A stretch of 48,362 nt of DNA from a virus. How positions within the stretch are numbered: position 1 is the stretch's first letter; each line of letters opens with the position of its first letter. The DNA lies in the IMG/VR virus record IMGVR_UViG_3300033143_003502, positions 1-48,362 of that record; one strand, written 5' to 3'. Both the position numbers and the translations under genes were made by a program. Positions 1-48,362 of this stretch are shown piece after piece. The notes under the pieces are model-generated. The model was not told where the DNA came from and made no database searches. It saw only the letters and a list, made by a program, of their open reading frames with translations.

Positions 1-98
1 CGGTGCCGAACGATTAATTCAAGGCTCTCACCATTCTCTCCAATGAGAAACCTTGAGGCGGTAATCCGGTTACGGAGGTTCAAATTCTCCTCTCGCTA
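1..98 (+). tRNA. partial tRNA-like sequence, identity unresolved
   Basis: The 5' end is cut by the window. A clear T-arm is visible at 74-90 (GGAGG, loop TTCAAAT, TCTCC), a D-arm-like segment with GCC and GGC lies near 5-26, and a GTAA/TTAC hairpin at about 61-73 could be a long variable arm as in Ser or Leu tRNAs. The middle contains nested pairings (TCAAGG with CCTTGA, and TTCTC with GAGAA), so the anticodon cannot be read safely; an intron is possible. Unlike the next three tRNAs it is not followed by a clean CCA. It directly precedes tRNA-Phe, which supports its being a member of the cluster. Confidence 0.45.
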
Positions 99-110
99 CC
101 TTTAAGTTAT

Positions 111-185
111 AGCTCTGTAGCTTAATGGTCAAAGCGGGTGGTTGAAGTCCACTTGTACCATGTTCGATTCATGGCAGGGCCACCA
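111..185 (+). tRNA. tRNA-Phe(GAA)
   Basis: Cloverleaf drawn by eye. The acceptor stem is 111-117 with 175-181, the D-stem is GCTT/AAGC, the anticodon stem is GGTGG/CCACT around loop TTGAAGT (anticodon GAA), and the T-arm is CCATG-TTCGATT-CATGG. Discriminator A182 is followed by an encoded CCA at 183-185. The first acceptor pair is an A-C mismatch, which is unusual and may be corrected or tolerated. It is the second member of the tRNA cluster. Confidence 0.9.
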
Positions 186-190
186 TCAAT

Positions 191-267
191 GGGTGTGTAA
201 CTTAGTCAGGTAGAGTATCAGGCTCTTAACTTGAAGGTCGGGAGTTCAAATCTCTCCATGCCCGCCA
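191..267 (+). tRNA. tRNA-Lys(CTT)
   Basis: The acceptor GGGTGTG pairs with CATGCCC over 7 pairs (two G-T wobbles). The anticodon stem is TCAGG/CTTGA around loop CTCTTAA, giving anticodon CTT. The T-arm is GGGAG-TTCAAAT-CTCTC. Discriminator G264 is followed by encoded CCA at 265-267. It lies 5 nt after tRNA-Phe, so the cluster is probably one transcript. Confidence 0.93.
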
Positions 268-273
268 AGTCAA

Positions 274-349
274 CTGGATGTAGCAAAATGGTTAATGCAT
301 TGGTCTGTAGAGCCAAAAGGTGCAGGTTCGAATCCCGCCATCCAGACCA
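274..349 (+). tRNA. tRNA-Tyr(GTA)
   Basis: The acceptor CTGGATG pairs perfectly with CATCCAG, starting with the C1-G72 pair that marks archaeal and eukaryotic tyrosine tRNAs. Anticodon stem TTGGT/GCCAA surrounds loop CTGTAGA (anticodon GTA). The T-arm is GCAGG-TTCGAAT-CCCGC with one mismatch. Discriminator A346 and encoded CCA at 347-349 follow. The C1-G72 identity pair is good evidence that the host is an archaeon. Confidence 0.93.
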
Positions 350-354
350 CAACA

Positions 355-364
355 CTTAAATATT
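355..364 (+). promoter_or_regulatory. TATA-like promoter for gene at 384
   Basis: CTTAAATATT lies about 24 nt before the ATG at 384, the spacing expected of an archaeal TATA box driving a leaderless or nearly leaderless mRNA. Confidence 0.55.
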
Positions 365-383
365 ATAAACGTTTTATAAACTT

Positions 384-854
384 ATGAAACCTATACTTGT
401 CAAGAACTTAGATATAATTAGCTCATTAAAGACTAACAAAGAAGCATATAAAGAATTATATGATGCTTTATTGATAGAATGGAAAATTTTAGATGAAGCA
501 TACATTAAAGAATATCAAGATTATTCAATAAAATATGCTAGGAAAGAATTAACAGAAAACGATGATGAACCATGCCCTCCGCCAAAACCTGTTGACAGAA
601 ATAAAGATTACGATTTCTATATTGGATATTTAAATACAGATTTAAGAAGCAAATCAGCACAATTAGGACATCAAGAATTACACGAACAAGATTATAGAAA
701 ATTCTTCTTAGATGAATGGACTTGGACAGCAGGACATTGGAATAACGTAGCTTTCTACGCAAATGCTGTATCTGCGGATAGTATTGGAGTAGCCTCTATT
801 AAATCTAGCTCCGCAAATGTAATACGTAGAGCGTATAGTGCATACACTCTTTAA
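384..854 (+). CDS. hypothetical protein, 156 aa
   Basis: I do not recognise this family. The protein is soluble, with no signal peptide or membrane segment. Its N-terminal half is charged and predicted helical, followed by a proline-rich stretch (PCPPPKP, about residues 63-69) and a C-terminal half rich in aromatic residues with the run DEWTWTAGHW near 110-119. It stands alone between the tRNA cluster and the SPFH gene, with its own TATA-like box and a T-rich terminator after it, so it is likely a single-gene transcript. Codon use resembles its neighbours. Function unknown. Confidence 0.8.
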   Translation: MKPILVKNLDIISSLKTNKEAYKELYDALLIEWKILDEAYIKEYQDYSIKYARKELTENDDEPCPPPKPVDRNKDYDFYIGYLNTDLRSKSAQLGHQELHEQDYRKFFLDEWTWTAGHWNNVAFYANAVSADSIGVASIKSSSANVIRRAYSAYTL

Positions 855-856
855 TT

Positions 857-866
857 CCCTTTTTTC
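857..866 (+). terminator. T-rich terminator
   Basis: CCC followed by six T residues lies just after the stop codon at 854, typical of archaeal oligo-T termination. No strong hairpin is needed or seen. Confidence 0.4.
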
Positions 867-880
867 TAGTTAAATCTTAT

Positions 881-897
881 AAAAACCTTTATATATT
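881..897 (+). promoter_or_regulatory. promoter, AACCTTTATATA type
   Basis: AAAAACCTTTATATATT matches the AACCTTTTTATA element found before several other genes here (1851, 4955, 6009, 11194). It lies about 37 nt before the ATG at 929, leaving a short leader. Confidence 0.6.
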
Positions 898-928
898 ACA
901 GTCTCGCAATATTTATTAGTGAAAAACA

Positions 929-1846
929 ATGCACATTGTACCACTTATGATATTAGGAATATGTTTATTATCAGCAGGGCTGTTAATATTTAGGAAATAC
1001 ACACAGTATCAAAAAGACGGAGAAATTTCTAACAGAGAAGGATACACTCTAGGAATAATGATCTTTTTAATAGCCGTAGTAGCTATCTTAGGAATGAATT
1101 CGTTTACAACAGTTGAAGTAGGGCATGCAAAGCTAGTCATTGACCCGATTACAGGTAAGATTGAAGGGCCTCATCTTGGAGAGAAATGGTTCTTTAGAGC
1201 ACCTTGGACAAGAACAATGGATATTTACTATGCTACACTCAGTACAGAAATGTGGACAAACAACGAATTAGATATTGGTCATAAAGATAGAACAGGTGAA
1301 TATTCAGCAGTTAAAGTTCTTAGTAAAGATGGACTTGATATTGAAGTAGACATCTTAATCAGATACAGCTTAGATCCATCAAAATTAATACAGTTATTCC
1401 AGAAATATCCAGACCTAATGTACGAGAGAAAAGCAATATCCTCAGTTGTTAGGGAAGATGTAAGAGATGTACTCCGTAACTATATAGATATACAAATCGA
1501 CCTAAGAGACATCGACCCACCTGCATCATTCAAAACAGCCGTAGCTGAAAAGAAGAAAGCAGAGCAACAAAAATTACAGGCTGAACACGAAAGAGAAACA
1601 AAACTTATTCAAGCAGACGCAACAGCACAAGAATCTATACTGTTAGCATCAGGTTTAGCAGAAGCATCAATCATCCAAGCAAACGCAACTAGACAGGCAC
1701 TTGAAACAATCACAACACAGATTCCGGCAGACATTTATTATAGTCTACAACAGCTAGAGAAAATTGCACCGTATGTTAAGTTCCTAATCTTGAATTCAGG
1801 CGATGATGGCGTACCTATTTACTACCAAGTACCCACCACACCTTAA
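929..1846 (+). CDS. SPFH/band-7 (prohibitin-like) membrane protein
   Basis: The 305-residue protein has two hydrophobic segments at about 3-21 and 41-57, then an SPFH/band-7-like domain (about 60-205) with the usual opening TVEVGHAKLVID and the prohibitin-like segment RDIDPPASF near 193-201. A long charged coiled coil follows (about 205-260, rich in KKKAEQQ and ERET), then a helical tail. Family members form ring-shaped scaffolds on membranes. In a virus the protein might organise the host membrane during assembly or exit, or interfere with a host homologue; this is inference. It has its own promoter. The downstream gene begins after a fresh promoter that overlaps its 3' end. Confidence 0.8.
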   Translation: MHIVPLMILGICLLSAGLLIFRKYTQYQKDGEISNREGYTLGIMIFLIAVVAILGMNSFTTVEVGHAKLVIDPITGKIEGPHLGEKWFFRAPWTRTMDIYYATLSTEMWTNNELDIGHKDRTGEYSAVKVLSKDGLDIEVDILIRYSLDPSKLIQLFQKYPDLMYERKAISSVVREDVRDVLRNYIDIQIDLRDIDPPASFKTAVAEKKKAEQQKLQAEHERETKLIQADATAQESILLASGLAEASIIQANATRQALETITTQIPADIYYSLQQLEKIAPYVKFLILNSGDDGVPIYYQVPTTP

Positions 1847-1850
1847 CCAC

Positions 1851-1864
1851 AACCTTTTTATAAA
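1851..1864 (+). promoter_or_regulatory. promoter, AACCTTTTTATA type
   Basis: AACCTTTTTATAAA lies about 28 nt before the ATG at 1887. Its position rules against the in-frame upstream start at 1803, which would place the promoter inside the coding region. Confidence 0.65.
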
Positions 1865-1886
1865 ACTCTATCCCTTTATTTATTTA

Positions 1887-2360
1887 ATGAGCAACTCAGA
1901 AAAACTTATCGAATTTTGGACTAGAAAATTAGAAGAAGTATTTCCTAACAGATTGACAACAAGAAATGTTGTTATTAGAGGTGGTAATGGCGTTGAAAGA
2001 CCTGTATTCACCATTGATAGAGCAATGCGACCTGAATTAGATGTGTTAGAGATTGTTGGACAATATCGACTAGGTGCAAGACAGATGGTAAATATGTTTG
2101 ATTTAGAATCTAGAAATATGGATGCAATGGGAATAGTGACAGATTCAGCCGAAAGAATGGTACGTAGGGCTTTAGCAGGTAGGTTAATGCAGGATGCAGT
2201 AGACTTACTCAGAGAAGGATCTGAAAGATCAGGTCATATTATGGATAGAGAAATTTTAGTTACTACAAATATGCCCCAAAATATCGGTGCAGTTGTACAT
2301 CCATTGATACATTCGATGTTATTATCAACACCACAATTCTTAAATATGAGAAGATCATAG
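1887..2360 (+). CDS. hypothetical protein, 157 aa
   Basis: Not recognised. The reading frame is open from 1803, but the ATG at 1887 is preferred because a strong promoter sits at 1851-1864 and the residues before it look untranslated. The protein starts MSNSEKLIEFW, is rich in Arg and Met, largely helical, and has no membrane segments. A central stretch (about residues 55-110) has regularly spaced arginines that could contact nucleic acid, but no known motif is visible. It ends 10 nt before the PolB gene, so the two are probably co-transcribed, which weakly suggests a replication-linked job. Confidence 0.75.
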   Translation: MSNSEKLIEFWTRKLEEVFPNRLTTRNVVIRGGNGVERPVFTIDRAMRPELDVLEIVGQYRLGARQMVNMFDLESRNMDAMGIVTDSAERMVRRALAGRLMQDAVDLLREGSERSGHIMDREILVTTNMPQNIGAVVHPLIHSMLLSTPQFLNMRRS

Positions 2361-2370
2361 AGTTATTGAT

Positions 2371-4956
2371 ATGGTTGTCGGGAGAATAGTCTCCGCTTTC
2401 TATAAAGCACAGAAAGGTAGGTTTCCAAGAGTACATTTTGCTATTAGAACGCCAGAAGGTAAAAAAGTATTTCCTGAACCAGTGTACGTAACTGAAAAGC
2501 CTTACTTTTATATTAGAGATGAAGACAGAGAAGTTGCTAGAGTTACCATGATCTTACTAGGTATGGACTTGGGCGAAGATTTTAAATTTGTTGAGACTGA
2601 TTATAGTTTTGGCATGGCTAACGGAAAAGTTGTCAGAGTAGAGTTGTGGGAACCTTGGAGAATAGGAGGTTTAAAAAAGCTATTTAGAAAGAAAAGTATA
2701 GAAATATATGAAGCAGACATACCTTATATTAGGAGACTAAAGATAGATAATGATATCTATTCTGGTATAAAGATTGAAAATGGTAAGTTTTCAGCATATA
2801 ATGGTGAATTACCAGCACCTAGAATGTTATACATTGACATTGAAGTAGACGATTCAAACGGTTTTCCTGAAACTCCCGGTGAGTTTTCAATTTTATGTAT
2901 AGGAACAACCAATGATAAGGGAATAAACAAATATTTCACATGGCAGTGGCCTAATACCACCGAATCAGCTATGATGAAAGACTTCTTTGATTATGCTAAA
3001 GAATATGATTATTTGATTGTATGGAATAAAGACTTTGAATCAAAACATATACCTATGAGAGCGAGAAAATTAAATATCTGGGTAGAGTGGAAAATATTTA
3101 GATGGGTAGACTTGGCAGAATACTACAAGATGTACAATCTTCAGTCTCACTATGAAAAATTACCTTATGCTTATCAAAAAACATTAGGAAAATTTAGAAA
3201 GAAAATGAAAGATGCAGGCGTTATAAAGTATGAAAAGTTAGAAAGGCTCCCGAACTATTACAAGGCATGGAAGTCTAGCCCTGACAGGATGAGGGAAGTA
3301 AACATTTCACATGCCTATGCTTTATATGCTATGGAGACAGCGATGGAAGTCATAAAGCTATACTCCAGCGTCGCAGATGAAGTTGGAATATTCCCGGACT
3401 ACACTCACTTAAATTCTCACATAGTAGATACAATGGCACTTAGAAAAATTAAGAACAGTAACAAGAGATGGATTATTAACTCATCAGGAGAATTCAGAGG
3501 TGGAAAGAAAGGATTCTCTGGAGCGGTAGTTTTCAAAGCAAAACGAGGAGTACACCCATTCGTGTTTCTGTTCGACTTTACATCACTGTATAATAGAATC
3601 ATTCAATCTTATCTACTTGATCCAATTGCATATTTCCACTGGAAAGGAACGTTTACAGAAAACGGAGTAGATGAGTATATCAAGTTTGCGAGGACGTTTG
3701 GAGAAGTTTATGGTATCGAAGTAGAGTTTGAAGACGGTATAAAACGGCTACCCATTTTTCCTGCAATTCTACACCAACTAGAACAACGTAGAAACTTTTT
3801 AAAAGACGAAAGAAAAAAGCACCCTTACGGCTCACCACAGTATGAGATGTATGACTCTTTACAGAAAGCAGCCAAAGTAATTCTGCTGGCATGTTATGGA
3901 GTCCTTGGGATGTCTTCGAGCAGATGGGCAATTGAAAAGGACATACCTGAATCAATGATATTAGTTACCGACAATGTTAGGACACTAGAAGATATTGAAA
4001 TTGATTACAGAGTTCCCAATAAGCCACAAGAAAAATTTGTAGGGATGGTAACTTATATTGCAAGGAGTGCGTTGATTGGTTCAAAGGAATTCTTCGATGA
4101 AGATAAGAATGTAAACGTAATATATGGCGACACCGATTCAGACTTTGTAAATCCTGTCGATTTGATTGATCCATTGAAATCATACAAAACACTCACCAAA
4201 GAGGATTTGGAAAAGCTCTTCGCTTTCGGTATGGAATACGGAGACAAGCTAGCAACGTTCTTCTCTGAACGATTCGAGGCAGGAATCGACATGAAACTTG
4301 AAAAGATATTCGATAGAGGAGTGTTTGGCAAAGTTAAAAAGCAATATTATTGTAGGACAATTTGGGATGAGGACTCAGGTTGGCAACTAGATGAAGATGG
4401 TAACTTAACATGGTATGAATATACTAAGGGACTCCCCCTTGTTCGTTCAGACAGAACGACCTTCTTGAAAAATACACAAAGAGGTACTTTAAAAACGATG
4501 TTAGATAATCCACAAGAATTAGAAGCAATGTGGTCTGTGTTAGCCGAGGACTTTTACAAAAACAAATACGATCACGAACTTATACTAAGGATTGGAATTA
4601 AAAGAAGACTTGAAACCTATATCAAAAACATAACACCTGTAATCCGAGCAGCTAGAAAGTTAGAAGCCAGAGGTGAAAAGATACGTCCCGGTGAAAAGGT
4701 GTCGTTTATAATACAAGACGTTGTAAATAAGAAAAAAGTATCTGAACCAATAGACGAAGGCTTAGAACCAAAAGACGCTGTAGCTATGTATCCACCTATC
4801 ACGAAAGCCGCATTAGATTATTACTGGAAGGATAGAATATGGAAAAATATCAAGCCTTTCTTAGAGCTAGTGCTGACAGAAAGAGAAATTGTAAAGATAG
4901 AACTGGCGAAAAAGAGAATGAAAAGTTTAGATTCGTGGTTTAAACCTCAACCGTAA
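2371..4956 (+). CDS. polB: family B DNA polymerase
   Basis: The 861-residue protein has the polymerase motifs in order: motif A DFTSLYNRII (D402), motif B KVILLACYGVLG (about 500-511), motif C YGDTDSDF (585-592, D587 and D589), and KKQYYC further on. The N-terminal exonuclease domain has ExoI DIE (D156, E158). ExoII is WNKDFE (N219, F222, E223), with Glu where Asp is usual. ExoIII appears as YAMETA, with Thr where YxxxD normally supplies the last metal ligand. Proofreading may therefore be weakened or use other residues. It should replicate the viral genome together with the primase and helicase encoded at 11230 and 8917. It starts 10 nt after the upstream gene and has no obvious promoter of its own. 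Confidence 0.95.
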   Translation: MVVGRIVSAFYKAQKGRFPRVHFAIRTPEGKKVFPEPVYVTEKPYFYIRDEDREVARVTMILLGMDLGEDFKFVETDYSFGMANGKVVRVELWEPWRIGGLKKLFRKKSIEIYEADIPYIRRLKIDNDIYSGIKIENGKFSAYNGELPAPRMLYIDIEVDDSNGFPETPGEFSILCIGTTNDKGINKYFTWQWPNTTESAMMKDFFDYAKEYDYLIVWNKDFESKHIPMRARKLNIWVEWKIFRWVDLAEYYKMYNLQSHYEKLPYAYQKTLGKFRKKMKDAGVIKYEKLERLPNYYKAWKSSPDRMREVNISHAYALYAMETAMEVIKLYSSVADEVGIFPDYTHLNSHIVDTMALRKIKNSNKRWIINSSGEFRGGKKGFSGAVVFKAKRGVHPFVFLFDFTSLYNRIIQSYLLDPIAYFHWKGTFTENGVDEYIKFARTFGEVYGIEVEFEDGIKRLPIFPAILHQLEQRRNFLKDERKKHPYGSPQYEMYDSLQKAAKVILLACYGVLGMSSSRWAIEKDIPESMILVTDNVRTLEDIEIDYRVPNKPQEKFVGMVTYIARSALIGSKEFFDEDKNVNVIYGDTDSDFVNPVDLIDPLKSYKTLTKEDLEKLFAFGMEYGDKLATFFSERFEAGIDMKLEKIFDRGVFGKVKKQYYCRTIWDEDSGWQLDEDGNLTWYEYTKGLPLVRSDRTTFLKNTQRGTLKTMLDNPQELEAMWSVLAEDFYKNKYDHELILRIGIKRRLETYIKNITPVIRAARKLEARGEKIRPGEKVSFIIQDVVNKKKVSEPIDEGLEPKDAVAMYPPITKAALDYYWKDRIWKNIKPFLELVLTEREIVKIELAKKRMKSLDSWFKPQP

Positions 4957-4968
4957 CCTTTTTATATA
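4955..4968 (+). promoter_or_regulatory. promoter, AACCTTTTTATA type
   Basis: AACCTTTTTATATA overlaps the end of polB and lies about 29 nt before the ATG at 4992. Confidence 0.65.
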
Positions 4969-4991
4969 AGAAATATATCATTATATACATA

Positions 4992-6008
4992 ATGACTTTA
5001 AAAGATAATACTTCTGGTATTCTTTTGGATCAAAGTTCTGTAAGGACTATTGAAATTGATCTTCCGCTTTTAAATAGACAAAGAACTTACACATATATGA
5101 ACAATGAAACCGTCATAAACGATATTTATGGCGAAACTATGTTCTTTGGCGACTGGCACCTTGGAAGCTCTGGATTTTCTAACAACTCTTTCAATGCCCA
5201 CCTAACTTTGTTAAAACAGAACCCTCACATGAGAACTTTATTAACGGGAGACTACTTTGAATTTTCAGGAAAGACAAATTATATATCTGATGAAATCTTA
5301 GATATTGATGATCAGATTGACTTGTTTGTTAAGACTTTGAAACTTTTGAAACATCAAGTTATTGGAATTTTAGCTGGTAATCACGATAATCGTATTACAA
5401 AATATACTGGAATTAAAAAATACCTAAGACATTATGCTAAAGAAGCAGGAATCGATGTCGATAAAATATATATTGGAGATCCGCAAAGAGGAATAAATAT
5501 ATTTTTCAGTGCTGGAGACTTTGTTTATTCCGCATACGGCATACATGGAAGTACAAGTGCTTGGAGAAATAAAAACACACAGCTAAAAAGAATGGCTGTT
5601 GGTAGAAGACATACATTGTTATTCATGGGACATGTTCATCAAATCTTGTGGGAACCTGTATTGTATCTAGAACCTACAAACAAAGGTGAAGTAGAAGCAC
5701 GATTACAATACTGGTTAGCAACTGGTGGATTCTTAAAAGATGCTTCATACGCAGAAGCAAAAAGCTATCCTCCTAGTTTAGTCGGTGCTCCTATTGTTAG
5801 ATTCTTCGCTAATAAAAATGAACTTGACATGTGGACAATGCCATACAGAAGCCACTACATACAAGGCGGAACTACTCCTCTTACGGGAATAGAAGGAAGT
5901 AACTTTATCGCTCGAAAAGATGAACGGAAGCGAAAACAGTTTCCAGTTTTGAATACTTTGAGCGAAAAATATACACCAAAATCTAAAACATCGGTCTTAC
6001 CTCCATAG
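4992..6008 (+). CDS. calcineurin-like metallophosphoesterase
   Basis: The 338-residue protein carries the full metallophosphoesterase signature: GDWHLG (D54, H56), GDYFE (D87), GNHDNR (N130, H131, D132), a later His in YGIHGS (H185), and GHVH (213-216). The family uses two metal ions to cleave phosphodiesters or phosphomonoesters, and includes SbcD/Mre11-type nucleases. Given its place next to polB, action on DNA ends or nucleotides is plausible but unproven; no Mre11-like capping domain is recognised. The last 40 residues are basic and probably disordered. It has its own AACC-type promoter. Confidence 0.9.
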   Translation: MTLKDNTSGILLDQSSVRTIEIDLPLLNRQRTYTYMNNETVINDIYGETMFFGDWHLGSSGFSNNSFNAHLTLLKQNPHMRTLLTGDYFEFSGKTNYISDEILDIDDQIDLFVKTLKLLKHQVIGILAGNHDNRITKYTGIKKYLRHYAKEAGIDVDKIYIGDPQRGINIFFSAGDFVYSAYGIHGSTSAWRNKNTQLKRMAVGRRHTLLFMGHVHQILWEPVLYLEPTNKGEVEARLQYWLATGGFLKDASYAEAKSYPPSLVGAPIVRFFANKNELDMWTMPYRSHYIQGGTTPLTGIEGSNFIARKDERKRKQFPVLNTLSEKYTPKSKTSVLPP

Positions 6009-6023
6009 AAACCTTTTTATATA
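6009..6023 (+). promoter_or_regulatory. promoter, AACCTTTTTATA type
   Basis: AAACCTTTTTATATA begins at the stop codon of the preceding gene and lies about 30 nt before the ATG at 6052. Confidence 0.65.
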
Positions 6024-6051
6024 CCTTTTTTATAATATCTATTGAATTAAC

Positions 6052-6615
6052 ATGAACAAATATAATGTTAAAGCCAAAGGTGTAACTGATCTTTTACCTC
6101 ACAAATATATTGGGATTAGTCAAGCTAAAGAAGCTAACCAGTTGACAGATGATAAAGAGCGAGCAGAACGATTCACTTACAGAGATAAAAATGGTATGTT
6201 ATGCATTCCCGTTGAATGTATAAGAGCAACAATTATCAATGGATTTGTTGGAACTGCTGGGCCCAAGCAAAAAACTAAAACAAAGATGCACGTATCACCA
6301 CGCATTAGAGTACAGTCTCTATCAGATTATGATCTTACCAATGTTCCTCTGATGCTTAATGGAGAACATATAACATCTTATGAAATAGATAGAAGAAGTT
6401 ATTCTGCTGGAGGCAGAAGCGGTGGAATCAGAGATTTCTGTGTCAGAGCAAAAATTCCAGAGTGGGAAATAGAATTCCAACTAATATCCACAGTTGACAT
6501 TTCAAAGAAAGATTTGAAATATAAACTAGATTTTGCTGGTTCAGATGTTGGCGTACTAAGTAATAGAGTAAATGGCTATGGTCGTTTCGAAATTACAAAT
6601 CTTCAAAAAATCTAA
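6052..6615 (+). CDS. possible RAMP/Cas7-like nucleic-acid-binding protein
   Basis: The 187-residue protein resembles a widespread phage family whose members end in a glycine-rich GxGxx...GRF(E/V) segment; here GYGRFEI spans 175-181. A mid-protein segment CIPVECIRATIINGF (51-65) resembles the IPG-S-x-KGALR element of RAMP/Cas7 proteins, and the C-terminal glycine motif resembles their G-rich loop. I infer an RRM-like, RAMP-type fold able to bind RNA or single-stranded DNA; this is a weak resemblance by eye. It is the last gene before the AGTNN pentamer array, so it is a candidate for a protein acting on that array. It has its own promoter and is followed by a T6 tract. Confidence 0.6.
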   Translation: MNKYNVKAKGVTDLLPHKYIGISQAKEANQLTDDKERAERFTYRDKNGMLCIPVECIRATIINGFVGTAGPKQKTKTKMHVSPRIRVQSLSDYDLTNVPLMLNGEHITSYEIDRRSYSAGGRSGGIRDFCVRAKIPEWEIEFQLISTVDISKKDLKYKLDFAGSDVGVLSNRVNGYGRFEITNLQKI

Positions 6616-6621
6616 TTTTTT
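6616..6621 (+). terminator. T6 terminator before the pentamer array
   Basis: Six T residues follow the TAA stop at 6613-6615. If it works, the array that starts at 6632 would be mostly untranscribed from this side. Confidence 0.35.
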
Positions 6622-6631
6622 GATACAATAA

Positions 6632-7337
6632 AGTAGAGTTTAGTGAAGTCTAGTGTAGTGTAGTGCAGCCAAGTAGAGTGTAGTGCAGCTAAGTCTAGCA
6701 AAGTACAGTAAAGTGTAGTGCAGTATAGTCGAGTTTAGTGAAGTAGAGTGCAGTTAAGTCAAGTAAAGTACAGTAAAGTAGAGTGCAGTGAAGTTGAGTC
6801 GAGTGAAGTAAAGTACAGTAAAGTGAAGTGGAGCATAGTGAAGTAAAGTAAAGTTGAGTGCAGTATAGTGGAGTTCAGTAGAGTGAAGTAAAGTACAGTC
6901 TAGTAAAGTTTAGTTCAGTAAAGCGAAGTTAAGTGGAGTGAAGCAGAGTAAAGTCAAGTAGAGTACAGTAAAGTACAGTCAAGTACAGTGAAGTAAAGTT
7001 CAGCGTAGTCTAGTGGAGTGAAGTTGAATTTAGCATTAGTTCAGTTGAGCTAAGTTAAGTGTAGTCGAGTAGAGTAAAGTTGAGTGAATTAAAGTACAGT
7101 ACAGTAAAGTGAAGTGAAGTCAAGTAAAGTCAAGTAAAGTAAAGTGTAGTGGAGTATAGTGAAGTATAGTAAAGTCTAGCGAAGTTGAGTCGAGTGAAGT
7201 TTAATAGAGTGAAGTTTAATAGAGTTAAGTACAGTGGAGTATAGTTCAGTTAAGTGGAGTATAGTTTAGCGAAGTAAAGTGTAGTCAAGTACAGTAAAGT
7301 GAAGTAGAGTCCAGTATAGTGAAGTAAAGTGTAGTAT
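6632..7337. repeat. array of about 141 AGTNN pentamers
   Basis: This 706-bp stretch has a strict 5-nt period. Units start at every position equal to 2 modulo 5 from 6632 to 7036 (81 units); one extra T at 7037 shifts the phase; then 60 more units run from 7038 to 7337. The first three bases are AGT in roughly nine units of ten, otherwise mostly AGC and rarely AAT or ATT. Bases 4 and 5 vary freely, and all 16 dinucleotides occur. C is scarce on this strand. Stop codons occur in all frames and no gene is seen on either strand. It fills the gap between the gene ending at 6615 and the terminase gene. Function unknown; origin, packaging, partition or protein-loading site are possibilities. Confidence 0.95.
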
Positions 7338-7340
7338 AGG

Positions 7341-7353
7341 AATCCTTTTATAC
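7341..7353 (+). promoter_or_regulatory. promoter for terminase gene
   Basis: AATCCTTTTATAC begins 4 nt after the last pentamer and lies about 29 nt before the ATG at 7379. It is a variant of the AACCTTTTTATA element. A second TATA-like run at 7361-7372 is too close to the start codon. Confidence 0.55.
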
Positions 7354-7378
7354 TACCTTTTATTTATATATAACACTA

Positions 7379-8863
7379 ATGAGTTTAACCTCCGATGATC
7401 TAGCACCTGACCAGATGGAAGAGTTGCTAAGACTACAAACAGATCCACCGTATCTGTACGACAAGTTTTTCGCAACAGAAGATGAACCTTTTCCTTTTGT
7501 ATATCAAACAGAAGTTTTAAGAGACGTTGCTAGTAAAAAATTTACCGAGTTAGTTATCCTGAAAGGCAGACAAATTGGTATGTCTTGGACTATGGGAATT
7601 CTTGCATGTTGGTATGGTATTATGAACCCAAACAAGACAATTTTAGTAGTAGCGTTCAACTTAGACCAAGGACAGATTATATTAAATTATTGTAAACAGT
7701 TTTTATCACGGCTCAAAGTTTTAGGTGTCCACAGTTTATTCGTAGATGGTGCTAGTGCAAGAGAGATTAGATTTACAAACGGTAGCAAAATCAAATGTTT
7801 CGGATGTACAGTCCCGGACGCTTATAATGTTCGTGGGCAGAAAGCAGACTTACTTTTAGTAGACGAAGCCGCATTTATCTATGATAGAATGTTCCCATCA
7901 ATCACACCAACGACAGCAAACACAGGTGGAATTACAGTATTCTTATCTACTGCGGGTTCAGTTGGTTCATATTTCTACAGAAAATGGAGTGAAGGTAACA
8001 GAGCAAACGAATGGAGAAGAAAGTTAAAGAAAGGTTTTGAAATAGAAATAGATGAAAAAGACATACCTAGTATCAAATCTTATACTATACCTTCAATTGA
8101 ATGTAAGAGATTAACTCCGAAAAAATTAGAAGCTGAAAGGCGTGGTCTAGGCGAGATGAAATTCAAAAGAGAATACGAATGTATGTGGGCAGGTACAGCA
8201 GACCAAGTATTCATGAGAATCCCAACATACACCATGACAAAATCTATTACAAAATCAAATAGAATGTGCTTCGGAGGCATAGATGTAGGTAAAGTAAATG
8301 ATCCTACAGTTCTTATGATCATTGAAGTATATATGGCTGAGATGAAAATAATACAAGAAGGCGTTAGAATGAGTGTTCAAGTACCATATAGAGTCATACA
8401 TGGGAAATCGTGGGAACGTGCAACTCAGAAGGAAATTGCCGTAGATATTGCTACAAATATACATCCTCGTTTTCCGTGTAGATTGTACTCAATTGACGCT
8501 ACGGGAGGATATGGAGAAGAATTACTAGGTACTTTGATAAACTTCGAGTTAAATTGTCGTGGACTTAAAGTTAAAACTAAAATGAAGAATGAAATGATGT
8601 TAGGAAGCCGAGCAATTAAAGGATTGTCAGATGCTTTCCAAGAAGAATTGCTTTGGGTCAACAATGACGTTAATGACATCGTATCAACAGAACTTCTCTT
8701 TGAATTAAATGCTTATGTTGGAAAGCTCCGGGCTACTGGTCTTTATGTATTTGACTCAGTTATTGACCGTGATCACATGGTCGATGCCCTTGCTCATGCA
8801 TGGTCAGCACTCCAAGCTGGAGCATTTGATCCCTATTTATCAATAAAAAAGAGCAAATTTTAG
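7379..8863 (+). CDS. terL: terminase large subunit
   Basis: This 494-residue ATPase-nuclease pumps DNA into proheads and cuts it. The ATPase domain has a variant Walker A KGRQIGMSW (62-70), Walker B LLLVDEA (158-164) and the coupling motif STAGS (190-194). The RNase H-like nuclease domain shows GGIDVG (D302), YSIDATGG (D373) and a C-terminal RDHMVDALAHAW (464-475, D469). Length is normal for the family. The gene stands apart from the portal and capsid genes, which lie about 30 kb away on the other strand, and no small terminase subunit is recognised next to it. It directly follows the AGTNN array, which makes the array a candidate packaging recognition site. Confidence 0.95.
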   Translation: MSLTSDDLAPDQMEELLRLQTDPPYLYDKFFATEDEPFPFVYQTEVLRDVASKKFTELVILKGRQIGMSWTMGILACWYGIMNPNKTILVVAFNLDQGQIILNYCKQFLSRLKVLGVHSLFVDGASAREIRFTNGSKIKCFGCTVPDAYNVRGQKADLLLVDEAAFIYDRMFPSITPTTANTGGITVFLSTAGSVGSYFYRKWSEGNRANEWRRKLKKGFEIEIDEKDIPSIKSYTIPSIECKRLTPKKLEAERRGLGEMKFKREYECMWAGTADQVFMRIPTYTMTKSITKSNRMCFGGIDVGKVNDPTVLMIIEVYMAEMKIIQEGVRMSVQVPYRVIHGKSWERATQKEIAVDIATNIHPRFPCRLYSIDATGGYGEELLGTLINFELNCRGLKVKTKMKNEMMLGSRAIKGLSDAFQEELLWVNNDVNDIVSTELLFELNAYVGKLRATGLYVFDSVIDRDHMVDALAHAWSALQAGAFDPYLSIKKSKF

Positions 8864-8880
8864 GTAGTTTTGGGTAAAGC

Positions 8881-8896
8881 AAAGTTTAAATATAGG
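8881..8896 (+). promoter_or_regulatory. promoter, TTTAAATATA type
   Basis: AAAGTTTAAATATAGG lies about 28 nt before the ATG at 8917 and resembles the GAAAGATTTAAAT promoter group. Confidence 0.55.
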
Positions 8897-8916
8897 TATC
8901 ACGTTGATCATTAGTA

Positions 8917-10740
8917 ATGTCCGAAGAAGATATTGTTACATTTTCAAAAGATGCTTGTCTAGGACGACTAAATGATGAAGAAGTCGGAGACACAATTTAT
9001 TTTTTGAGAATTGAGAGAATAGGAGATAGAAAATTAAGATCAAATATCCAAACCGAGAGTGGAAAAGATGATTGGAATTTAATCGGTGGATATGTACACA
9101 CAAAAATTGAAGATTTATTAACAAAATTAACCAAGAAAAATAGTCCAATAGCTGAAGAAATATGTGATCAATTTTTCATGGCAGATGGATTAGACGCTAG
9201 TATGAAACAACGAATAAGATTAATTGCAGGTAAAGTTCAACAAGAGTGGATGAACAAACCATTTTTTACTGACGATACAGGCGGAGTAATGGAACCGTTA
9301 ATCAATGAAGAAGATTTTAATAGACACAAGTTACGTGCAATGGAAGATGCTGAAAAGATTTTATCATCGCCAGATCCATCAAAAGGAGTTTTAGAACACC
9401 TTCATAATCTTATTGCCGGAGAAGATAACAATAAAATGTTAGTTTTTACTCTTGCCATTACTGGTAAGGTTAGAAATAAGAAAAAGAAAGCAGTTATTTG
9501 TGCTTTACATGAAGCTGGTGCAGGAAAAACATGGACTTTGAAAAATATTGCATCGTTATACAACACCCACGAAGCTTCACACTTAACTAAGAAAGCCTTA
9601 AATTATATGGCTGAACAGTTGAGAGGAGTAGTTGATGAGAATGGTAATCAAGTACCGCCAGATGAAGTAAAACCAAAGGAAATCTTATATCTACAAGAAT
9701 TAGGATTGATGGATCAAGAAGCTGGTGGTACAGGAAACGCAAGTATTAAAGGATTATCTACCGATGATGGTGGACTTATTACTACATATACTATCAGAGA
9801 CGATAACGGAAGATTCAGAACAGTTACAGTTAGAACAGATCCAATTACAGTTCTCACAAGTTCAACAAGAACAATGGCTCAGATAGATCCACAGTTTGTT
9901 AGAAGATATTGGGTATATTCTCCTGACGCTTCTTATGCACAGACTATCAGAATCAAAAAATTCCAAGTTAGAAACAACATACAAGAAGACGATGTGATGC
10001 TAAATATCAGAGAATATACTGATTTAGACTATTCAAGATGGGTTCTTAAATGTGTTGTTGATGGGTTAGAAGAGAAATATATTGTAGTACCATTCCACGC
10101 TAGTATTTATGACATCATGGATCTACAACAAATTCGAGTACGTGGTGACTTTGCTAAGATTAAAATTCTACTAGAGATGTATGGTACATTGAATTTTAGA
10201 AACTTACCATTTAAACAGTTTGATGATAAAATTGTATATTTCTTAACACCTGAAAAGGCATTGGATATATTGCTAATTGCGAGACAATCTTTGATATTCA
10301 TGGCAAGAGATACTGAACAGAGAACATTTGACTTTATAGATATATTGTTACAGATGGGATATGAAAAACCAGATGATATCGGTATGAATATAATAGACTT
10401 GGATGCACAACAAAAAATAATGAAGAGAATGAAGAAGAGTCGAAAATCATTATTGAGATACTTTAAAGATTTGGTTGAGATAGGATTTGCAAAGGCTGAA
10501 ACCACTGGTACGTCTACCTCATATACATTATTAATGAATCCATTAGAAATGTATGAATCTCTTTCTGCATATAAAAACTTAGATAGTTATGATGAAATTG
10601 AAAAGATATACAAGAATATGATTGAAGAAGCTAACCTTTCATTTGAAAGGCGTGGATATGATATCAGATATCACGTAGATTATTCTTATCTAGCAAAGTA
10701 TGCTGGATTAGGAGTAGCAGCAAAACTTTTAAACTCTTAA
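8917..10740 (+). CDS. AAA+/SF3-like replicative helicase with winged-helix tail
   Basis: The 607-residue protein has a central P-loop ATPase domain: Walker A EAGAGKTW (199-206), Walker B-like ILYLQE (256-261), a sensor-1-like segment ITVLTSSTR (310-318), and an arginine-finger-like FVRRYW (327-332). The first 150 residues are helical and may load DNA or oligomerise the protein. The C-terminal third contains a winged-helix-like stretch (about 505-545: KSLLRYFKDLVEIGF, then a basic turn). The gene is near an AEP primase and PolB, so it is most likely the replicative helicase, like other helicases paired with viral primases. It could instead be an initiator ATPase. It has its own promoter. Confidence 0.75.
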   Translation: MSEEDIVTFSKDACLGRLNDEEVGDTIYFLRIERIGDRKLRSNIQTESGKDDWNLIGGYVHTKIEDLLTKLTKKNSPIAEEICDQFFMADGLDASMKQRIRLIAGKVQQEWMNKPFFTDDTGGVMEPLINEEDFNRHKLRAMEDAEKILSSPDPSKGVLEHLHNLIAGEDNNKMLVFTLAITGKVRNKKKKAVICALHEAGAGKTWTLKNIASLYNTHEASHLTKKALNYMAEQLRGVVDENGNQVPPDEVKPKEILYLQELGLMDQEAGGTGNASIKGLSTDDGGLITTYTIRDDNGRFRTVTVRTDPITVLTSSTRTMAQIDPQFVRRYWVYSPDASYAQTIRIKKFQVRNNIQEDDVMLNIREYTDLDYSRWVLKCVVDGLEEKYIVVPFHASIYDIMDLQQIRVRGDFAKIKILLEMYGTLNFRNLPFKQFDDKIVYFLTPEKALDILLIARQSLIFMARDTEQRTFDFIDILLQMGYEKPDDIGMNIIDLDAQQKIMKRMKKSRKSLLRYFKDLVEIGFAKAETTGTSTSYTLLMNPLEMYESLSAYKNLDSYDEIEKIYKNMIEEANLSFERRGYDIRYHVDYSYLAKYAGLGVAAKLLNS

Positions 10741-10749
10741 ATTATTTTA

Positions 10750-10846
10750 ATCCATCCGTGAGGGTATTTGTCCACGTACATGTCCCATTTGGGACATTTT
10801 ATTCTATTTAGAACACTTTAATAGACAAACTAGGGTACGGATGGAT
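10750..10846. repeat. large inverted repeat with nested palindrome
   Basis: The perfect 10-bp arms ATCCATCCGT (10750-10759) and ACGGATGGAT (10837-10846) enclose shorter arms TTTGTC (10767-10772) and GACAAA (10824-10829) and a perfect 7+7 palindrome TGTCCCA-TT-TGGGACA (10781-10796). The whole can fold into a long stem-loop or cruciform. It fills most of the 154-bp gap between the helicase gene and the next gene, upstream of the 10856 promoter. It could be an origin, an operator or a structured RNA leader. Confidence 0.8.
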
Positions 10847-10855
10847 GATTATTTA

Positions 10856-10872
10856 GAAAGATTTAAATATTA
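10856..10872 (+). promoter_or_regulatory. promoter, GAAAGATTTAAAT type
   Basis: GAAAGATTTAAATATTA lies about 28 nt before the ATG at 10895. The same core occurs at 27681-27699 (minus strand), 44911 and, with one change, 45504. Confidence 0.65.
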
Positions 10873-10894
10873 GTAATACTAACTATTATTACTA

Positions 10895-11191
10895 ATGCCT
10901 TTAAGGGAACCTAGGTTAGAAGAAGATAGACAACGAATCAATGTATTGTTGGGTTGGTCTGGAGTTACAATTGGCTCGATATGTAAGTTTATAAGAAACG
11001 TTGCAGAGGCTTCTTCTGTTAAAATAAATCAAAAATTTGTATATAATAGAGGTCATGTACAACTAGAAGACACTGATCGCAGACCTAGAGACTGTTTTAT
11101 AATCAGTATATGGAGTCATTCTATTGATTCTAAAGACTCTGAGTGTCTATTTCAACAACCAGTCCCTATAAAATTAAGATTTACCGACTAA
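10895..11191 (+). CDS. hypothetical protein, 98 aa
   Basis: Not recognised. The N-terminus is basic and acidic (MPLREPRLEEDRQR), the middle has a hydrophobic helix, and the C-terminal half looks like mixed strands. There are no membrane segments and no metal-binding cluster. It lies between a palindromic intergenic region and the primase gene, with its own promoter. A DNA-binding or regulatory role is possible from position only. Confidence 0.7.
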   Translation: MPLREPRLEEDRQRINVLLGWSGVTIGSICKFIRNVAEASSVKINQKFVYNRGHVQLEDTDRRPRDCFIISIWSHSIDSKDSECLFQQPVPIKLRFTD

Positions 11192-11193
11192 CC

Positions 11194-11208
11194 AAAACCT
11201 TTTTATAG
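11194..11208 (+). promoter_or_regulatory. promoter, AACCTTTTTATA type
   Basis: AAAACCTTTTTATAG lies about 28 nt before the ATG at 11230 and would drive the primase operon. Confidence 0.65.
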
Positions 11209-11229
11209 TCGGAAATTATAAGATTTCAC

Positions 11230-12330
11230 ATGTCGTACTCTCTGTGTGAACCAGATATTTCCACATTTTTAAATCAATGGTTCGGAAATGGTGAATTCCA
11301 ATTCGGATTAAAGAGAGGAGTTAGATGTCAAAACGTAGATGAAATAAAAAGATTCATGTACAGGTCTAGGTTAAGTGGTGAGCCAGCATTTCATTCAGTT
11401 CAGCCACGTTTAAGAATTGAAAAAGTTTTCTGGGAATTTGATACAAAACTTGAAGCAAAAAAGTTTACATACGATTCACCATTGTTAGATAGTGTTTGGG
11501 ATCAGGCACATAAACTTGCTACAAAAATAACACAGTTAGGTGCAAAACCTTTACTTGTATATTCAGGTAATAGAGGATTTCACGTTTGGGTATTTATGCA
11601 ATCAGAGAAAGTATTTGCGTATGAAGAGAAAGATTTTTACAAGAAAGGTACAACAGAAATCGATTACATTAAAAAAGTTTTGATAGGATCTGCATACAAA
11701 GGTGTGCTTATGGCTGTCTTGGGTAATTTAAAAGATTATCCCAACTTTGATAGGATGCCTACAAACATTAATTCAATGGCGAGGATACCTTTTTCATGGC
11801 ATCAAAAATCAGACAATCAATGTGTTCCGTTGACGATGGATAGAAAACCATACATACCAAATCTAGTAGATATTATATCTAAACCATTACCCAAGTCTTT
11901 AGTAGATTCATGGATAATTAGTTTAGAAGGCATTGAAGACACCGATGATTACAAGAGATTTAGAGATAGAAAATTAAAATCATTGGAAATAAAGGATTGG
12001 AATATCAGAGAATCTATTAAATCAGCCCTTTCAAAAAATGCAACTCATTATGTCAGATTAGCGTTCCTATTAGATGCTATTTATGCCGGATGGTCTGATG
12101 AACAAATACATGATGCAATGAAAAGCGTCTCTGATAAATATGATCCACAACTCACACAATATCAAATATCACATACTCGAACACAAGTAGAATTAACAGG
12201 AGTCTTACCTATATCCTCACGAAAATTGATAGAGTGGGGTATTAAAAAAGAAAATGTGTTTCTTAAAAAGAAAACACTTGATATATCACGGGTATTAAAA
12301 AGTAGTACAGTGAAAAATGCGGTGGAATAA
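11230..12330 (+). CDS. archaeo-eukaryotic primase (PriS/PrimPol-like)
   Basis: The 366-residue protein shows the AEP motifs: the metal-binding acids in FWEFDTK (E69, D71), the nucleotide-binding SGNRGFHVWVF (112-122, with H118), and a third motif SMARIPFSWHQKSD (182-195). Together these identify a catalytic primase of the PriS/PrimPol superfamily, which makes RNA or DNA primers. The C-terminal 130 residues are helical and could contact the helicase or large-subunit-like partners. The next gene starts at the base after its stop, so 11230-13356 is one operon. It pairs naturally with the helicase at 8917 and PolB at 2371. Confidence 0.9.
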   Translation: MSYSLCEPDISTFLNQWFGNGEFQFGLKRGVRCQNVDEIKRFMYRSRLSGEPAFHSVQPRLRIEKVFWEFDTKLEAKKFTYDSPLLDSVWDQAHKLATKITQLGAKPLLVYSGNRGFHVWVFMQSEKVFAYEEKDFYKKGTTEIDYIKKVLIGSAYKGVLMAVLGNLKDYPNFDRMPTNINSMARIPFSWHQKSDNQCVPLTMDRKPYIPNLVDIISKPLPKSLVDSWIISLEGIEDTDDYKRFRDRKLKSLEIKDWNIRESIKSALSKNATHYVRLAFLLDAIYAGWSDEQIHDAMKSVSDKYDPQLTQYQISHTRTQVELTGVLPISSRKLIEWGIKKENVFLKKKTLDISRVLKSSTVKNAVE

Positions 12331-12804
12331 ATGAATCTAAGACTGTTAGATGTAATTATAGATGAAAGAGCCAGAGACGGTACATGGTGTAGATTACCAT
12401 ATTATAATCATCCAAATGGATGTCCTAATCTTGACAAGAGAGACACATGCCCGACTAAGGCTCCAAAATTCGAGGATATATTAGATCCTCCATATTATGC
12501 TGTTGTTGAAACATTCGATTTGTTACATCATGCAAGACTTATGAAATCTAATCATGCTCATTGGTCTGATAAGCAATGTAGAAATGTTTTATATTGGCAA
12601 GGTCGAGTTAGAAAGAACCTGAGAAATAAATCACAGAATATGAAGTGTTTCTTAGAGGAATCCTTCGGAGTTGAATTTTTAATTTTAGAAATACCTGAAG
12701 CAAATGGTGTAAATATGTTTGCGACGATGGCAAAAACAGGATTGATGTTAAAGTCTAACCCAGATACGGTTCATAAAATAATGATAGTAGGTAAAAAGAA
12801 ATGA
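12331..12804 (+). CDS. Cys-rich putative metal-binding protein, 157 aa
   Basis: The family has no name I can give. The N-terminal region has C20, H27, C31 and C40 in the setting WCRLPYYNHPNGCPN...CP, a likely metal or iron-sulfur site. The middle is rich in Trp and His (HAHWSDKQCRN), with basic residues around YWQGRVRKNLR that could bind nucleic acid. The ATG follows the primase stop codon directly (TAAATG), so translation is probably coupled. A role as a primase accessory factor is inferred from position only. Confidence 0.75.
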   Translation: MNLRLLDVIIDERARDGTWCRLPYYNHPNGCPNLDKRDTCPTKAPKFEDILDPPYYAVVETFDLLHHARLMKSNHAHWSDKQCRNVLYWQGRVRKNLRNKSQNMKCFLEESFGVEFLILEIPEANGVNMFATMAKTGLMLKSNPDTVHKIMIVGKKK

Positions 12805-13139
12805 ATATAAAAGAATTAATAGAGTGGTCAGACAAAGTAACAGATGCTTTCCAAAATATAGGAGATATTAGATACACTTTTGAAGATGTTATGAGACATC
12901 ATGGAGACGAACTGCGAGAGTTTGCCGATGAACGATATATATATTCAGTAATGACTAATGCGAACATACCTAATGATGCTAATAAGAAAAAATTAATTGA
13001 TGAATTTTGGGATTGTATGTTTACCGTCTTAATGTATTTATCGATAGATGAAGCTAAAAGTATAACTCATGAAGAATGGTTGGAAGGTTTCAAGAGAACA
13101 GTGATAAAAGTTAATGGGAGAGCGATGACGAATGGATAG
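12801..13139 (+). CDS. acidic helical protein, possibly MazG-like
   Basis: The 112-residue protein is all-helical and acidic. The segments HHGDELREFADE and LIDEFWDCMFTVLMYLS recall the metal-binding helices of MazG-like all-alpha NTP pyrophosphohydrolases (a Glu/Asp pair, then ExxD before a hydrophobic helix), but the classic ExxE...ExxD pattern is not complete. If correct, it would trim unwanted nucleotides; the evidence is weak. It overlaps the upstream gene by 4 nt (ATGA) and the downstream one by 8 nt, so it is translationally coupled in the primase operon. Confidence 0.7.
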   Translation: MNIKELIEWSDKVTDAFQNIGDIRYTFEDVMRHHGDELREFADERYIYSVMTNANIPNDANKKKLIDEFWDCMFTVLMYLSIDEAKSITHEEWLEGFKRTVIKVNGRAMTNG

Positions 13140-13356
13140 AACAAATTTAAGAAAAGGATTGTATAGAACATTTGATGAAATCTTGGTAGATTTAGGAGCA
13201 GATGGGTATCAAGAACCAACCATAACAATACAGGCTATTAAAGATAAATCAATGCACATACTTGTCAGGACAAGACAAGTTATAGGTGGCGATGGTGATT
13301 GGGAAGTTCACTTAATCGTTGAAAACGGAAATTTTCCTAATAAAAAGCGGGCGTAG
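13132..13356 (+). CDS. hypothetical protein, 74 aa
   Basis: Not recognised. The 74-residue protein looks like a short helix followed by a beta sheet (TITIQAIK, MHILVRTRQVI, WEVHLIVE). It is the last gene of the primase operon. Its final codons overlap the 3' end of the convergent tRNA-His gene by 8 nt, a tight arrangement suggesting genome compression. Confidence 0.65.
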   Translation: MDRTNLRKGLYRTFDEILVDLGADGYQEPTITIQAIKDKSMHILVRTRQVIGGDGDWEVHLIVENGNFPNKKRA

Positions 13357-13430
13357 CAGGGAATCGAACCCTATCCTTGAGGATCACAACCTCCTATGCA
13401 CCACTTTCGTGCCAGTTACACCTCTAGCCC
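13349..13430 (-). tRNA. tRNA-His(GTG), unusual acceptor and D-loop
   Basis: On the minus strand the anticodon stem is GAGG/CCTC around loop TTGTGAT (anticodon GTG), and the T-arm is TAGGG-TTCGATT-CCCTG. The acceptor GGGCTAG pairs with CTA-GCCC only if one C is bulged; without the bulge there are two mismatches. The D-loop is long. No CCA is encoded, unlike the Phe, Lys, Tyr and Ser genes. It could be a divergent or decaying tRNA, or need processing. A TATA-like CTTATATATTAG on the minus strand (13449-13460) lies about 25 nt upstream. Confidence 0.75.
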
Positions 13431-13460
13431 AAAGATTTATATACGTGCTAATATATAAGA
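13430..13460. promoter_or_regulatory. bidirectional promoter region
   Basis: The 36 bp between tRNA-His (minus) and the SWIM-RecA gene (plus) hold two TATA-like elements: AAAGATTTATATACG at 13431-13445, reading plus to the ATG at 13467, and CTTATATATTAG at 13449-13460, reading minus toward tRNA-His. The two promoters interleave, so they may interfere with each other. Confidence 0.55.
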
Positions 13461-13466
13461 GTTACG

Positions 13467-14786
13467 ATGATACTTTACTCAATCCGACGACATGTTAGTA
13501 AACATGTGTGGGATCGTAGCGGTAAAATCATGGGAAGAGTCTATGATTATAGGATATCTAAAAGAAGATTGTCCGGATTAATTATGAATTCTGAACGAGA
13601 TGCGTTTTACAGTCCTTGGATATCTTATGACGGTACATTTTATTGTGACTGTCAAGGGTATGAAGGTTCCGACAATATATGTAGCCATATTTTAGCATTG
13701 TTAAAAAAGGCTGATTTTGAAGGAGACGATGTAAGCCCGTTTGTAAATGGGTTGAATAAAGTTCCTAATGAGGTAGAAGATATGAAATATGAAACACAGT
13801 TAAAATGTTACGATGATTTGTTTGGCGGTTTACGTACAGGACAAATTTCTGGTGTAGTATCAGCACCAGAGGTAGGAAAAAGTCTGCTCATTGCTACGTT
13901 AGCGGTAGACATGATGAAGAATCATGGAAAGAACGCATTAGTCATTGATACAGAAGGTGGATTCACAGCAGAGTGGTTAGAAGGTATTGCTGAAAGATAT
14001 GGATTAGAAGAATTTGATGTTGTCAACATAAAGTGGAGAGTTAAAGTTGAAAGACGAGGAGGTACTGCGGAACAATTAGTACCTATGACTAATGAACCAA
14101 AATACCTGAAAAAAGAAGACGGTACAAGAGGAAAAATGACTAGAAAATCTACATTTGATTACAAAAAGTTTAAACTTCCAAAAGAAACAGATAAACCTAC
14201 GGTGTATATTTACAATGCAAGACATGCAGTTCAAATATATCCGTTTTTTGGTAGACCACAAATGATGAGGATCAAAGGCGGAGTAATTGAGCCTACAGAA
14301 TATGGTGCAATGACATCTATCTGGGATAGTCCTGTTGGTATGCTTGTAGATAAGAGAAATATAGGATTTGTTGCACTAGACTCAATCTCTACTCCAATGG
14401 AAAGTCTGTTCACAGGTGGACAGATTAACTTCCGTACAAGAGGAAAAGCACAATCAGTTCTATTTGGAAGAGCACAAGATTTGGTAGATGAATATCCTGT
14501 TGTATTTATGACAACTGTACATGCAACAATTAATCACGCTAATGAATATGCTAAACCACAACATACTGGTGGAAAATCTATTTTACACAACGTAAAATGG
14601 GTAGCTTATCTAGAAAAATATGAAGGTAAAGCTGTAGCAAAAGCAGCCGGATTAAACTTTAGAAATCTCCGGGCAATGTACGTTTACAGACATCCAATGA
14701 AAACTCCTTGGGAAGATAAAACATATTGTCAAACCACTGGTCAAGGTATTCAAGATTTTGATAGGAGTGCATACGTAAATGACTGA
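13467..14786 (+). CDS. SWIM zinc finger fused to RadA/RecA-like recombinase
   Basis: The N-terminal 90 residues hold a SWIM-type zinc finger: C60-x-C62 and C72-x-H74 in FYCDCQGY...NICSHILALL. The rest is a RecA/RadA-like ATPase with Walker A SAPEVGKS (132-139), a DTEGG segment (161-165) and a Walker B-like strand GFVALDSIS near 300. An extra segment of about 90 residues (185-275) separates the first and second halves of the core. SWIM proteins and RecA paralogues are separate partners in eukaryotic Shu-type complexes (SWS1-SWSAP1); here both are in one chain. Likely role: recombination or repair of viral DNA, possibly by helping a host RadA. It has its own promoter. Confidence 0.85.
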   Translation: MILYSIRRHVSKHVWDRSGKIMGRVYDYRISKRRLSGLIMNSERDAFYSPWISYDGTFYCDCQGYEGSDNICSHILALLKKADFEGDDVSPFVNGLNKVPNEVEDMKYETQLKCYDDLFGGLRTGQISGVVSAPEVGKSLLIATLAVDMMKNHGKNALVIDTEGGFTAEWLEGIAERYGLEEFDVVNIKWRVKVERRGGTAEQLVPMTNEPKYLKKEDGTRGKMTRKSTFDYKKFKLPKETDKPTVYIYNARHAVQIYPFFGRPQMMRIKGGVIEPTEYGAMTSIWDSPVGMLVDKRNIGFVALDSISTPMESLFTGGQINFRTRGKAQSVLFGRAQDLVDEYPVVFMTTVHATINHANEYAKPQHTGGKSILHNVKWVAYLEKYEGKAVAKAAGLNFRNLRAMYVYRHPMKTPWEDKTYCQTTGQGIQDFDRSAYVND

Positions 14787-14943
14787 ATTTGAACAGTGTC
14801 CTAGTTGCGGTTCTGATACAGATCAAGGTATATTTACTTGCGAAGATTGTGGATGTTCTCTATGTGAAAGCTGTGAGACTGAACCTTATCTTTGCGAGGG
14901 ATGTGTTGACGCAAGATCCGATAAAGAAGATCCAAACATTTAA
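14779..14943 (+). CDS. small zinc-ribbon protein, 54 aa
   Basis: This short gene begins at an ATG inside the end of the recombinase gene (8-nt overlap). The protein starts MTEFEQCPSCGSDTDQG and has four CxxC-like pairs: CPSC, CEDC, CESC and CEGC, plus another Cys in CGCSLC. This pattern fits two zinc ribbons or a cross-braced zinc domain. It is strongly acidic and ends DKEDPNI. The tight overlap suggests it works with the SWIM-RecA protein or is simply co-translated. No specific function can be assigned. Confidence 0.8.
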   Translation: MTEFEQCPSCGSDTDQGIFTCEDCGCSLCESCETEPYLCEGCVDARSDKEDPNI

Positions 14944-14947
14944 ATAC
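14939..14947 (+). promoter_or_regulatory. TATA box for tRNA-Ser
   Basis: TTTAAATAC is centred about 26 nt before the tRNA-Ser 5' end. It overlaps the stop codon of the zinc-ribbon gene and is followed by a T7 run (14951-14957) that may end upstream transcription. Confidence 0.5.
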
Positions 14948-14968
14948 TCCTTTTTTTATATATGTTTT

Positions 14969-15134
14969 GACGGGTTAGCCAAGTCTGGCCGTAAGGCGTT
15001 ACACTGCTAAGCAGGACGAAACTCGAAAGCAGGGCGATACTTGAATCAGAACGAAACTGGAACGGTCTGCACAGAAATGTAATCACTCCGTAACCAATCG
15101 GAGTGCAGGGGTTCAAATCCCCTACCCGTCGCCA
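14969..15134 (+). tRNA. tRNA-Ser(GCT) with 67-nt intron
   Basis: The acceptor GACGGGT pairs perfectly with ACCCGTC. Anticodon stem TTACA (14999-15003) pairs with TGTAA (15078-15082); the loop C-T-GCT-A runs 15004-15009, then an intron at about 15010-15076, then A38. The variable arm CACTCCG/CGGAGTG is a perfect 7-bp stem, as expected for Ser. The T-arm is AGGGG-TTCAAAT-CCCCT. Discriminator G15131 and encoded CCA (15132-15134) follow. The intron position after base 37 is the standard archaeal one, so splicing must rely on a tRNA endonuclease, presumably the host's. Confidence 0.93.
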
Positions 15135-15152
15135 ATCAAAGAGGTATGATGT

Positions 15153-15362
15153 ATGGGAACTACTGGATTTAGAATTGAATATTGGAAACGTGAACAGAAA
15201 AAAGGAGAATCACATAGTACGTTGAGACTTGTTAAATATCAACATTCAAGCTCTGCAATAGATATAGGAACGTATGCTAAAAACAAGATGAAAGAGATGG
15301 ATGCTAGAGATCAAATTATAATTAAAAAAGGAAAATTAGTAATTAATTTCGAGGAAAAGTAA
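15153..15362 (+). CDS. hypothetical protein, 69 aa
   Basis: Not recognised. It is a small basic protein with a mixed strand-helix pattern and no metal ligands. The ATG follows AGAGGTATGATGT, a weak ribosome binding site. Its stop codon is directly followed by the start of the radical SAM gene (TAAATG), so the two are translationally coupled, which hints at a shared process. Confidence 0.65.
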   Translation: MGTTGFRIEYWKREQKKGESHSTLRLVKYQHSSSAIDIGTYAKNKMKEMDARDQIIIKKGKLVINFEEK

Positions 15363-16193
15363 ATGGAAACATTCACAGTTATGATTGGAGATAGATCATG
15401 TTACAACAAGTGTATGGTCTGTATATCTAATATGACACCCGAAGTAGGTATTACGAGAGAATTCAATTATTCAAAATTTATAGACGCTGTACGTATAGCC
15501 AAACGTAGAGGATGTAAAAATGTACTTATTACTGGTAAGGGAGAACCTTTATTATTCCCCAATACTCTTAGTCGGATTACTGAAAGATTACATGATGAAA
15601 GATCATTTGATCGTATAGAATTACAGACATCAGGATTCCCGTTCAATATTGATGAATTTGAAGAATATGCTACACACGGATTAGATTTAGTTTCACTTAG
15701 CATTTATCATTTCAACCATAAAAACAGAGATATTTATAGAAACAATATCCGTGATGTTGCCGAGATGATAAAAGACCTTAGAGATATTGGATTAGAAGTT
15801 CGACTGTCTTGTAACATGGCTATGGGTTATATTGATGATCCTGTTGATGTTTCAAGATTGATAGATTTTTGTAAGGTCAACGATGTCATGCAACTCACTC
15901 TTAGAGAATTAGGAGCACCCAATAACATAGTTGATACGAAACTTGCCAGAAAGACTAAAGGTTATGTAGATACATTTAGAGTTAGAAAAATTAATAAAAT
16001 TTATGAATATCTCAACGATGAGGGACATCTTTGTTATACGATGCCACACGGAGCATTGGTTTATGAAGTTGATGGACAGAATATTTCAATAACAACATGT
16101 CTCGACACTGAGCCTAATAGACACTTGATCTATTTACCTAGCGGAATTCTCACGACAAGTTGGGAATATGTAGCAGGAAATAGGATTCTTTAG
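15363..16193 (+). CDS. radical SAM enzyme
   Basis: The 276-residue protein has the radical SAM cluster motif CYNKCMVC (C13-x3-C17-x2-C20), a GKGEP motif (58-62) equivalent to GGEP for SAM binding, and a TIM-barrel-like pattern of strands (LITGKG, IELQTSG, LVSLSIYHF, VRLSCNMAM). It should bind a 4Fe-4S cluster and cut SAM to a 5'-deoxyadenosyl radical. Substrate unknown. It might activate the NrdD at 45545, since no other activase is seen, but it is larger than typical NrdG and more like general MoaA-type proteins. It could instead act in tRNA or nucleotide modification. Confidence 0.85.
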   Translation: METFTVMIGDRSCYNKCMVCISNMTPEVGITREFNYSKFIDAVRIAKRRGCKNVLITGKGEPLLFPNTLSRITERLHDERSFDRIELQTSGFPFNIDEFEEYATHGLDLVSLSIYHFNHKNRDIYRNNIRDVAEMIKDLRDIGLEVRLSCNMAMGYIDDPVDVSRLIDFCKVNDVMQLTLRELGAPNNIVDTKLARKTKGYVDTFRVRKINKIYEYLNDEGHLCYTMPHGALVYEVDGQNISITTCLDTEPNRHLIYLPSGILTTSWEYVAGNRIL

Positions 16194-16196
16194 TTA

Positions 16197-16203
16197 TTTT
16201 TTT
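16197..16203 (+). terminator. T7 terminator
   Basis: Seven T residues begin shortly after the radical SAM stop codon at 16191-16193, ahead of a new promoter. Confidence 0.4.
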
Positions 16204-16221
16204 ATATAAATTAGCTATCAT

Positions 16222-16237
16222 AACATTTATATACTAC
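16222..16237 (+). promoter_or_regulatory. TATA-like promoter for gene at 16260
   Basis: AACATTTATATACTAC is centred about 30 nt before the ATG at 16260. A run of alternating TA follows it. Confidence 0.5.
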
Positions 16238-16259
16238 ATATATATATGTATATGTTGCT

Positions 16260-16913
16260 ATGAGTTGGATAACTGGAGCAAAAAGAACATACCTGCCAAG
16301 CCTTCAAATACAAGGTGACGCATTTGCTGTTGTTGAGTTTTTAGAAGAACCAGTACCTCAAAATTTCGGAACTAAAAAAGTTACCAGAGATAAGATTGAG
16401 ATAGAAGTCCCAGACATTAGAGTTAGGGCTAAGGTTCGATATTTAAGCGGAACATGCAGAAGCAAGCAAAGTAAGCAAGATTCACTACCTGCGAAAGCTG
16501 GAAATGAATACACGCTTTGGATAGGATCTGTTCTTTCTGGAAAAATTTTAGATGCACTAAATTGGAATGATTCAAATAGTGCACCTGAATTAATAGGAAC
16601 ACAATGGAGAGTTTGGAGAGGAGCAGTAGGATCTTTCGGAAGAAGAGTCTACGAAACTGAAATAGTCTCTGTTGAAGGATATGAACCACCTGCACCACCT
16701 ACACCGGAGGATCAGGATGCACTTCTAATAGATTCGTTGAAAAAAGCAATCATAAGATTAGCAGATATTGACACGGTTACTTGGTACAATTTCTGTAAGG
16801 AAAAAGGAGCCAAAGATGAAGCCGATGCAATCAGAATTACTAAGCTAATGGAAGAGCAAGGAATCGTAAGAATCGAAGCAACACAAATATTCTATATAGA
16901 ACCACCACAGTAG
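16260..16913 (+). CDS. possible OB-fold ssDNA-binding protein with C-terminal helical domain
   Basis: The first 145 residues read as a beta-rich domain with strands such as DAFAVVEFLEE, VRAKVRYLSG, NEYTLWIGSV and WRVWRGAVG, an OB-fold-like pattern with exposed aromatics and basic residues. A proline linker (YEPPAPPTPEDQD, about 141-153) leads to a helical C-terminal domain that may be a winged helix. The layout resembles archaeal single-strand-binding proteins but no diagnostic motif is present. Position directly before a Cas4-like nuclease supports a DNA role. It has its own promoter, probably shared with the next gene 10 nt later. Confidence 0.6.
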   Translation: MSWITGAKRTYLPSLQIQGDAFAVVEFLEEPVPQNFGTKKVTRDKIEIEVPDIRVRAKVRYLSGTCRSKQSKQDSLPAKAGNEYTLWIGSVLSGKILDALNWNDSNSAPELIGTQWRVWRGAVGSFGRRVYETEIVSVEGYEPPAPPTPEDQDALLIDSLKKAIIRLADIDTVTWYNFCKEKGAKDEADAIRITKLMEEQGIVRIEATQIFYIEPPQ

Positions 16914-16922
16914 AACACAACC

Positions 16923-17657
16923 ATGTCAGCTAAAAATTGGAGCAACCCGAACGCCAAAGGCATTCTAATAGGTTTACACCTATTACCTACGCCTATTGTT
17001 GAACACATGAGAAGAACAATTGGTGGAAGACCAGCAATTGAAAATGTGTATCACGTTACAGAACTTCTTTACTGTTTGCGAAAAGCATACAATAGAAGAA
17101 TATACAGTAATGGTGATGGATTTGACAATAGCAGTTTGTGGAACATATATAGAGGAACTACATTTGATTATAAGTTTTCACCTCTATTTGACATTAATCA
17201 AAAGACATATCACATAACAAAAGAACATTTAACTATTACAGGTACGTTGGACTTTGTATGGATAGATGAAAAGAACTTCGATCCGATATTATATGACTTG
17301 AAAATGCCGAAGAATACTTTCTACAAGAAAAGTTCTGGAGCAGGAAAGTTCTATACTGAACAAGTACAAACATACCTAGCAATGGCACACGCTAATAACG
17401 AATTAATGCATGTACATAGAGCAAGAGTATTAATGTTAGCAGATGATCTTGTAATACAAGAAGTACAAGAGAATGATGAAATATTAAACTATCTATGGGA
17501 AAGAGCATTCATATTAGATGATGCAGTAAAGACACATAAAACTGATCCACTGGAACCATTAACAATAGTGGGCCCAGAAGAAGAGTGGGAATGTCGAGAA
17601 CCGTTCTGTCCCGGAGATTTGCTATATCGATTAGAATGTAAAAAATATCCTAAATAA
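16923..17657 (+). CDS. Cas4-like PD-(D/E)XK exonuclease
   Basis: The 244-residue protein has the Cas4/RecB-type nuclease core: TGTLDFVW (D110), YDLKMPK (D125 and K127), and the helix motif QVQTYLAMAH (Q147-x3-Y151). A lone Cys in ELLYCLRKAY (C51) and three near the C-terminus (C224, C229, C239) match the iron-sulfur cluster ligands of Cas4/AddB-type nucleases. It likely trims DNA ends during recombination or replication. No CRISPR array or cas1/cas2 gene is present, so an adaptation role is not supported. It is followed by a T7 terminator. Confidence 0.85.
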   Translation: MSAKNWSNPNAKGILIGLHLLPTPIVEHMRRTIGGRPAIENVYHVTELLYCLRKAYNRRIYSNGDGFDNSSLWNIYRGTTFDYKFSPLFDINQKTYHITKEHLTITGTLDFVWIDEKNFDPILYDLKMPKNTFYKKSSGAGKFYTEQVQTYLAMAHANNELMHVHRARVLMLADDLVIQEVQENDEILNYLWERAFILDDAVKTHKTDPLEPLTIVGPEEEWECREPFCPGDLLYRLECKKYPK

Positions 17658-17660
17658 CCC

Positions 17661-17667
17661 TTTTTTT
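17661..17667 (+). terminator. T7 terminator
   Basis: Seven T residues lie just after the stop codon at 17655-17657, before the glycan operon promoter. Confidence 0.45.
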
Positions 17668-17679
17668 ATTATAATTACC

Positions 17680-17698
17680 GAAATACTTTTATATCAGG
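17680..17698 (+). promoter_or_regulatory. promoter of the glycan operon
   Basis: GAAATACTTTTATATCAGG lies about 30 nt before the ATG at 17722. No other promoter-sized gap exists until 27497, so it may drive about 9.8 kb of overlapping genes. Confidence 0.55.
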
Positions 17699-17721
17699 AC
17701 TTCCTATAAGTTATTAATAAT

Positions 17722-18891
17722 ATGAAGATTATGCTAATGTCGGATTCTTGGCACACCATTTCTGGTTTTGGTACTGCCTCACGAAATCTTGCTACATACT
17801 TGCATAACGTAGGTCATGATGTTTATTATTTAGGATGGCAAACGTTTGGGCAAAAACAGATAGCAACATTTCACGATAAAATTCTTGGATTTAAAGGTTT
17901 ACCCAACGTTGGAGGTAAACAATTTGGACAGGATGCTTGGAAATACTGGCTTCCTAAGATAGAACCAGACGTTTTCTTATGTCTTTCAGATTTCTGGATG
18001 CTTTTAGAACTCTTTAAACAAAATGAGATTCCTTATCCTTGGCTTATGTGGTATCCTATAGATGGATTCCCTGTAACAGACCAAATGCAAGCTATGTTAA
18101 AGAAACTTGACTATAGAGTTTGTATCTCTGAATATGGAGGTAAATTAGTTAAAGACATGGGAATTTCTACAGGAGTAGTACCTCACGGATGTAACACTGA
18201 TGTGTTTAAACCTTACCACAAAACTGTAATTAAAAGTATGAAGAGAAGATTAGGTATTCCTGAAAATAAGTTTGTGATTGGTCGTGTTGACAGAAATCAA
18301 AGCAGAAAAAAGGTTCCGAGACTAATCAGAGCCTTTATAAAGTTCCGTAAAGATTACCCAGACAGTGTTTTATATTTACACATGGATAAGAGAGATACCC
18401 AAGGGTGGGATCTTGAGTACATTGTGAAAAGAATGGGACTGATAGAGGGTAAAGATGTATTCTTCCCACCATCGGACATGATGGCTAACTTTATGTATGG
18501 AGTTCCTGAAGAGGAATTAGCACATATAATGAATGTTATCGACATACACGGTTGGACAACAGGTGGAGAAGGATTCGGACTTACGGGACTAGAAACAATG
18601 GCTTGTGGTACTGTCAACGTAGCTACAGATTACACAACTCCTCAAGAAATTTTTGGAGATTGGACATGTGGACTACCAATTAAGGTTGAAACATTTGAAA
18701 TCGGAAATGCTGGAGTAGATAGAGCACTTGTAGATATCGATGATTGCTACGGCAAGATGAAATATCTAAGAGAGAATCTAGATGAAATGAAAGCACTCAG
18801 CGATGCAGGAGTCAAGCGGGCGAGAGATGTCTATGATTGGCAAATAATCTCCAAAGGATTCGATCACTGGATGAGGGATAATATAGTATGA
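17722..18891 (+). CDS. glycosyltransferase, GT-B (family 4-like)
   Basis: This 389-residue GT-B protein starts with the sugar-acceptor domain (MKIMLMSDSWHTISGFGTA) and has the family-4 C-terminal signature GEGFGLTGLETMACGT (about 281-296), the E-x7-E motif that binds the nucleotide-sugar donor. A basic segment DRNQSRKKVPR (near 192) is the usual phosphate-binding region. It should add a sugar to a glycan, protein or lipid; donor and acceptor are unknown. It is the first gene of a long overlapping operon of glycan genes, and the next gene starts inside its stop codon (ATGA). Confidence 0.9.
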   Translation: MKIMLMSDSWHTISGFGTASRNLATYLHNVGHDVYYLGWQTFGQKQIATFHDKILGFKGLPNVGGKQFGQDAWKYWLPKIEPDVFLCLSDFWMLLELFKQNEIPYPWLMWYPIDGFPVTDQMQAMLKKLDYRVCISEYGGKLVKDMGISTGVVPHGCNTDVFKPYHKTVIKSMKRRLGIPENKFVIGRVDRNQSRKKVPRLIRAFIKFRKDYPDSVLYLHMDKRDTQGWDLEYIVKRMGLIEGKDVFFPPSDMMANFMYGVPEEELAHIMNVIDIHGWTTGGEGFGLTGLETMACGTVNVATDYTTPQEIFGDWTCGLPIKVETFEIGNAGVDRALVDIDDCYGKMKYLRENLDEMKALSDAGVKRARDVYDWQIISKGFDHWMRDNIV

Positions 18892-19124
18892 TAGACTATA
18901 TACCTGTACGGTCAGACCACTTTGCGGAAATGGCAGCACTGTTAATTACCAAAAGAGACAGGGATGTGTTAAACGCTTTCATAGAACTATTACCAGAAAA
19001 CGTAAAACTAAACAACACTCATTTTAATAACATAAGAATGGCTTCACAACTATCTCCGGGAAATACACTAAAACATCTTGATGAACTTATTGAAGTCTTA
19101 AAAGAAGAGGATAGATGGGAATGA
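18888..19124 (+). CDS. hypothetical protein, 78 aa
   Basis: Not recognised. It is a small helical protein with no membrane segment. Its ATG overlaps the previous stop by 4 nt, and its own stop (TGA 19122-19124) overlaps the next gene's start. Placed between two glycosyltransferases, it may be a small partner of one of them, but nothing in its sequence shows this. Confidence 0.65.
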   Translation: MIDYIPVRSDHFAEMAALLITKRDRDVLNAFIELLPENVKLNNTHFNNIRMASQLSPGNTLKHLDELIEVLKEEDRWE

Positions 19125-20323
19125 AAATATTAGTTCAAAATCCATACATGAAAGCTGGTGGTGCAGAATCCAGAATCAGAACATTACTACAATCTCTAGT
19201 TCGTAGACCAGATATAGATCAAGTACACTTTATGTTCAAAGGAGATCAACCCATACATCAAGTAGAAGCTGATGGAAAGTTTCATTACTGGCAAATTCGA
19301 CCAAAGACAACTAAAGAAATGACCAAGAAAGTAATCAAAGACTTTGACATCGATATTGTACAGCTACATAACAATCAATTTATAGGCACTGGCGGAATTG
19401 AATATGCTCAGAAACTAGGAATCCCTACTGTATGGATAATGCACGATTTTTGGCCCTTATGCTCTCAAAGATTCATGACTAAAGTTTGGGCTGCTGACAG
19501 TTCAGAACTATGTTATGACTTAAATATGTCTAAATGTCAAAAATGTGTAGGTAATTATCAAACACTTTTAACCAAAAGACAGAGGGATATCATCAATAAA
19601 TGTGATGTAGGTATAGTTCCATCGGAAAATATTAAGAGCATATTTGAAAGAAACGATGTCTTAAAAGGAAAATTGAAGATAATCAAGCCTTGGATAGACT
19701 TGGGAATCTTCGCTCCTGATCCAAGTATAAATAGAAAACCATTTCAAATCTTATTTGCAAGCGGAAACTATATTCCTCACAAGGGAATCAATGTTTTACT
19801 AAAGGCTTGGGAATATGTTCAAAGAAGATTACCACAAGCAAATCTCATAGCAATCGGAGATCAAAGATGTGCAAATGAAACCATATCTAAAGCAAAACAA
19901 TTACAATTACAAAATGTAAACTTCTTGAATAGGGTAGAACAATCACAGCTTAAAAGATTTTATAATGAATCTGCACTAACAATATTCCCTTCAATATGGG
20001 AAGAAACCATAGGGTTAGTTTGGATAGAATCTTTAGCTTGTGGAACACCAGTTATATGTTCAGATACAGGTAGCATGAAAGAATTGCTATTGTTCGGTGG
20101 CGAAATGTTTGAACCTAGAAACCACGTAGCATTAGCAGAAAAAATAGTAGATTTATTATTGTCTCCGAGCAAAAGAAACATCTACGCACAGCAAGGTCAC
20201 AAATATGTAACTACAAGTTTTCAACCAACTAGAGCAGCCAATGACTTTGCACATCTTTATTATAAATTAGAGGTAGAAAAAATTGACAAAGATAACAAAA
20301 GCGGAATTAAAAAAGAAAATTGA
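19121..20323 (+). CDS. glycosyltransferase, GT-B (family 4-like)
   Basis: This 400-residue protein opens with KILVQNPYMKAGGAESRI, the glycine-rich acceptor-side loop of family-4 enzymes, and carries EETIGLVWIESLACGTPV (the E-x7-E donor motif, about 303-320). A cysteine group CYDLNMSKCQKC near 127-138 is found in some GT4 members and may bind metal. ATG 19121 is preferred because it overlaps the previous stop as ATGA, like other junctions in this operon; an in-frame ATG at 19115 is the alternative. Confidence 0.9.
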   Translation: MKILVQNPYMKAGGAESRIRTLLQSLVRRPDIDQVHFMFKGDQPIHQVEADGKFHYWQIRPKTTKEMTKKVIKDFDIDIVQLHNNQFIGTGGIEYAQKLGIPTVWIMHDFWPLCSQRFMTKVWAADSSELCYDLNMSKCQKCVGNYQTLLTKRQRDIINKCDVGIVPSENIKSIFERNDVLKGKLKIIKPWIDLGIFAPDPSINRKPFQILFASGNYIPHKGINVLLKAWEYVQRRLPQANLIAIGDQRCANETISKAKQLQLQNVNFLNRVEQSQLKRFYNESALTIFPSIWEETIGLVWIESLACGTPVICSDTGSMKELLLFGGEMFEPRNHVALAEKIVDLLLSPSKRNIYAQQGHKYVTTSFQPTRAANDFAHLYYKLEVEKIDKDNKSGIKKEN

Positions 20324-20330
20324 GGGAGTA

Positions 20331-20573
20331 ATGGAAATTGCTCCTTATATCAATACATCCAATATGCATAGAGCATTATTGGAAAAATATCAATACGTGG
20401 ATATTGAAGAAATAATGGATGAAATAGATAAAGAGAAATTAGCTTCTCTTATGAAAGCACCTGCGACTATCATGGTCAAAGGTAACAAATCCCTTGAAGA
20501 AGTGGTAAAAAATGCCGAGAGGAAGAAAAAGAAAAAGCTCGAAGAAGAACGAGAAAAAGAAAAAGATAAATGA
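20331..20573 (+). CDS. hypothetical charged protein, 80 aa
   Basis: The frame is open from a TTG at 20283, but the ATG at 20331 follows GAGGGAGT at good spacing and is the better start. The protein begins MEIAPYINTSNMHRALLE, is helical, and ends with a run of Lys, Glu and Arg (about residues 60-80). It overlaps the next gene by 62 nt in another frame. Function unknown. Confidence 0.6.
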   Translation: MEIAPYINTSNMHRALLEKYQYVDIEEIMDEIDKEKLASLMKAPATIMVKGNKSLEEVVKNAERKKKKKLEEEREKEKDK

Positions 20574-20949
20574 GCGTGTGCCAGAAGCAGAAATGCCCAA
20601 GACACAAGCACTCTTCTCAGAAGAGCAGTATGGACTTAGCTTAATGGAAAGTTTCATGAAATCTGATATGGATATGATAGCCATAGCTTATAGAGTTCCA
20701 ACTGGAGATATGGGAAGAGAAGATGTCACAAGAAGGTATCGTAGTCAAATGATTTCGGCACTACAAACATTAGGTAAGAGGAGAGGATTAGTAATATCAG
20801 TTCAACACATTCATTTTAGAGCTTTACCTATTGGAGAAGATACCATTATAAAAGCATTTGCGGTAAATAAAAATATAAATAAAGCAAGAGATAATAAACC
20901 GCTTGAGAAAAAAGAAAAAGATGTATTTGATTGGAAAGTGAACGTATGA
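20512..20949 (+). CDS. hypothetical basic protein, 145 aa
   Basis: Not recognised. The first 22 residues are very basic (MPRGRKRKSSKK...KKKK), then comes a mixed domain with MIAIAYRVPTGD, a helix with RRYRSQMISALQTLGKRRG and a strand LVISVQHIHF. The basic N-terminus suggests nucleic acid or phosphate contact. The 62-nt overlap with the previous gene uses the same Lys-rich coding DNA in two frames, which is unusual. A later in-frame ATG (codon 28) is a possible alternative start. Confidence 0.6.
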   Translation: MPRGRKRKSSKKNEKKKKINERVPEAEMPKTQALFSEEQYGLSLMESFMKSDMDMIAIAYRVPTGDMGREDVTRRYRSQMISALQTLGKRRGLVISVQHIHFRALPIGEDTIIKAFAVNKNINKARDNKPLEKKEKDVFDWKVNV

Positions 20950-22025
20950 AAATATTAGCAATAGGACATAGTATAGCCCACTATCGACAAAGAAAGATGT
21001 GGGAAACGATAGCAGAACAGGGACACAAAGTTGATACTGTTGTTGTTCCTAGATACCAGAACGAGGTATATGAGGAAATTGTTAAAGGCTCTTTCCATCA
21101 ACACCTAGTTCCGGCATATAACTCAGACAATAATAATTTTTGGTATTTCCCTGCTTTACATGATTTAGTCATGAAGCTGAAACCAGAAATTATTTTCTGT
21201 ATGCAGGAACCTTGGACTTATGCGGCATATCATGCTATGAATGTAGCAAAGATATTCGATATTCCTTATGGGTTCTTTACTTGGGAAAATATTCCTAAAC
21301 CTTGGCCCCAACCTTGGAGGTACATTGAAAGTGAAGTCATTAAAAATAGTTACTTATCTGTAGGTGGAAACAAAGATGCATGTGAAATTCTTGTACTGAA
21401 AGGTGCAAAGCATGTAGCAAAAGTATTACAATCAGGGTTAGATCCAAATCTATTCTTCCCTGAACCAGAGTTACAGTTTGAGGAAAAACTAAGACCTAAA
21501 AGAATACTGTTTGTAGGTAGATTAACTGCCGCTAAAGGTATAGATATAATTCTAAAATCATTTGACAAATTACCAAAAGATGAGTACATACTCAGATTTG
21601 TTGGTGGTCGAGGAGAACAAGAAGGACTTATTAGAAAGCACCCAGAATTCGGTAAAAGAATAACACTAGAACCTTGGACACAATATGAAAGATTACCAGC
21701 AATTTACAATTGGGCAGATGTATCACTTATGACTTCCGTTGATCAACCAATGTGGATTGAACAATGTGGATATGTCGTAGGAGAATCATTGTTATGTCAC
21801 GTACCTGTAATCACATCATTTAGTAAGAGTATTCTTGAACTTTGGAAGATGCCGGGAGTATTCTTTACACCACAGGGAGACGTAGACTTATTAGCAGATA
21901 CACTAACACACGAAGAACTATTTAACAAAGAACTGCCGAAAAAAGGTAGACAAGCAGTAATAGACAACTACTCAGTAGAAAAGATAGCACAAACATATAT
22001 AGATATATTCGAGGCAACAATATGA
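20946..22025 (+). CDS. glycosyltransferase, GT-B (family 4-like)
   Basis: This 359-residue protein starts MKILAIGHSIAHYRQRKMWE and has the GT4 hinge RPKRILFVGRLTAAKGIDIIL (within about 181-202), with the phosphate-binding GR...KG pattern. In the donor site, QCGYVVGESLLCHVPVI (about 276-292) stands where E-x7-E is normal, so one Glu is replaced by Gln or shifted. ATG 20946 is preferred to 20931 because the protein then starts at the first beta strand. It overlaps the next gene by 4 nt. Confidence 0.85.
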   Translation: MKILAIGHSIAHYRQRKMWETIAEQGHKVDTVVVPRYQNEVYEEIVKGSFHQHLVPAYNSDNNNFWYFPALHDLVMKLKPEIIFCMQEPWTYAAYHAMNVAKIFDIPYGFFTWENIPKPWPQPWRYIESEVIKNSYLSVGGNKDACEILVLKGAKHVAKVLQSGLDPNLFFPEPELQFEEKLRPKRILFVGRLTAAKGIDIILKSFDKLPKDEYILRFVGGRGEQEGLIRKHPEFGKRITLEPWTQYERLPAIYNWADVSLMTSVDQPMWIEQCGYVVGESLLCHVPVITSFSKSILELWKMPGVFFTPQGDVDLLADTLTHEELFNKELPKKGRQAVIDNYSVEKIAQTYIDIFEATI

Positions 22026-22363
22026 GTATGGATAAAGTGGAAGACACAAAAGTATCATACATGTACTCTGCTAGAAACCCGATTGAAATAGTCGAAGACG
22101 GAGAGACAAAACTTATTTATGATGTTAAAACTAAAGATTTTACTATAACAAAAGAATTAAAGTTTAAAATACTACACGCAATTGGAAAAGCACATGGAGA
22201 ACTAATGGAGATTCCATTTATTATTTTGATTCCTCAAAAACTTGTGAAACATGGATTGTCTAAATATGTCAAATCATTTTTAAAATTTAGAGGACACAAA
22301 TTATACATAGTTCCAACAATTAAAGATATCATAGTTTATGAAGATGGGTGGTTATTTAAATGA
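22022..22363 (+). CDS. hypothetical protein, 113 aa
   Basis: Not recognised. It is a small alpha-beta protein with no membrane segment: acidic N-terminal strands, then a helix (ELKFKILHAIGKAHGE) and a repeated strand pattern (FIILIPQKLVKHG, KLYIVPTIKDIIVYED). Both ends overlap neighbours by 4 nt (ATGA), so it is translated as part of the glycan operon. Confidence 0.65.
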   Translation: MSMDKVEDTKVSYMYSARNPIEIVEDGETKLIYDVKTKDFTITKELKFKILHAIGKAHGELMEIPFIILIPQKLVKHGLSKYVKSFLKFRGHKLYIVPTIKDIIVYEDGWLFK

Positions 22364-22518
22364 GTGAAGAATTTAAGAGTATAGTCGTAAAAGATGGTTT
22401 AGAATATTGTCCTCATTGTGAAAAGCATATTGGTTATACTATTGATTGGATTGAACGAAATACTGTCGGTGTAAAACCTAAGAAAATTCTAAAATTTAAA
22501 ATGGTGAGAATAGAATGA
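22360..22518 (+). CDS. small CPHC protein, 52 aa
   Basis: This short gene uses the ATGA overlap at both ends (22360 and 22515). The protein begins MSEEFKSIVVKDGLEYCPHC and has one CxxC pair followed by a nearby His (EKH), a possible half zinc site, then a basic strand VKPKKILKFKMV. It is too small for an enzyme and may be an accessory or regulatory peptide. The exact overlaps on both sides support it as real. Confidence 0.65.
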   Translation: MSEEFKSIVVKDGLEYCPHCEKHIGYTIDWIERNTVGVKPKKILKFKMVRIE

Positions 22519-23486
22519 GTGAAGAAAAACCAATATTAACAGTATGCCCAGAGGCATATCCCGGAACAACATCTGTACTTAAACACTACAGTGTATCAAA
22601 TTTAGTAGAACACAGTGATGAAATATCACCACAAACAGTAGAGGGAAAGAAGCTAGTCATACTTGGTGGATGGCATCCTATCTATTACGAAGCTGTTAAG
22701 AAAATTCATGCTGCCAACGTACCGATAGGAATGTTCTGGACAAGTTCAGTAGGACAGAATGACTTTTCAAACAATGGAATAGAAATATCATTTATACACA
22801 TAATCACAGATATGCTCAACTCAGGAATGGTTGATAAATTATTTGTAGCTACACCATCAGTTAAAAGTATGTATGATCAAATAGTTGATCCTGAGAAGGT
22901 TATACTTTTACCATACGCTTTTGATTGGGATGACGTTCAAAAGAGCCTTAAACCAGACGTTCCAGTAGGGGATGATTGGGTAGATTTATTCTGTCCGGGA
23001 GACACTAGAAAGAATATTCTAGTTCAGACACTTGGAACGAAATTAGCAGGTGGTCACTTACATTACAGTGGATTAAAACCAAGATATAAATGGTTCGCAG
23101 ATTTAATTAAATCTAAATACACAGACATGGGATGGATGGGAAAACCCGATCCATATTACACAGCAGTTCAAACTATGAAGTTAGGTTTACAGGTAACTTA
23201 CGCTGAAACATTTGACTACGTAGTAGCAGAACACTTTGCATTGAAAAGACCTTGCTTAATTTCGACAGTAATGACACAATGGGTAGACAACAAAAGACTT
23301 CTAAAGGATATCCTAGTTCATAATCTTGACGAACCGCTAGAAGTAGCAGAAAAAATCGAACATGTGTTAAATATGAGCAATAAAAGATGGAAAAACTTAA
23401 ATAATAGATGCCACTCTTTTATGAAAGATGAAGCTAAAAAGAGAAATGATATCGCTACTGAAGTGCTCAGAGGAGAAGTAGAATGA
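22515..23486 (+). CDS. diverged GT-B glycosyltransferase-like protein
   Basis: This 323-residue protein has a GT-B look without the full family-4 signature. The N-terminal part has strands ILTVCPEAYPG and LVILGGWHPIYYE. The second half has WVDLFCPGDTRKN, which aligns with the usual hinge and phosphate-binding area, and ETFDYVVAEHFALKRPCL (about 234-251), corresponding to the E-x7-E donor motif with changed residues. It likely binds a nucleotide sugar, but activity is less certain than for its neighbours. Overlaps both neighbours by 4 nt. Confidence 0.75.
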   Translation: MSEEKPILTVCPEAYPGTTSVLKHYSVSNLVEHSDEISPQTVEGKKLVILGGWHPIYYEAVKKIHAANVPIGMFWTSSVGQNDFSNNGIEISFIHIITDMLNSGMVDKLFVATPSVKSMYDQIVDPEKVILLPYAFDWDDVQKSLKPDVPVGDDWVDLFCPGDTRKNILVQTLGTKLAGGHLHYSGLKPRYKWFADLIKSKYTDMGWMGKPDPYYTAVQTMKLGLQVTYAETFDYVVAEHFALKRPCLISTVMTQWVDNKRLLKDILVHNLDEPLEVAEKIEHVLNMSNKRWKNLNNRCHSFMKDEAKKRNDIATEVLRGEVE

Positions 23487-24499
23487 ATATATTAATTACC
23501 GGAGGAGCCGGATTTATCGGATTTGCATCTGCCGTTGAGTTGATAAACAAAGGGCATGATGTTACTATTTTAGACAAAGTTGTTGGCGGTAGAAATGAAC
23601 TTAATTGGAACATGGCTAAACAAATGGGTATTCCTAGAATTCATGCTAACATCAATGACTTGAATATTTTACCAGAATTAATCAATATTGGTAAAGATTT
23701 TGATGCAATTTTACACTGTGCCGCACAAACAGCAGTTACACATTCATTGGAAGATCCTAGAGCAGACTTTATAGACAATGCTAGAGGAACATTCGAAGTG
23801 TGTGAGTATGCTAGAAAGAACGATTTGGCAATACTGTACACCAGTACAAATAAAGTATATGGTGAAAATCCAAACAAAGTACAACTTGTTGAACAAGATA
23901 CCAGATATGAATATGGCAATCCAAAATTTTGCATCGATGAAACATTCTTAATTGATCTGACAGGACATACACCGTACGGTACATCAAAACTTACAGCCGA
24001 CCTCTATGTTCAAGATTATAGATACACCTATGGATTACGAACACTCGTATTTAGACAGAGTTGTATCTATGGAACTAGCCAACAAGGTACTGAAGATCAA
24101 GGATGGGTATCTCACATGGTTAAAAGTTGGGTAAATAGAAAACCAATAAAAGTTTTCGGAAATGGTAAACAGGTAAGAGACATGCTCCACGTAGATGATT
24201 TAACTGATTTAATAATTAAAGGTTTAGAATCTGATAGGTCAGGAGTCTTTAATGTTGGTGGAAGTCTACTAAATACAATATCAATATTAGAATTATTTGA
24301 ACTTCTTAATAAACTAGCTCCGAGAGAGGATGCGTATTCGTTCTTCCCTTGGAGAGAAGGAGATCAGAAAGTCTTTATATGCAACATTAGAAAAGTAATC
24401 AAACAATTCGATTGGATACCAAAAATATCTCCCGTAGAAGGAATTACACACATGGTCAGATATGAAGAAATGTTACAAAATGCTGTTAAAGTTAGGTGA
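23483..24499 (+). CDS. NAD-dependent epimerase, CDP-tyvelose/paratose 2-epimerase-like
   Basis: This 338-residue extended short-chain dehydrogenase has the NAD-binding GGAGFIG (7-13), a catalytic YGTSK (Tyr and Lys in TPYGTSKLTADLYVQDY) and TSTNKVYGENPN. The stretches TNKVYG, a later acidic DE before the Tyr motif, FRQSCIYG and GKQVRDMLHVDDL closely follow CDP-paratose 2-epimerases (RfbE), which make CDP-tyvelose, a 3,6-dideoxyhexose. The exact substrate cannot be read from sequence; no other dideoxysugar genes are in the window. It sits between two glycosyltransferase-type genes and would supply an unusual sugar donor. Confidence 0.88.
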   Translation: MNILITGGAGFIGFASAVELINKGHDVTILDKVVGGRNELNWNMAKQMGIPRIHANINDLNILPELINIGKDFDAILHCAAQTAVTHSLEDPRADFIDNARGTFEVCEYARKNDLAILYTSTNKVYGENPNKVQLVEQDTRYEYGNPKFCIDETFLIDLTGHTPYGTSKLTADLYVQDYRYTYGLRTLVFRQSCIYGTSQQGTEDQGWVSHMVKSWVNRKPIKVFGNGKQVRDMLHVDDLTDLIIKGLESDRSGVFNVGGSLLNTISILELFELLNKLAPREDAYSFFPWREGDQKVFICNIRKVIKQFDWIPKISPVEGITHMVRYEEMLQNAVKVR

Positions 24500-24504
24500 A
24501 TAAA

Positions 24505-25191
24505 ATGGAAATACCGTATGAAGAAATAATGAAATATTACCACACTGGAAAACTACCTCCAGTGCAGACACTACCCGTATTCAGAAGAGAATACGATGAT
24601 ATAGAACAAGTTGTAGGTAAAGGATACAAAGTCTTAGACTTTGGATGTGGAAGAGGATTAGTTTACACCAAATTCTTGCAAGCACTTCCCTATGATATCG
24701 AATACGTTGGTATAGATATTGATCCAAGTTTGAAAGGCAAAGTACCTTTCCCACTCTATGAATCTCTAGAAGAATTTGAAGACACATATTCACCACGACA
24801 CTTTGATGGACTATTTTTACTAGATGTCTTGGAACATTTATCTTTAAAAGAAGGTTACGATACACTGGCAAGATTAAACAAATATATCGATGGCGATATT
24901 GTATTAATGACACCCAACGCAAGTTGTTTAGATTACATATACAACGATCCACAACATGTAACAATATATCCTTCACATTGGATTTATGGATTACTTAAAC
25001 ATTTAGGTTTCGATAAAATAATAATGAAAAGAGGTAAAGGGCTACATGCACGAAGAGAACAATTAGCTAGGGAAAACCCTAATCAAGCAGAACAATACAA
25101 AGTTATGAATGAAAGTCAACGACAGATATGTGCTTCTATGGGACTAGATTGGTATGGAAATCTGCTAGCTATAGGTAAGCGTGATGAATAA
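24505..25191 (+). CDS. SAM-dependent methyltransferase
   Basis: This 228-residue class I methyltransferase has motif I VLDFGCGRGLVYTKF, motif II VGIDIDPS and the motif IV-like LFLLDVLEHLS, as in UbiE/sugar methyltransferase families. ATG 24505 follows GGTGA at 24495-24499 with a 5-nt spacer and is preferred; a GTG at 24496 is the alternative. In this operon it probably methylates a sugar or glycan end, which may cap the chain. The C-terminal region (PSHWIYGLLKHLGF) is typical of the fold's last strands. Confidence 0.88.
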   Translation: MEIPYEEIMKYYHTGKLPPVQTLPVFRREYDDIEQVVGKGYKVLDFGCGRGLVYTKFLQALPYDIEYVGIDIDPSLKGKVPFPLYESLEEFEDTYSPRHFDGLFLLDVLEHLSLKEGYDTLARLNKYIDGDIVLMTPNASCLDYIYNDPQHVTIYPSHWIYGLLKHLGFDKIIMKRGKGLHARREQLARENPNQAEQYKVMNESQRQICASMGLDWYGNLLAIGKRDE

Positions 25192-26086
25192 GAAAATACT
25201 TGTCATGAGCACTTTTCAAGAGGGTGCTTATGGACACTTAATTGTCAAAGCCCTACGTGAAATGGGACATCGTGTATTAGGTATAGATCATAGAATGCTC
25301 CAAGCTGTCAATTTTGGAAAGCAACACAAAAGTGACCAAATGGTAAAATTCTATGTGAACGGGTTTGAACCAGATATATTGTTTACAATTAAAGGAAGAG
25401 GAATTAGTCCGAGAGTTATCAAAGATATTACCGCATTCAAGGTGAACTGGTGGCTAGATAATGCTAACAGGTTTGCTGAGTTTGAAGGTCTAATTGAACA
25501 TTATGATAAATATTATCTTTGTGAGGACAGTCAAGGACACCCTTGGATGTCGGTAGGAATAGATCCAGATTGGCATAAACCAGTTTACAGTGATGATCCA
25601 AAATATAAAAGCGATATTGTCTTCGCAGGAACGGCACACGTACATAGAAGCCCTAGAATTCTTAAAATATTAGCAGGATTACCCTACGAAGTAGCTATCT
25701 GGGGTAATAGTTGGCCACCAAATACACCATATCTCCGAGGAGAGGCTAGATATCTCAATGAGGACTTTATGACAATCATGACAAATTCTAATTTTGTGTT
25801 GAACAATCACTATGTTCCCGGCATTACTCCTAATATGAGAACAATAGAAGGCCCTGCAAGCGGTACTGCATTGCTCTCAGACACAGGAGAAGGCATAGAG
25901 AAAACTTTAAATAAGGGAACTGAATATATTGCTTATGACACTCCCAAGGAAGCCAGATATTTGATCTATAAATATTTAGAAGAACCTGAAGAAAGAGAGA
26001 AAATAGCAAAGGCTGGACTTGATAGAGTCAATAAAGATCATCTATTAAAAGATAAGTTGGTTAAAATGTTATGTCTAAACCAGTAG
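25184..26086 (+). CDS. CgeB-like GT-B glycosyltransferase
   Basis: This 300-residue protein resembles CgeB-type proteins: MNKKILVMSTFQEGAYGH at the start, NWWLDNANR (about 89-97), a central KSDIVFAGTAHVHR hinge and a C-terminal PNMRTIEGPASGTALLSD (about 222-239), equivalent to the donor-binding Glu motif. The enzyme would use a nucleotide sugar; acceptor unknown. ATG 25184 is chosen over the GTG at 25181 and overlaps the previous gene by 8 nt. Confidence 0.82.
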   Translation: MNKKILVMSTFQEGAYGHLIVKALREMGHRVLGIDHRMLQAVNFGKQHKSDQMVKFYVNGFEPDILFTIKGRGISPRVIKDITAFKVNWWLDNANRFAEFEGLIEHYDKYYLCEDSQGHPWMSVGIDPDWHKPVYSDDPKYKSDIVFAGTAHVHRSPRILKILAGLPYEVAIWGNSWPPNTPYLRGEARYLNEDFMTIMTNSNFVLNNHYVPGITPNMRTIEGPASGTALLSDTGEGIEKTLNKGTEYIAYDTPKEARYLIYKYLEEPEEREKIAKAGLDRVNKDHLLKDKLVKMLCLNQ

Positions 26087-26415
26087 TAATAACGAAAGAA
26101 ATAATCCTTAGAAGTCAGCGAGGTATGATGAATGATTGTTATCTGTATTGCGTTGACTGTCCACAAGCAGAGGAACAAATTCAGATGCTAGGAGAGGAAG
26201 ATAATAAAAAGAATAAAAAAGTTCCCATCACTAAAATAATTTTTTATCGTTGTGCAATGCCTCCGGGAAATTCTGTCACTTATAACAATAAGGAGAGAGG
26301 GAGAGGAAAGTTTGTTAAATTAACACCAGAACAAATCGAAGAACGAAATGAACTCCTTAAAAAACTTCCAACACTTGAAACGGATAAACTTCTAAATAAG
26401 ATTGGTAAAAAATGA
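26071..26415 (+). CDS. Cys-containing hypothetical protein, 114 aa
   Basis: Not recognised. Four cysteines lie in CYLYCVDC (about residues 23-30) and C (in YRCAMPPG, about 61), a possible metal site. The C-terminal half is basic and helical. A similar PPG and KLTPEQ style is common in small archaeal unknown proteins but gives no function. It overlaps the previous gene by 16 nt and the next by 4 nt. Confidence 0.65.
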   Translation: MSKPVVITKEIILRSQRGMMNDCYLYCVDCPQAEEQIQMLGEEDNKKNKKVPITKIIFYRCAMPPGNSVTYNNKERGRGKFVKLTPEQIEERNELLKKLPTLETDKLLNKIGKK

Positions 26416-27497
26416 AAGTAACTTATACAGGCAAGATGGATATCGGTGGCTCCGGTATTGGAACAACTGCTTGGCATCAAGTTAAACCTTTACTTGACAA
26501 TAACTTAATTGAACAAATATACACTACTAAGATGTCAAAACCAGTTAATGATGATAGATTAGTTACTTATATTCCCGAATTGAAATATAGCTATCCTATT
26601 GGTTATTTAGCTGGAGATATCTTCTTTGATGGTGTTACAGCATTAGGAATGGAAAACCCAGAGGTTATTCACACATGGGGAGCACAATGTTTGTATCAAT
26701 TACAGACGCATCCCGACGCAGTTTCAATTGTAAATCTTTATAGTGCTCATCCATATATTCAAGATCAACTGTTAAAAAATTCACCATTATACCGTCCAAA
26801 TCATCTACACATGAAAAAGTTTGCAGAAGAATTAGAACTTTGTGACCATATATTTATACCTTCTGATTTTATTTTATCCTCTCTTAAAGATGTAGGGTTA
26901 CATAGAAAAGCTAAAATTGTACCATTCGGAGTTGACTTAGAAAAGTTCAATGTTCCTAAAAACAATGAAAAAGCTGAAGAATTTCAAGTAGTTTTTGTAG
27001 GATCAAACTGGAAAAGAAAAGGCTTAATGACTCTTTTACAAGCGTGGGACAATTTAAAATTTGAAAAAGCCAAGTTATATGTTTGTGGTGTTCCAGATAA
27101 TCTAGGAGCATGGCTTAAAGAAAATACACCATTTGAATCTGACAACGTACACTTTGGATGGGTAGATGATTTAGTTGAACTTTACCAAAAATCACACGTA
27201 TTTTGTTTACCTGCATACGAAGATGGCTGTCCTTTAGCTACATACGAAGCTATGGCTTGCGGAACTTTACCCATCATAACAAACACTACAGGAACTAGGC
27301 AACATGTCTATAATGGTAGAAATGGATTCGTTCTTAACGCTGGAAATGTAAAAGAACTAGGTGAATTATTATCTGGTCTGTATGATGATAGAAATGCTTG
27401 TGTTGATATAGGACTGAAAGCTAGACAACATATTGAAGCATTTCCTTGGGAAAGACATGAACAAGATTATCTGAATTGGATTAAAGGTTTACTTTAA
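26412..27497 (+). CDS. glycosyltransferase, GT-B (family 4-like)
   Basis: This 361-residue protein has a glycine-rich N-terminus (MKVTYTGKMDIGGSGIGTTA), the hinge VVFVGSNWKRKGLMTLL with phosphate-binding KRKG, and the donor motif EDGCPLATYEAMACGTLP (about 272-289). These are standard family-4 features. It closes the glycan operon. Its last 9 nt overlap the end of the convergent RHH gene. Confidence 0.9.
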   Translation: MKVTYTGKMDIGGSGIGTTAWHQVKPLLDNNLIEQIYTTKMSKPVNDDRLVTYIPELKYSYPIGYLAGDIFFDGVTALGMENPEVIHTWGAQCLYQLQTHPDAVSIVNLYSAHPYIQDQLLKNSPLYRPNHLHMKKFAEELELCDHIFIPSDFILSSLKDVGLHRKAKIVPFGVDLEKFNVPKNNEKAEEFQVVFVGSNWKRKGLMTLLQAWDNLKFEKAKLYVCGVPDNLGAWLKENTPFESDNVHFGWVDDLVELYQKSHVFCLPAYEDGCPLATYEAMACGTLPIITNTTGTRQHVYNGRNGFVLNAGNVKELGELLSGLYDDRNACVDIGLKARQHIEAFPWERHEQDYLNWIKGLL

Positions 27498-27659
27498 TCT
27501 GTATCTTGCTTTCATCAATCTTAAAGTGTCTATTTCATTCATCATTTTTGTAAATAACTCAGTCCAACTTTCCCCGAATTCTCCATATTCTTTCAATCTT
27601 TCCTTGATATGAATAGGTACAGATATAGAAGTATAGCCAACTTTGCGTTTTCTAGGCAT
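27489..27659 (-). CDS. ribbon-helix-helix-like DNA-binding protein, 56 aa
   Basis: Read on the minus strand, this gene gives a 56-residue basic protein starting MPRKRKVGYTSISVPIHIKE. A short strand (YTSISVP) followed by two helices (KERLKEYGEF, then SWTELFTKMMNEID) is the RHH/MetJ-Arc pattern of small archaeal and viral regulators, which bind palindromic DNA as dimers. It has a GAAAGATTTAAAT promoter on the minus strand (27681-27699). It faces the tail operon across a 77-bp divergent region that holds a near-perfect palindrome, so it may control late genes and itself. Confidence 0.78.
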   Translation of the reverse strand: MPRKRKVGYTSISVPIHIKERLKEYGEFGESWTELFTKMMNEIDTLRLMKARYRLK

Positions 27660-27680
27660 AATATATAATTAAACCAATTA

Positions 27681-27699
27681 CTCTAATTTAAATCTTTCG
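27681..27699 (-). promoter_or_regulatory. promoter of RHH gene, GAAAGATTTAAAT type
   Basis: On the minus strand CGAAAGATTTAAATTAG is centred about 29 nt before the start codon at 27659. It overlaps the left part of the palindrome and the late promoter of the tail operon. Confidence 0.6.
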
Positions 27700-27707
27700 A
27701 AGGATTT
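27690..27707. promoter_or_regulatory. candidate operator palindrome
   Basis: AAATCTTTCGAAGGATTT reads the same on both strands except for one pair of positions. It lies between and over the two divergent promoters, where an RHH dimer pair could block both. Confidence 0.45.
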
Positions 27708-27712
27708 ATTAA
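27695..27712 (+). promoter_or_regulatory. late promoter of the tail operon
   Basis: TTTCGAAGGATTTATTAA ends 24 nt before the ATG at 27737. Exactly the same 18 bases occur on the minus strand at 41990-42007, 25 nt before the prohead protease start. Confidence 0.7.
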
Positions 27713-27736
27713 GGAGAAAGCCTTACTTTTAATTAA

Positions 27737-28117
27737 ATGTCAGTAGCAAAGAGAACATGGGAAGGGCACATACTTAAAGGAGCCGTAGAAATAGGCTTCG
27801 CAAACGGATCTATATCAATTGACAGAGGACTACAAATATTCACGCAGATTGGTGACTATGATATGACAGCCCGTAGAGAGGCTATCAGAGAAATCACAGG
27901 AACAATCGATCATGGATTTATTGACGTATCTCTGTTTGGTTCGGCAGCACTATCCACATTAGTTAATCCAGTATCTTTCGATATTGCAGCATCATTCTCA
28001 GACACAGCAATCGTGTTAAGCGGTTGTTCAGTTGAGAGTTGGGACTTGGACTTACCGCAAGACGGTTGGATTACAGAATCAGTCAACTTCAGAGCTAAGA
28101 CAATTAAGAGTTATTAG
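27737..28117 (+). CDS. tail tube-like protein 1
   Basis: This 126-residue beta-rich protein is the first gene of the tail operon. Its end, VLSGCSVESWDLDLPQDGWITESVNF, matches the next protein's FSGCRLGTYDAEINSDGWATNTVDI in spacing and key residues (SGC, D, DGW, V), so the two are paralogues. Their place before the chaperone pair and tape measure is where tail tube proteins are encoded. One may be the tube and the other a tube initiator, terminator or second ring protein. It is expressed from a late-type promoter. Confidence 0.75.
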   Translation: MSVAKRTWEGHILKGAVEIGFANGSISIDRGLQIFTQIGDYDMTARREAIREITGTIDHGFIDVSLFGSAALSTLVNPVSFDIAASFSDTAIVLSGCSVESWDLDLPQDGWITESVNFRAKTIKSY

Positions 28118-28127
28118 GTGATATGAA

Positions 28128-28556
28128 ATGGCAACAGTACAAGTTGGAAGAGACTTCACGGTTTATTACGCAGAAGGCGATGACATACATGGTCTAGTGG
28201 GACACGATTTCGCAAGTGGGACACAGATTGGGTTAGTCAATGTTTTATCATATACTCAGGAACACAACGTTGATGTTTATCACGGTGTAGGAAAGAGAGA
28301 AGGATGGGGTATTAAAGCGGGAGCATACGACGTTTCGGCACACTTAGAAGGACTCTGGATTGACTCTGGAGCATTGGGATTCTTTATGGATCAAAGTTTA
28401 GTTACTGGAGCATTGACTCCGTTCGCAATCGCTTTTAGCGGTACGGATAGAGGAATTGCATTCAGTGGGTGTAGATTAGGGACGTATGATGCTGAAATAA
28501 ATTCAGACGGGTGGGCTACAAATACTGTAGACATACCTGCATTAGTAGTGGTTTAA
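28128..28556 (+). CDS. tail tube-like protein 2 (probable major tail tube)
   Basis: This 142-residue beta-rich protein is a paralogue of the previous gene, sharing the SGC-x12-DGW ending. It is preceded by GGTGAT at good spacing. It is closest to the tail chaperone and tape measure genes and is slightly longer, so it is the better candidate for the major tail tube subunit. Sequence alone does not settle which of the two forms the tube. Confidence 0.78.
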   Translation: MATVQVGRDFTVYYAEGDDIHGLVGHDFASGTQIGLVNVLSYTQEHNVDVYHGVGKREGWGIKAGAYDVSAHLEGLWIDSGALGFFMDQSLVTGALTPFAIAFSGTDRGIAFSGCRLGTYDAEINSDGWATNTVDIPALVVV

Positions 28557-28571
28557 AAATAAGGTGAGAAT

Positions 28572-29051
28572 ATGAGCATAGATGAAGGAAAAAAGCAAGC
28601 AGAAAAGCAAGCAAAAAAGCAAGCATCTGCTGAAAGAGTTCAGGCAGCAAAAGTAAAAATCCAGAAAAAGAAGAAAGTGGATAAAGCAAAAGGTATCAGA
28701 ATTACCGCAAAACTTCTTAAAGGAAAATCTGTTACAGATGAAGTTCCTGTTAAGTTGATTACAGGTGAGGTTGGTCTTTTACCGATAAGAGCACTCGGAG
28801 AGGGTGAAATTATTGAAATATTCGCTGATGTCGGAATGGATAGGATTAATAACATGGGTTCTGGCGAATTAGATGCTAAAGACTATGACTTCTTTTGGAG
28901 TTTAGTTTCTGTATCTTCAGGAATCAAAAAAGCATTAATCAAACAATCATTTGCATTGGGCGAATCAGCAAAAGCAGGGCAAGCAGTTCTGGAACTGAGT
29001 GGGTTCGGAGCCGACGCAGAGACAGAAGTAGAGTCCTTTCCTAAAGAGTGA
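28572..29051 (+). CDS. tail assembly chaperone (G-like), 159 aa
   Basis: This protein lies between the tail tube and tape measure genes, where tail assembly chaperones are encoded. It has a lysine-alanine-glutamine rich N-terminus made by a short DNA repeat (KKQAEKQAKKQAS), then a compact domain (about 55-150) with VKLITGEVGLLPIRALGEGE and a helical end. Near the end is UCC-UUU-C (29034-29040), which could let ribosomes slip +1 and continue into the next frame, giving a fused G-T-like product. A GGTGA site precedes the ATG. Confidence 0.75.
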   Translation: MSIDEGKKQAEKQAKKQASAERVQAAKVKIQKKKKVDKAKGIRITAKLLKGKSVTDEVPVKLITGEVGLLPIRALGEGEIIEIFADVGMDRINNMGSGELDAKDYDFFWSLVSVSSGIKKALIKQSFALGESAKAGQAVLELSGFGADAETEVESFPKE

Positions 29052-29244
29052 TCAAGGGTTAGCTTATACCATCATGATACTTGAAGGTCATAAGCTATCA
29101 AACCATTCTATTGTGGATATGACCAGATACCAAAAAATAGCCTATCTTAGTGCTTACAAGATTAGGAATGATCTTAGTGCTTACAAGATTAGGAATGAAG
29201 CAGAGAAAGAAGCCCAACGAAGAGCAAACAGGAAGATGAGATAA
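29032..29244 (+). CDS. tail assembly chaperone T-like extension, probably made by +1 frameshift
   Basis: This frame opens right after a TAG at 29029-29031 and runs to the stop at 29242-29244. It overlaps the end of the upstream gene. A +1 slip at UCC-UUU-C (29034-29040) would join residue 156 of the upstream protein to LKSDQGLAYTIMILEGHK and give about 223 residues. An internal ATG at 29074 would instead give a free 56-residue protein starting MILEGHKLSNH. The text is helical and charged, as in T extensions that recruit tape measure proteins. It contains a perfect 27-bp tandem duplication (29144-29197). Confidence 0.65.
   Translation, partial: SPFLKSDQGLAYTIMILEGHKLSNHSIVDMTRYQKIAYLSAYKIRNDLSAYKIRNEAEKEAQRRANRKMR
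29144..29197. repeat. perfect 27-bp tandem duplication
   Basis: Two identical 27-bp units, 29144-29170 and 29171-29197, encode LSAYKIRN twice within the chaperone extension. The frame is kept because 27 is a multiple of three. The lack of any difference suggests a recent event. Confidence 0.9.
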
Positions 29245-31815
29245 ATGTCAACAAATAGAAAGAAAGTCCAAATTGATATTGGCGGAGACGCATCTGAGTA
29301 CGCTGGAGTAGCTAAAGTAGTTAAAAACGCCAATGATACAATGGAGAAGTCTTTTACGAAATTAGCCACTGCAAACAAAGAATTTGCTACATTGACTACG
29401 TTTCCTCATCTTAAAAATTTCCCTAAAATTCTAAATGTAATGGACAAAATTAAAGAAGCAAGTAAAGTTAGGGATGTTGTCATGGGGCCAAATAAAACTG
29501 CACCAAACTTTCCAATAGTACCTTATGTTGATCCGAAAGCATTAGCTAAAATCGATCCCAATATACAACACCACTTGGCGACAGTAGGTAAGAAAATGTC
29601 AACATTTAAAGTGCTTCAGAATCATTTAATAAATGCTCAAAAAGGATATGGAAATTTAAAAACTAGAGTGCAAGGTGCACATGCAGGATTTTTAGGTTTT
29701 ATTAATGGTATAAATAATGCAGGATTTGCAATGGGAAATACAACAAATCAAGCTGGACAATTAGATCAAGAACTGCAACAAAAACCTAAAGATACAAAGA
29801 AAGCAGGTATAGGTTTTGGAAATCTAGCAAAAATGCTTAAAGGTGCAGGTAGAACATTAGCATGGTTCGGGTTCCGTCTTACAATGATGGGAAGGATGAT
29901 GACCAGATTTTTAACTGGAGTTTTAAGTAAAGCATTAGCAAACTTTGGAAATTGGGAAAAAATGATCCAAGACGTAGGATTTGCACTGGCTTGGATGTCA
30001 GCACAAGGAACATTAACTGATCGAACACAACAAGCATTTATCGATACAATATCAGAAGGCCCAAAAGCAGCGTATGATTTCCAAGCTGCAATGACGGACT
30101 TGAACAATGCTTTTGGAAAAATTGGAGGAGATATCGCAGGAATATTTGTACCAGCAATTCACAAACTTGCAAGCATATTAAGAATCATCTGGGATGAAGC
30201 AGGGCCTCAAGTTATAGCAGTTATGGAATCATTAGTTGGGCCTGAAGGGCCTCTCACCAAGCTGTTCGATTTGTTAGAAAAACATGGCGGAAATATGTTA
30301 ATAGCATTCGCTGATGGGTTAACAATTGCAGCAAATGCTATGACATGGTTGTTTGGAGTATTAGAACCATATCTACCAGAGATAGCTAAATTCTTAGGTA
30401 TATTAATTGGTTTGTCACCAATATTAGTTTTGGTAGGATTAGCACTATTCACAATGTCAGTACCTCTACAAGCGTTAGGAGTTATATTGGGGCCTGTAAT
30501 TTCGCTTGTATCTACATTGTTTGGTGGGTTCTTAGGACTTATGGGTGGAATCCCTCTATTAATTGCGGCATTTGCATTGGCAGCACTTGGATTAGATGCA
30601 TTTGGTGTTGATGTAGATGACATATTAGATAAAATAGAAGAATACTTTGTGATTGCAGCAGATTATATTTGGGGTGTCCTTTCAGGAATTGATTGGGCAG
30701 GAGCATTTGAAACATTAAAAACTTTTACAAGTAAAATATTATTAAGAATGGCAGAATGGATAGGTAGTGCTTATGAATGGGCATTTAACACGTTTGGAAA
30801 AATAGATTGGGAACAAGTATTCTATGATCTATCGGTATTTGCAATGAACTTACTTACATGGATATTTGATTTAATTGGAGATATTGGTAGAACATTTAAA
30901 GGACATTTCGATAAAGTCTATTGGCCATCAGTTTTTGAATCACTTGTAAATTTCATCTTAGGTATAGGAACTCTTATAGCAAATACAATTGGAACTGCTG
31001 TAGTATTGGTTGCACAAAATTTACCAACATGGTTAAAAGATTGGACGGCAGCGTTTGATAAAGTTTGGTCAGGTATGAAAGATGGTATAAGTAGAGCAGT
31101 TTTCAAAGCAATACAAGGATTATTAAATAAATTGCCGACTTGGTTAAAGAAATTATTAGGCATAGACGGAGCAAAAATTGATTACTCAAGTGGAGGAGCT
31201 AGAACAGGAAACGAATCATTACCTACACATATAGCAACAGAAGACGAATTAAATGAAATGTCAGAGATGGAAAGAGCAATATTAGCACAAAATAAAGCAT
31301 TAGCAGAAGAAGCAGCAGCAAAAATACAATTAGGTGTGATTAATAATACTCTTGCAGACTCACTTGGAAATTTCTCAGATGAAGAATTAATAGCAACACA
31401 AAGAGCAAACGATATGATGCTAACAACAGCCGAAATTGCAGATCAATTACAACTAGCACGAAAAGCAATGGAAGATGCAACTAATGCAACCGATGATATG
31501 TCAGATTCTCAATCAAATTTCCAAAAAACCACAGATGAAATATATATGCGTAGCATAGGCGATGACATATTTAGAAACATGTCACTGGCGACAAAGGGAT
31601 ATGATATGGCGAGAAATTCATTATTAGGATTTACATCAGCACAGACAAGTATGGGAATCATTGGTGGAATTGGACAACCTACACCTATAACACAAACTAA
31701 TGCTTTCGATATAGTATTTAGAGAATTCACATTAACATCAAACGCTGACATAGACTACTTAGTAGACGAAGTTAGCAGAGCAATAGCAGAAAAAGTAGAG
31801 AGTGTATCACGATGA
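29245..31815 (+). CDS. tape measure protein
   Basis: At 856 residues, this is the second-longest gene of the tail operon and lies directly after the chaperone pair, the fixed place of tape measure genes. The N-terminal 200 residues are helical and hydrophilic. Several hydrophobic segments follow (about 205-225, 365-400 and 400-455, with GLALFTM, LFGGFLGLMGGIPLLIAAFALAALG). Repeated tryptophan-glycine helices (WAGAFETL, WEQVFYDL, WPSVFESL) are spaced about 45 residues apart. The C-terminal third is helical and alanine-rich. The protein should set tail length and help DNA cross the envelope. Start ATG follows the upstream TAA directly. Confidence 0.9.
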   Translation: MSTNRKKVQIDIGGDASEYAGVAKVVKNANDTMEKSFTKLATANKEFATLTTFPHLKNFPKILNVMDKIKEASKVRDVVMGPNKTAPNFPIVPYVDPKALAKIDPNIQHHLATVGKKMSTFKVLQNHLINAQKGYGNLKTRVQGAHAGFLGFINGINNAGFAMGNTTNQAGQLDQELQQKPKDTKKAGIGFGNLAKMLKGAGRTLAWFGFRLTMMGRMMTRFLTGVLSKALANFGNWEKMIQDVGFALAWMSAQGTLTDRTQQAFIDTISEGPKAAYDFQAAMTDLNNAFGKIGGDIAGIFVPAIHKLASILRIIWDEAGPQVIAVMESLVGPEGPLTKLFDLLEKHGGNMLIAFADGLTIAANAMTWLFGVLEPYLPEIAKFLGILIGLSPILVLVGLALFTMSVPLQALGVILGPVISLVSTLFGGFLGLMGGIPLLIAAFALAALGLDAFGVDVDDILDKIEEYFVIAADYIWGVLSGIDWAGAFETLKTFTSKILLRMAEWIGSAYEWAFNTFGKIDWEQVFYDLSVFAMNLLTWIFDLIGDIGRTFKGHFDKVYWPSVFESLVNFILGIGTLIANTIGTAVVLVAQNLPTWLKDWTAAFDKVWSGMKDGISRAVFKAIQGLLNKLPTWLKKLLGIDGAKIDYSSGGARTGNESLPTHIATEDELNEMSEMERAILAQNKALAEEAAAKIQLGVINNTLADSLGNFSDEELIATQRANDMMLTTAEIADQLQLARKAMEDATNATDDMSDSQSNFQKTTDEIYMRSIGDDIFRNMSLATKGYDMARNSLLGFTSAQTSMGIIGGIGQPTPITQTNAFDIVFREFTLTSNADIDYLVDEVSRAIAEKVESVSR

Positions 31816-32684
31816 GTTGGACATTTGGTAGAGTAACGTTTCCGAAGCCACCTAATAAAGTGGCATTTAAATCAAAACTTACATCACAAAAGATTCCTAG
31901 ATTCTTAGAGGCTCCTATGTTACTACACATGGGCCCAGATAATAAACAAATATCTATGGAAGGAGAATTCTTTGATAATATTAGTCCGTTATCAACAATT
32001 TACAGTACATATATAGAACCAATAGAAAGATATGCAAGCACACGTATGGTTATAGATTTACCACTGTTGGGAGATGCCTTTGGTTCAGGTGTAACAGCAC
32101 AAACTTCTACATGGCACGAAGAAAACACTAGCATGTTTAAAATGACAGGTAACGATCAAGTACAATATGAAAAATCTGTCAGGGTAAGATTTGATGGAGG
32201 TGGATTAATATATCGAGACTTCGATACAAATCAAGATTTTAAACATCATAACTTTGTAAGTATTTGGCACAAAGGAGACAACGATAGATCATTCCAAGTC
32301 ACCTTTTATAACGAAGTAGAATCAGGTAAAACTAACGGATATAGATTTTACTTTACAACAGATCAAACTTGGGAACAAGCCTTTATAGCAATCTCAACAG
32401 CAGATTACACATCATCTATCGTAAATACAGTTGGATCTCCTACAGGTTGGGACAAAATTAGAAGCATAGTTATTGAACCATCAACATCATCAGGTACAGC
32501 TAACGATTATTGGTTTGATGCAATGTATGTTGGACAGGGTTGGAAATTAAACGCTCCCGGATCAAGATACGATGGAATCTATACAATCATGGATTGGACA
32601 ATTGAAGAGGAAGGCGGAAACACTAGAAGCCTATCATGGAAACTAACATTAGCTGATAAAACTCAGAGCTTTGGTGATATATAA
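31812..32684 (+). CDS. distal tail (Dit-like) protein with inserted carbohydrate-binding-like domain
   Basis: This 290-residue protein follows the tape measure gene, where distal tail proteins are encoded. The N-terminal 75 residues and the last 40 (MDWTIEEEGGNTRSLSWKLTLADK) look like the split Dit beta barrel. Between them (about 95-245) is a beta-rich insert with TSMFKMTGND, DGGGLIYRDF and WFDAMYVGQGW, reminiscent of carbohydrate-binding modules found in other phage Dit proteins. It would join tube to hub and perhaps touch sugars on the host. It overlaps both neighbours. Confidence 0.7.
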   Translation: MSWTFGRVTFPKPPNKVAFKSKLTSQKIPRFLEAPMLLHMGPDNKQISMEGEFFDNISPLSTIYSTYIEPIERYASTRMVIDLPLLGDAFGSGVTAQTSTWHEENTSMFKMTGNDQVQYEKSVRVRFDGGGLIYRDFDTNQDFKHHNFVSIWHKGDNDRSFQVTFYNEVESGKTNGYRFYFTTDQTWEQAFIAISTADYTSSIVNTVGSPTGWDKIRSIVIEPSTSSGTANDYWFDAMYVGQGWKLNAPGSRYDGIYTIMDWTIEEEGGNTRSLSWKLTLADKTQSFGDI

Positions 32685-35600
32685 TGACGTATGCGGTTTA
32701 TTTAAATGGAGCTTATCTTCCTGCAACAGTAAAAGAAATTAGGCAAGAATTAAATGGTATTGAATATGCAATTATATCTTTAGAAAATAATGAATCTAAT
32801 AGAAGCCTAGTAGATGTTGATGTATCAGTAGAAATTAAATTTTTCAATACTTCAATTTTTGAAGGGACATTACAGAAAGTTAAATATTTAGATAGCACTT
32901 TAGAATGTACCATTTTTGACACAGTATATGATAAGTTAAGTAAAAAATATATTAACGGAGATTATGATTATGCTACAGCTACAGGAAACTCAATCTTGAC
33001 AGCTATTGCAACAGCCGGAGGAGTATCTTCAGGAGGAGCTACTGCTGATCCAGTTTCAGTAAGATATAATAGAACAATTTGTATGGATGCAGTTAAATTC
33101 TTAGCACAATCTTTAAATCTTGACTATTATCCTGAAACTGGAACACATATTACTATCGGTACAAGAGGATCTCCAAAAGGAGTTATACCTGTTAGAACAG
33201 TTTCACGTAGAGCAGTTGATAGACACGCAAAAAGAGATAAAGTAGAAATTCGTGGATATGACCTAGATGGAAACGACATATTAGGAGAAGCTGGTGCAGG
33301 AACAGATGTCGCAGTATTCACAGAGAAAAGAATTGCAGACGAAGATTCACTTGATAGAATAGCAGAATATAAACTAGCACAATTAAACAAAGAATCAAGT
33401 GGAGTAAAATTAGCTATAGATATGGCATACGCTTATAGACTATATCCCGGAGACGAAATTACCCTTTCAGAAATAGGTTTAACTTTACAGGGAGATTTCC
33501 GAATTTGGAGAATTACTAAGAAAGCTACAATAGCAGATGTTGAAGTAGATGTGTCCGAAGCACTATTAGAAAAAATATTAAACGGTCAAAGAGACTTAGA
33601 AGATCAAGGAATTTATTCAGTACCTTCAGGTGGTTTAGATAATCCATCGGGAGCACCGGGAACACCTGCAACACCTACAACATCAAATGTTAAAGAAGGA
33701 ATTAGAGTTAGATGGACTGAAAGTAGTGAAGGAGACTTGGATTATTATGAACTCTGGAAACATACAGGAAGTTATATCAACTCAGGTTCAAAACTTGCTG
33801 AAGTTAGAACAACATACTTTACAGATGTAGAGTTACCTTCGTATGAAGATTATTATTATTATGCAATTAAAGCAGTGGACAGAGTTGGAAATATTTCAGG
33901 ATTCAGTAGTGTCGCAAGCGGATTCCAAAGATTTATAGCTAGTGGTGATATTGGAGAAGATGCAATTACAGCATTACAACTTGCAGATTTAGCTGTAGAT
34001 AACAATCACATCGCTGTCAATGCTATCAGAGGAAATGTCATTAGTGCGGCAGCCATCACTAGAGAGAAACTGTTAGATGGTGTTGTAACTTCAGGAGTTA
34101 TAGCTCCTAGCTCAATCATTGCAAACAATATCAAAGCAGGAGCAATCGAAACTGAGAAAATTGCAGCAAGTGCGATAGTTGCAGCTAAAATTGAAGCTGG
34201 TGCAATCACAACAAACAAAATTGGTGCAGATCAAGTTATAGGTACACATATATTAGCAGGAGAAATTACAGCCGCACACATAGAAGCAGGTGCAATTACT
34301 ACTACACACCTTTCAGCTTCAGCAGTTACAGCAGGAAAGATTTCAGCAGACGCTATCTTTTTAGGATTGAGTGTTGAAGATATAGAATTACACTTACCTT
34401 TCGAAGACGATCAAGGAGAAGATTATGCACATGACTATAGCGGAACAGCAATTTCTGGAGCATTTGATGGTTCAGGAGCTTCTGCTCCCGCAGTTTGGAC
34501 GACTAGCGGTAAGTTTGGTTCAGGTGCAGACTTTACACCACACTCAGGTTCAAAGATAAATCTAAGTTCAACAATTACATTAACAGGAGCGTGGACAGTA
34601 TCAGGATGGTTCAATATCGTAGGATATGGAGGAACTCCGGGAATTTGTGGACACGCAACTGCTTACGCAAACGGTAGAATAGCTTTTGCAACAGATGCAC
34701 AAGGAATTCAAATTTATACAGTTGGAGACACACAATTGTGTGGTATTAATACTACGTTTCCAACAGCTACATGGTTCCATCTAGTAATTACAAGAGATGG
34801 ATCAAACAATATCAAAATTTACATGGACGGTGAAGATGTTACAGGAGCATCACAAACCGCTACTGGAAATATTCTAGTCCAGAGAATAGGAGACAATCCT
34901 TATGACTCAGGATGGACGAATTTAAATGGTTATCTAGACGAATTTAAATTATGGAATAGACAGGTATCAGGAGATGATATCAAGTCACTTTATCGATTAG
35001 GTGCTGTCCCGAACACCTATACTAGAATTACACAAGGGATGATAGAAGCAGATGCTATCAAAGGTCGGCACATCGATGCTGACGTAATCACAGCAAACCA
35101 CATCTTTGCAGGAACAATCACTAAGACCGAAACAGATGGTACAATCGCCTTGACAGACGGTACAAGATCGATTACTATCTACCCGACGGGTTCGCTTCCT
35201 GCGGCTGCTGGATGGGCGGGAAAACACGTATATCTGACATCAGATGATATCGTGTACTTTAGTGACGGAGTAAATTGGGTGCCAACCGACGTGTCAAAAG
35301 CATGGGACGATGCCTATACATCAGACAGGAAACTAACGCATGTGCCTTTGTCTGATTCATGGTGGGGAATGGGAACTGACGGAGATTTACAAACATCAGG
35401 AGATGTATTGTTAACAACTCCCGTCAAAATGTACGAAAATCTTACTGTAGATGCAGGAGATAAATTATATACAGAATTAGGATCATTGATAATATATGTT
35501 CATGCATCATGTGTTATTAATGGAACTATCGAAGTAGGATACTCTGCACCGGGAGGATCAGGAGCAATGTATGCTAATGGAGGAGGAAGAGGCGGAGACG

Positions 35601-36403
35601 CTGGAGGAGTCTTGATGATATTCGCAAAGAATCTACACGGTAGTGGTAGCATTATCGCAGATGGAAGCGGTGGAAATTTAGGTAAAAGCGGTTATGAAGG
35701 CATTTCCGGCATAGATGGTGAAACTGGAGAAGATGGATGGGTTGGACAATTTGAAGGAAACTCATTTGACGCACCAACTGGAGGAACAGGAGCAGAATAT
35801 AACCAATCTGAAGGTAATGGTTTAGGTGGCTTAGGTTCTCCACCAGCATGGGAATTATCTACGTTCGCAGTACAATATGCTTATAATGCAGGCTTAACTG
35901 GAATGCCAATTCTCTATGGACATGGATCAACTGGAGGTGGAGGAGGCGGAGGAGGTTTGGGTACTGCATCTTCTTGGATTCCGGGTGGTGGAGGTGGAGG
36001 CGGTGGCGGACTCTGGGGAGCAGGAGGAGACGGAGGAGACGGTGAACAATATACTGGTGGTGCTCCGGGCGATAACGGAGGAGGAGGAGCAGGAGGCGGT
36101 GGTGCAGGAGGCATTATCGTAACTGTCACTACAAACTTAGGAAATGCATTAGACGCATACGTTAGAGGCGGAGCGGGAGGAGTAGGTGGAGTAGGAAACG
36201 ATCCACAATATTCCGGAGATGGAGGTGGTGGAGGTGGTGGAGGTGGTGGAATGATCATCAATATTGCTGACAGCGATAATCTTGGTGGCAGTGCATCAGG
36301 AGGAGCAGGTGGATATTCCGACAGTGGTAGTAATGGTTCTGCTGGAGAAGCCGGAAATGAATTTTTCTTCCGAATAGACGATTTCTTGGTGGCACAATCA
36401 TGA
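32684..36403 (+). CDS. tail hub and receptor-binding fibre, 1239 aa
   Basis: This is the longest protein of the window. Residues 1-310 look like a baseplate hub (Tal/gp44-like) domain. A fibronectin type III-like domain spans about 325-410, ending YAIKAVDRVGNISGFS. Repeats of the kind IxAGAITxxKI (422-562) probably form a trimeric fibre shaft. A LamG/concanavalin-like domain lies at 565-774. The end (about 945-1235) is extremely glycine-rich, with runs of up to nine Gly, like the polyglycine-helix receptor tips of some T4-like phage adhesins. It likely binds a host glycan or surface protein. Its start overlaps the upstream stop. Confidence 0.88.
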   Translation: MTYAVYLNGAYLPATVKEIRQELNGIEYAIISLENNESNRSLVDVDVSVEIKFFNTSIFEGTLQKVKYLDSTLECTIFDTVYDKLSKKYINGDYDYATATGNSILTAIATAGGVSSGGATADPVSVRYNRTICMDAVKFLAQSLNLDYYPETGTHITIGTRGSPKGVIPVRTVSRRAVDRHAKRDKVEIRGYDLDGNDILGEAGAGTDVAVFTEKRIADEDSLDRIAEYKLAQLNKESSGVKLAIDMAYAYRLYPGDEITLSEIGLTLQGDFRIWRITKKATIADVEVDVSEALLEKILNGQRDLEDQGIYSVPSGGLDNPSGAPGTPATPTTSNVKEGIRVRWTESSEGDLDYYELWKHTGSYINSGSKLAEVRTTYFTDVELPSYEDYYYYAIKAVDRVGNISGFSSVASGFQRFIASGDIGEDAITALQLADLAVDNNHIAVNAIRGNVISAAAITREKLLDGVVTSGVIAPSSIIANNIKAGAIETEKIAASAIVAAKIEAGAITTNKIGADQVIGTHILAGEITAAHIEAGAITTTHLSASAVTAGKISADAIFLGLSVEDIELHLPFEDDQGEDYAHDYSGTAISGAFDGSGASAPAVWTTSGKFGSGADFTPHSGSKINLSSTITLTGAWTVSGWFNIVGYGGTPGICGHATAYANGRIAFATDAQGIQIYTVGDTQLCGINTTFPTATWFHLVITRDGSNNIKIYMDGEDVTGASQTATGNILVQRIGDNPYDSGWTNLNGYLDEFKLWNRQVSGDDIKSLYRLGAVPNTYTRITQGMIEADAIKGRHIDADVITANHIFAGTITKTETDGTIALTDGTRSITIYPTGSLPAAAGWAGKHVYLTSDDIVYFSDGVNWVPTDVSKAWDDAYTSDRKLTHVPLSDSWWGMGTDGDLQTSGDVLLTTPVKMYENLTVDAGDKLYTELGSLIIYVHASCVINGTIEVGYSAPGGSGAMYANGGGRGGDAGGVLMIFAKNLHGSGSIIADGSGGNLGKSGYEGISGIDGETGEDGWVGQFEGNSFDAPTGGTGAEYNQSEGNGLGGLGSPPAWELSTFAVQYAYNAGLTGMPILYGHGSTGGGGGGGGLGTASSWIPGGGGGGGGGLWGAGGDGGDGEQYTGGAPGDNGGGGAGGGGAGGIIVTVTTNLGNALDAYVRGGAGGVGGVGNDPQYSGDGGGGGGGGGGMIINIADSDNLGGSASGGAGGYSDSGSNGSAGEAGNEFFFRIDDFLVAQS

Positions 36404-36678
36404 GAGCAACAACAATAACTAAAGATGGAAAACGATACGTTAAAGTGAAATCATCACTTGAAGGTAAAGAAATCCTCATTGAAATAGGTAAAAACGAAAG
36501 AATATCTATGTCAGACTTAAAAATATACGCTTTTATAACAAAAGCAGTTGAAGAACTAACACACGACAACTTTAAAAAATTAGACAAAGAAGTGAAAGAT
36601 AAAACTAAATTAAACAAAGACCTTTCAGACGAAATATTAGCAGACCTCGCACTAATCAAAACACACCTCGGAATTTAA
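36400..36678 (+). CDS. small helical protein after the fibre gene, 92 aa
   Basis: Not recognised. The N-terminal half has strands (TTITKDGKRYVKVKSSLEGKE) and the C-terminal half is a charged helix with a coiled-coil pattern. It overlaps the fibre gene by 4 nt, a place often used for fibre assembly chaperones. That role is inferred from position only. It is followed by a T6 terminator. Confidence 0.7.
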   Translation: MRATTITKDGKRYVKVKSSLEGKEILIEIGKNERISMSDLKIYAFITKAVEELTHDNFKKLDKEVKDKTKLNKDLSDEILADLALIKTHLGI

Positions 36679-36695
36679 ACGTACAATATTTACTC

Positions 36696-36701
36696 TTTTT
36701 T
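36696..36701 (+). terminator. T6 terminator of the tail operon
   Basis: Six T residues lie about 18 nt after the stop at 36678, before a fresh promoter. Confidence 0.4.
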
Positions 36702-36709
36702 AAACTAAA

Positions 36710-36729
36710 AATAGAAACATTTAATAAGT
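36710..36729 (+). promoter_or_regulatory. promoter, TAGAAAC-TTTAA type
   Basis: AATAGAAACATTTAATAAGT is centred about 25 nt before the TTG at 36748. The same AATAGAAAC lead occurs on the minus strand before the portal gene (43629-43648) and the gene at 38880 (38903-38924). Confidence 0.62.
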
Positions 36730-36747
36730 AAATCACTTATACATTAT

Positions 36748-37044
36748 TTGTCAAGTAAATTGGGCATCACATTAAAATTTAAACCTATCGTTGATGCTAT
36801 ACTAGAACATCTAAAAACAAAGGAACCAAACGATATACTCTTTGTTGTCGGTGGGAAAACGTATAAAGTCAAAGAAGTCAGAAATCACATGGTTAATCAG
36901 GATAAAGTAGCTGTAAAACTTTTAACTTTTGCATTGAAAGCAAACGGATGCCAATGTCAAGAGGAAAGAGGAATACTTTTATCACCACAAACAATTACAG
37001 ATGAACAAATCAATAAAACAGTCCAAATGTTTAAGGTGAATTGA
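36748..37044 (+). CDS. hypothetical protein, 98 aa (TTG start)
   Basis: Not recognised. No ATG is available at the 5' end; the TTG at 36748 stands about 25 nt after the TATA centre, as expected for a leaderless mRNA. The protein is alpha-beta with ILFVVGGKTYKVKEVRNHM near the middle and a CQC pair near residue 74. It ends just before the caspase-like gene; the GGTGA site for that gene lies inside its final codons, so the two are probably expressed together. Confidence 0.65.
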   Translation: MSSKLGITLKFKPIVDAILEHLKTKEPNDILFVVGGKTYKVKEVRNHMVNQDKVAVKLLTFALKANGCQCQEERGILLSPQTITDEQINKTVQMFKVN

Positions 37045-37046
37045 TC

Positions 37047-37733
37047 ATGACTAAGAAACTGCTAAACGTATCACCCAAATTCGACAAGCCAACAGAAGTG
37101 TGCACACTCTGGAATGAGAAATTTTTAGAAAGATGTAAAACACATAATCCTCCAATAATAACGTCACTCTTAGGAGAAGATGCAACTCCAGTAATGTTCA
37201 TGGGAAATTTAGAAGAAAGTGATATAATTGTTTTCTTCGATCATGGCATTGAATCTGCTTTAATAGGGCATAATAAATCAAAGTTAATTACAATAAAAGA
37301 TGCAGATAAATTGAAAGGCAAAAAAGTATTTGCTATGGCATGTTTATCTGCGAAAGAGTTGGGAGTAGAGGCTTATCACAAAGGAGCAAAAGAATATTGG
37401 GGATCTCTGGAATCATTAGGCTTTACAATGGAAGATCACGAATTGTTTGGTGAAGTATTTGTTGAAGGTGCATATCAGAGATTTTGTGAAGATAGACCAA
37501 TCGAAGAAGTTTATCAAAATATGATCAACCACTTTGAAGAGCAAAAAAGCAAGACGGATAACCCTTGGACTAAGATGTGGCTACAATCAAATGCAGAAAT
37601 GTGGGTTGTATGGTATCAAGACAACATACCTTTACCTATTCCAGAAAAAGGTTTATGGGAAAAGTTTATATCTTGGTTAAAGAAAATCTTCGGATTAGAT
37701 GTTAAAATCGATCCGGGAATGTCTCTAGTTTAG
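37047..37733 (+). CDS. caspase-like (CHAT/gingipain-type) cysteine peptidase homologue
   Basis: ATG 37047 is chosen because GGTGA at 37035-37039 lies 7 nt before it; the TTG at 37041 is the alternative. The 228-residue protein has the caspase-clan pattern: strand IIVFFDHG with His66, then KKVFAMACLSAKELGVEAYHKGAKEYWGS with Cys99, the same order and context as in CHAT and C25-type proteins. The C-terminus carries an amphipathic helix (WEKFISWLKKIFGL) that could attach to a membrane. Cleavage target unknown. It might act in lysis, in maturation or against host responses. Its last 9 nt overlap the convergent ERCC4 gene. Confidence 0.75.
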   Translation: MTKKLLNVSPKFDKPTEVCTLWNEKFLERCKTHNPPIITSLLGEDATPVMFMGNLEESDIIVFFDHGIESALIGHNKSKLITIKDADKLKGKKVFAMACLSAKELGVEAYHKGAKEYWGSLESLGFTMEDHELFGEVFVEGAYQRFCEDRPIEEVYQNMINHFEEQKSKTDNPWTKMWLQSNAEMWVVWYQDNIPLPIPEKGLWEKFISWLKKIFGLDVKIDPGMSLV

Positions 37734-38414
37734 CGTTTTCTTAATATCCTTTTTTATTTTTTTACCTACAGATTTAGACTTACTTATATTGTTAAAGAAA
37801 TGTAACAGTGTCTTATGTTCTCGCATAATCTTTCTAGATGTCTTGGGCCCAACTCCGGGAAATCCCTGTAAGATGTATAGTCTCTTTTGAGACGGACTCA
37901 TAGAATTAGGTGGACTTGAACGTAAAGCAAAAACTTTTTTAGGTTTCTTTTTTTGTTTAACTAAATATATTAAATATTCAATAGTTTCATCTATGTTTTT
38001 AGTATATTCAACACAACAATCCCATTTTCTAATAGCTCTCAAAGCACCCCATATTCTATTTTTTGTGAATCCTTTCTTTCTGAATGAAGTTAATCTTCGA
38101 TTATATGGGCTACCCTCGATAAGAACCCATCTATCTTTAATTCCAGTTTCTTTCATTCGTTTAAGTTGATCCCAAATTCTACCATTTTCCCATTGACCGG
38201 GAGCTATCTTTTTACCTTCGACAGAACCTAAGAAATCTGAAGCAGTTTTACGTTCAATTAAAACCGAATCATCTTGCGTTCTTCCAAATATTAAAAAGTC
38301 TCCTGTGGGTAATTTTTCTAGTTTAGGTGATATTCCAGCTTCAATAAGTCTTGAAATAAAATAAGAGGATTTAGGTTCATCTGTAGTTATTTGTATATCT
38401 ACCAATTCATGCAC
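37725..38414 (-). CDS. ERCC4/XPF-type nuclease with helix-hairpin-helix tail
   Basis: This 229-residue protein has the ERCC4 nuclease signature: acids TDE (11-13), GDFLIFG (38-44) and the core VLIERKTASDFLGSV with ERK-x3-D (54-60). The C-terminal third has a helix-hairpin-helix segment (LQGFPGVGPKTSRKIM) and ends very basic (KKIKKDIKKTLN). Family members cut branched or flapped DNA, as in recombination junctions or replication forks. It is the last gene of the minus-strand head cluster and might resolve branched DNA before packaging. It overlaps its neighbour by 8 nt. Confidence 0.9.
   Translation of the reverse strand: MHELVDIQITTDEPKSSYFISRLIEAGISPKLEKLPTGDFLIFGRTQDDSVLIERKTASDFLGSVEGKKIAPGQWENGRIWDQLKRMKETGIKDRWVLIEGSPYNRRLTSFRKKGFTKNRIWGALRAIRKWDCCVEYTKNIDETIEYLIYLVKQKKKPKKVFALRSSPPNSMSPSQKRLYILQGFPGVGPKTSRKIMREHKTLLHFFNNISKSKSVGKKIKKDIKKTLN
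37750..37763 (+). terminator. plus-strand T-rich terminator inside convergent gene
   Basis: Two T runs (T6 and T7 separated by one A) lie just after the plus-strand stop at 37733. On the minus strand the same bases encode the Lys-rich end of the ERCC4 protein. Confidence 0.4.
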
Positions 38415-38880
38415 CAGACGTATTGTAATAACATTTAAATGTTAATTGCTTGGTGTAAACTTCTTGAGGCAACATTTCATCCTCGATGACATCATATTCT
38501 CCGACAATGCTATTAAAGTTGACACCAGAACGTAACAGGCTTGATCGATTAGCGTGATTAAAGAATCCACCTTTTAATTCGCCAGCAAGTTTTGATCTTT
38601 GTGCAATTCCAGATGCCATAATATCTACTTGCATAGACAGTAATTCCCATCTAGCGTTAGCAGTATCTTGTCCTTCTGTCATTCCTCCAACGTGATGTAT
38701 AGCAACTTGTGGTAGGTCGTGATCTCGCCATCTCTGGCTGTCCCAACCGTATGCTATCCAATCAGATTTGTTTGGTCTAAAACTAATAGGGTTGCCATCA
38801 ATATCTACTTGTTCAATATCTACTAGACTTTGTTGACATGCGTTTACAAATGCATCAATTGCATACTGTTCTGTTGGCAT
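38407..38880 (-). CDS. probable head-tail connector or tail terminator protein
   Basis: This 157-residue protein starts MPTEQYAIDAFVNACQQS and is mixed alpha-beta, with no motif that names the family. Its place two genes after the capsid gene, next to a gp10-like protein, its size and the strand pattern (WELLSMQVDIMASG, YTKQLTFKCYYN) fit tail terminator or connector proteins that close the tail top. It has its own TAGAAAC-type promoter. Confidence 0.6.
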   Translation of the reverse strand: MPTEQYAIDAFVNACQQSLVDIEQVDIDGNPISFRPNKSDWIAYGWDSQRWRDHDLPQVAIHHVGGMTEGQDTANARWELLSMQVDIMASGIAQRSKLAGELKGGFFNHANRSSLLRSGVNFNSIVGEYDVIEDEMLPQEVYTKQLTFKCYYNTSGA

Positions 38881-38902
38881 TATACTATATAAAAAGAAAT
38901 AA

Positions 38903-38924
38903 CTAAAATATAAGTGTTTCTATT
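38903..38924 (-). promoter_or_regulatory. promoter, TAGAAAC type
   Basis: On the minus strand AATAGAAACACTTATATTTT lies about 30 nt before the start codon at 38880. It shares AATAGAAAC with two other promoters (36710 and 43629-43648). Confidence 0.6.
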
Positions 38925-39369
38925 AACTTTCTTTAAGTGCTTTTGTCACAGCATTATCAACCCTATCAAATAACAATTCTTTTTGATCTTCATGTCCTTG
39001 ATAGAACCATGAATACCTTGGATCTTTTTCAAGCACTTCTGCATAATCTTCTAATACTATTTTTCCCTCTTGAGGATCTAAATATGGGTTTGCTACAATT
39101 GTCCATCCATAACCAAAACGTTTATTATCAGCAGTTCTATTTTGATAGACTTTGTGACTTGCTCTAAGAGTTCCTGTTACATTACGCCATTTATGGTTTG
39201 CTTGTTGATAAGGTTTTAAATCATCTTCCAAATAAAGATGTATAGCTCTGTTTACATTTTTTACTACATTTTTAAGTGTCTCATCTATATATTTACTCAA
39301 ATCTGTTAAATCACTTGGATGATAACTAAATTTTACAGTACCGCCCGGAACACCTTTAATTTTAACCAT
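38923..39369 (-). CDS. HK97 gp10-like neck/tail completion protein
   Basis: The frame begins at a GTG (39378), but the ATG at 39369 is preferred; it gives MVKIKGVPGG and 148 residues. The pattern of an N-terminal helical part, then VTGTLRASHKVYQ (TG-x-LR-x-S), a strand block and YAEVLEKDPRYSWFYQG, is that of HK97 gp10-like proteins that sit between portal and tail. It lies directly after the capsid gene, as usual. Confidence 0.78.
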   Translation of the reverse strand: MVKIKGVPGGTVKFSYHPSDLTDLSKYIDETLKNVVKNVNRAIHLYLEDDLKPYQQANHKWRNVTGTLRASHKVYQNRTADNKRFGYGWTIVANPYLDPQEGKIVLEDYAEVLEKDPRYSWFYQGHEDQKELLFDRVDNAVTKALKES

Positions 39370-39390
39370 AGTTACCACTCTTGCGTTAAT

Positions 39391-39410
39391 TAAAAATAAA
39401 AAAAAGAAAA
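39391..39410 (-). terminator. minus-strand terminator after the capsid gene
   Basis: On the minus strand a run of eight T (with further T runs around it) follows the capsid stop at 39424 and should end or reduce the capsid transcript. Confidence 0.45.
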
Positions 39411-39423
39411 TATGTGAAAAGAT

Positions 39424-40233
39424 TTAGTAACCAGTTGCGAAAATGATGGCACTTGGAGCGATAGTTGCTTCTCGGTATCTTAGGAAAAATACCTGTCCTT
39501 CAACGTCTCTAGTGACTTCATTATACTTTGCTCGTCTTAAATCTTCTCTGATGAATAGCCGACCAGCGTTTTCAGTATCAAGCATTAAGAAGTTGTTCTC
39601 ACTCATCATAGGTGTAACGATAACGTCTAATCCCATAATGCTTCCGACTTCGTATTTCTTGATATCTCCGCCTTTCTCTTTGTGGATGAATTCGTCCATT
39701 GCTGCGAGGTGTGCATAGTCAAGAGGGTTTACAACCAGTAGGTCATAACCGTAATTCTTAACTGATAGCTTTCCTATACAGTTTGCGATGTCTCCGATTT
39801 CGTCAGCGTTGGCTCCTCCCCATCGTCCTGAGACAGTAAATGTCTGGACTCCAGTTGAATTCCATGCTTCTCGAAGTACGTCAATTGAAACTTTGAGAGC
39901 TAATTGCTGTCCTGCCTTTCGAGCAGCCCTTGCAACCATATCCCATCTTTCATCCGTGATCATTTCGTGCGTAATTTGAGTTCTGTATCCAATTTTCTTG
40001 TAGATTTCTGTAACTTCGGTATAGTCTGGTTGGTAAATTGGTACTTCAGCACCTTCTGCAACTTCTAGTGCATCTGGCCATGTTCCCTCTTTAACAATTT
40101 TGATTGAGTCACCCTCGTTTCGTATATCTATTGGATAAATTCTTCTGCTTACGTCTGCGTCAGCCATAAATTCGATGATTTGTTCGTAAACAACGTCATC
40201 GATAAGCATTCCAAGACTTGTGTTATATGACAT
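39424..40233 (-). CDS. major capsid protein, HK97 fold
   Basis: This 269-residue protein has the HK97-fold layout: an early strand pair with DALEVAEGAEVPIYQPDYTEV (E-loop region), a spine helix DERWDMVARAARKAGQQLALKVSIDVL, the A-domain strand YDLLVVNPLDY and MGLDVIVTPMM, and the C-terminal VEGQVFFLRYREATIAPSAII. Short length and no long N-terminal segment fit a capsid protein whose scaffold is supplied by the separate protease-scaffold gene upstream. Flanking genes (decoration protein before, gp10-like after) are as expected. Confidence 0.92.
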   Translation of the reverse strand: MSYNTSLGMLIDDVVYEQIIEFMADADVSRRIYPIDIRNEGDSIKIVKEGTWPDALEVAEGAEVPIYQPDYTEVTEIYKKIGYRTQITHEMITDERWDMVARAARKAGQQLALKVSIDVLREAWNSTGVQTFTVSGRWGGANADEIGDIANCIGKLSVKNYGYDLLVVNPLDYAHLAAMDEFIHKEKGGDIKKYEVGSIMGLDVIVTPMMSENNFLMLDTENAGRLFIREDLRRAKYNEVTRDVEGQVFFLRYREATIAPSAIIFATGY

Positions 40234-40239
40234 ATCTTA

Positions 40240-40617
40240 TCACCACAGAAGTTTTACCTTCCCTCTAGTACCTGTTGTAATTGATTCAAGTGCGATTGCA
40301 GAGTCGTATCTACTTTCGTTAAGTTGGCTATGTGCTCTTGCACGTAAGGCTCCATCTCCTGCTCCGGGCCCCAAAAGGACTCCAGCAGTAATAGATGCAC
40401 CAGTAACGAGAGCATTAGCGATTCCTTGCATCATGATTGAAATTTGTTTTCCAGCAGATGCCGGAATAAGTGAAATTCCAATTGTGTGTTGACTTACAGC
40501 AGTAGTTCCTCTAACCTTACCACCAGTTAGGTAGCAAAGGACTCCTGATGTAGTATTAACGGATGCTTCGAAAGACCATGTTTGTGCTAGTCCAAATTCG
40601 TATTGTTGATCTCCCAT
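40240..40617 (-). CDS. capsid decoration protein (DUF2190-like)
   Basis: This 125-residue glycine- and alanine-rich beta protein lies between protease-scaffold and capsid genes. The sequence GVLCYLTGGKVRGTTA, GIANALVTGASITAGVLL and SAIALESITTGTRGKVKLLW closely follows the pattern of DUF2190-type capsid cement proteins that bind the outer shell. It would stabilise the head. It is spaced 6 nt before the capsid gene. Confidence 0.8.
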   Translation of the reverse strand: MGDQQYEFGLAQTWSFEASVNTTSGVLCYLTGGKVRGTTAVSQHTIGISLIPASAGKQISIMMQGIANALVTGASITAGVLLGPGAGDGALRARAHSQLNESRYDSAIALESITTGTRGKVKLLW

Positions 40618-40618
40618 A

Positions 40619-41965
40619 TCAATCCACCTTTGGTAAGGATCTTAGTCCTTTCTTATCGCCTGATTTTCGTGTTTTAAAGATTAGTTCTCTAATGTCTTCC
40701 TTTAGGTCTTCGGCTAGGCTAGGGTCTTTTGCGACTTCGCCTTTGCCTTTAGCTTTAACAGGAATGTCTTTCAAAAGTTCAAGATCGTTTCTAACTAAGT
40801 CAATAGTTACTTCTGAATAATCTCTTTCGGGTAGTTCTAAACTTTCCCTTAGATCAGATGCTTCTTTGACGAGTCCCTTTCTTTCTTTTTCAAGTCTCTT
40901 AGTTGCTTCATCTTTATATTTCTTGATAATGTCATTTGCTGTGTCAATATTGCTTTGTAGTTCTGTAACTTTTGTTTCTAGTTTAGTCTTTTCACTTTCT
41001 AGTGCGTCTTTATCAGACTTTGCATCTTTAAGTGTGTTTTCTAAATTAGTTACGCTTGATTGCAGATCAGCTATTTTTTGTGTATAATCTTCGTCAGTCA
41101 TTGATTCTCTGATTGTATTAAGTATAAAGTCCTTATTAAATCCTTTTATTTTTTCTGACAGTTTCTTCTCAATTGAGGCTATTTGTGTCTCTAAAACAGT
41201 TAGTTTGTCTTCTTTAGCTTGTTCTATTACACCTTCTGCTATATATGCAGGGTTTGTTGCTGGTAGCAGACCTGTTGCTAATATTGCATCGGCAGTTATT
41301 ACAGCCTTTTTCTTCTTTTCAATATCATCAAAGAGTTTCTGAGTATCTTCTGAGAAGTTTAAACCTGCACCAATAGTTGCACCTTCGATTGCCGGGAATA
41401 ATACGATTGATTGTTCTCTTGCTTCCATGTTTTTACCAACGATGGCAGCGTAAACTTTTCCACCCATATCATCTAAGTAATCTTTTGCGATGTCATGTAA
41501 TCCCTCATCAGGATATTGATCACCGATAAAGTGTCTACATTCTACATTTCCATATTCTCTACCACAAATACTGCAATAAAGTTCGTTTACGTATAAACCT
41601 ACGGATGATGCTGTGACTAATTTCTTTCTGATTTTGTGAGCCATGTCTTCATCTTCAATTCTTCCTTTGTATAAGACAGTGTTACCACTGACAGTACCTT
41701 CTACGATTCTGCCAACAAGTTTATCAACACTTTTACTGGAAAACATTGAAGTGTATCCATGATCTTTTAATATGTATGCTCCGTGATTGTCAATCCCTTT
41801 TGATAGAGATTCAGCAATATTATGAAGTTCAGTTTTTGGAATAATGAACATTTTGTTTTCAATGAATCCTGCTCTACAGGACATGCCAGTGACCATTAAA
41901 GGTAATTTGTCGTCATCTTCCTCTCCAAAATTAATAGGAGAGCTATATGTAAGATTTAGTTCCAT
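40619..41965 (-). CDS. prohead protease fused to scaffold
   Basis: The N-terminal 200 residues are an HK97-type prohead protease: KDHGYTS with His69 and TASSVGLYV with Ser120/121. An inserted metal site, YCSICGREYGNVECRH (C131, C134, C143, H145), follows. The rest (about 260-400) is a long coiled coil (EKKLSEKIKGF, then LENTLKDAKSDKDALESEK) and a basic end, typical of an internal scaffold that the protease later digests. It is 448 residues. It has the 18-bp late promoter and is the first gene of the capsid transcript (protease, decoration, capsid). Confidence 0.9.
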   Translation of the reverse strand: MELNLTYSSPINFGEEDDDKLPLMVTGMSCRAGFIENKMFIIPKTELHNIAESLSKGIDNHGAYILKDHGYTSMFSSKSVDKLVGRIVEGTVSGNTVLYKGRIEDEDMAHKIRKKLVTASSVGLYVNELYCSICGREYGNVECRHFIGDQYPDEGLHDIAKDYLDDMGGKVYAAIVGKNMEAREQSIVLFPAIEGATIGAGLNFSEDTQKLFDDIEKKKKAVITADAILATGLLPATNPAYIAEGVIEQAKEDKLTVLETQIASIEKKLSEKIKGFNKDFILNTIRESMTDEDYTQKIADLQSSVTNLENTLKDAKSDKDALESEKTKLETKVTELQSNIDTANDIIKKYKDEATKRLEKERKGLVKEASDLRESLELPERDYSEVTIDLVRNDLELLKDIPVKAKGKGEVAKDPSLAEDLKEDIRELIFKTRKSGDKKGLRSLPKVD

Positions 41966-41989
41966 ACTAATTATTTATACCTTTACTTA

Positions 41990-42007
41990 TTAATAAATCC
42001 TTCGAAA
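41990..42007 (-). promoter_or_regulatory. late promoter of the capsid operon
   Basis: On the minus strand TTTCGAAGGATTTATTAA is identical to the plus-strand element at 27695-27712 and has almost the same distance to the start codon (25 versus 24 nt). Confidence 0.7.
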
Positions 42008-42009
42008 TA

Positions 42010-42026
42010 AATTATAAAAAAGGGAA
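42010..42026 (-). terminator. minus-strand terminator after the portal gene
   Basis: On the minus strand CCC followed by T6 lies directly after the portal stop at 42028, just before the late promoter. Confidence 0.45.
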
Positions 42027-42027
42027 A

Positions 42028-43596
42028 TTAAGCGGAAATTTCTGCGTTTTCCAACTTGTTTTTCAGCAATTTAAATGCAGCGAATTTGTCAATCTTCGTT
42101 AATTGTTCAATACCAGCTAGCCAATCACTATAGCTCATTTTTGGAGCATTAGGTTGTGGCTTTTTAATTTTTGGGTCATTTGATGGTTTCTTTGTAGGAG
42201 GTCTATCTGTATCTTTTGTAGGTGGTTTTGTAGGTTTCTTATCTGGATCATCTGATGTTGGATGCGATTCTTTAGGAGCCAATAAAGGAGCCTCTGCAAC
42301 TGGTGCAAGGTCGTCTCTCCATGCGTCTCCTCGAAGTAATCCGTATCCCATAGATTCTAAGATTCTACGTGCTTCTTCTAATCCAACAACACCAGTAGTA
42401 ACTAACTGTGTTAGTTCTAATATTGATAAAACTGCTACTGTTAAAGGATTCCAAGTCAATTGTGCGGGTAGTTTATCTGTTCTTTTCTTTAGTTTGTTTT
42501 TTAATTCAAACTCTTTCTTGAATATTTGTCTACTTACCTGTTCTATAACTGTTTTTTGTAATGTTCTAACTGTTGAGTTGAATATGTCTCTGATTTCTTT
42601 AAGTGTATTAGCGTCAACTTCTTCTAGTGCAGTGTACATGCTAGGCACACCAAGGCTGACAATTAACTGTCGAGTCTTTTCCTTATATTGTGCTACAAGT
42701 GCATCTGGTACTTCAGGAGCATGGAATTCAAATTCTAAGTTGTGTCGAGTTGCTAACCAATCACCGGGATCTAGTTTCTGAACCTCATCACCTACCTTTT
42801 CTACGGCTGCTTCGCTGGCTGGATAAACATCGTTACCAACTTTAACAATCCTGAAAGGATAAGATACGAATTTCGTAACTGCCCCAAGGTCTGCACCTTG
42901 ATCTTTCCACGCTTTAGATTCGTTATAAGCTCTTTCTAATAGTCCGACAGGGTATAATTCTGAGTGCTTTTTAGAAGCTGTGATAAAGAATACATCATCT
43001 AATGTCTTTCCTGACCATTTTGCTAGTACACTACCAGATCGTACCTGTGTAAATTCTGTAATTTTGCCTTTGGGTTTTCTTTCTATAGCGATTTCGTATG
43101 GTGCTAAAAAGGTTAATCCGACAATTTTATCGCCTTCAATAATCTTTTCTCCCCAACAGAATCCGTAAATAAGAATCGAACGGAAAATTTTCACAAACAT
43201 TTCGTGATAGTTTACCCTCGCATCTAATTCATCTAGAATTTTTGTGGCAGAAGTGTTTCGTTCACCTGTAATTACATCTAAAAATTGATAACCATTGGCT
43301 ACAGCTACACTAACATAAGAGTCAATGGCTGTTGCGATAAGTCCACCATCATCATAGAACTTTTCCAGTTCTTTAAGTCGTTGAATTCTGGGAACTTCAC
43401 CAATCTTTTTACCAAGATAGTATCTGTAAGTTCTTCTAGGCTTTTTTCTACCAATAATCGCTTTACTGAGATCCATTTTGCTATTTCTACCCATGATAGC
43501 TCCACTGTGAAATACACAGTAAGAAGAGTCATTCATTGAATAAGATTTGCATCGTGTTCCGTCTGCTTTAATTGCAATACATTGTTCGTTTGCCAT
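42028..43596 (-). CDS. portal protein with N-terminal zinc-binding motif
   Basis: This 522-residue protein has the portal layout: DGGLIATAIDSYVSVAVANGY near 85-105, a long central wing region, IYGFCWGEKI, and a clip/crown end with LEEVDANTLKEIRDIFNSTVRTLQ helices. The C-terminal 90 residues are rich in Pro, Lys and Thr (KPPTKDTDRPPTKKP) and then helical. The first 30 residues are an added small metal site, C6, C16, C27 and H30 (CIAIKADGTRC...YCVFH), a pattern also seen as a stand-alone zinc finger in other proteins. The portal forms the ring through which DNA enters. Confidence 0.9.
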   Translation of the reverse strand: MANEQCIAIKADGTRCKSYSMNDSSYCVFHSGAIMGRNSKMDLSKAIIGRKKPRRTYRYYLGKKIGEVPRIQRLKELEKFYDDGGLIATAIDSYVSVAVANGYQFLDVITGERNTSATKILDELDARVNYHEMFVKIFRSILIYGFCWGEKIIEGDKIVGLTFLAPYEIAIERKPKGKITEFTQVRSGSVLAKWSGKTLDDVFFITASKKHSELYPVGLLERAYNESKAWKDQGADLGAVTKFVSYPFRIVKVGNDVYPASEAAVEKVGDEVQKLDPGDWLATRHNLEFEFHAPEVPDALVAQYKEKTRQLIVSLGVPSMYTALEEVDANTLKEIRDIFNSTVRTLQKTVIEQVSRQIFKKEFELKNKLKKRTDKLPAQLTWNPLTVAVLSILELTQLVTTGVVGLEEARRILESMGYGLLRGDAWRDDLAPVAEAPLLAPKESHPTSDDPDKKPTKPPTKDTDRPPTKKPSNDPKIKKPQPNAPKMSYSDWLAGIEQLTKIDKFAAFKLLKNKLENAEISA

Positions 43597-43628
43597 GTAT
43601 AATCGATTAACTAATGTATTGTATTACT

Positions 43629-43648
43629 ATTATTTAAAAGTTTCTATT
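43629..43648 (-). promoter_or_regulatory. promoter of portal gene, TAGAAAC type
   Basis: On the minus strand AATAGAAACTTTTAAATAAT lies about 38 nt before the portal start at 43596. It shares AATAGAAAC with the 36710 and 38903 promoters. Confidence 0.6.
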
Positions 43649-43654
43649 AAAATT

Positions 43655-43670
43655 AAAAATAAAAAAGGGG
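43655..43670 (-). terminator. minus-strand terminator of the upstream structural genes
   Basis: On the minus strand CCCCTTTTTTATTTTT follows the stop codon at 43672, ending the transcript that starts near 44842. Confidence 0.5.
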
Positions 43671-43671
43671 T

Positions 43672-44052
43672 TTATGATGGGTCGATTCTCTCGATAATGA
43701 TGTCTCGTCCATGCATATCGCACATACGAATACCTTCATTCCACCACATTTCGGCACTTATTGACTGTCCTGTAAATTCTGCACTTCGGTTCATATTAGC
43801 TTGACGCTGATAGTATGCATTTGCTATGTTTTGGGTTGCAAGCCTTAGAGCAAGATAATGGCATGCAAACGCTGTTGTCGCATTTTCTACCCACGCCTCA
43901 GTTTGACTACCTGTTGCAGGTGTTAGTCTAAGGTATTTCCTCAAAGTCGATTCGCCTCTTGTGATACAGAAGTTTACTGTACCGCTTGGAGCTAATCGTT
44001 CTGTGAATCCACACGAACTTCTAACTAACCCTACTCTTGTGTAGCCACCCAT
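43672..44052 (-). CDS. hypothetical head-module protein, 126 aa
   Basis: I do not recognise the family. This protein is helical in the middle (EAWVENATTAFACHYLALRLATQNIANAYYQRQ) with basic flanks and four Cys. It lies between a structural gene and the portal gene and could be a head-tail adaptor, judging by size and helical content. It ends IIIERIDPS. Confidence 0.65.
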   Translation of the reverse strand: MGGYTRVGLVRSSCGFTERLAPSGTVNFCITRGESTLRKYLRLTPATGSQTEAWVENATTAFACHYLALRLATQNIANAYYQRQANMNRSAEFTGQSISAEMWWNEGIRMCDMHGRDIIIERIDPS

Positions 44053-44065
44053 TGTTTTAATTCAC

Positions 44066-44560
44066 CTAAGACACTTGGACTTTCCAAGTAATTTGCAGAG
44101 AGTCTCCGCCATCCCAATCGATGTTTAGTGCGGAGAACGTTTGTCTTGCTAGTAGCTGACCACCAGTTAGTTCGTTTATAACTCCTGATTCCTCGATAGC
44201 CATCGTTCCAGTTGAAGTTGCGTTCAACCCTGCTGGCTCTCCAGATTTGAAGATATAAACTAATTGTGCTGTGTCATTTGTCGCTGAAGTTGTAGTTCTG
44301 CTTGCTGTAGCTTTCGCTCTTGCAGCTTCTTCTTCGAGTGTAGTGTCAGATGTAGATGCAGCCGTAGCTCCACTTCCAATAACAATGTACTCAAATCCTG
44401 AAACCACAGTTGTTCCTGATACAATCAAGCTTGCAACCGCAGCCTTACCAGCAGACGTAATTAGGTCGTCATCAAAGTGTAGCGATTTGATTTCATCGAA
44501 CTTGTCGAAGTGAATCGCTTCCATTGTGTCCTTGAATTTTATAAATCCTTCGTAACTCAT
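44066..44560 (-). CDS. virion structural protein, 164 aa
   Basis: This protein follows a pattern common in small phage structural proteins: YIVIGSGATAASTSDTTLEEEAARAKATASRT (about 58-89), a strand block, then INELTGGQLLARQTFSALNIDWDGGDSLQITWKVQV at the end. Such proteins are usually fibre, tail or capsid surface components. A start site preceded by AGGCGAT lies 7 nt upstream. The exact role cannot be set. Confidence 0.68.
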   Translation of the reverse strand: MSYEGFIKFKDTMEAIHFDKFDEIKSLHFDDDLITSAGKAAVASLIVSGTTVVSGFEYIVIGSGATAASTSDTTLEEEAARAKATASRTTTSATNDTAQLVYIFKSGEPAGLNATSTGTMAIEESGVINELTGGQLLARQTFSALNIDWDGGDSLQITWKVQVS

Positions 44561-44569
44561 TTTAATCGC

Positions 44570-44842
44570 CTAACCTAATGCTACCGATTTCCATACTGCT
44601 GTTGGGTCACCGACAATTAAGTATGTTCCAGTAACGTATATTCCCGCCTCTGCCGGAGCAGAACCAGTGAATGCTGTAGTTGGAATAACTAACTTATCTG
44701 CGACTATTGCGTTTGTTAATGTTGCTGTTGTTGATGCCAATTCTGTGATAGTTGCTGTACCTGCTTCAAGAGTGCCTAACGAGACAATTTGATTGCCTTG
44801 TTTTACCATTCTGTGAAATTTTCGTAGCCTCATGTTGTTCAT
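44570..44842 (-). CDS. small virion surface-like protein, 90 aa
   Basis: This short protein has a basic N-terminus (MNNMRLRKFHRMVKQG), a Thr/Ala-rich middle (about 25-50) and an end IYVTGTYLIVGDPTAVWKSVALG that resembles the closing strand pattern of small fibre or surface proteins in tailed viruses. It is the first gene of the minus-strand head cluster. An in-frame Met at codon 4 is an alternative start. Confidence 0.62.
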   Translation of the reverse strand: MNNMRLRKFHRMVKQGNQIVSLGTLEAGTATITELASTTATLTNAIVADKLVIPTTAFTGSAPAEAGIYVTGTYLIVGDPTAVWKSVALG

Positions 44843-44860
44843 TATATAAAAGTATTACTC

Positions 44861-44875
44861 CTTATTAAAAGTAAC
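44861..44875 (-). promoter_or_regulatory. promoter of the minus-strand structural cluster
   Basis: On the minus strand GTTACTTTTAATAAG lies about 24 nt before the start at 44842. It is divergent from the plus promoter at 44911. Confidence 0.5.
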
Positions 44876-44910
44876 TGTTCACTTCACATTTAACTTATAA
44901 TTATATTTCC

Positions 44911-44930
44911 AAATAGAAAGATTTAAATTA
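44911..44930 (+). promoter_or_regulatory. promoter, GAAAGATTTAAAT type
   Basis: AAATAGAAAGATTTAAATTA is centred about 27 nt before the ATG at 44952. It shares GAAAGATTTAAAT with 10856 and the minus-strand element at 27681-27699. Confidence 0.65.
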
Positions 44931-44951
44931 TACCGTTACATTTAATTAAAT

Positions 44952-45158
44952 ATGCCTACAATATTCTCGAAAAGAAAAATTTTGAAAGTTGGAGACGCTC
45001 TGGGAATTACAATTCCGAAAAGTATAATAGTGACGCATTCCTTAAAGAAGGGAGATAGAATATCTGTTATATCTGATGTCGTAGATTATGCAGATGGACT
45101 TGTTGTAATTGATTTAAAAGGAAGGAGTGTTGAAGAGCTATGGGAACTGATGAAGTAA
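44952..45158 (+). CDS. AbrB/SpoVT-like regulator, 68 aa
   Basis: The first 45 residues match the swapped-hairpin AbrB fold: KILKVGDALGITIPKSIIVTHSLKKGDRISV, with the typical GxxxGITIPK and KKGDxI steps. Such dimers bind DNA and in archaea often act as regulators or antitoxin parts. It lies at the divergent junction between the head cluster and the NrdD side, so it may control one or both. Its last 19 nt overlap the next gene. Confidence 0.82.
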   Translation: MPTIFSKRKILKVGDALGITIPKSIIVTHSLKKGDRISVISDVVDYADGLVVIDLKGRSVEELWELMK

Positions 45159-45484
45159 AGCTAAAAGCATATACAATTGACACGATGGGAAAAGAAACCC
45201 TACTGCTAGCCACAGGCTTTAATGATGCAATACTCAGATATTTTCGTGGAATACCAAATTTGCGTGATTGGGTAGAGACAAATAAACTAGGCGGTGCAAT
45301 TCGTGTTAAGCGTGATGGACAGGATCATGAAGTGAATACTATACCAATTCTTATAAATTTACGTGTAATTTCGAAGGAAGAAGGTGTCGAATATTTAAAG
45401 AACAATACAAATTTAGACGAAGCATTTATACAAAGTTTCATCGATTCGCAAATTGAGAAATATAAGTGGGTTATTAAAAAATAG
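45140..45484 (+). CDS. hypothetical protein, 114 aa
   Basis: Not recognised. The protein has an N-terminal strand pair (EVKLKAYTIDTMGKETLLLATG), a basic central region and a C-terminal helix. It overlaps the AbrB-like gene by 19 nt. That could suggest a toxin-antitoxin-like pair, but no toxin motif is seen, so a regulator-plus-partner or co-translated pair is all that can be said. Confidence 0.65.
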   Translation: MGTDEVKLKAYTIDTMGKETLLLATGFNDAILRYFRGIPNLRDWVETNKLGGAIRVKRDGQDHEVNTIPILINLRVISKEEGVEYLKNNTNLDEAFIQSFIDSQIEKYKWVIKK

Positions 45485-45491
45485 TTATAGG

Positions 45492-45497
45492 TTTTTT
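45492..45497 (+). terminator. T6 terminator
   Basis: Six T residues lie about 8 nt after the stop at 45484, before the NrdD promoter. Confidence 0.35.
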
Positions 45498-45503
45498 GTG
45501 ATT

Positions 45504-45520
45504 GGAAAGACTTAAATATC
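45504..45520 (+). promoter_or_regulatory. promoter of nrdD, GAAAGACTTAAATA type
   Basis: GGAAAGACTTAAATATC is centred about 31 nt before the ATG at 45545. It differs by one base from the GAAAGATTTAAAT core. Confidence 0.6.
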
Positions 45521-45544
45521 TGTCAGGTTTATAGTAGTTTATCT

Positions 45545-47314
45545 ATGACCAGCATTCCTGATTTAATTTCGAAATATTTAAAAGAAGAAGATAAAGAAAA
45601 CGCAAACAAATTTGAGTCTTATACTAAATTACGTGGCTTTGTGGCGGATAGTTTCATTAAAGAGTGGGCTTTACAGAATATCTACACACCCGATATAGTT
45701 GACGCACATAATAATGGTTTCTTTCATGTACATGATTTAAGTGACGCTCTAGTTCCTTATTGTAAGGGACATGATGTTACAAAATTAATGATTAAAGGTT
45801 TAATAACACAAACTGTTGTTGCTGGCCCACCCAGACATTTAACCTCTTTCTTAGATCAGTGTATCAACCTTATTGCATATAATCAACAACATTGGGCTGG
45901 AGCACAGGCAATCTCGAACATCAACACTTTGGCTGCACCATATATCAGAAAAGATTATGGACATCTTAGAGACGAGAACGGAAACTATACCAAACAGGTT
46001 GTCAAACTTGTCAGGCAAGCCGTACAGAGTTTCATTTATAATTTAAATTTCCCATCGAGAGCAGGTAGTCAGACACCATTCAGTAATATTATAATGAATT
46101 TCAAATGTCCCACCATGATGCGTGACGAACCAGTTCTTAATCCCGGCTGTGACGGAACTTGGGGAGATTACGAAGTAGAAGCCAGATTAATCCTGAAGGC
46201 TTTTGATGATATCTTCAGAGAAGGAGATCATGTTGGTCGCCCTTTCACGTTCCCTATTGTAACTATTAATTTAATTTCAGACGCTAATTTTGACGATCCT
46301 TTATTCCTCGAACTTGTTAAAACAACATTAAAATTCGGTACATACTCTTTCTTCAACTACATCGGTTCGGGTATAGATCCGAATACGATTCTCTCGATGT
46401 GTTGCAGATTACAGATTAACCTAGACGAAATCGCACCAAGCGGAGGAAGATGGGCTTACTCTGGAGAGACAGGCTCATTGGGTGTTGTTACTTTAAACAT
46501 GGGCAAATTAGGATATTTATCCAAGAGTAAGGAAGAATTTTATCTGATGCTTGATGATTTACTTGACAAAGCAAGAAGAGCATTAATTATGAAGGGCATC
46601 TTTATTGAAAAACATAAGACAAGATTTATGCCTTTCGATGTTATATATGGTACAGATTTAAGAAGATTCTTCCGTACTATTGGTGTCGTTGGTCTTAATG
46701 AAATGTGTTTAAATTATTTCGGCACTCCATTAAGTGCAAATATTTCCTTTGTTCAGGAAATATTAACCTATATCAGAGAATGGACAAGAGCGACACAGAA
46801 AACTACAGGTGTTTTGTGGAATCTTGAAATGACTCCGGCAGAGGGAAGTGCGACAAGATTAGCAATACTTGACAAACAAACATATCCAGACATAATCACT
46901 CAGGGAATTGAAGGGGCTTACTATTACACATCTATGATTACACCGCCAAGTCAGGAATTGTCTGTATTTGAAAGGATTAGAATTGAAGAACAAATTCTTC
47001 CGCTATTCACTGGAGGAACGGTACATAGAATATTCATCGGAAACGAATCTCCAGATCCAAAGGCGACAGCTAAATTAATAGAAAATATTGCAAGAAATAC
47101 TAAAATTACATATTTTGATATAGCTTCAACTTTCAGTGTTTGTACTGTTTGTAAGAAGGATTATAGAGGAGTCATGCATACTTGCCCAGAAGACGGGAAT
47201 CCTATGCAAACTTGGGATAGAATTGTAGGATATTACAGACCAAGATCGCAGGCAAATTCGGGCAAAGTACAGGAAATATTGGAACGAGAAACCGTAACCT
47301 TTATTAATCAATAA
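45545..47314 (+). CDS. nrdD: anaerobic ribonucleoside-triphosphate reductase
   Basis: At 589 residues, this is the NrdD catalytic protein: NGFFHVHDLSDALVPYC near 40-56, SMCCRLQINLDEI (about 286-298) in the active-site region, and a C-terminal metal site FSVCTVCKKDYRG...HTC before the glycyl radical motif RIVGYYRP (Gly562). The fourth zinc cysteine of the usual CxxC...CxxC is missing (HTCPEDG), so His may replace it. The enzyme makes dNTPs without oxygen, for fast viral DNA synthesis. It needs a radical SAM activase; the one at 15363 or a host NrdG might do this. No ATP-cone is seen at its start. Confidence 0.93.
   Translation: MTSIPDLISKYLKEEDKENANKFESYTKLRGFVADSFIKEWALQNIYTPDIVDAHNNGFFHVHDLSDALVPYCKGHDVTKLMIKGLITQTVVAGPPRHLTSFLDQCINLIAYNQQHWAGAQAISNINTLAAPYIRKDYGHLRDENGNYTKQVVKLVRQAVQSFIYNLNFPSRAGSQTPFSNIIMNFKCPTMMRDEPVLNPGCDGTWGDYEVEARLILKAFDDIFREGDHVGRPFTFPIVTINLISDANFDDPLFLELVKTTLKFGTYSFFNYIGSGIDPNTILSMCCRLQINLDEIAPSGGRWAYSGETGSLGVVTLNMGKLGYLSKSKEEFYLMLDDLLDKARRALIMKGIFIEKHKTRFMPFDVIYGTDLRRFFRTIGVVGLNEMCLNYFGTPLSANISFVQEILTYIREWTRATQKTTGVLWNLEMTPAEGSATRLAILDKQTYPDIITQGIEGAYYYTSMITPPSQELSVFERIRIEEQILPLFTGGTVHRIFIGNESPDPKATAKLIENIARNTKITYFDIASTFSVCTVCKKDYRGVMHTCPEDGNPMQTWDRIVGYYRPRSQANSGKVQEILERETVTFINQ
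47296..47308 (+). promoter_or_regulatory. promoter, AACCTTTATTAAT type
   Basis: AACCTTTATTAAT overlaps the end of nrdD and is centred about 30 nt before the ATG at 47332. It belongs with the AACC-led promoter group. A T6 run (47321-47326) follows. Confidence 0.5.
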
Positions 47315-47331
47315 CACCTCTTTTTTATTAT

Positions 47332-47484
47332 ATGCCGAGAAAGAGAACTGCCGAAGGTGCAACAAAACCTATGACTAGGGAATCATATATTTCTGCCAAA
47401 AGAGGCGGAAGAAAACTTAAATTCTTTGAGAGTTTTCCAAGTTCAAGTGCAATAACCGATGTTAAAATAGATGATGAAGAATGA
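47332..47484 (+). CDS. small basic protein, 50 aa
   Basis: This short gene starts MPRKRTAEGATKPMTRESY, with a basic N-terminus, then SAKRGGRKLKFFESF and an acidic end (DVKIDDEE). It overlaps the next gene as ATGA. No family is recognised. The position after a promoter-like element and the 4-nt overlap support it as real. Confidence 0.6.
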   Translation: MPRKRTAEGATKPMTRESYISAKRGGRKLKFFESFPSSSAITDVKIDDEE

Positions 47485-47831
47485 GTATCGTACCAATTGA
47501 AGATTTAAATAGTAAAAAAACTGCATTAAACGTTATGAAAGCAGGCGATTGGATAAGTGTTGAAAACGTAGTTACTTGTAAAATTGAAAAGATTACTGGA
47601 AATAAAATTACTGTATTATTCCTTCCTGAAACTGTTGGAGGATGGCGAGACAACTTGCATGAATATCTTGGAGATACCCTTGCAGGATTTCCAATTGATG
47701 ATGTTTTAGATAGAGTAAGTGCCGAAATTACATACGAAGGACATCCAAATGTACTTAACTTAAAAGAAAAAATTGGCGTTCAAGAACCACCTGCTATGAG
47801 TCAAGGCGATGTAATTTGGGAATTAAAATAA
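47481..47831 (+). CDS. hypothetical protein, 116 aa
   Basis: Not recognised. The protein is beta-rich in its first half (DWISVENVVTCKIEKITGNKITVLFLP), a possible small barrel, followed by GGWRDNLHEYLGD and a helical part. It overlaps the small basic gene by 4 nt. No catalytic residues stand out. Confidence 0.65.
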   Translation: MSIVPIEDLNSKKTALNVMKAGDWISVENVVTCKIEKITGNKITVLFLPETVGGWRDNLHEYLGDTLAGFPIDDVLDRVSAEITYEGHPNVLNLKEKIGVQEPPAMSQGDVIWELK

Positions 47832-47912
47832 CCATTACATTTATTAATAAGTAATGCTATTAACTAAATGTTATCTTAATCGATAATATTTTTACTGCAA
47901 AGGCGATTAACA

Positions 47913-48362
47913 ATGAAACAATCACTCGTATGTGGATATAACGATAATCTAAGCAATGCTAATACAGAATATAATCATATTCAGTGTGGTTGGACTTGGA
48001 ACACTGCAAGAAATTATCGACAGCAAGTTATGCCTACATCTGGAACACTCTCAAATTTAATTATTGAATTATCTGCTCAACCGGGAGCTACATCTTCAAA
48101 TAAAAGATATACATTTACACTTGAAGTTAATGAATCAGATCAAGACTTAGAAGTAGAAATATTTGAAACTGAAACAACAGATACAGATAGTGTTAATAGT
48201 GTATCCGTATCTGCTGGAGATAGAGTTAATATTCAATGTGTACCGGGAAGTACACCAGATGTAGTATATTGCAGATGGTCTATGTTATTTACTTCAGATA
48301 ATCCTAAAGAAAGTATTATTATGGGAGGAGGATTTGGTAACGCACTAGACAACACAGGAGTT
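47913..48362 (+). CDS. probable virion surface protein, cut by the window end
   Basis: The gene is open from the ATG at 47913 to the last base, giving 150 residues with no stop. An AGGCGAT site precedes the start at 6-7 nt. The protein is rich in Thr, Ser and Asn, begins MKQSLVCGYNDNLSNANTEY and alternates strands (NLIIELSAQPG, YTFTLEVNESDQDLEVEIFE, VVYCRWSMLFTS), a jelly-roll-like pattern common in viral surface or fibre proteins. Whether it belongs to head or tail cannot be told without the rest. Confidence 0.72.
   Translation, partial: MKQSLVCGYNDNLSNANTEYNHIQCGWTWNTARNYRQQVMPTSGTLSNLIIELSAQPGATSSNKRYTFTLEVNESDQDLEVEIFETETTDTDSVNSVSVSAGDRVNIQCVPGSTPDVVYCRWSMLFTSDNPKESIIMGGGFGNALDNTGV

Follow-up and report, generated by a model that had tools for sequence, protein, structure and literature searches.

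A probable VIPR locus with a 706-bp array of AGTNN pentamers in an archaeal tailed virus

Organization of the locus

The analyzed stretch of DNA (48,362 bp, hereafter the window) belongs, as judged from its gene content, to an archaeal head-tailed virus. Its DNA polymerase B has its best matches among haloarchaeal tailed viruses, and a PriS-like primase (a sub-threshold Pfam match) and a Rad51-family protein are also encoded. TerL, tape-measure-like and portal-like proteins were found, and the promoters are archaeal-looking. The search for close relatives of the terL and vipr genes of this virus returned only a near-identical 84-kb contig. The terL gene starts at position 7379 (Pfam and PHROG matches), and the region upstream of it contains the following features:

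4992..6008, + strand: calcineurin-type phosphoesterase/exonuclease-like gene (phrog_7339 'DNA repair exonuclease', E 6.3e-25)
6013..6025, + strand: archaeal TATA-box-like element CTTTTTATATACC, upstream of vipr, recognized by sequence
6052..6615, + strand: predicted vipr gene for a 187-aa RAMP (Cas7-like) protein, assigned by PHROG, profile and fold evidence, 16 bp upstream of the array
6632..7036, + strand: predicted guide-RNA (vrRNA) array, segment 1, 81 contiguous AGTNN units
7037..7037, + strand: single extra T, the sole break in the 5-nt register
7038..7337, + strand: predicted vrRNA guide array, segment 2, 60 contiguous AGTNN units
7322..7365, + strand: candidate 3' tail hairpin (8 + 11 bp, 4-nt loop), with the last AGTNN units as its 5' arm
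7344..7354, + strand: TATA-box-like element of terL, CCTTTTATACT, recognized by sequence and overlapping the hairpin

The array (6632-7337, 706 bp, approximately 141 units) is real by both the per-unit tally and autocorrelation. The first position is invariant (A in 141/141 units), the second is G in 137 units (97%), and the third is T in 130 units (92%) and C in 11; the resulting triplets are AGT (126 units), AGC (11), AAT (3), and ATT (1). The entropy of these three positions is 0-0.4 bit, as opposed to 1.86 and 1.90 bits at positions 4 and 5, where all 16 dinucleotides are present (AA in 24 units, GA in 21, and CC, the rarest, in one). Identity at lag 5 is 0.65 vs. 0.18-0.23 at lags that are not multiples of 5, and the period persists at lags 10-30 (0.65-0.68) without any higher-order unit. 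Both measures had been suggested as checks in a preliminary description of this DNA, and they agree with what it reported, as does the unit tally, which reproduces the order of 81 units, one slipped T at 7037, and 60 units. The C content of the array is 51/706. Words of two to three NN pairs recur mildly above chance; repetition beyond chance was not observed for words of four or more units, nor was NN autocorrelation up to lag 30, and inspection by eye revealed no regular spacing of AGC or AAT units that would mark modules.

The array recurs in a second contig (84,117 bp), which over 31.9 kb differs from the window by 5 substitutions; there it is shorter by 20 and 15 bp, both being whole numbers of 5-nt units. 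The array is thus not an artefact of one assembly, which answers a concern raised at the outset.

The CTTTTTATATACC element is the likely promoter of both vipr and the array. At the other end, the hairpin at 7322-7365 is a candidate vrRNA tail, with a predicted energy of -14.4 kcal/mol (z -3.1; z -3.4 for a shorter piece), matched by 1 of 200 shuffles; this is the folding energy of one sequence only, in a place that overlaps the AT-rich terL promoter region. The terL gene itself is a bystander.

The Vipr homologue and its association with pentamer arrays

The product of the gene at 6052-6615 matches phrog_4652 (E 7.6e-7), a PHROG of unknown function. Full-length hhalign alignments were obtained with two independent family profiles, one per Vipr clade, namely A4 (E 3.6e-8) and A5 (E 1.3e-7), the latter of which matches the PDB entry 36pp, 'SUSP1 Vipr protein' (E 2e-81). 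Identity to other Viprs is approximately 25%, and a phmmer search with the window protein alone missed 36pp. The AF2 model (pLDDT 83, pTM 0.80) was compared with the PDB by Foldseek, and the best 50 matches are all CRISPR type III/VII complexes with Cas7/Csm3-type RAMP subunits. Profile and model comparisons together identify the protein as a Vipr homologue with a predicted Cas7/Csm3-like RAMP fold.

The trp RNA-binding attenuation protein, TRAP, forms a ring that reads RNA triplets every 5 nt in NAGNN repeats. Its fold is unrelated, and its spacer bases carry no information, unlike what is predicted for the window array; ring binding of the TRAP kind was abandoned as a model once the predicted fold was RAMP.

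The IMG/VR scan with which we started, for runs of seven AGTNN units, yielded mostly plain microsatellites (1-5 NN types) and a few degenerate arrays. The contig L054 contains a 191-aa gene (phrog_4652, E 5e-55) followed downstream by five or six short AGTNN modules; this gene and the 187-aa gene of the window share PHROG 4652. By sequence, therefore, AGT is a permitted triplet beside an undoubted Vipr homologue. In the PHROG 4652 phages Medea1, Trine, LESphi2, wV8, and LittleE, pentamer arrays in which three bases are fixed and two are free lie by the gene in every case, the unit being GGCNN in the GC-rich genomes and GGTNN in wV8.

We collected 41 other loci by homology to these Vipr-family proteins. 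An RGYNN array was found within 1.5 kb of the vipr homologue in all of them (41/41); the 134 kb that lie close to the gene contain 103 arrays, whereas the other 193 kb of these loci have none. Nearly all of these arrays (98/103) lie on the gene strand, and the other five are complements at the same GC-rich places. The converse also holds: at two loci where the array was found first (L019 and L036), a divergent Vipr was detected approximately 0.6 kb away (E 2.7e-17). The longest other array seen has 62 units, less than half the length of the tract in the window. No terminase gene adjoins the arrays at loci with annotated neighbors, and the adjacency to terL is particular to the window virus among the loci examined.

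Variability of the free positions was assessed in seven Felixounavirus contigs or strains, in which the vipr genes are 93.8-100% identical in DNA (approximately 96%). No two of their 29 arrays are identical. Column identity in the aligned arrays is 0.63, 0.955 (G), and 0.857 (Y) for the triplet and 0.33 for each of the NN positions; the information borne by NN is swapped on a conserved frame rather than altered by drift. The suggestion that AGT is under selection while the other two bases vary, as opposed to the array being an old microsatellite, is borne out by this pattern in the vipr relatives.

Relation to VIPR and alternative explanations

According to a preprint of April 2026, VIPR (Viral Interference Programmable Repeat) is an RNA-guided code related to CRISPR, newly reported and proposed as its root (PMC13142463, bioRxiv 2026.04.26.720920). 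Its parts are described there as a Vipr RAMP protein of approximately 20 kDa, a vap gene that is typical though not universal, and vrRNAs of 9-16 YNNGG repeats, whose NN pairs recognize dsDNA with one skipped base per repeat; the system silences rival phages and satellites (PMC13142463). The same source distinguishes seven types, found in phages and archaeal viruses and having GGY 'or a related consensus' as the triplet, includes staggered arrays with overlapping vrRNAs, and gives Escherichia phage SUSP1 as a type II example (PMC13142463). The link between protein and array was reached here before that paper was found, and the match is thus independent support. The view in the preliminary description that the array fits no known pattern was correct for older knowledge, and it ceased to hold with this preprint.

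As in VIPR, the window has a RAMP homologue of about 20 kDa and, beside it on the same strand, tandem pentamers with three fixed and two hypervariable bases, all in a virus; its 3' hairpin is a candidate for the structured tail that follows the repeats of a vrRNA. It differs in its triplet, which is AGT and not literally GGY, in its 141 contiguous units without module boundaries vs. vrRNAs of 9-16 repeats, in its archaeal-virus setting, in the divergence of its Vipr, and in having no clear vap gene. The only vap-like neighbor is the gene at 4992-6008, whose product has weak similarity to the archaeal PolD small subunit; it is a possible accessory gene, but more likely a member of the replication module, and vipr has its own TATA-like element. 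Among Vipr clades, the closest profile match (E 3.6e-8) is to a long-array clade of 30 loci (L153-L182), where long uninterrupted arrays likewise lie immediately upstream or downstream of vipr; the motif there is GGC or GGT, the arrays do not exceed 62 units, and the genomes are GC-richer. CRISPR-Cas types III and VII share the RAMP fold of the RNA-binding subunit (the Cas7/Csm3 backbone), whereas their RNA step is 6 nt rather than 5 nt, and in the window guide information would lie in every repeat. CRISPR-length repeats were not found in the window, nor cas genes among the window proteins scanned.

We consider the 706-bp array and the gene upstream of it to be a VIPR locus, with the array serving as the guide-RNA array of an archaeal tailed virus, at a probability of about 0.9. 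What this analysis contributes to that reading is the array itself, the protein with its homology and predicted fold, the universal pairing of family and array, the hypervariable NN positions of relatives, and the 3' hairpin; that the array is transcribed, bound as RNA, read by the 1-nt-skip code, and used for silencing is carried over from the published system. By that analogy, the array would be transcribed in the direction of vipr, probably together with it, which fits the earlier guess of a transcribed array, since VIPR arrays act as RNA. Vipr, a small RAMP protein of presumably ancestral type, would polymerize along the array RNA with one subunit per pentamer; every subunit would grasp an AGU triplet, and the two bases after it would stay free. 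These NN pairs would base-pair with DNA, skipping one target base between pairs (usually the codon wobble base), and the complex would silence the gene so targeted in a competing virus or another mobile element. Instead of a single guide, the tract of 141 units may encode many, each of approximately 9-16 units and possibly overlapping with others; we hold the manner in which the tract is used with less confidence than its membership in VIPR. A more specific version, offered tentatively, is that the locus represents a distinct archaeal-virus subclass whose Vipr recognizes AGU rather than GGY and whose unbroken RNA of approximately 140 repeats is a continuous library, any 9-16 units of which could serve as a guide, overlapping and without processing sites.

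Searches for targets of the array were negative or judged to reflect chance. Neither the searches of the window's own genome and local sequences with skips of 0-3 nor those with 12-unit windows against 1.43 Mb of local loci and four fuller virus contigs gave anything above shuffled controls. In IMG/VR, the first nine NN pairs with a 1-nt skip had 0 matches, and the last nine had 11 stretches in three unrelated genes, which we judged to be chance. Since these IMG/VR scans covered two of about 130 nine-unit windows, the lack of a target is weak evidence against the VIPR reading. The peptides decoded from NN by degenerate translation (81 and 60 residues) had no tblastn match in phages or plasmids.

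The lack of targets in these local, IMG/VR, and decoded-peptide searches is also what would be expected if the same protein and RNA were made but the array were a decoy that soaks up the Vipr of competitors, its NN content being irrelevant. An excess of 141 units over the needs of a few guides would fit such a decoy, as would the orphan AGTNN arrays without a detectable Vipr in other archaeal-looking contigs (L059, L032). We regard this as improbable, because a Vipr gene of the virus itself lies 16 bp away, the product of which would be titrated too, and because NN turns over completely between strains of short-array relatives, as guides would. Slightly less probable again is a single guide comprising the whole tract and directed at one collinear target of approximately 423 bp, e.g., one rival gene. 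The tract is indeed unbroken save for one slip, and its NN composition fits sense codon positions 1-2 (log-likelihood -376.0; other frames and antisense, -386.8 at best), but plain + strand dinucleotides fit equally well (-376.9), and the decoded peptides match nothing in the phages and plasmids searched.

The position next to terL had led the preliminary description to propose a pac site, origin, partition site, or protein-loading site and a search beside terL in relatives, and the strict half-turn period would fit such a site. A DNA-level site of this kind, with a partition or packaging protein bound at 5-bp intervals, is very unlikely: arrays accompany vipr in 41 other loci, the annotated ones of which are not by a terminase, NN is replaced wholesale between strains, and the adjacent protein is a RAMP and not an RHH/HTH protein or small terminase. 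The half-turn itself becomes superfluous, as five nucleotides would be the RNA step of the protein. The least credible of the alternatives is a drifting AGTNN microsatellite or an assembly artefact. True AGTNN microsatellites do exist, and the two contigs differ by two whole-unit indels; those in five bacterial genomes, however, have 1-4 common NN types and no Vipr gene, whereas the window array keeps AGT with NN near random, and the same layout recurs in dozens of unrelated viruses. The 41/41 association of Vipr and array rules this reading out.

As a VIPR locus, the window would bring into the system a divergent branch, found in an archaeal virus and built on another fixed triplet. The kind of system is known, and what is new here is the AGT triplet, the 141-unit tract, and the divergent Vipr of an archaeal virus. 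The locus makes it testable which Vipr residues choose AGU or GGY and how individual guides are delimited within a boundary-free tract. Because PHROG 4652 is universally coupled with arrays, a phage family so far labelled 'unknown' acquires a function, and VIPR loci can be located in any virome by simple means.

Variant arrays and other features of the window

At the two loci found by their arrays, L019 (5207-9014, IMGVR 3300031802_000007) and L036 (IMGVR 3300031801_000004), a contiguous GTYNN array of approximately 650 bp is interrupted by a 4-nt unit, GTCA, every 9-12 units or so. Preceding the array are the divergent Vipr (253 aa) and an ORF of 217 aa, and the ORF directly downstream of it (571 aa) contains a Cas12f1/TnpB-like TNB domain (PF07282); by sequence, VIPR and a Cas12/TnpB-type nuclease are neighbors here. 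Arrays of 16-17 AGTNN/RGTNN units, all preceded at a distance of 25-27 nt by an archaeal TATA-like box, were observed as orphans in L059 (449-528 of a 105,748-bp contig), L094, and L032 (5499-5583), and no Vipr was detected in these three contigs.

Two members of the long-array clade, L164 (3706-3956) and L172 (3616-3962), have GGCNN arrays punctuated, unlike the window tract, by a 7-nt GGTACAT step every 10-16 units, and these steps are possible guide boundaries. In L134 (8600-8710) and L137 (7675-7869 and 9142-9452), GGCNN modules alternate with the tRNA T-arm-like sequence GGGGTTCGACTCCCC, which suggests tRNA-like tails or processing signals.

The window also contains a tRNA gene with a long intron at 14969-15131 (Rfam tRNA match over 163 bp), and the virus has at least 15 further tRNA genes. 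A perfect 27-bp tandem duplication at 29144-29198 is single-copy in the sister contig, which in turn has a 13-bp duplication of its own at the place corresponding to 33837. The block at 15363-27497, with radical SAM, several glycosyltransferase, and nucleotide-sugar epimerase genes, is probably involved in surface or virion glycan modification.
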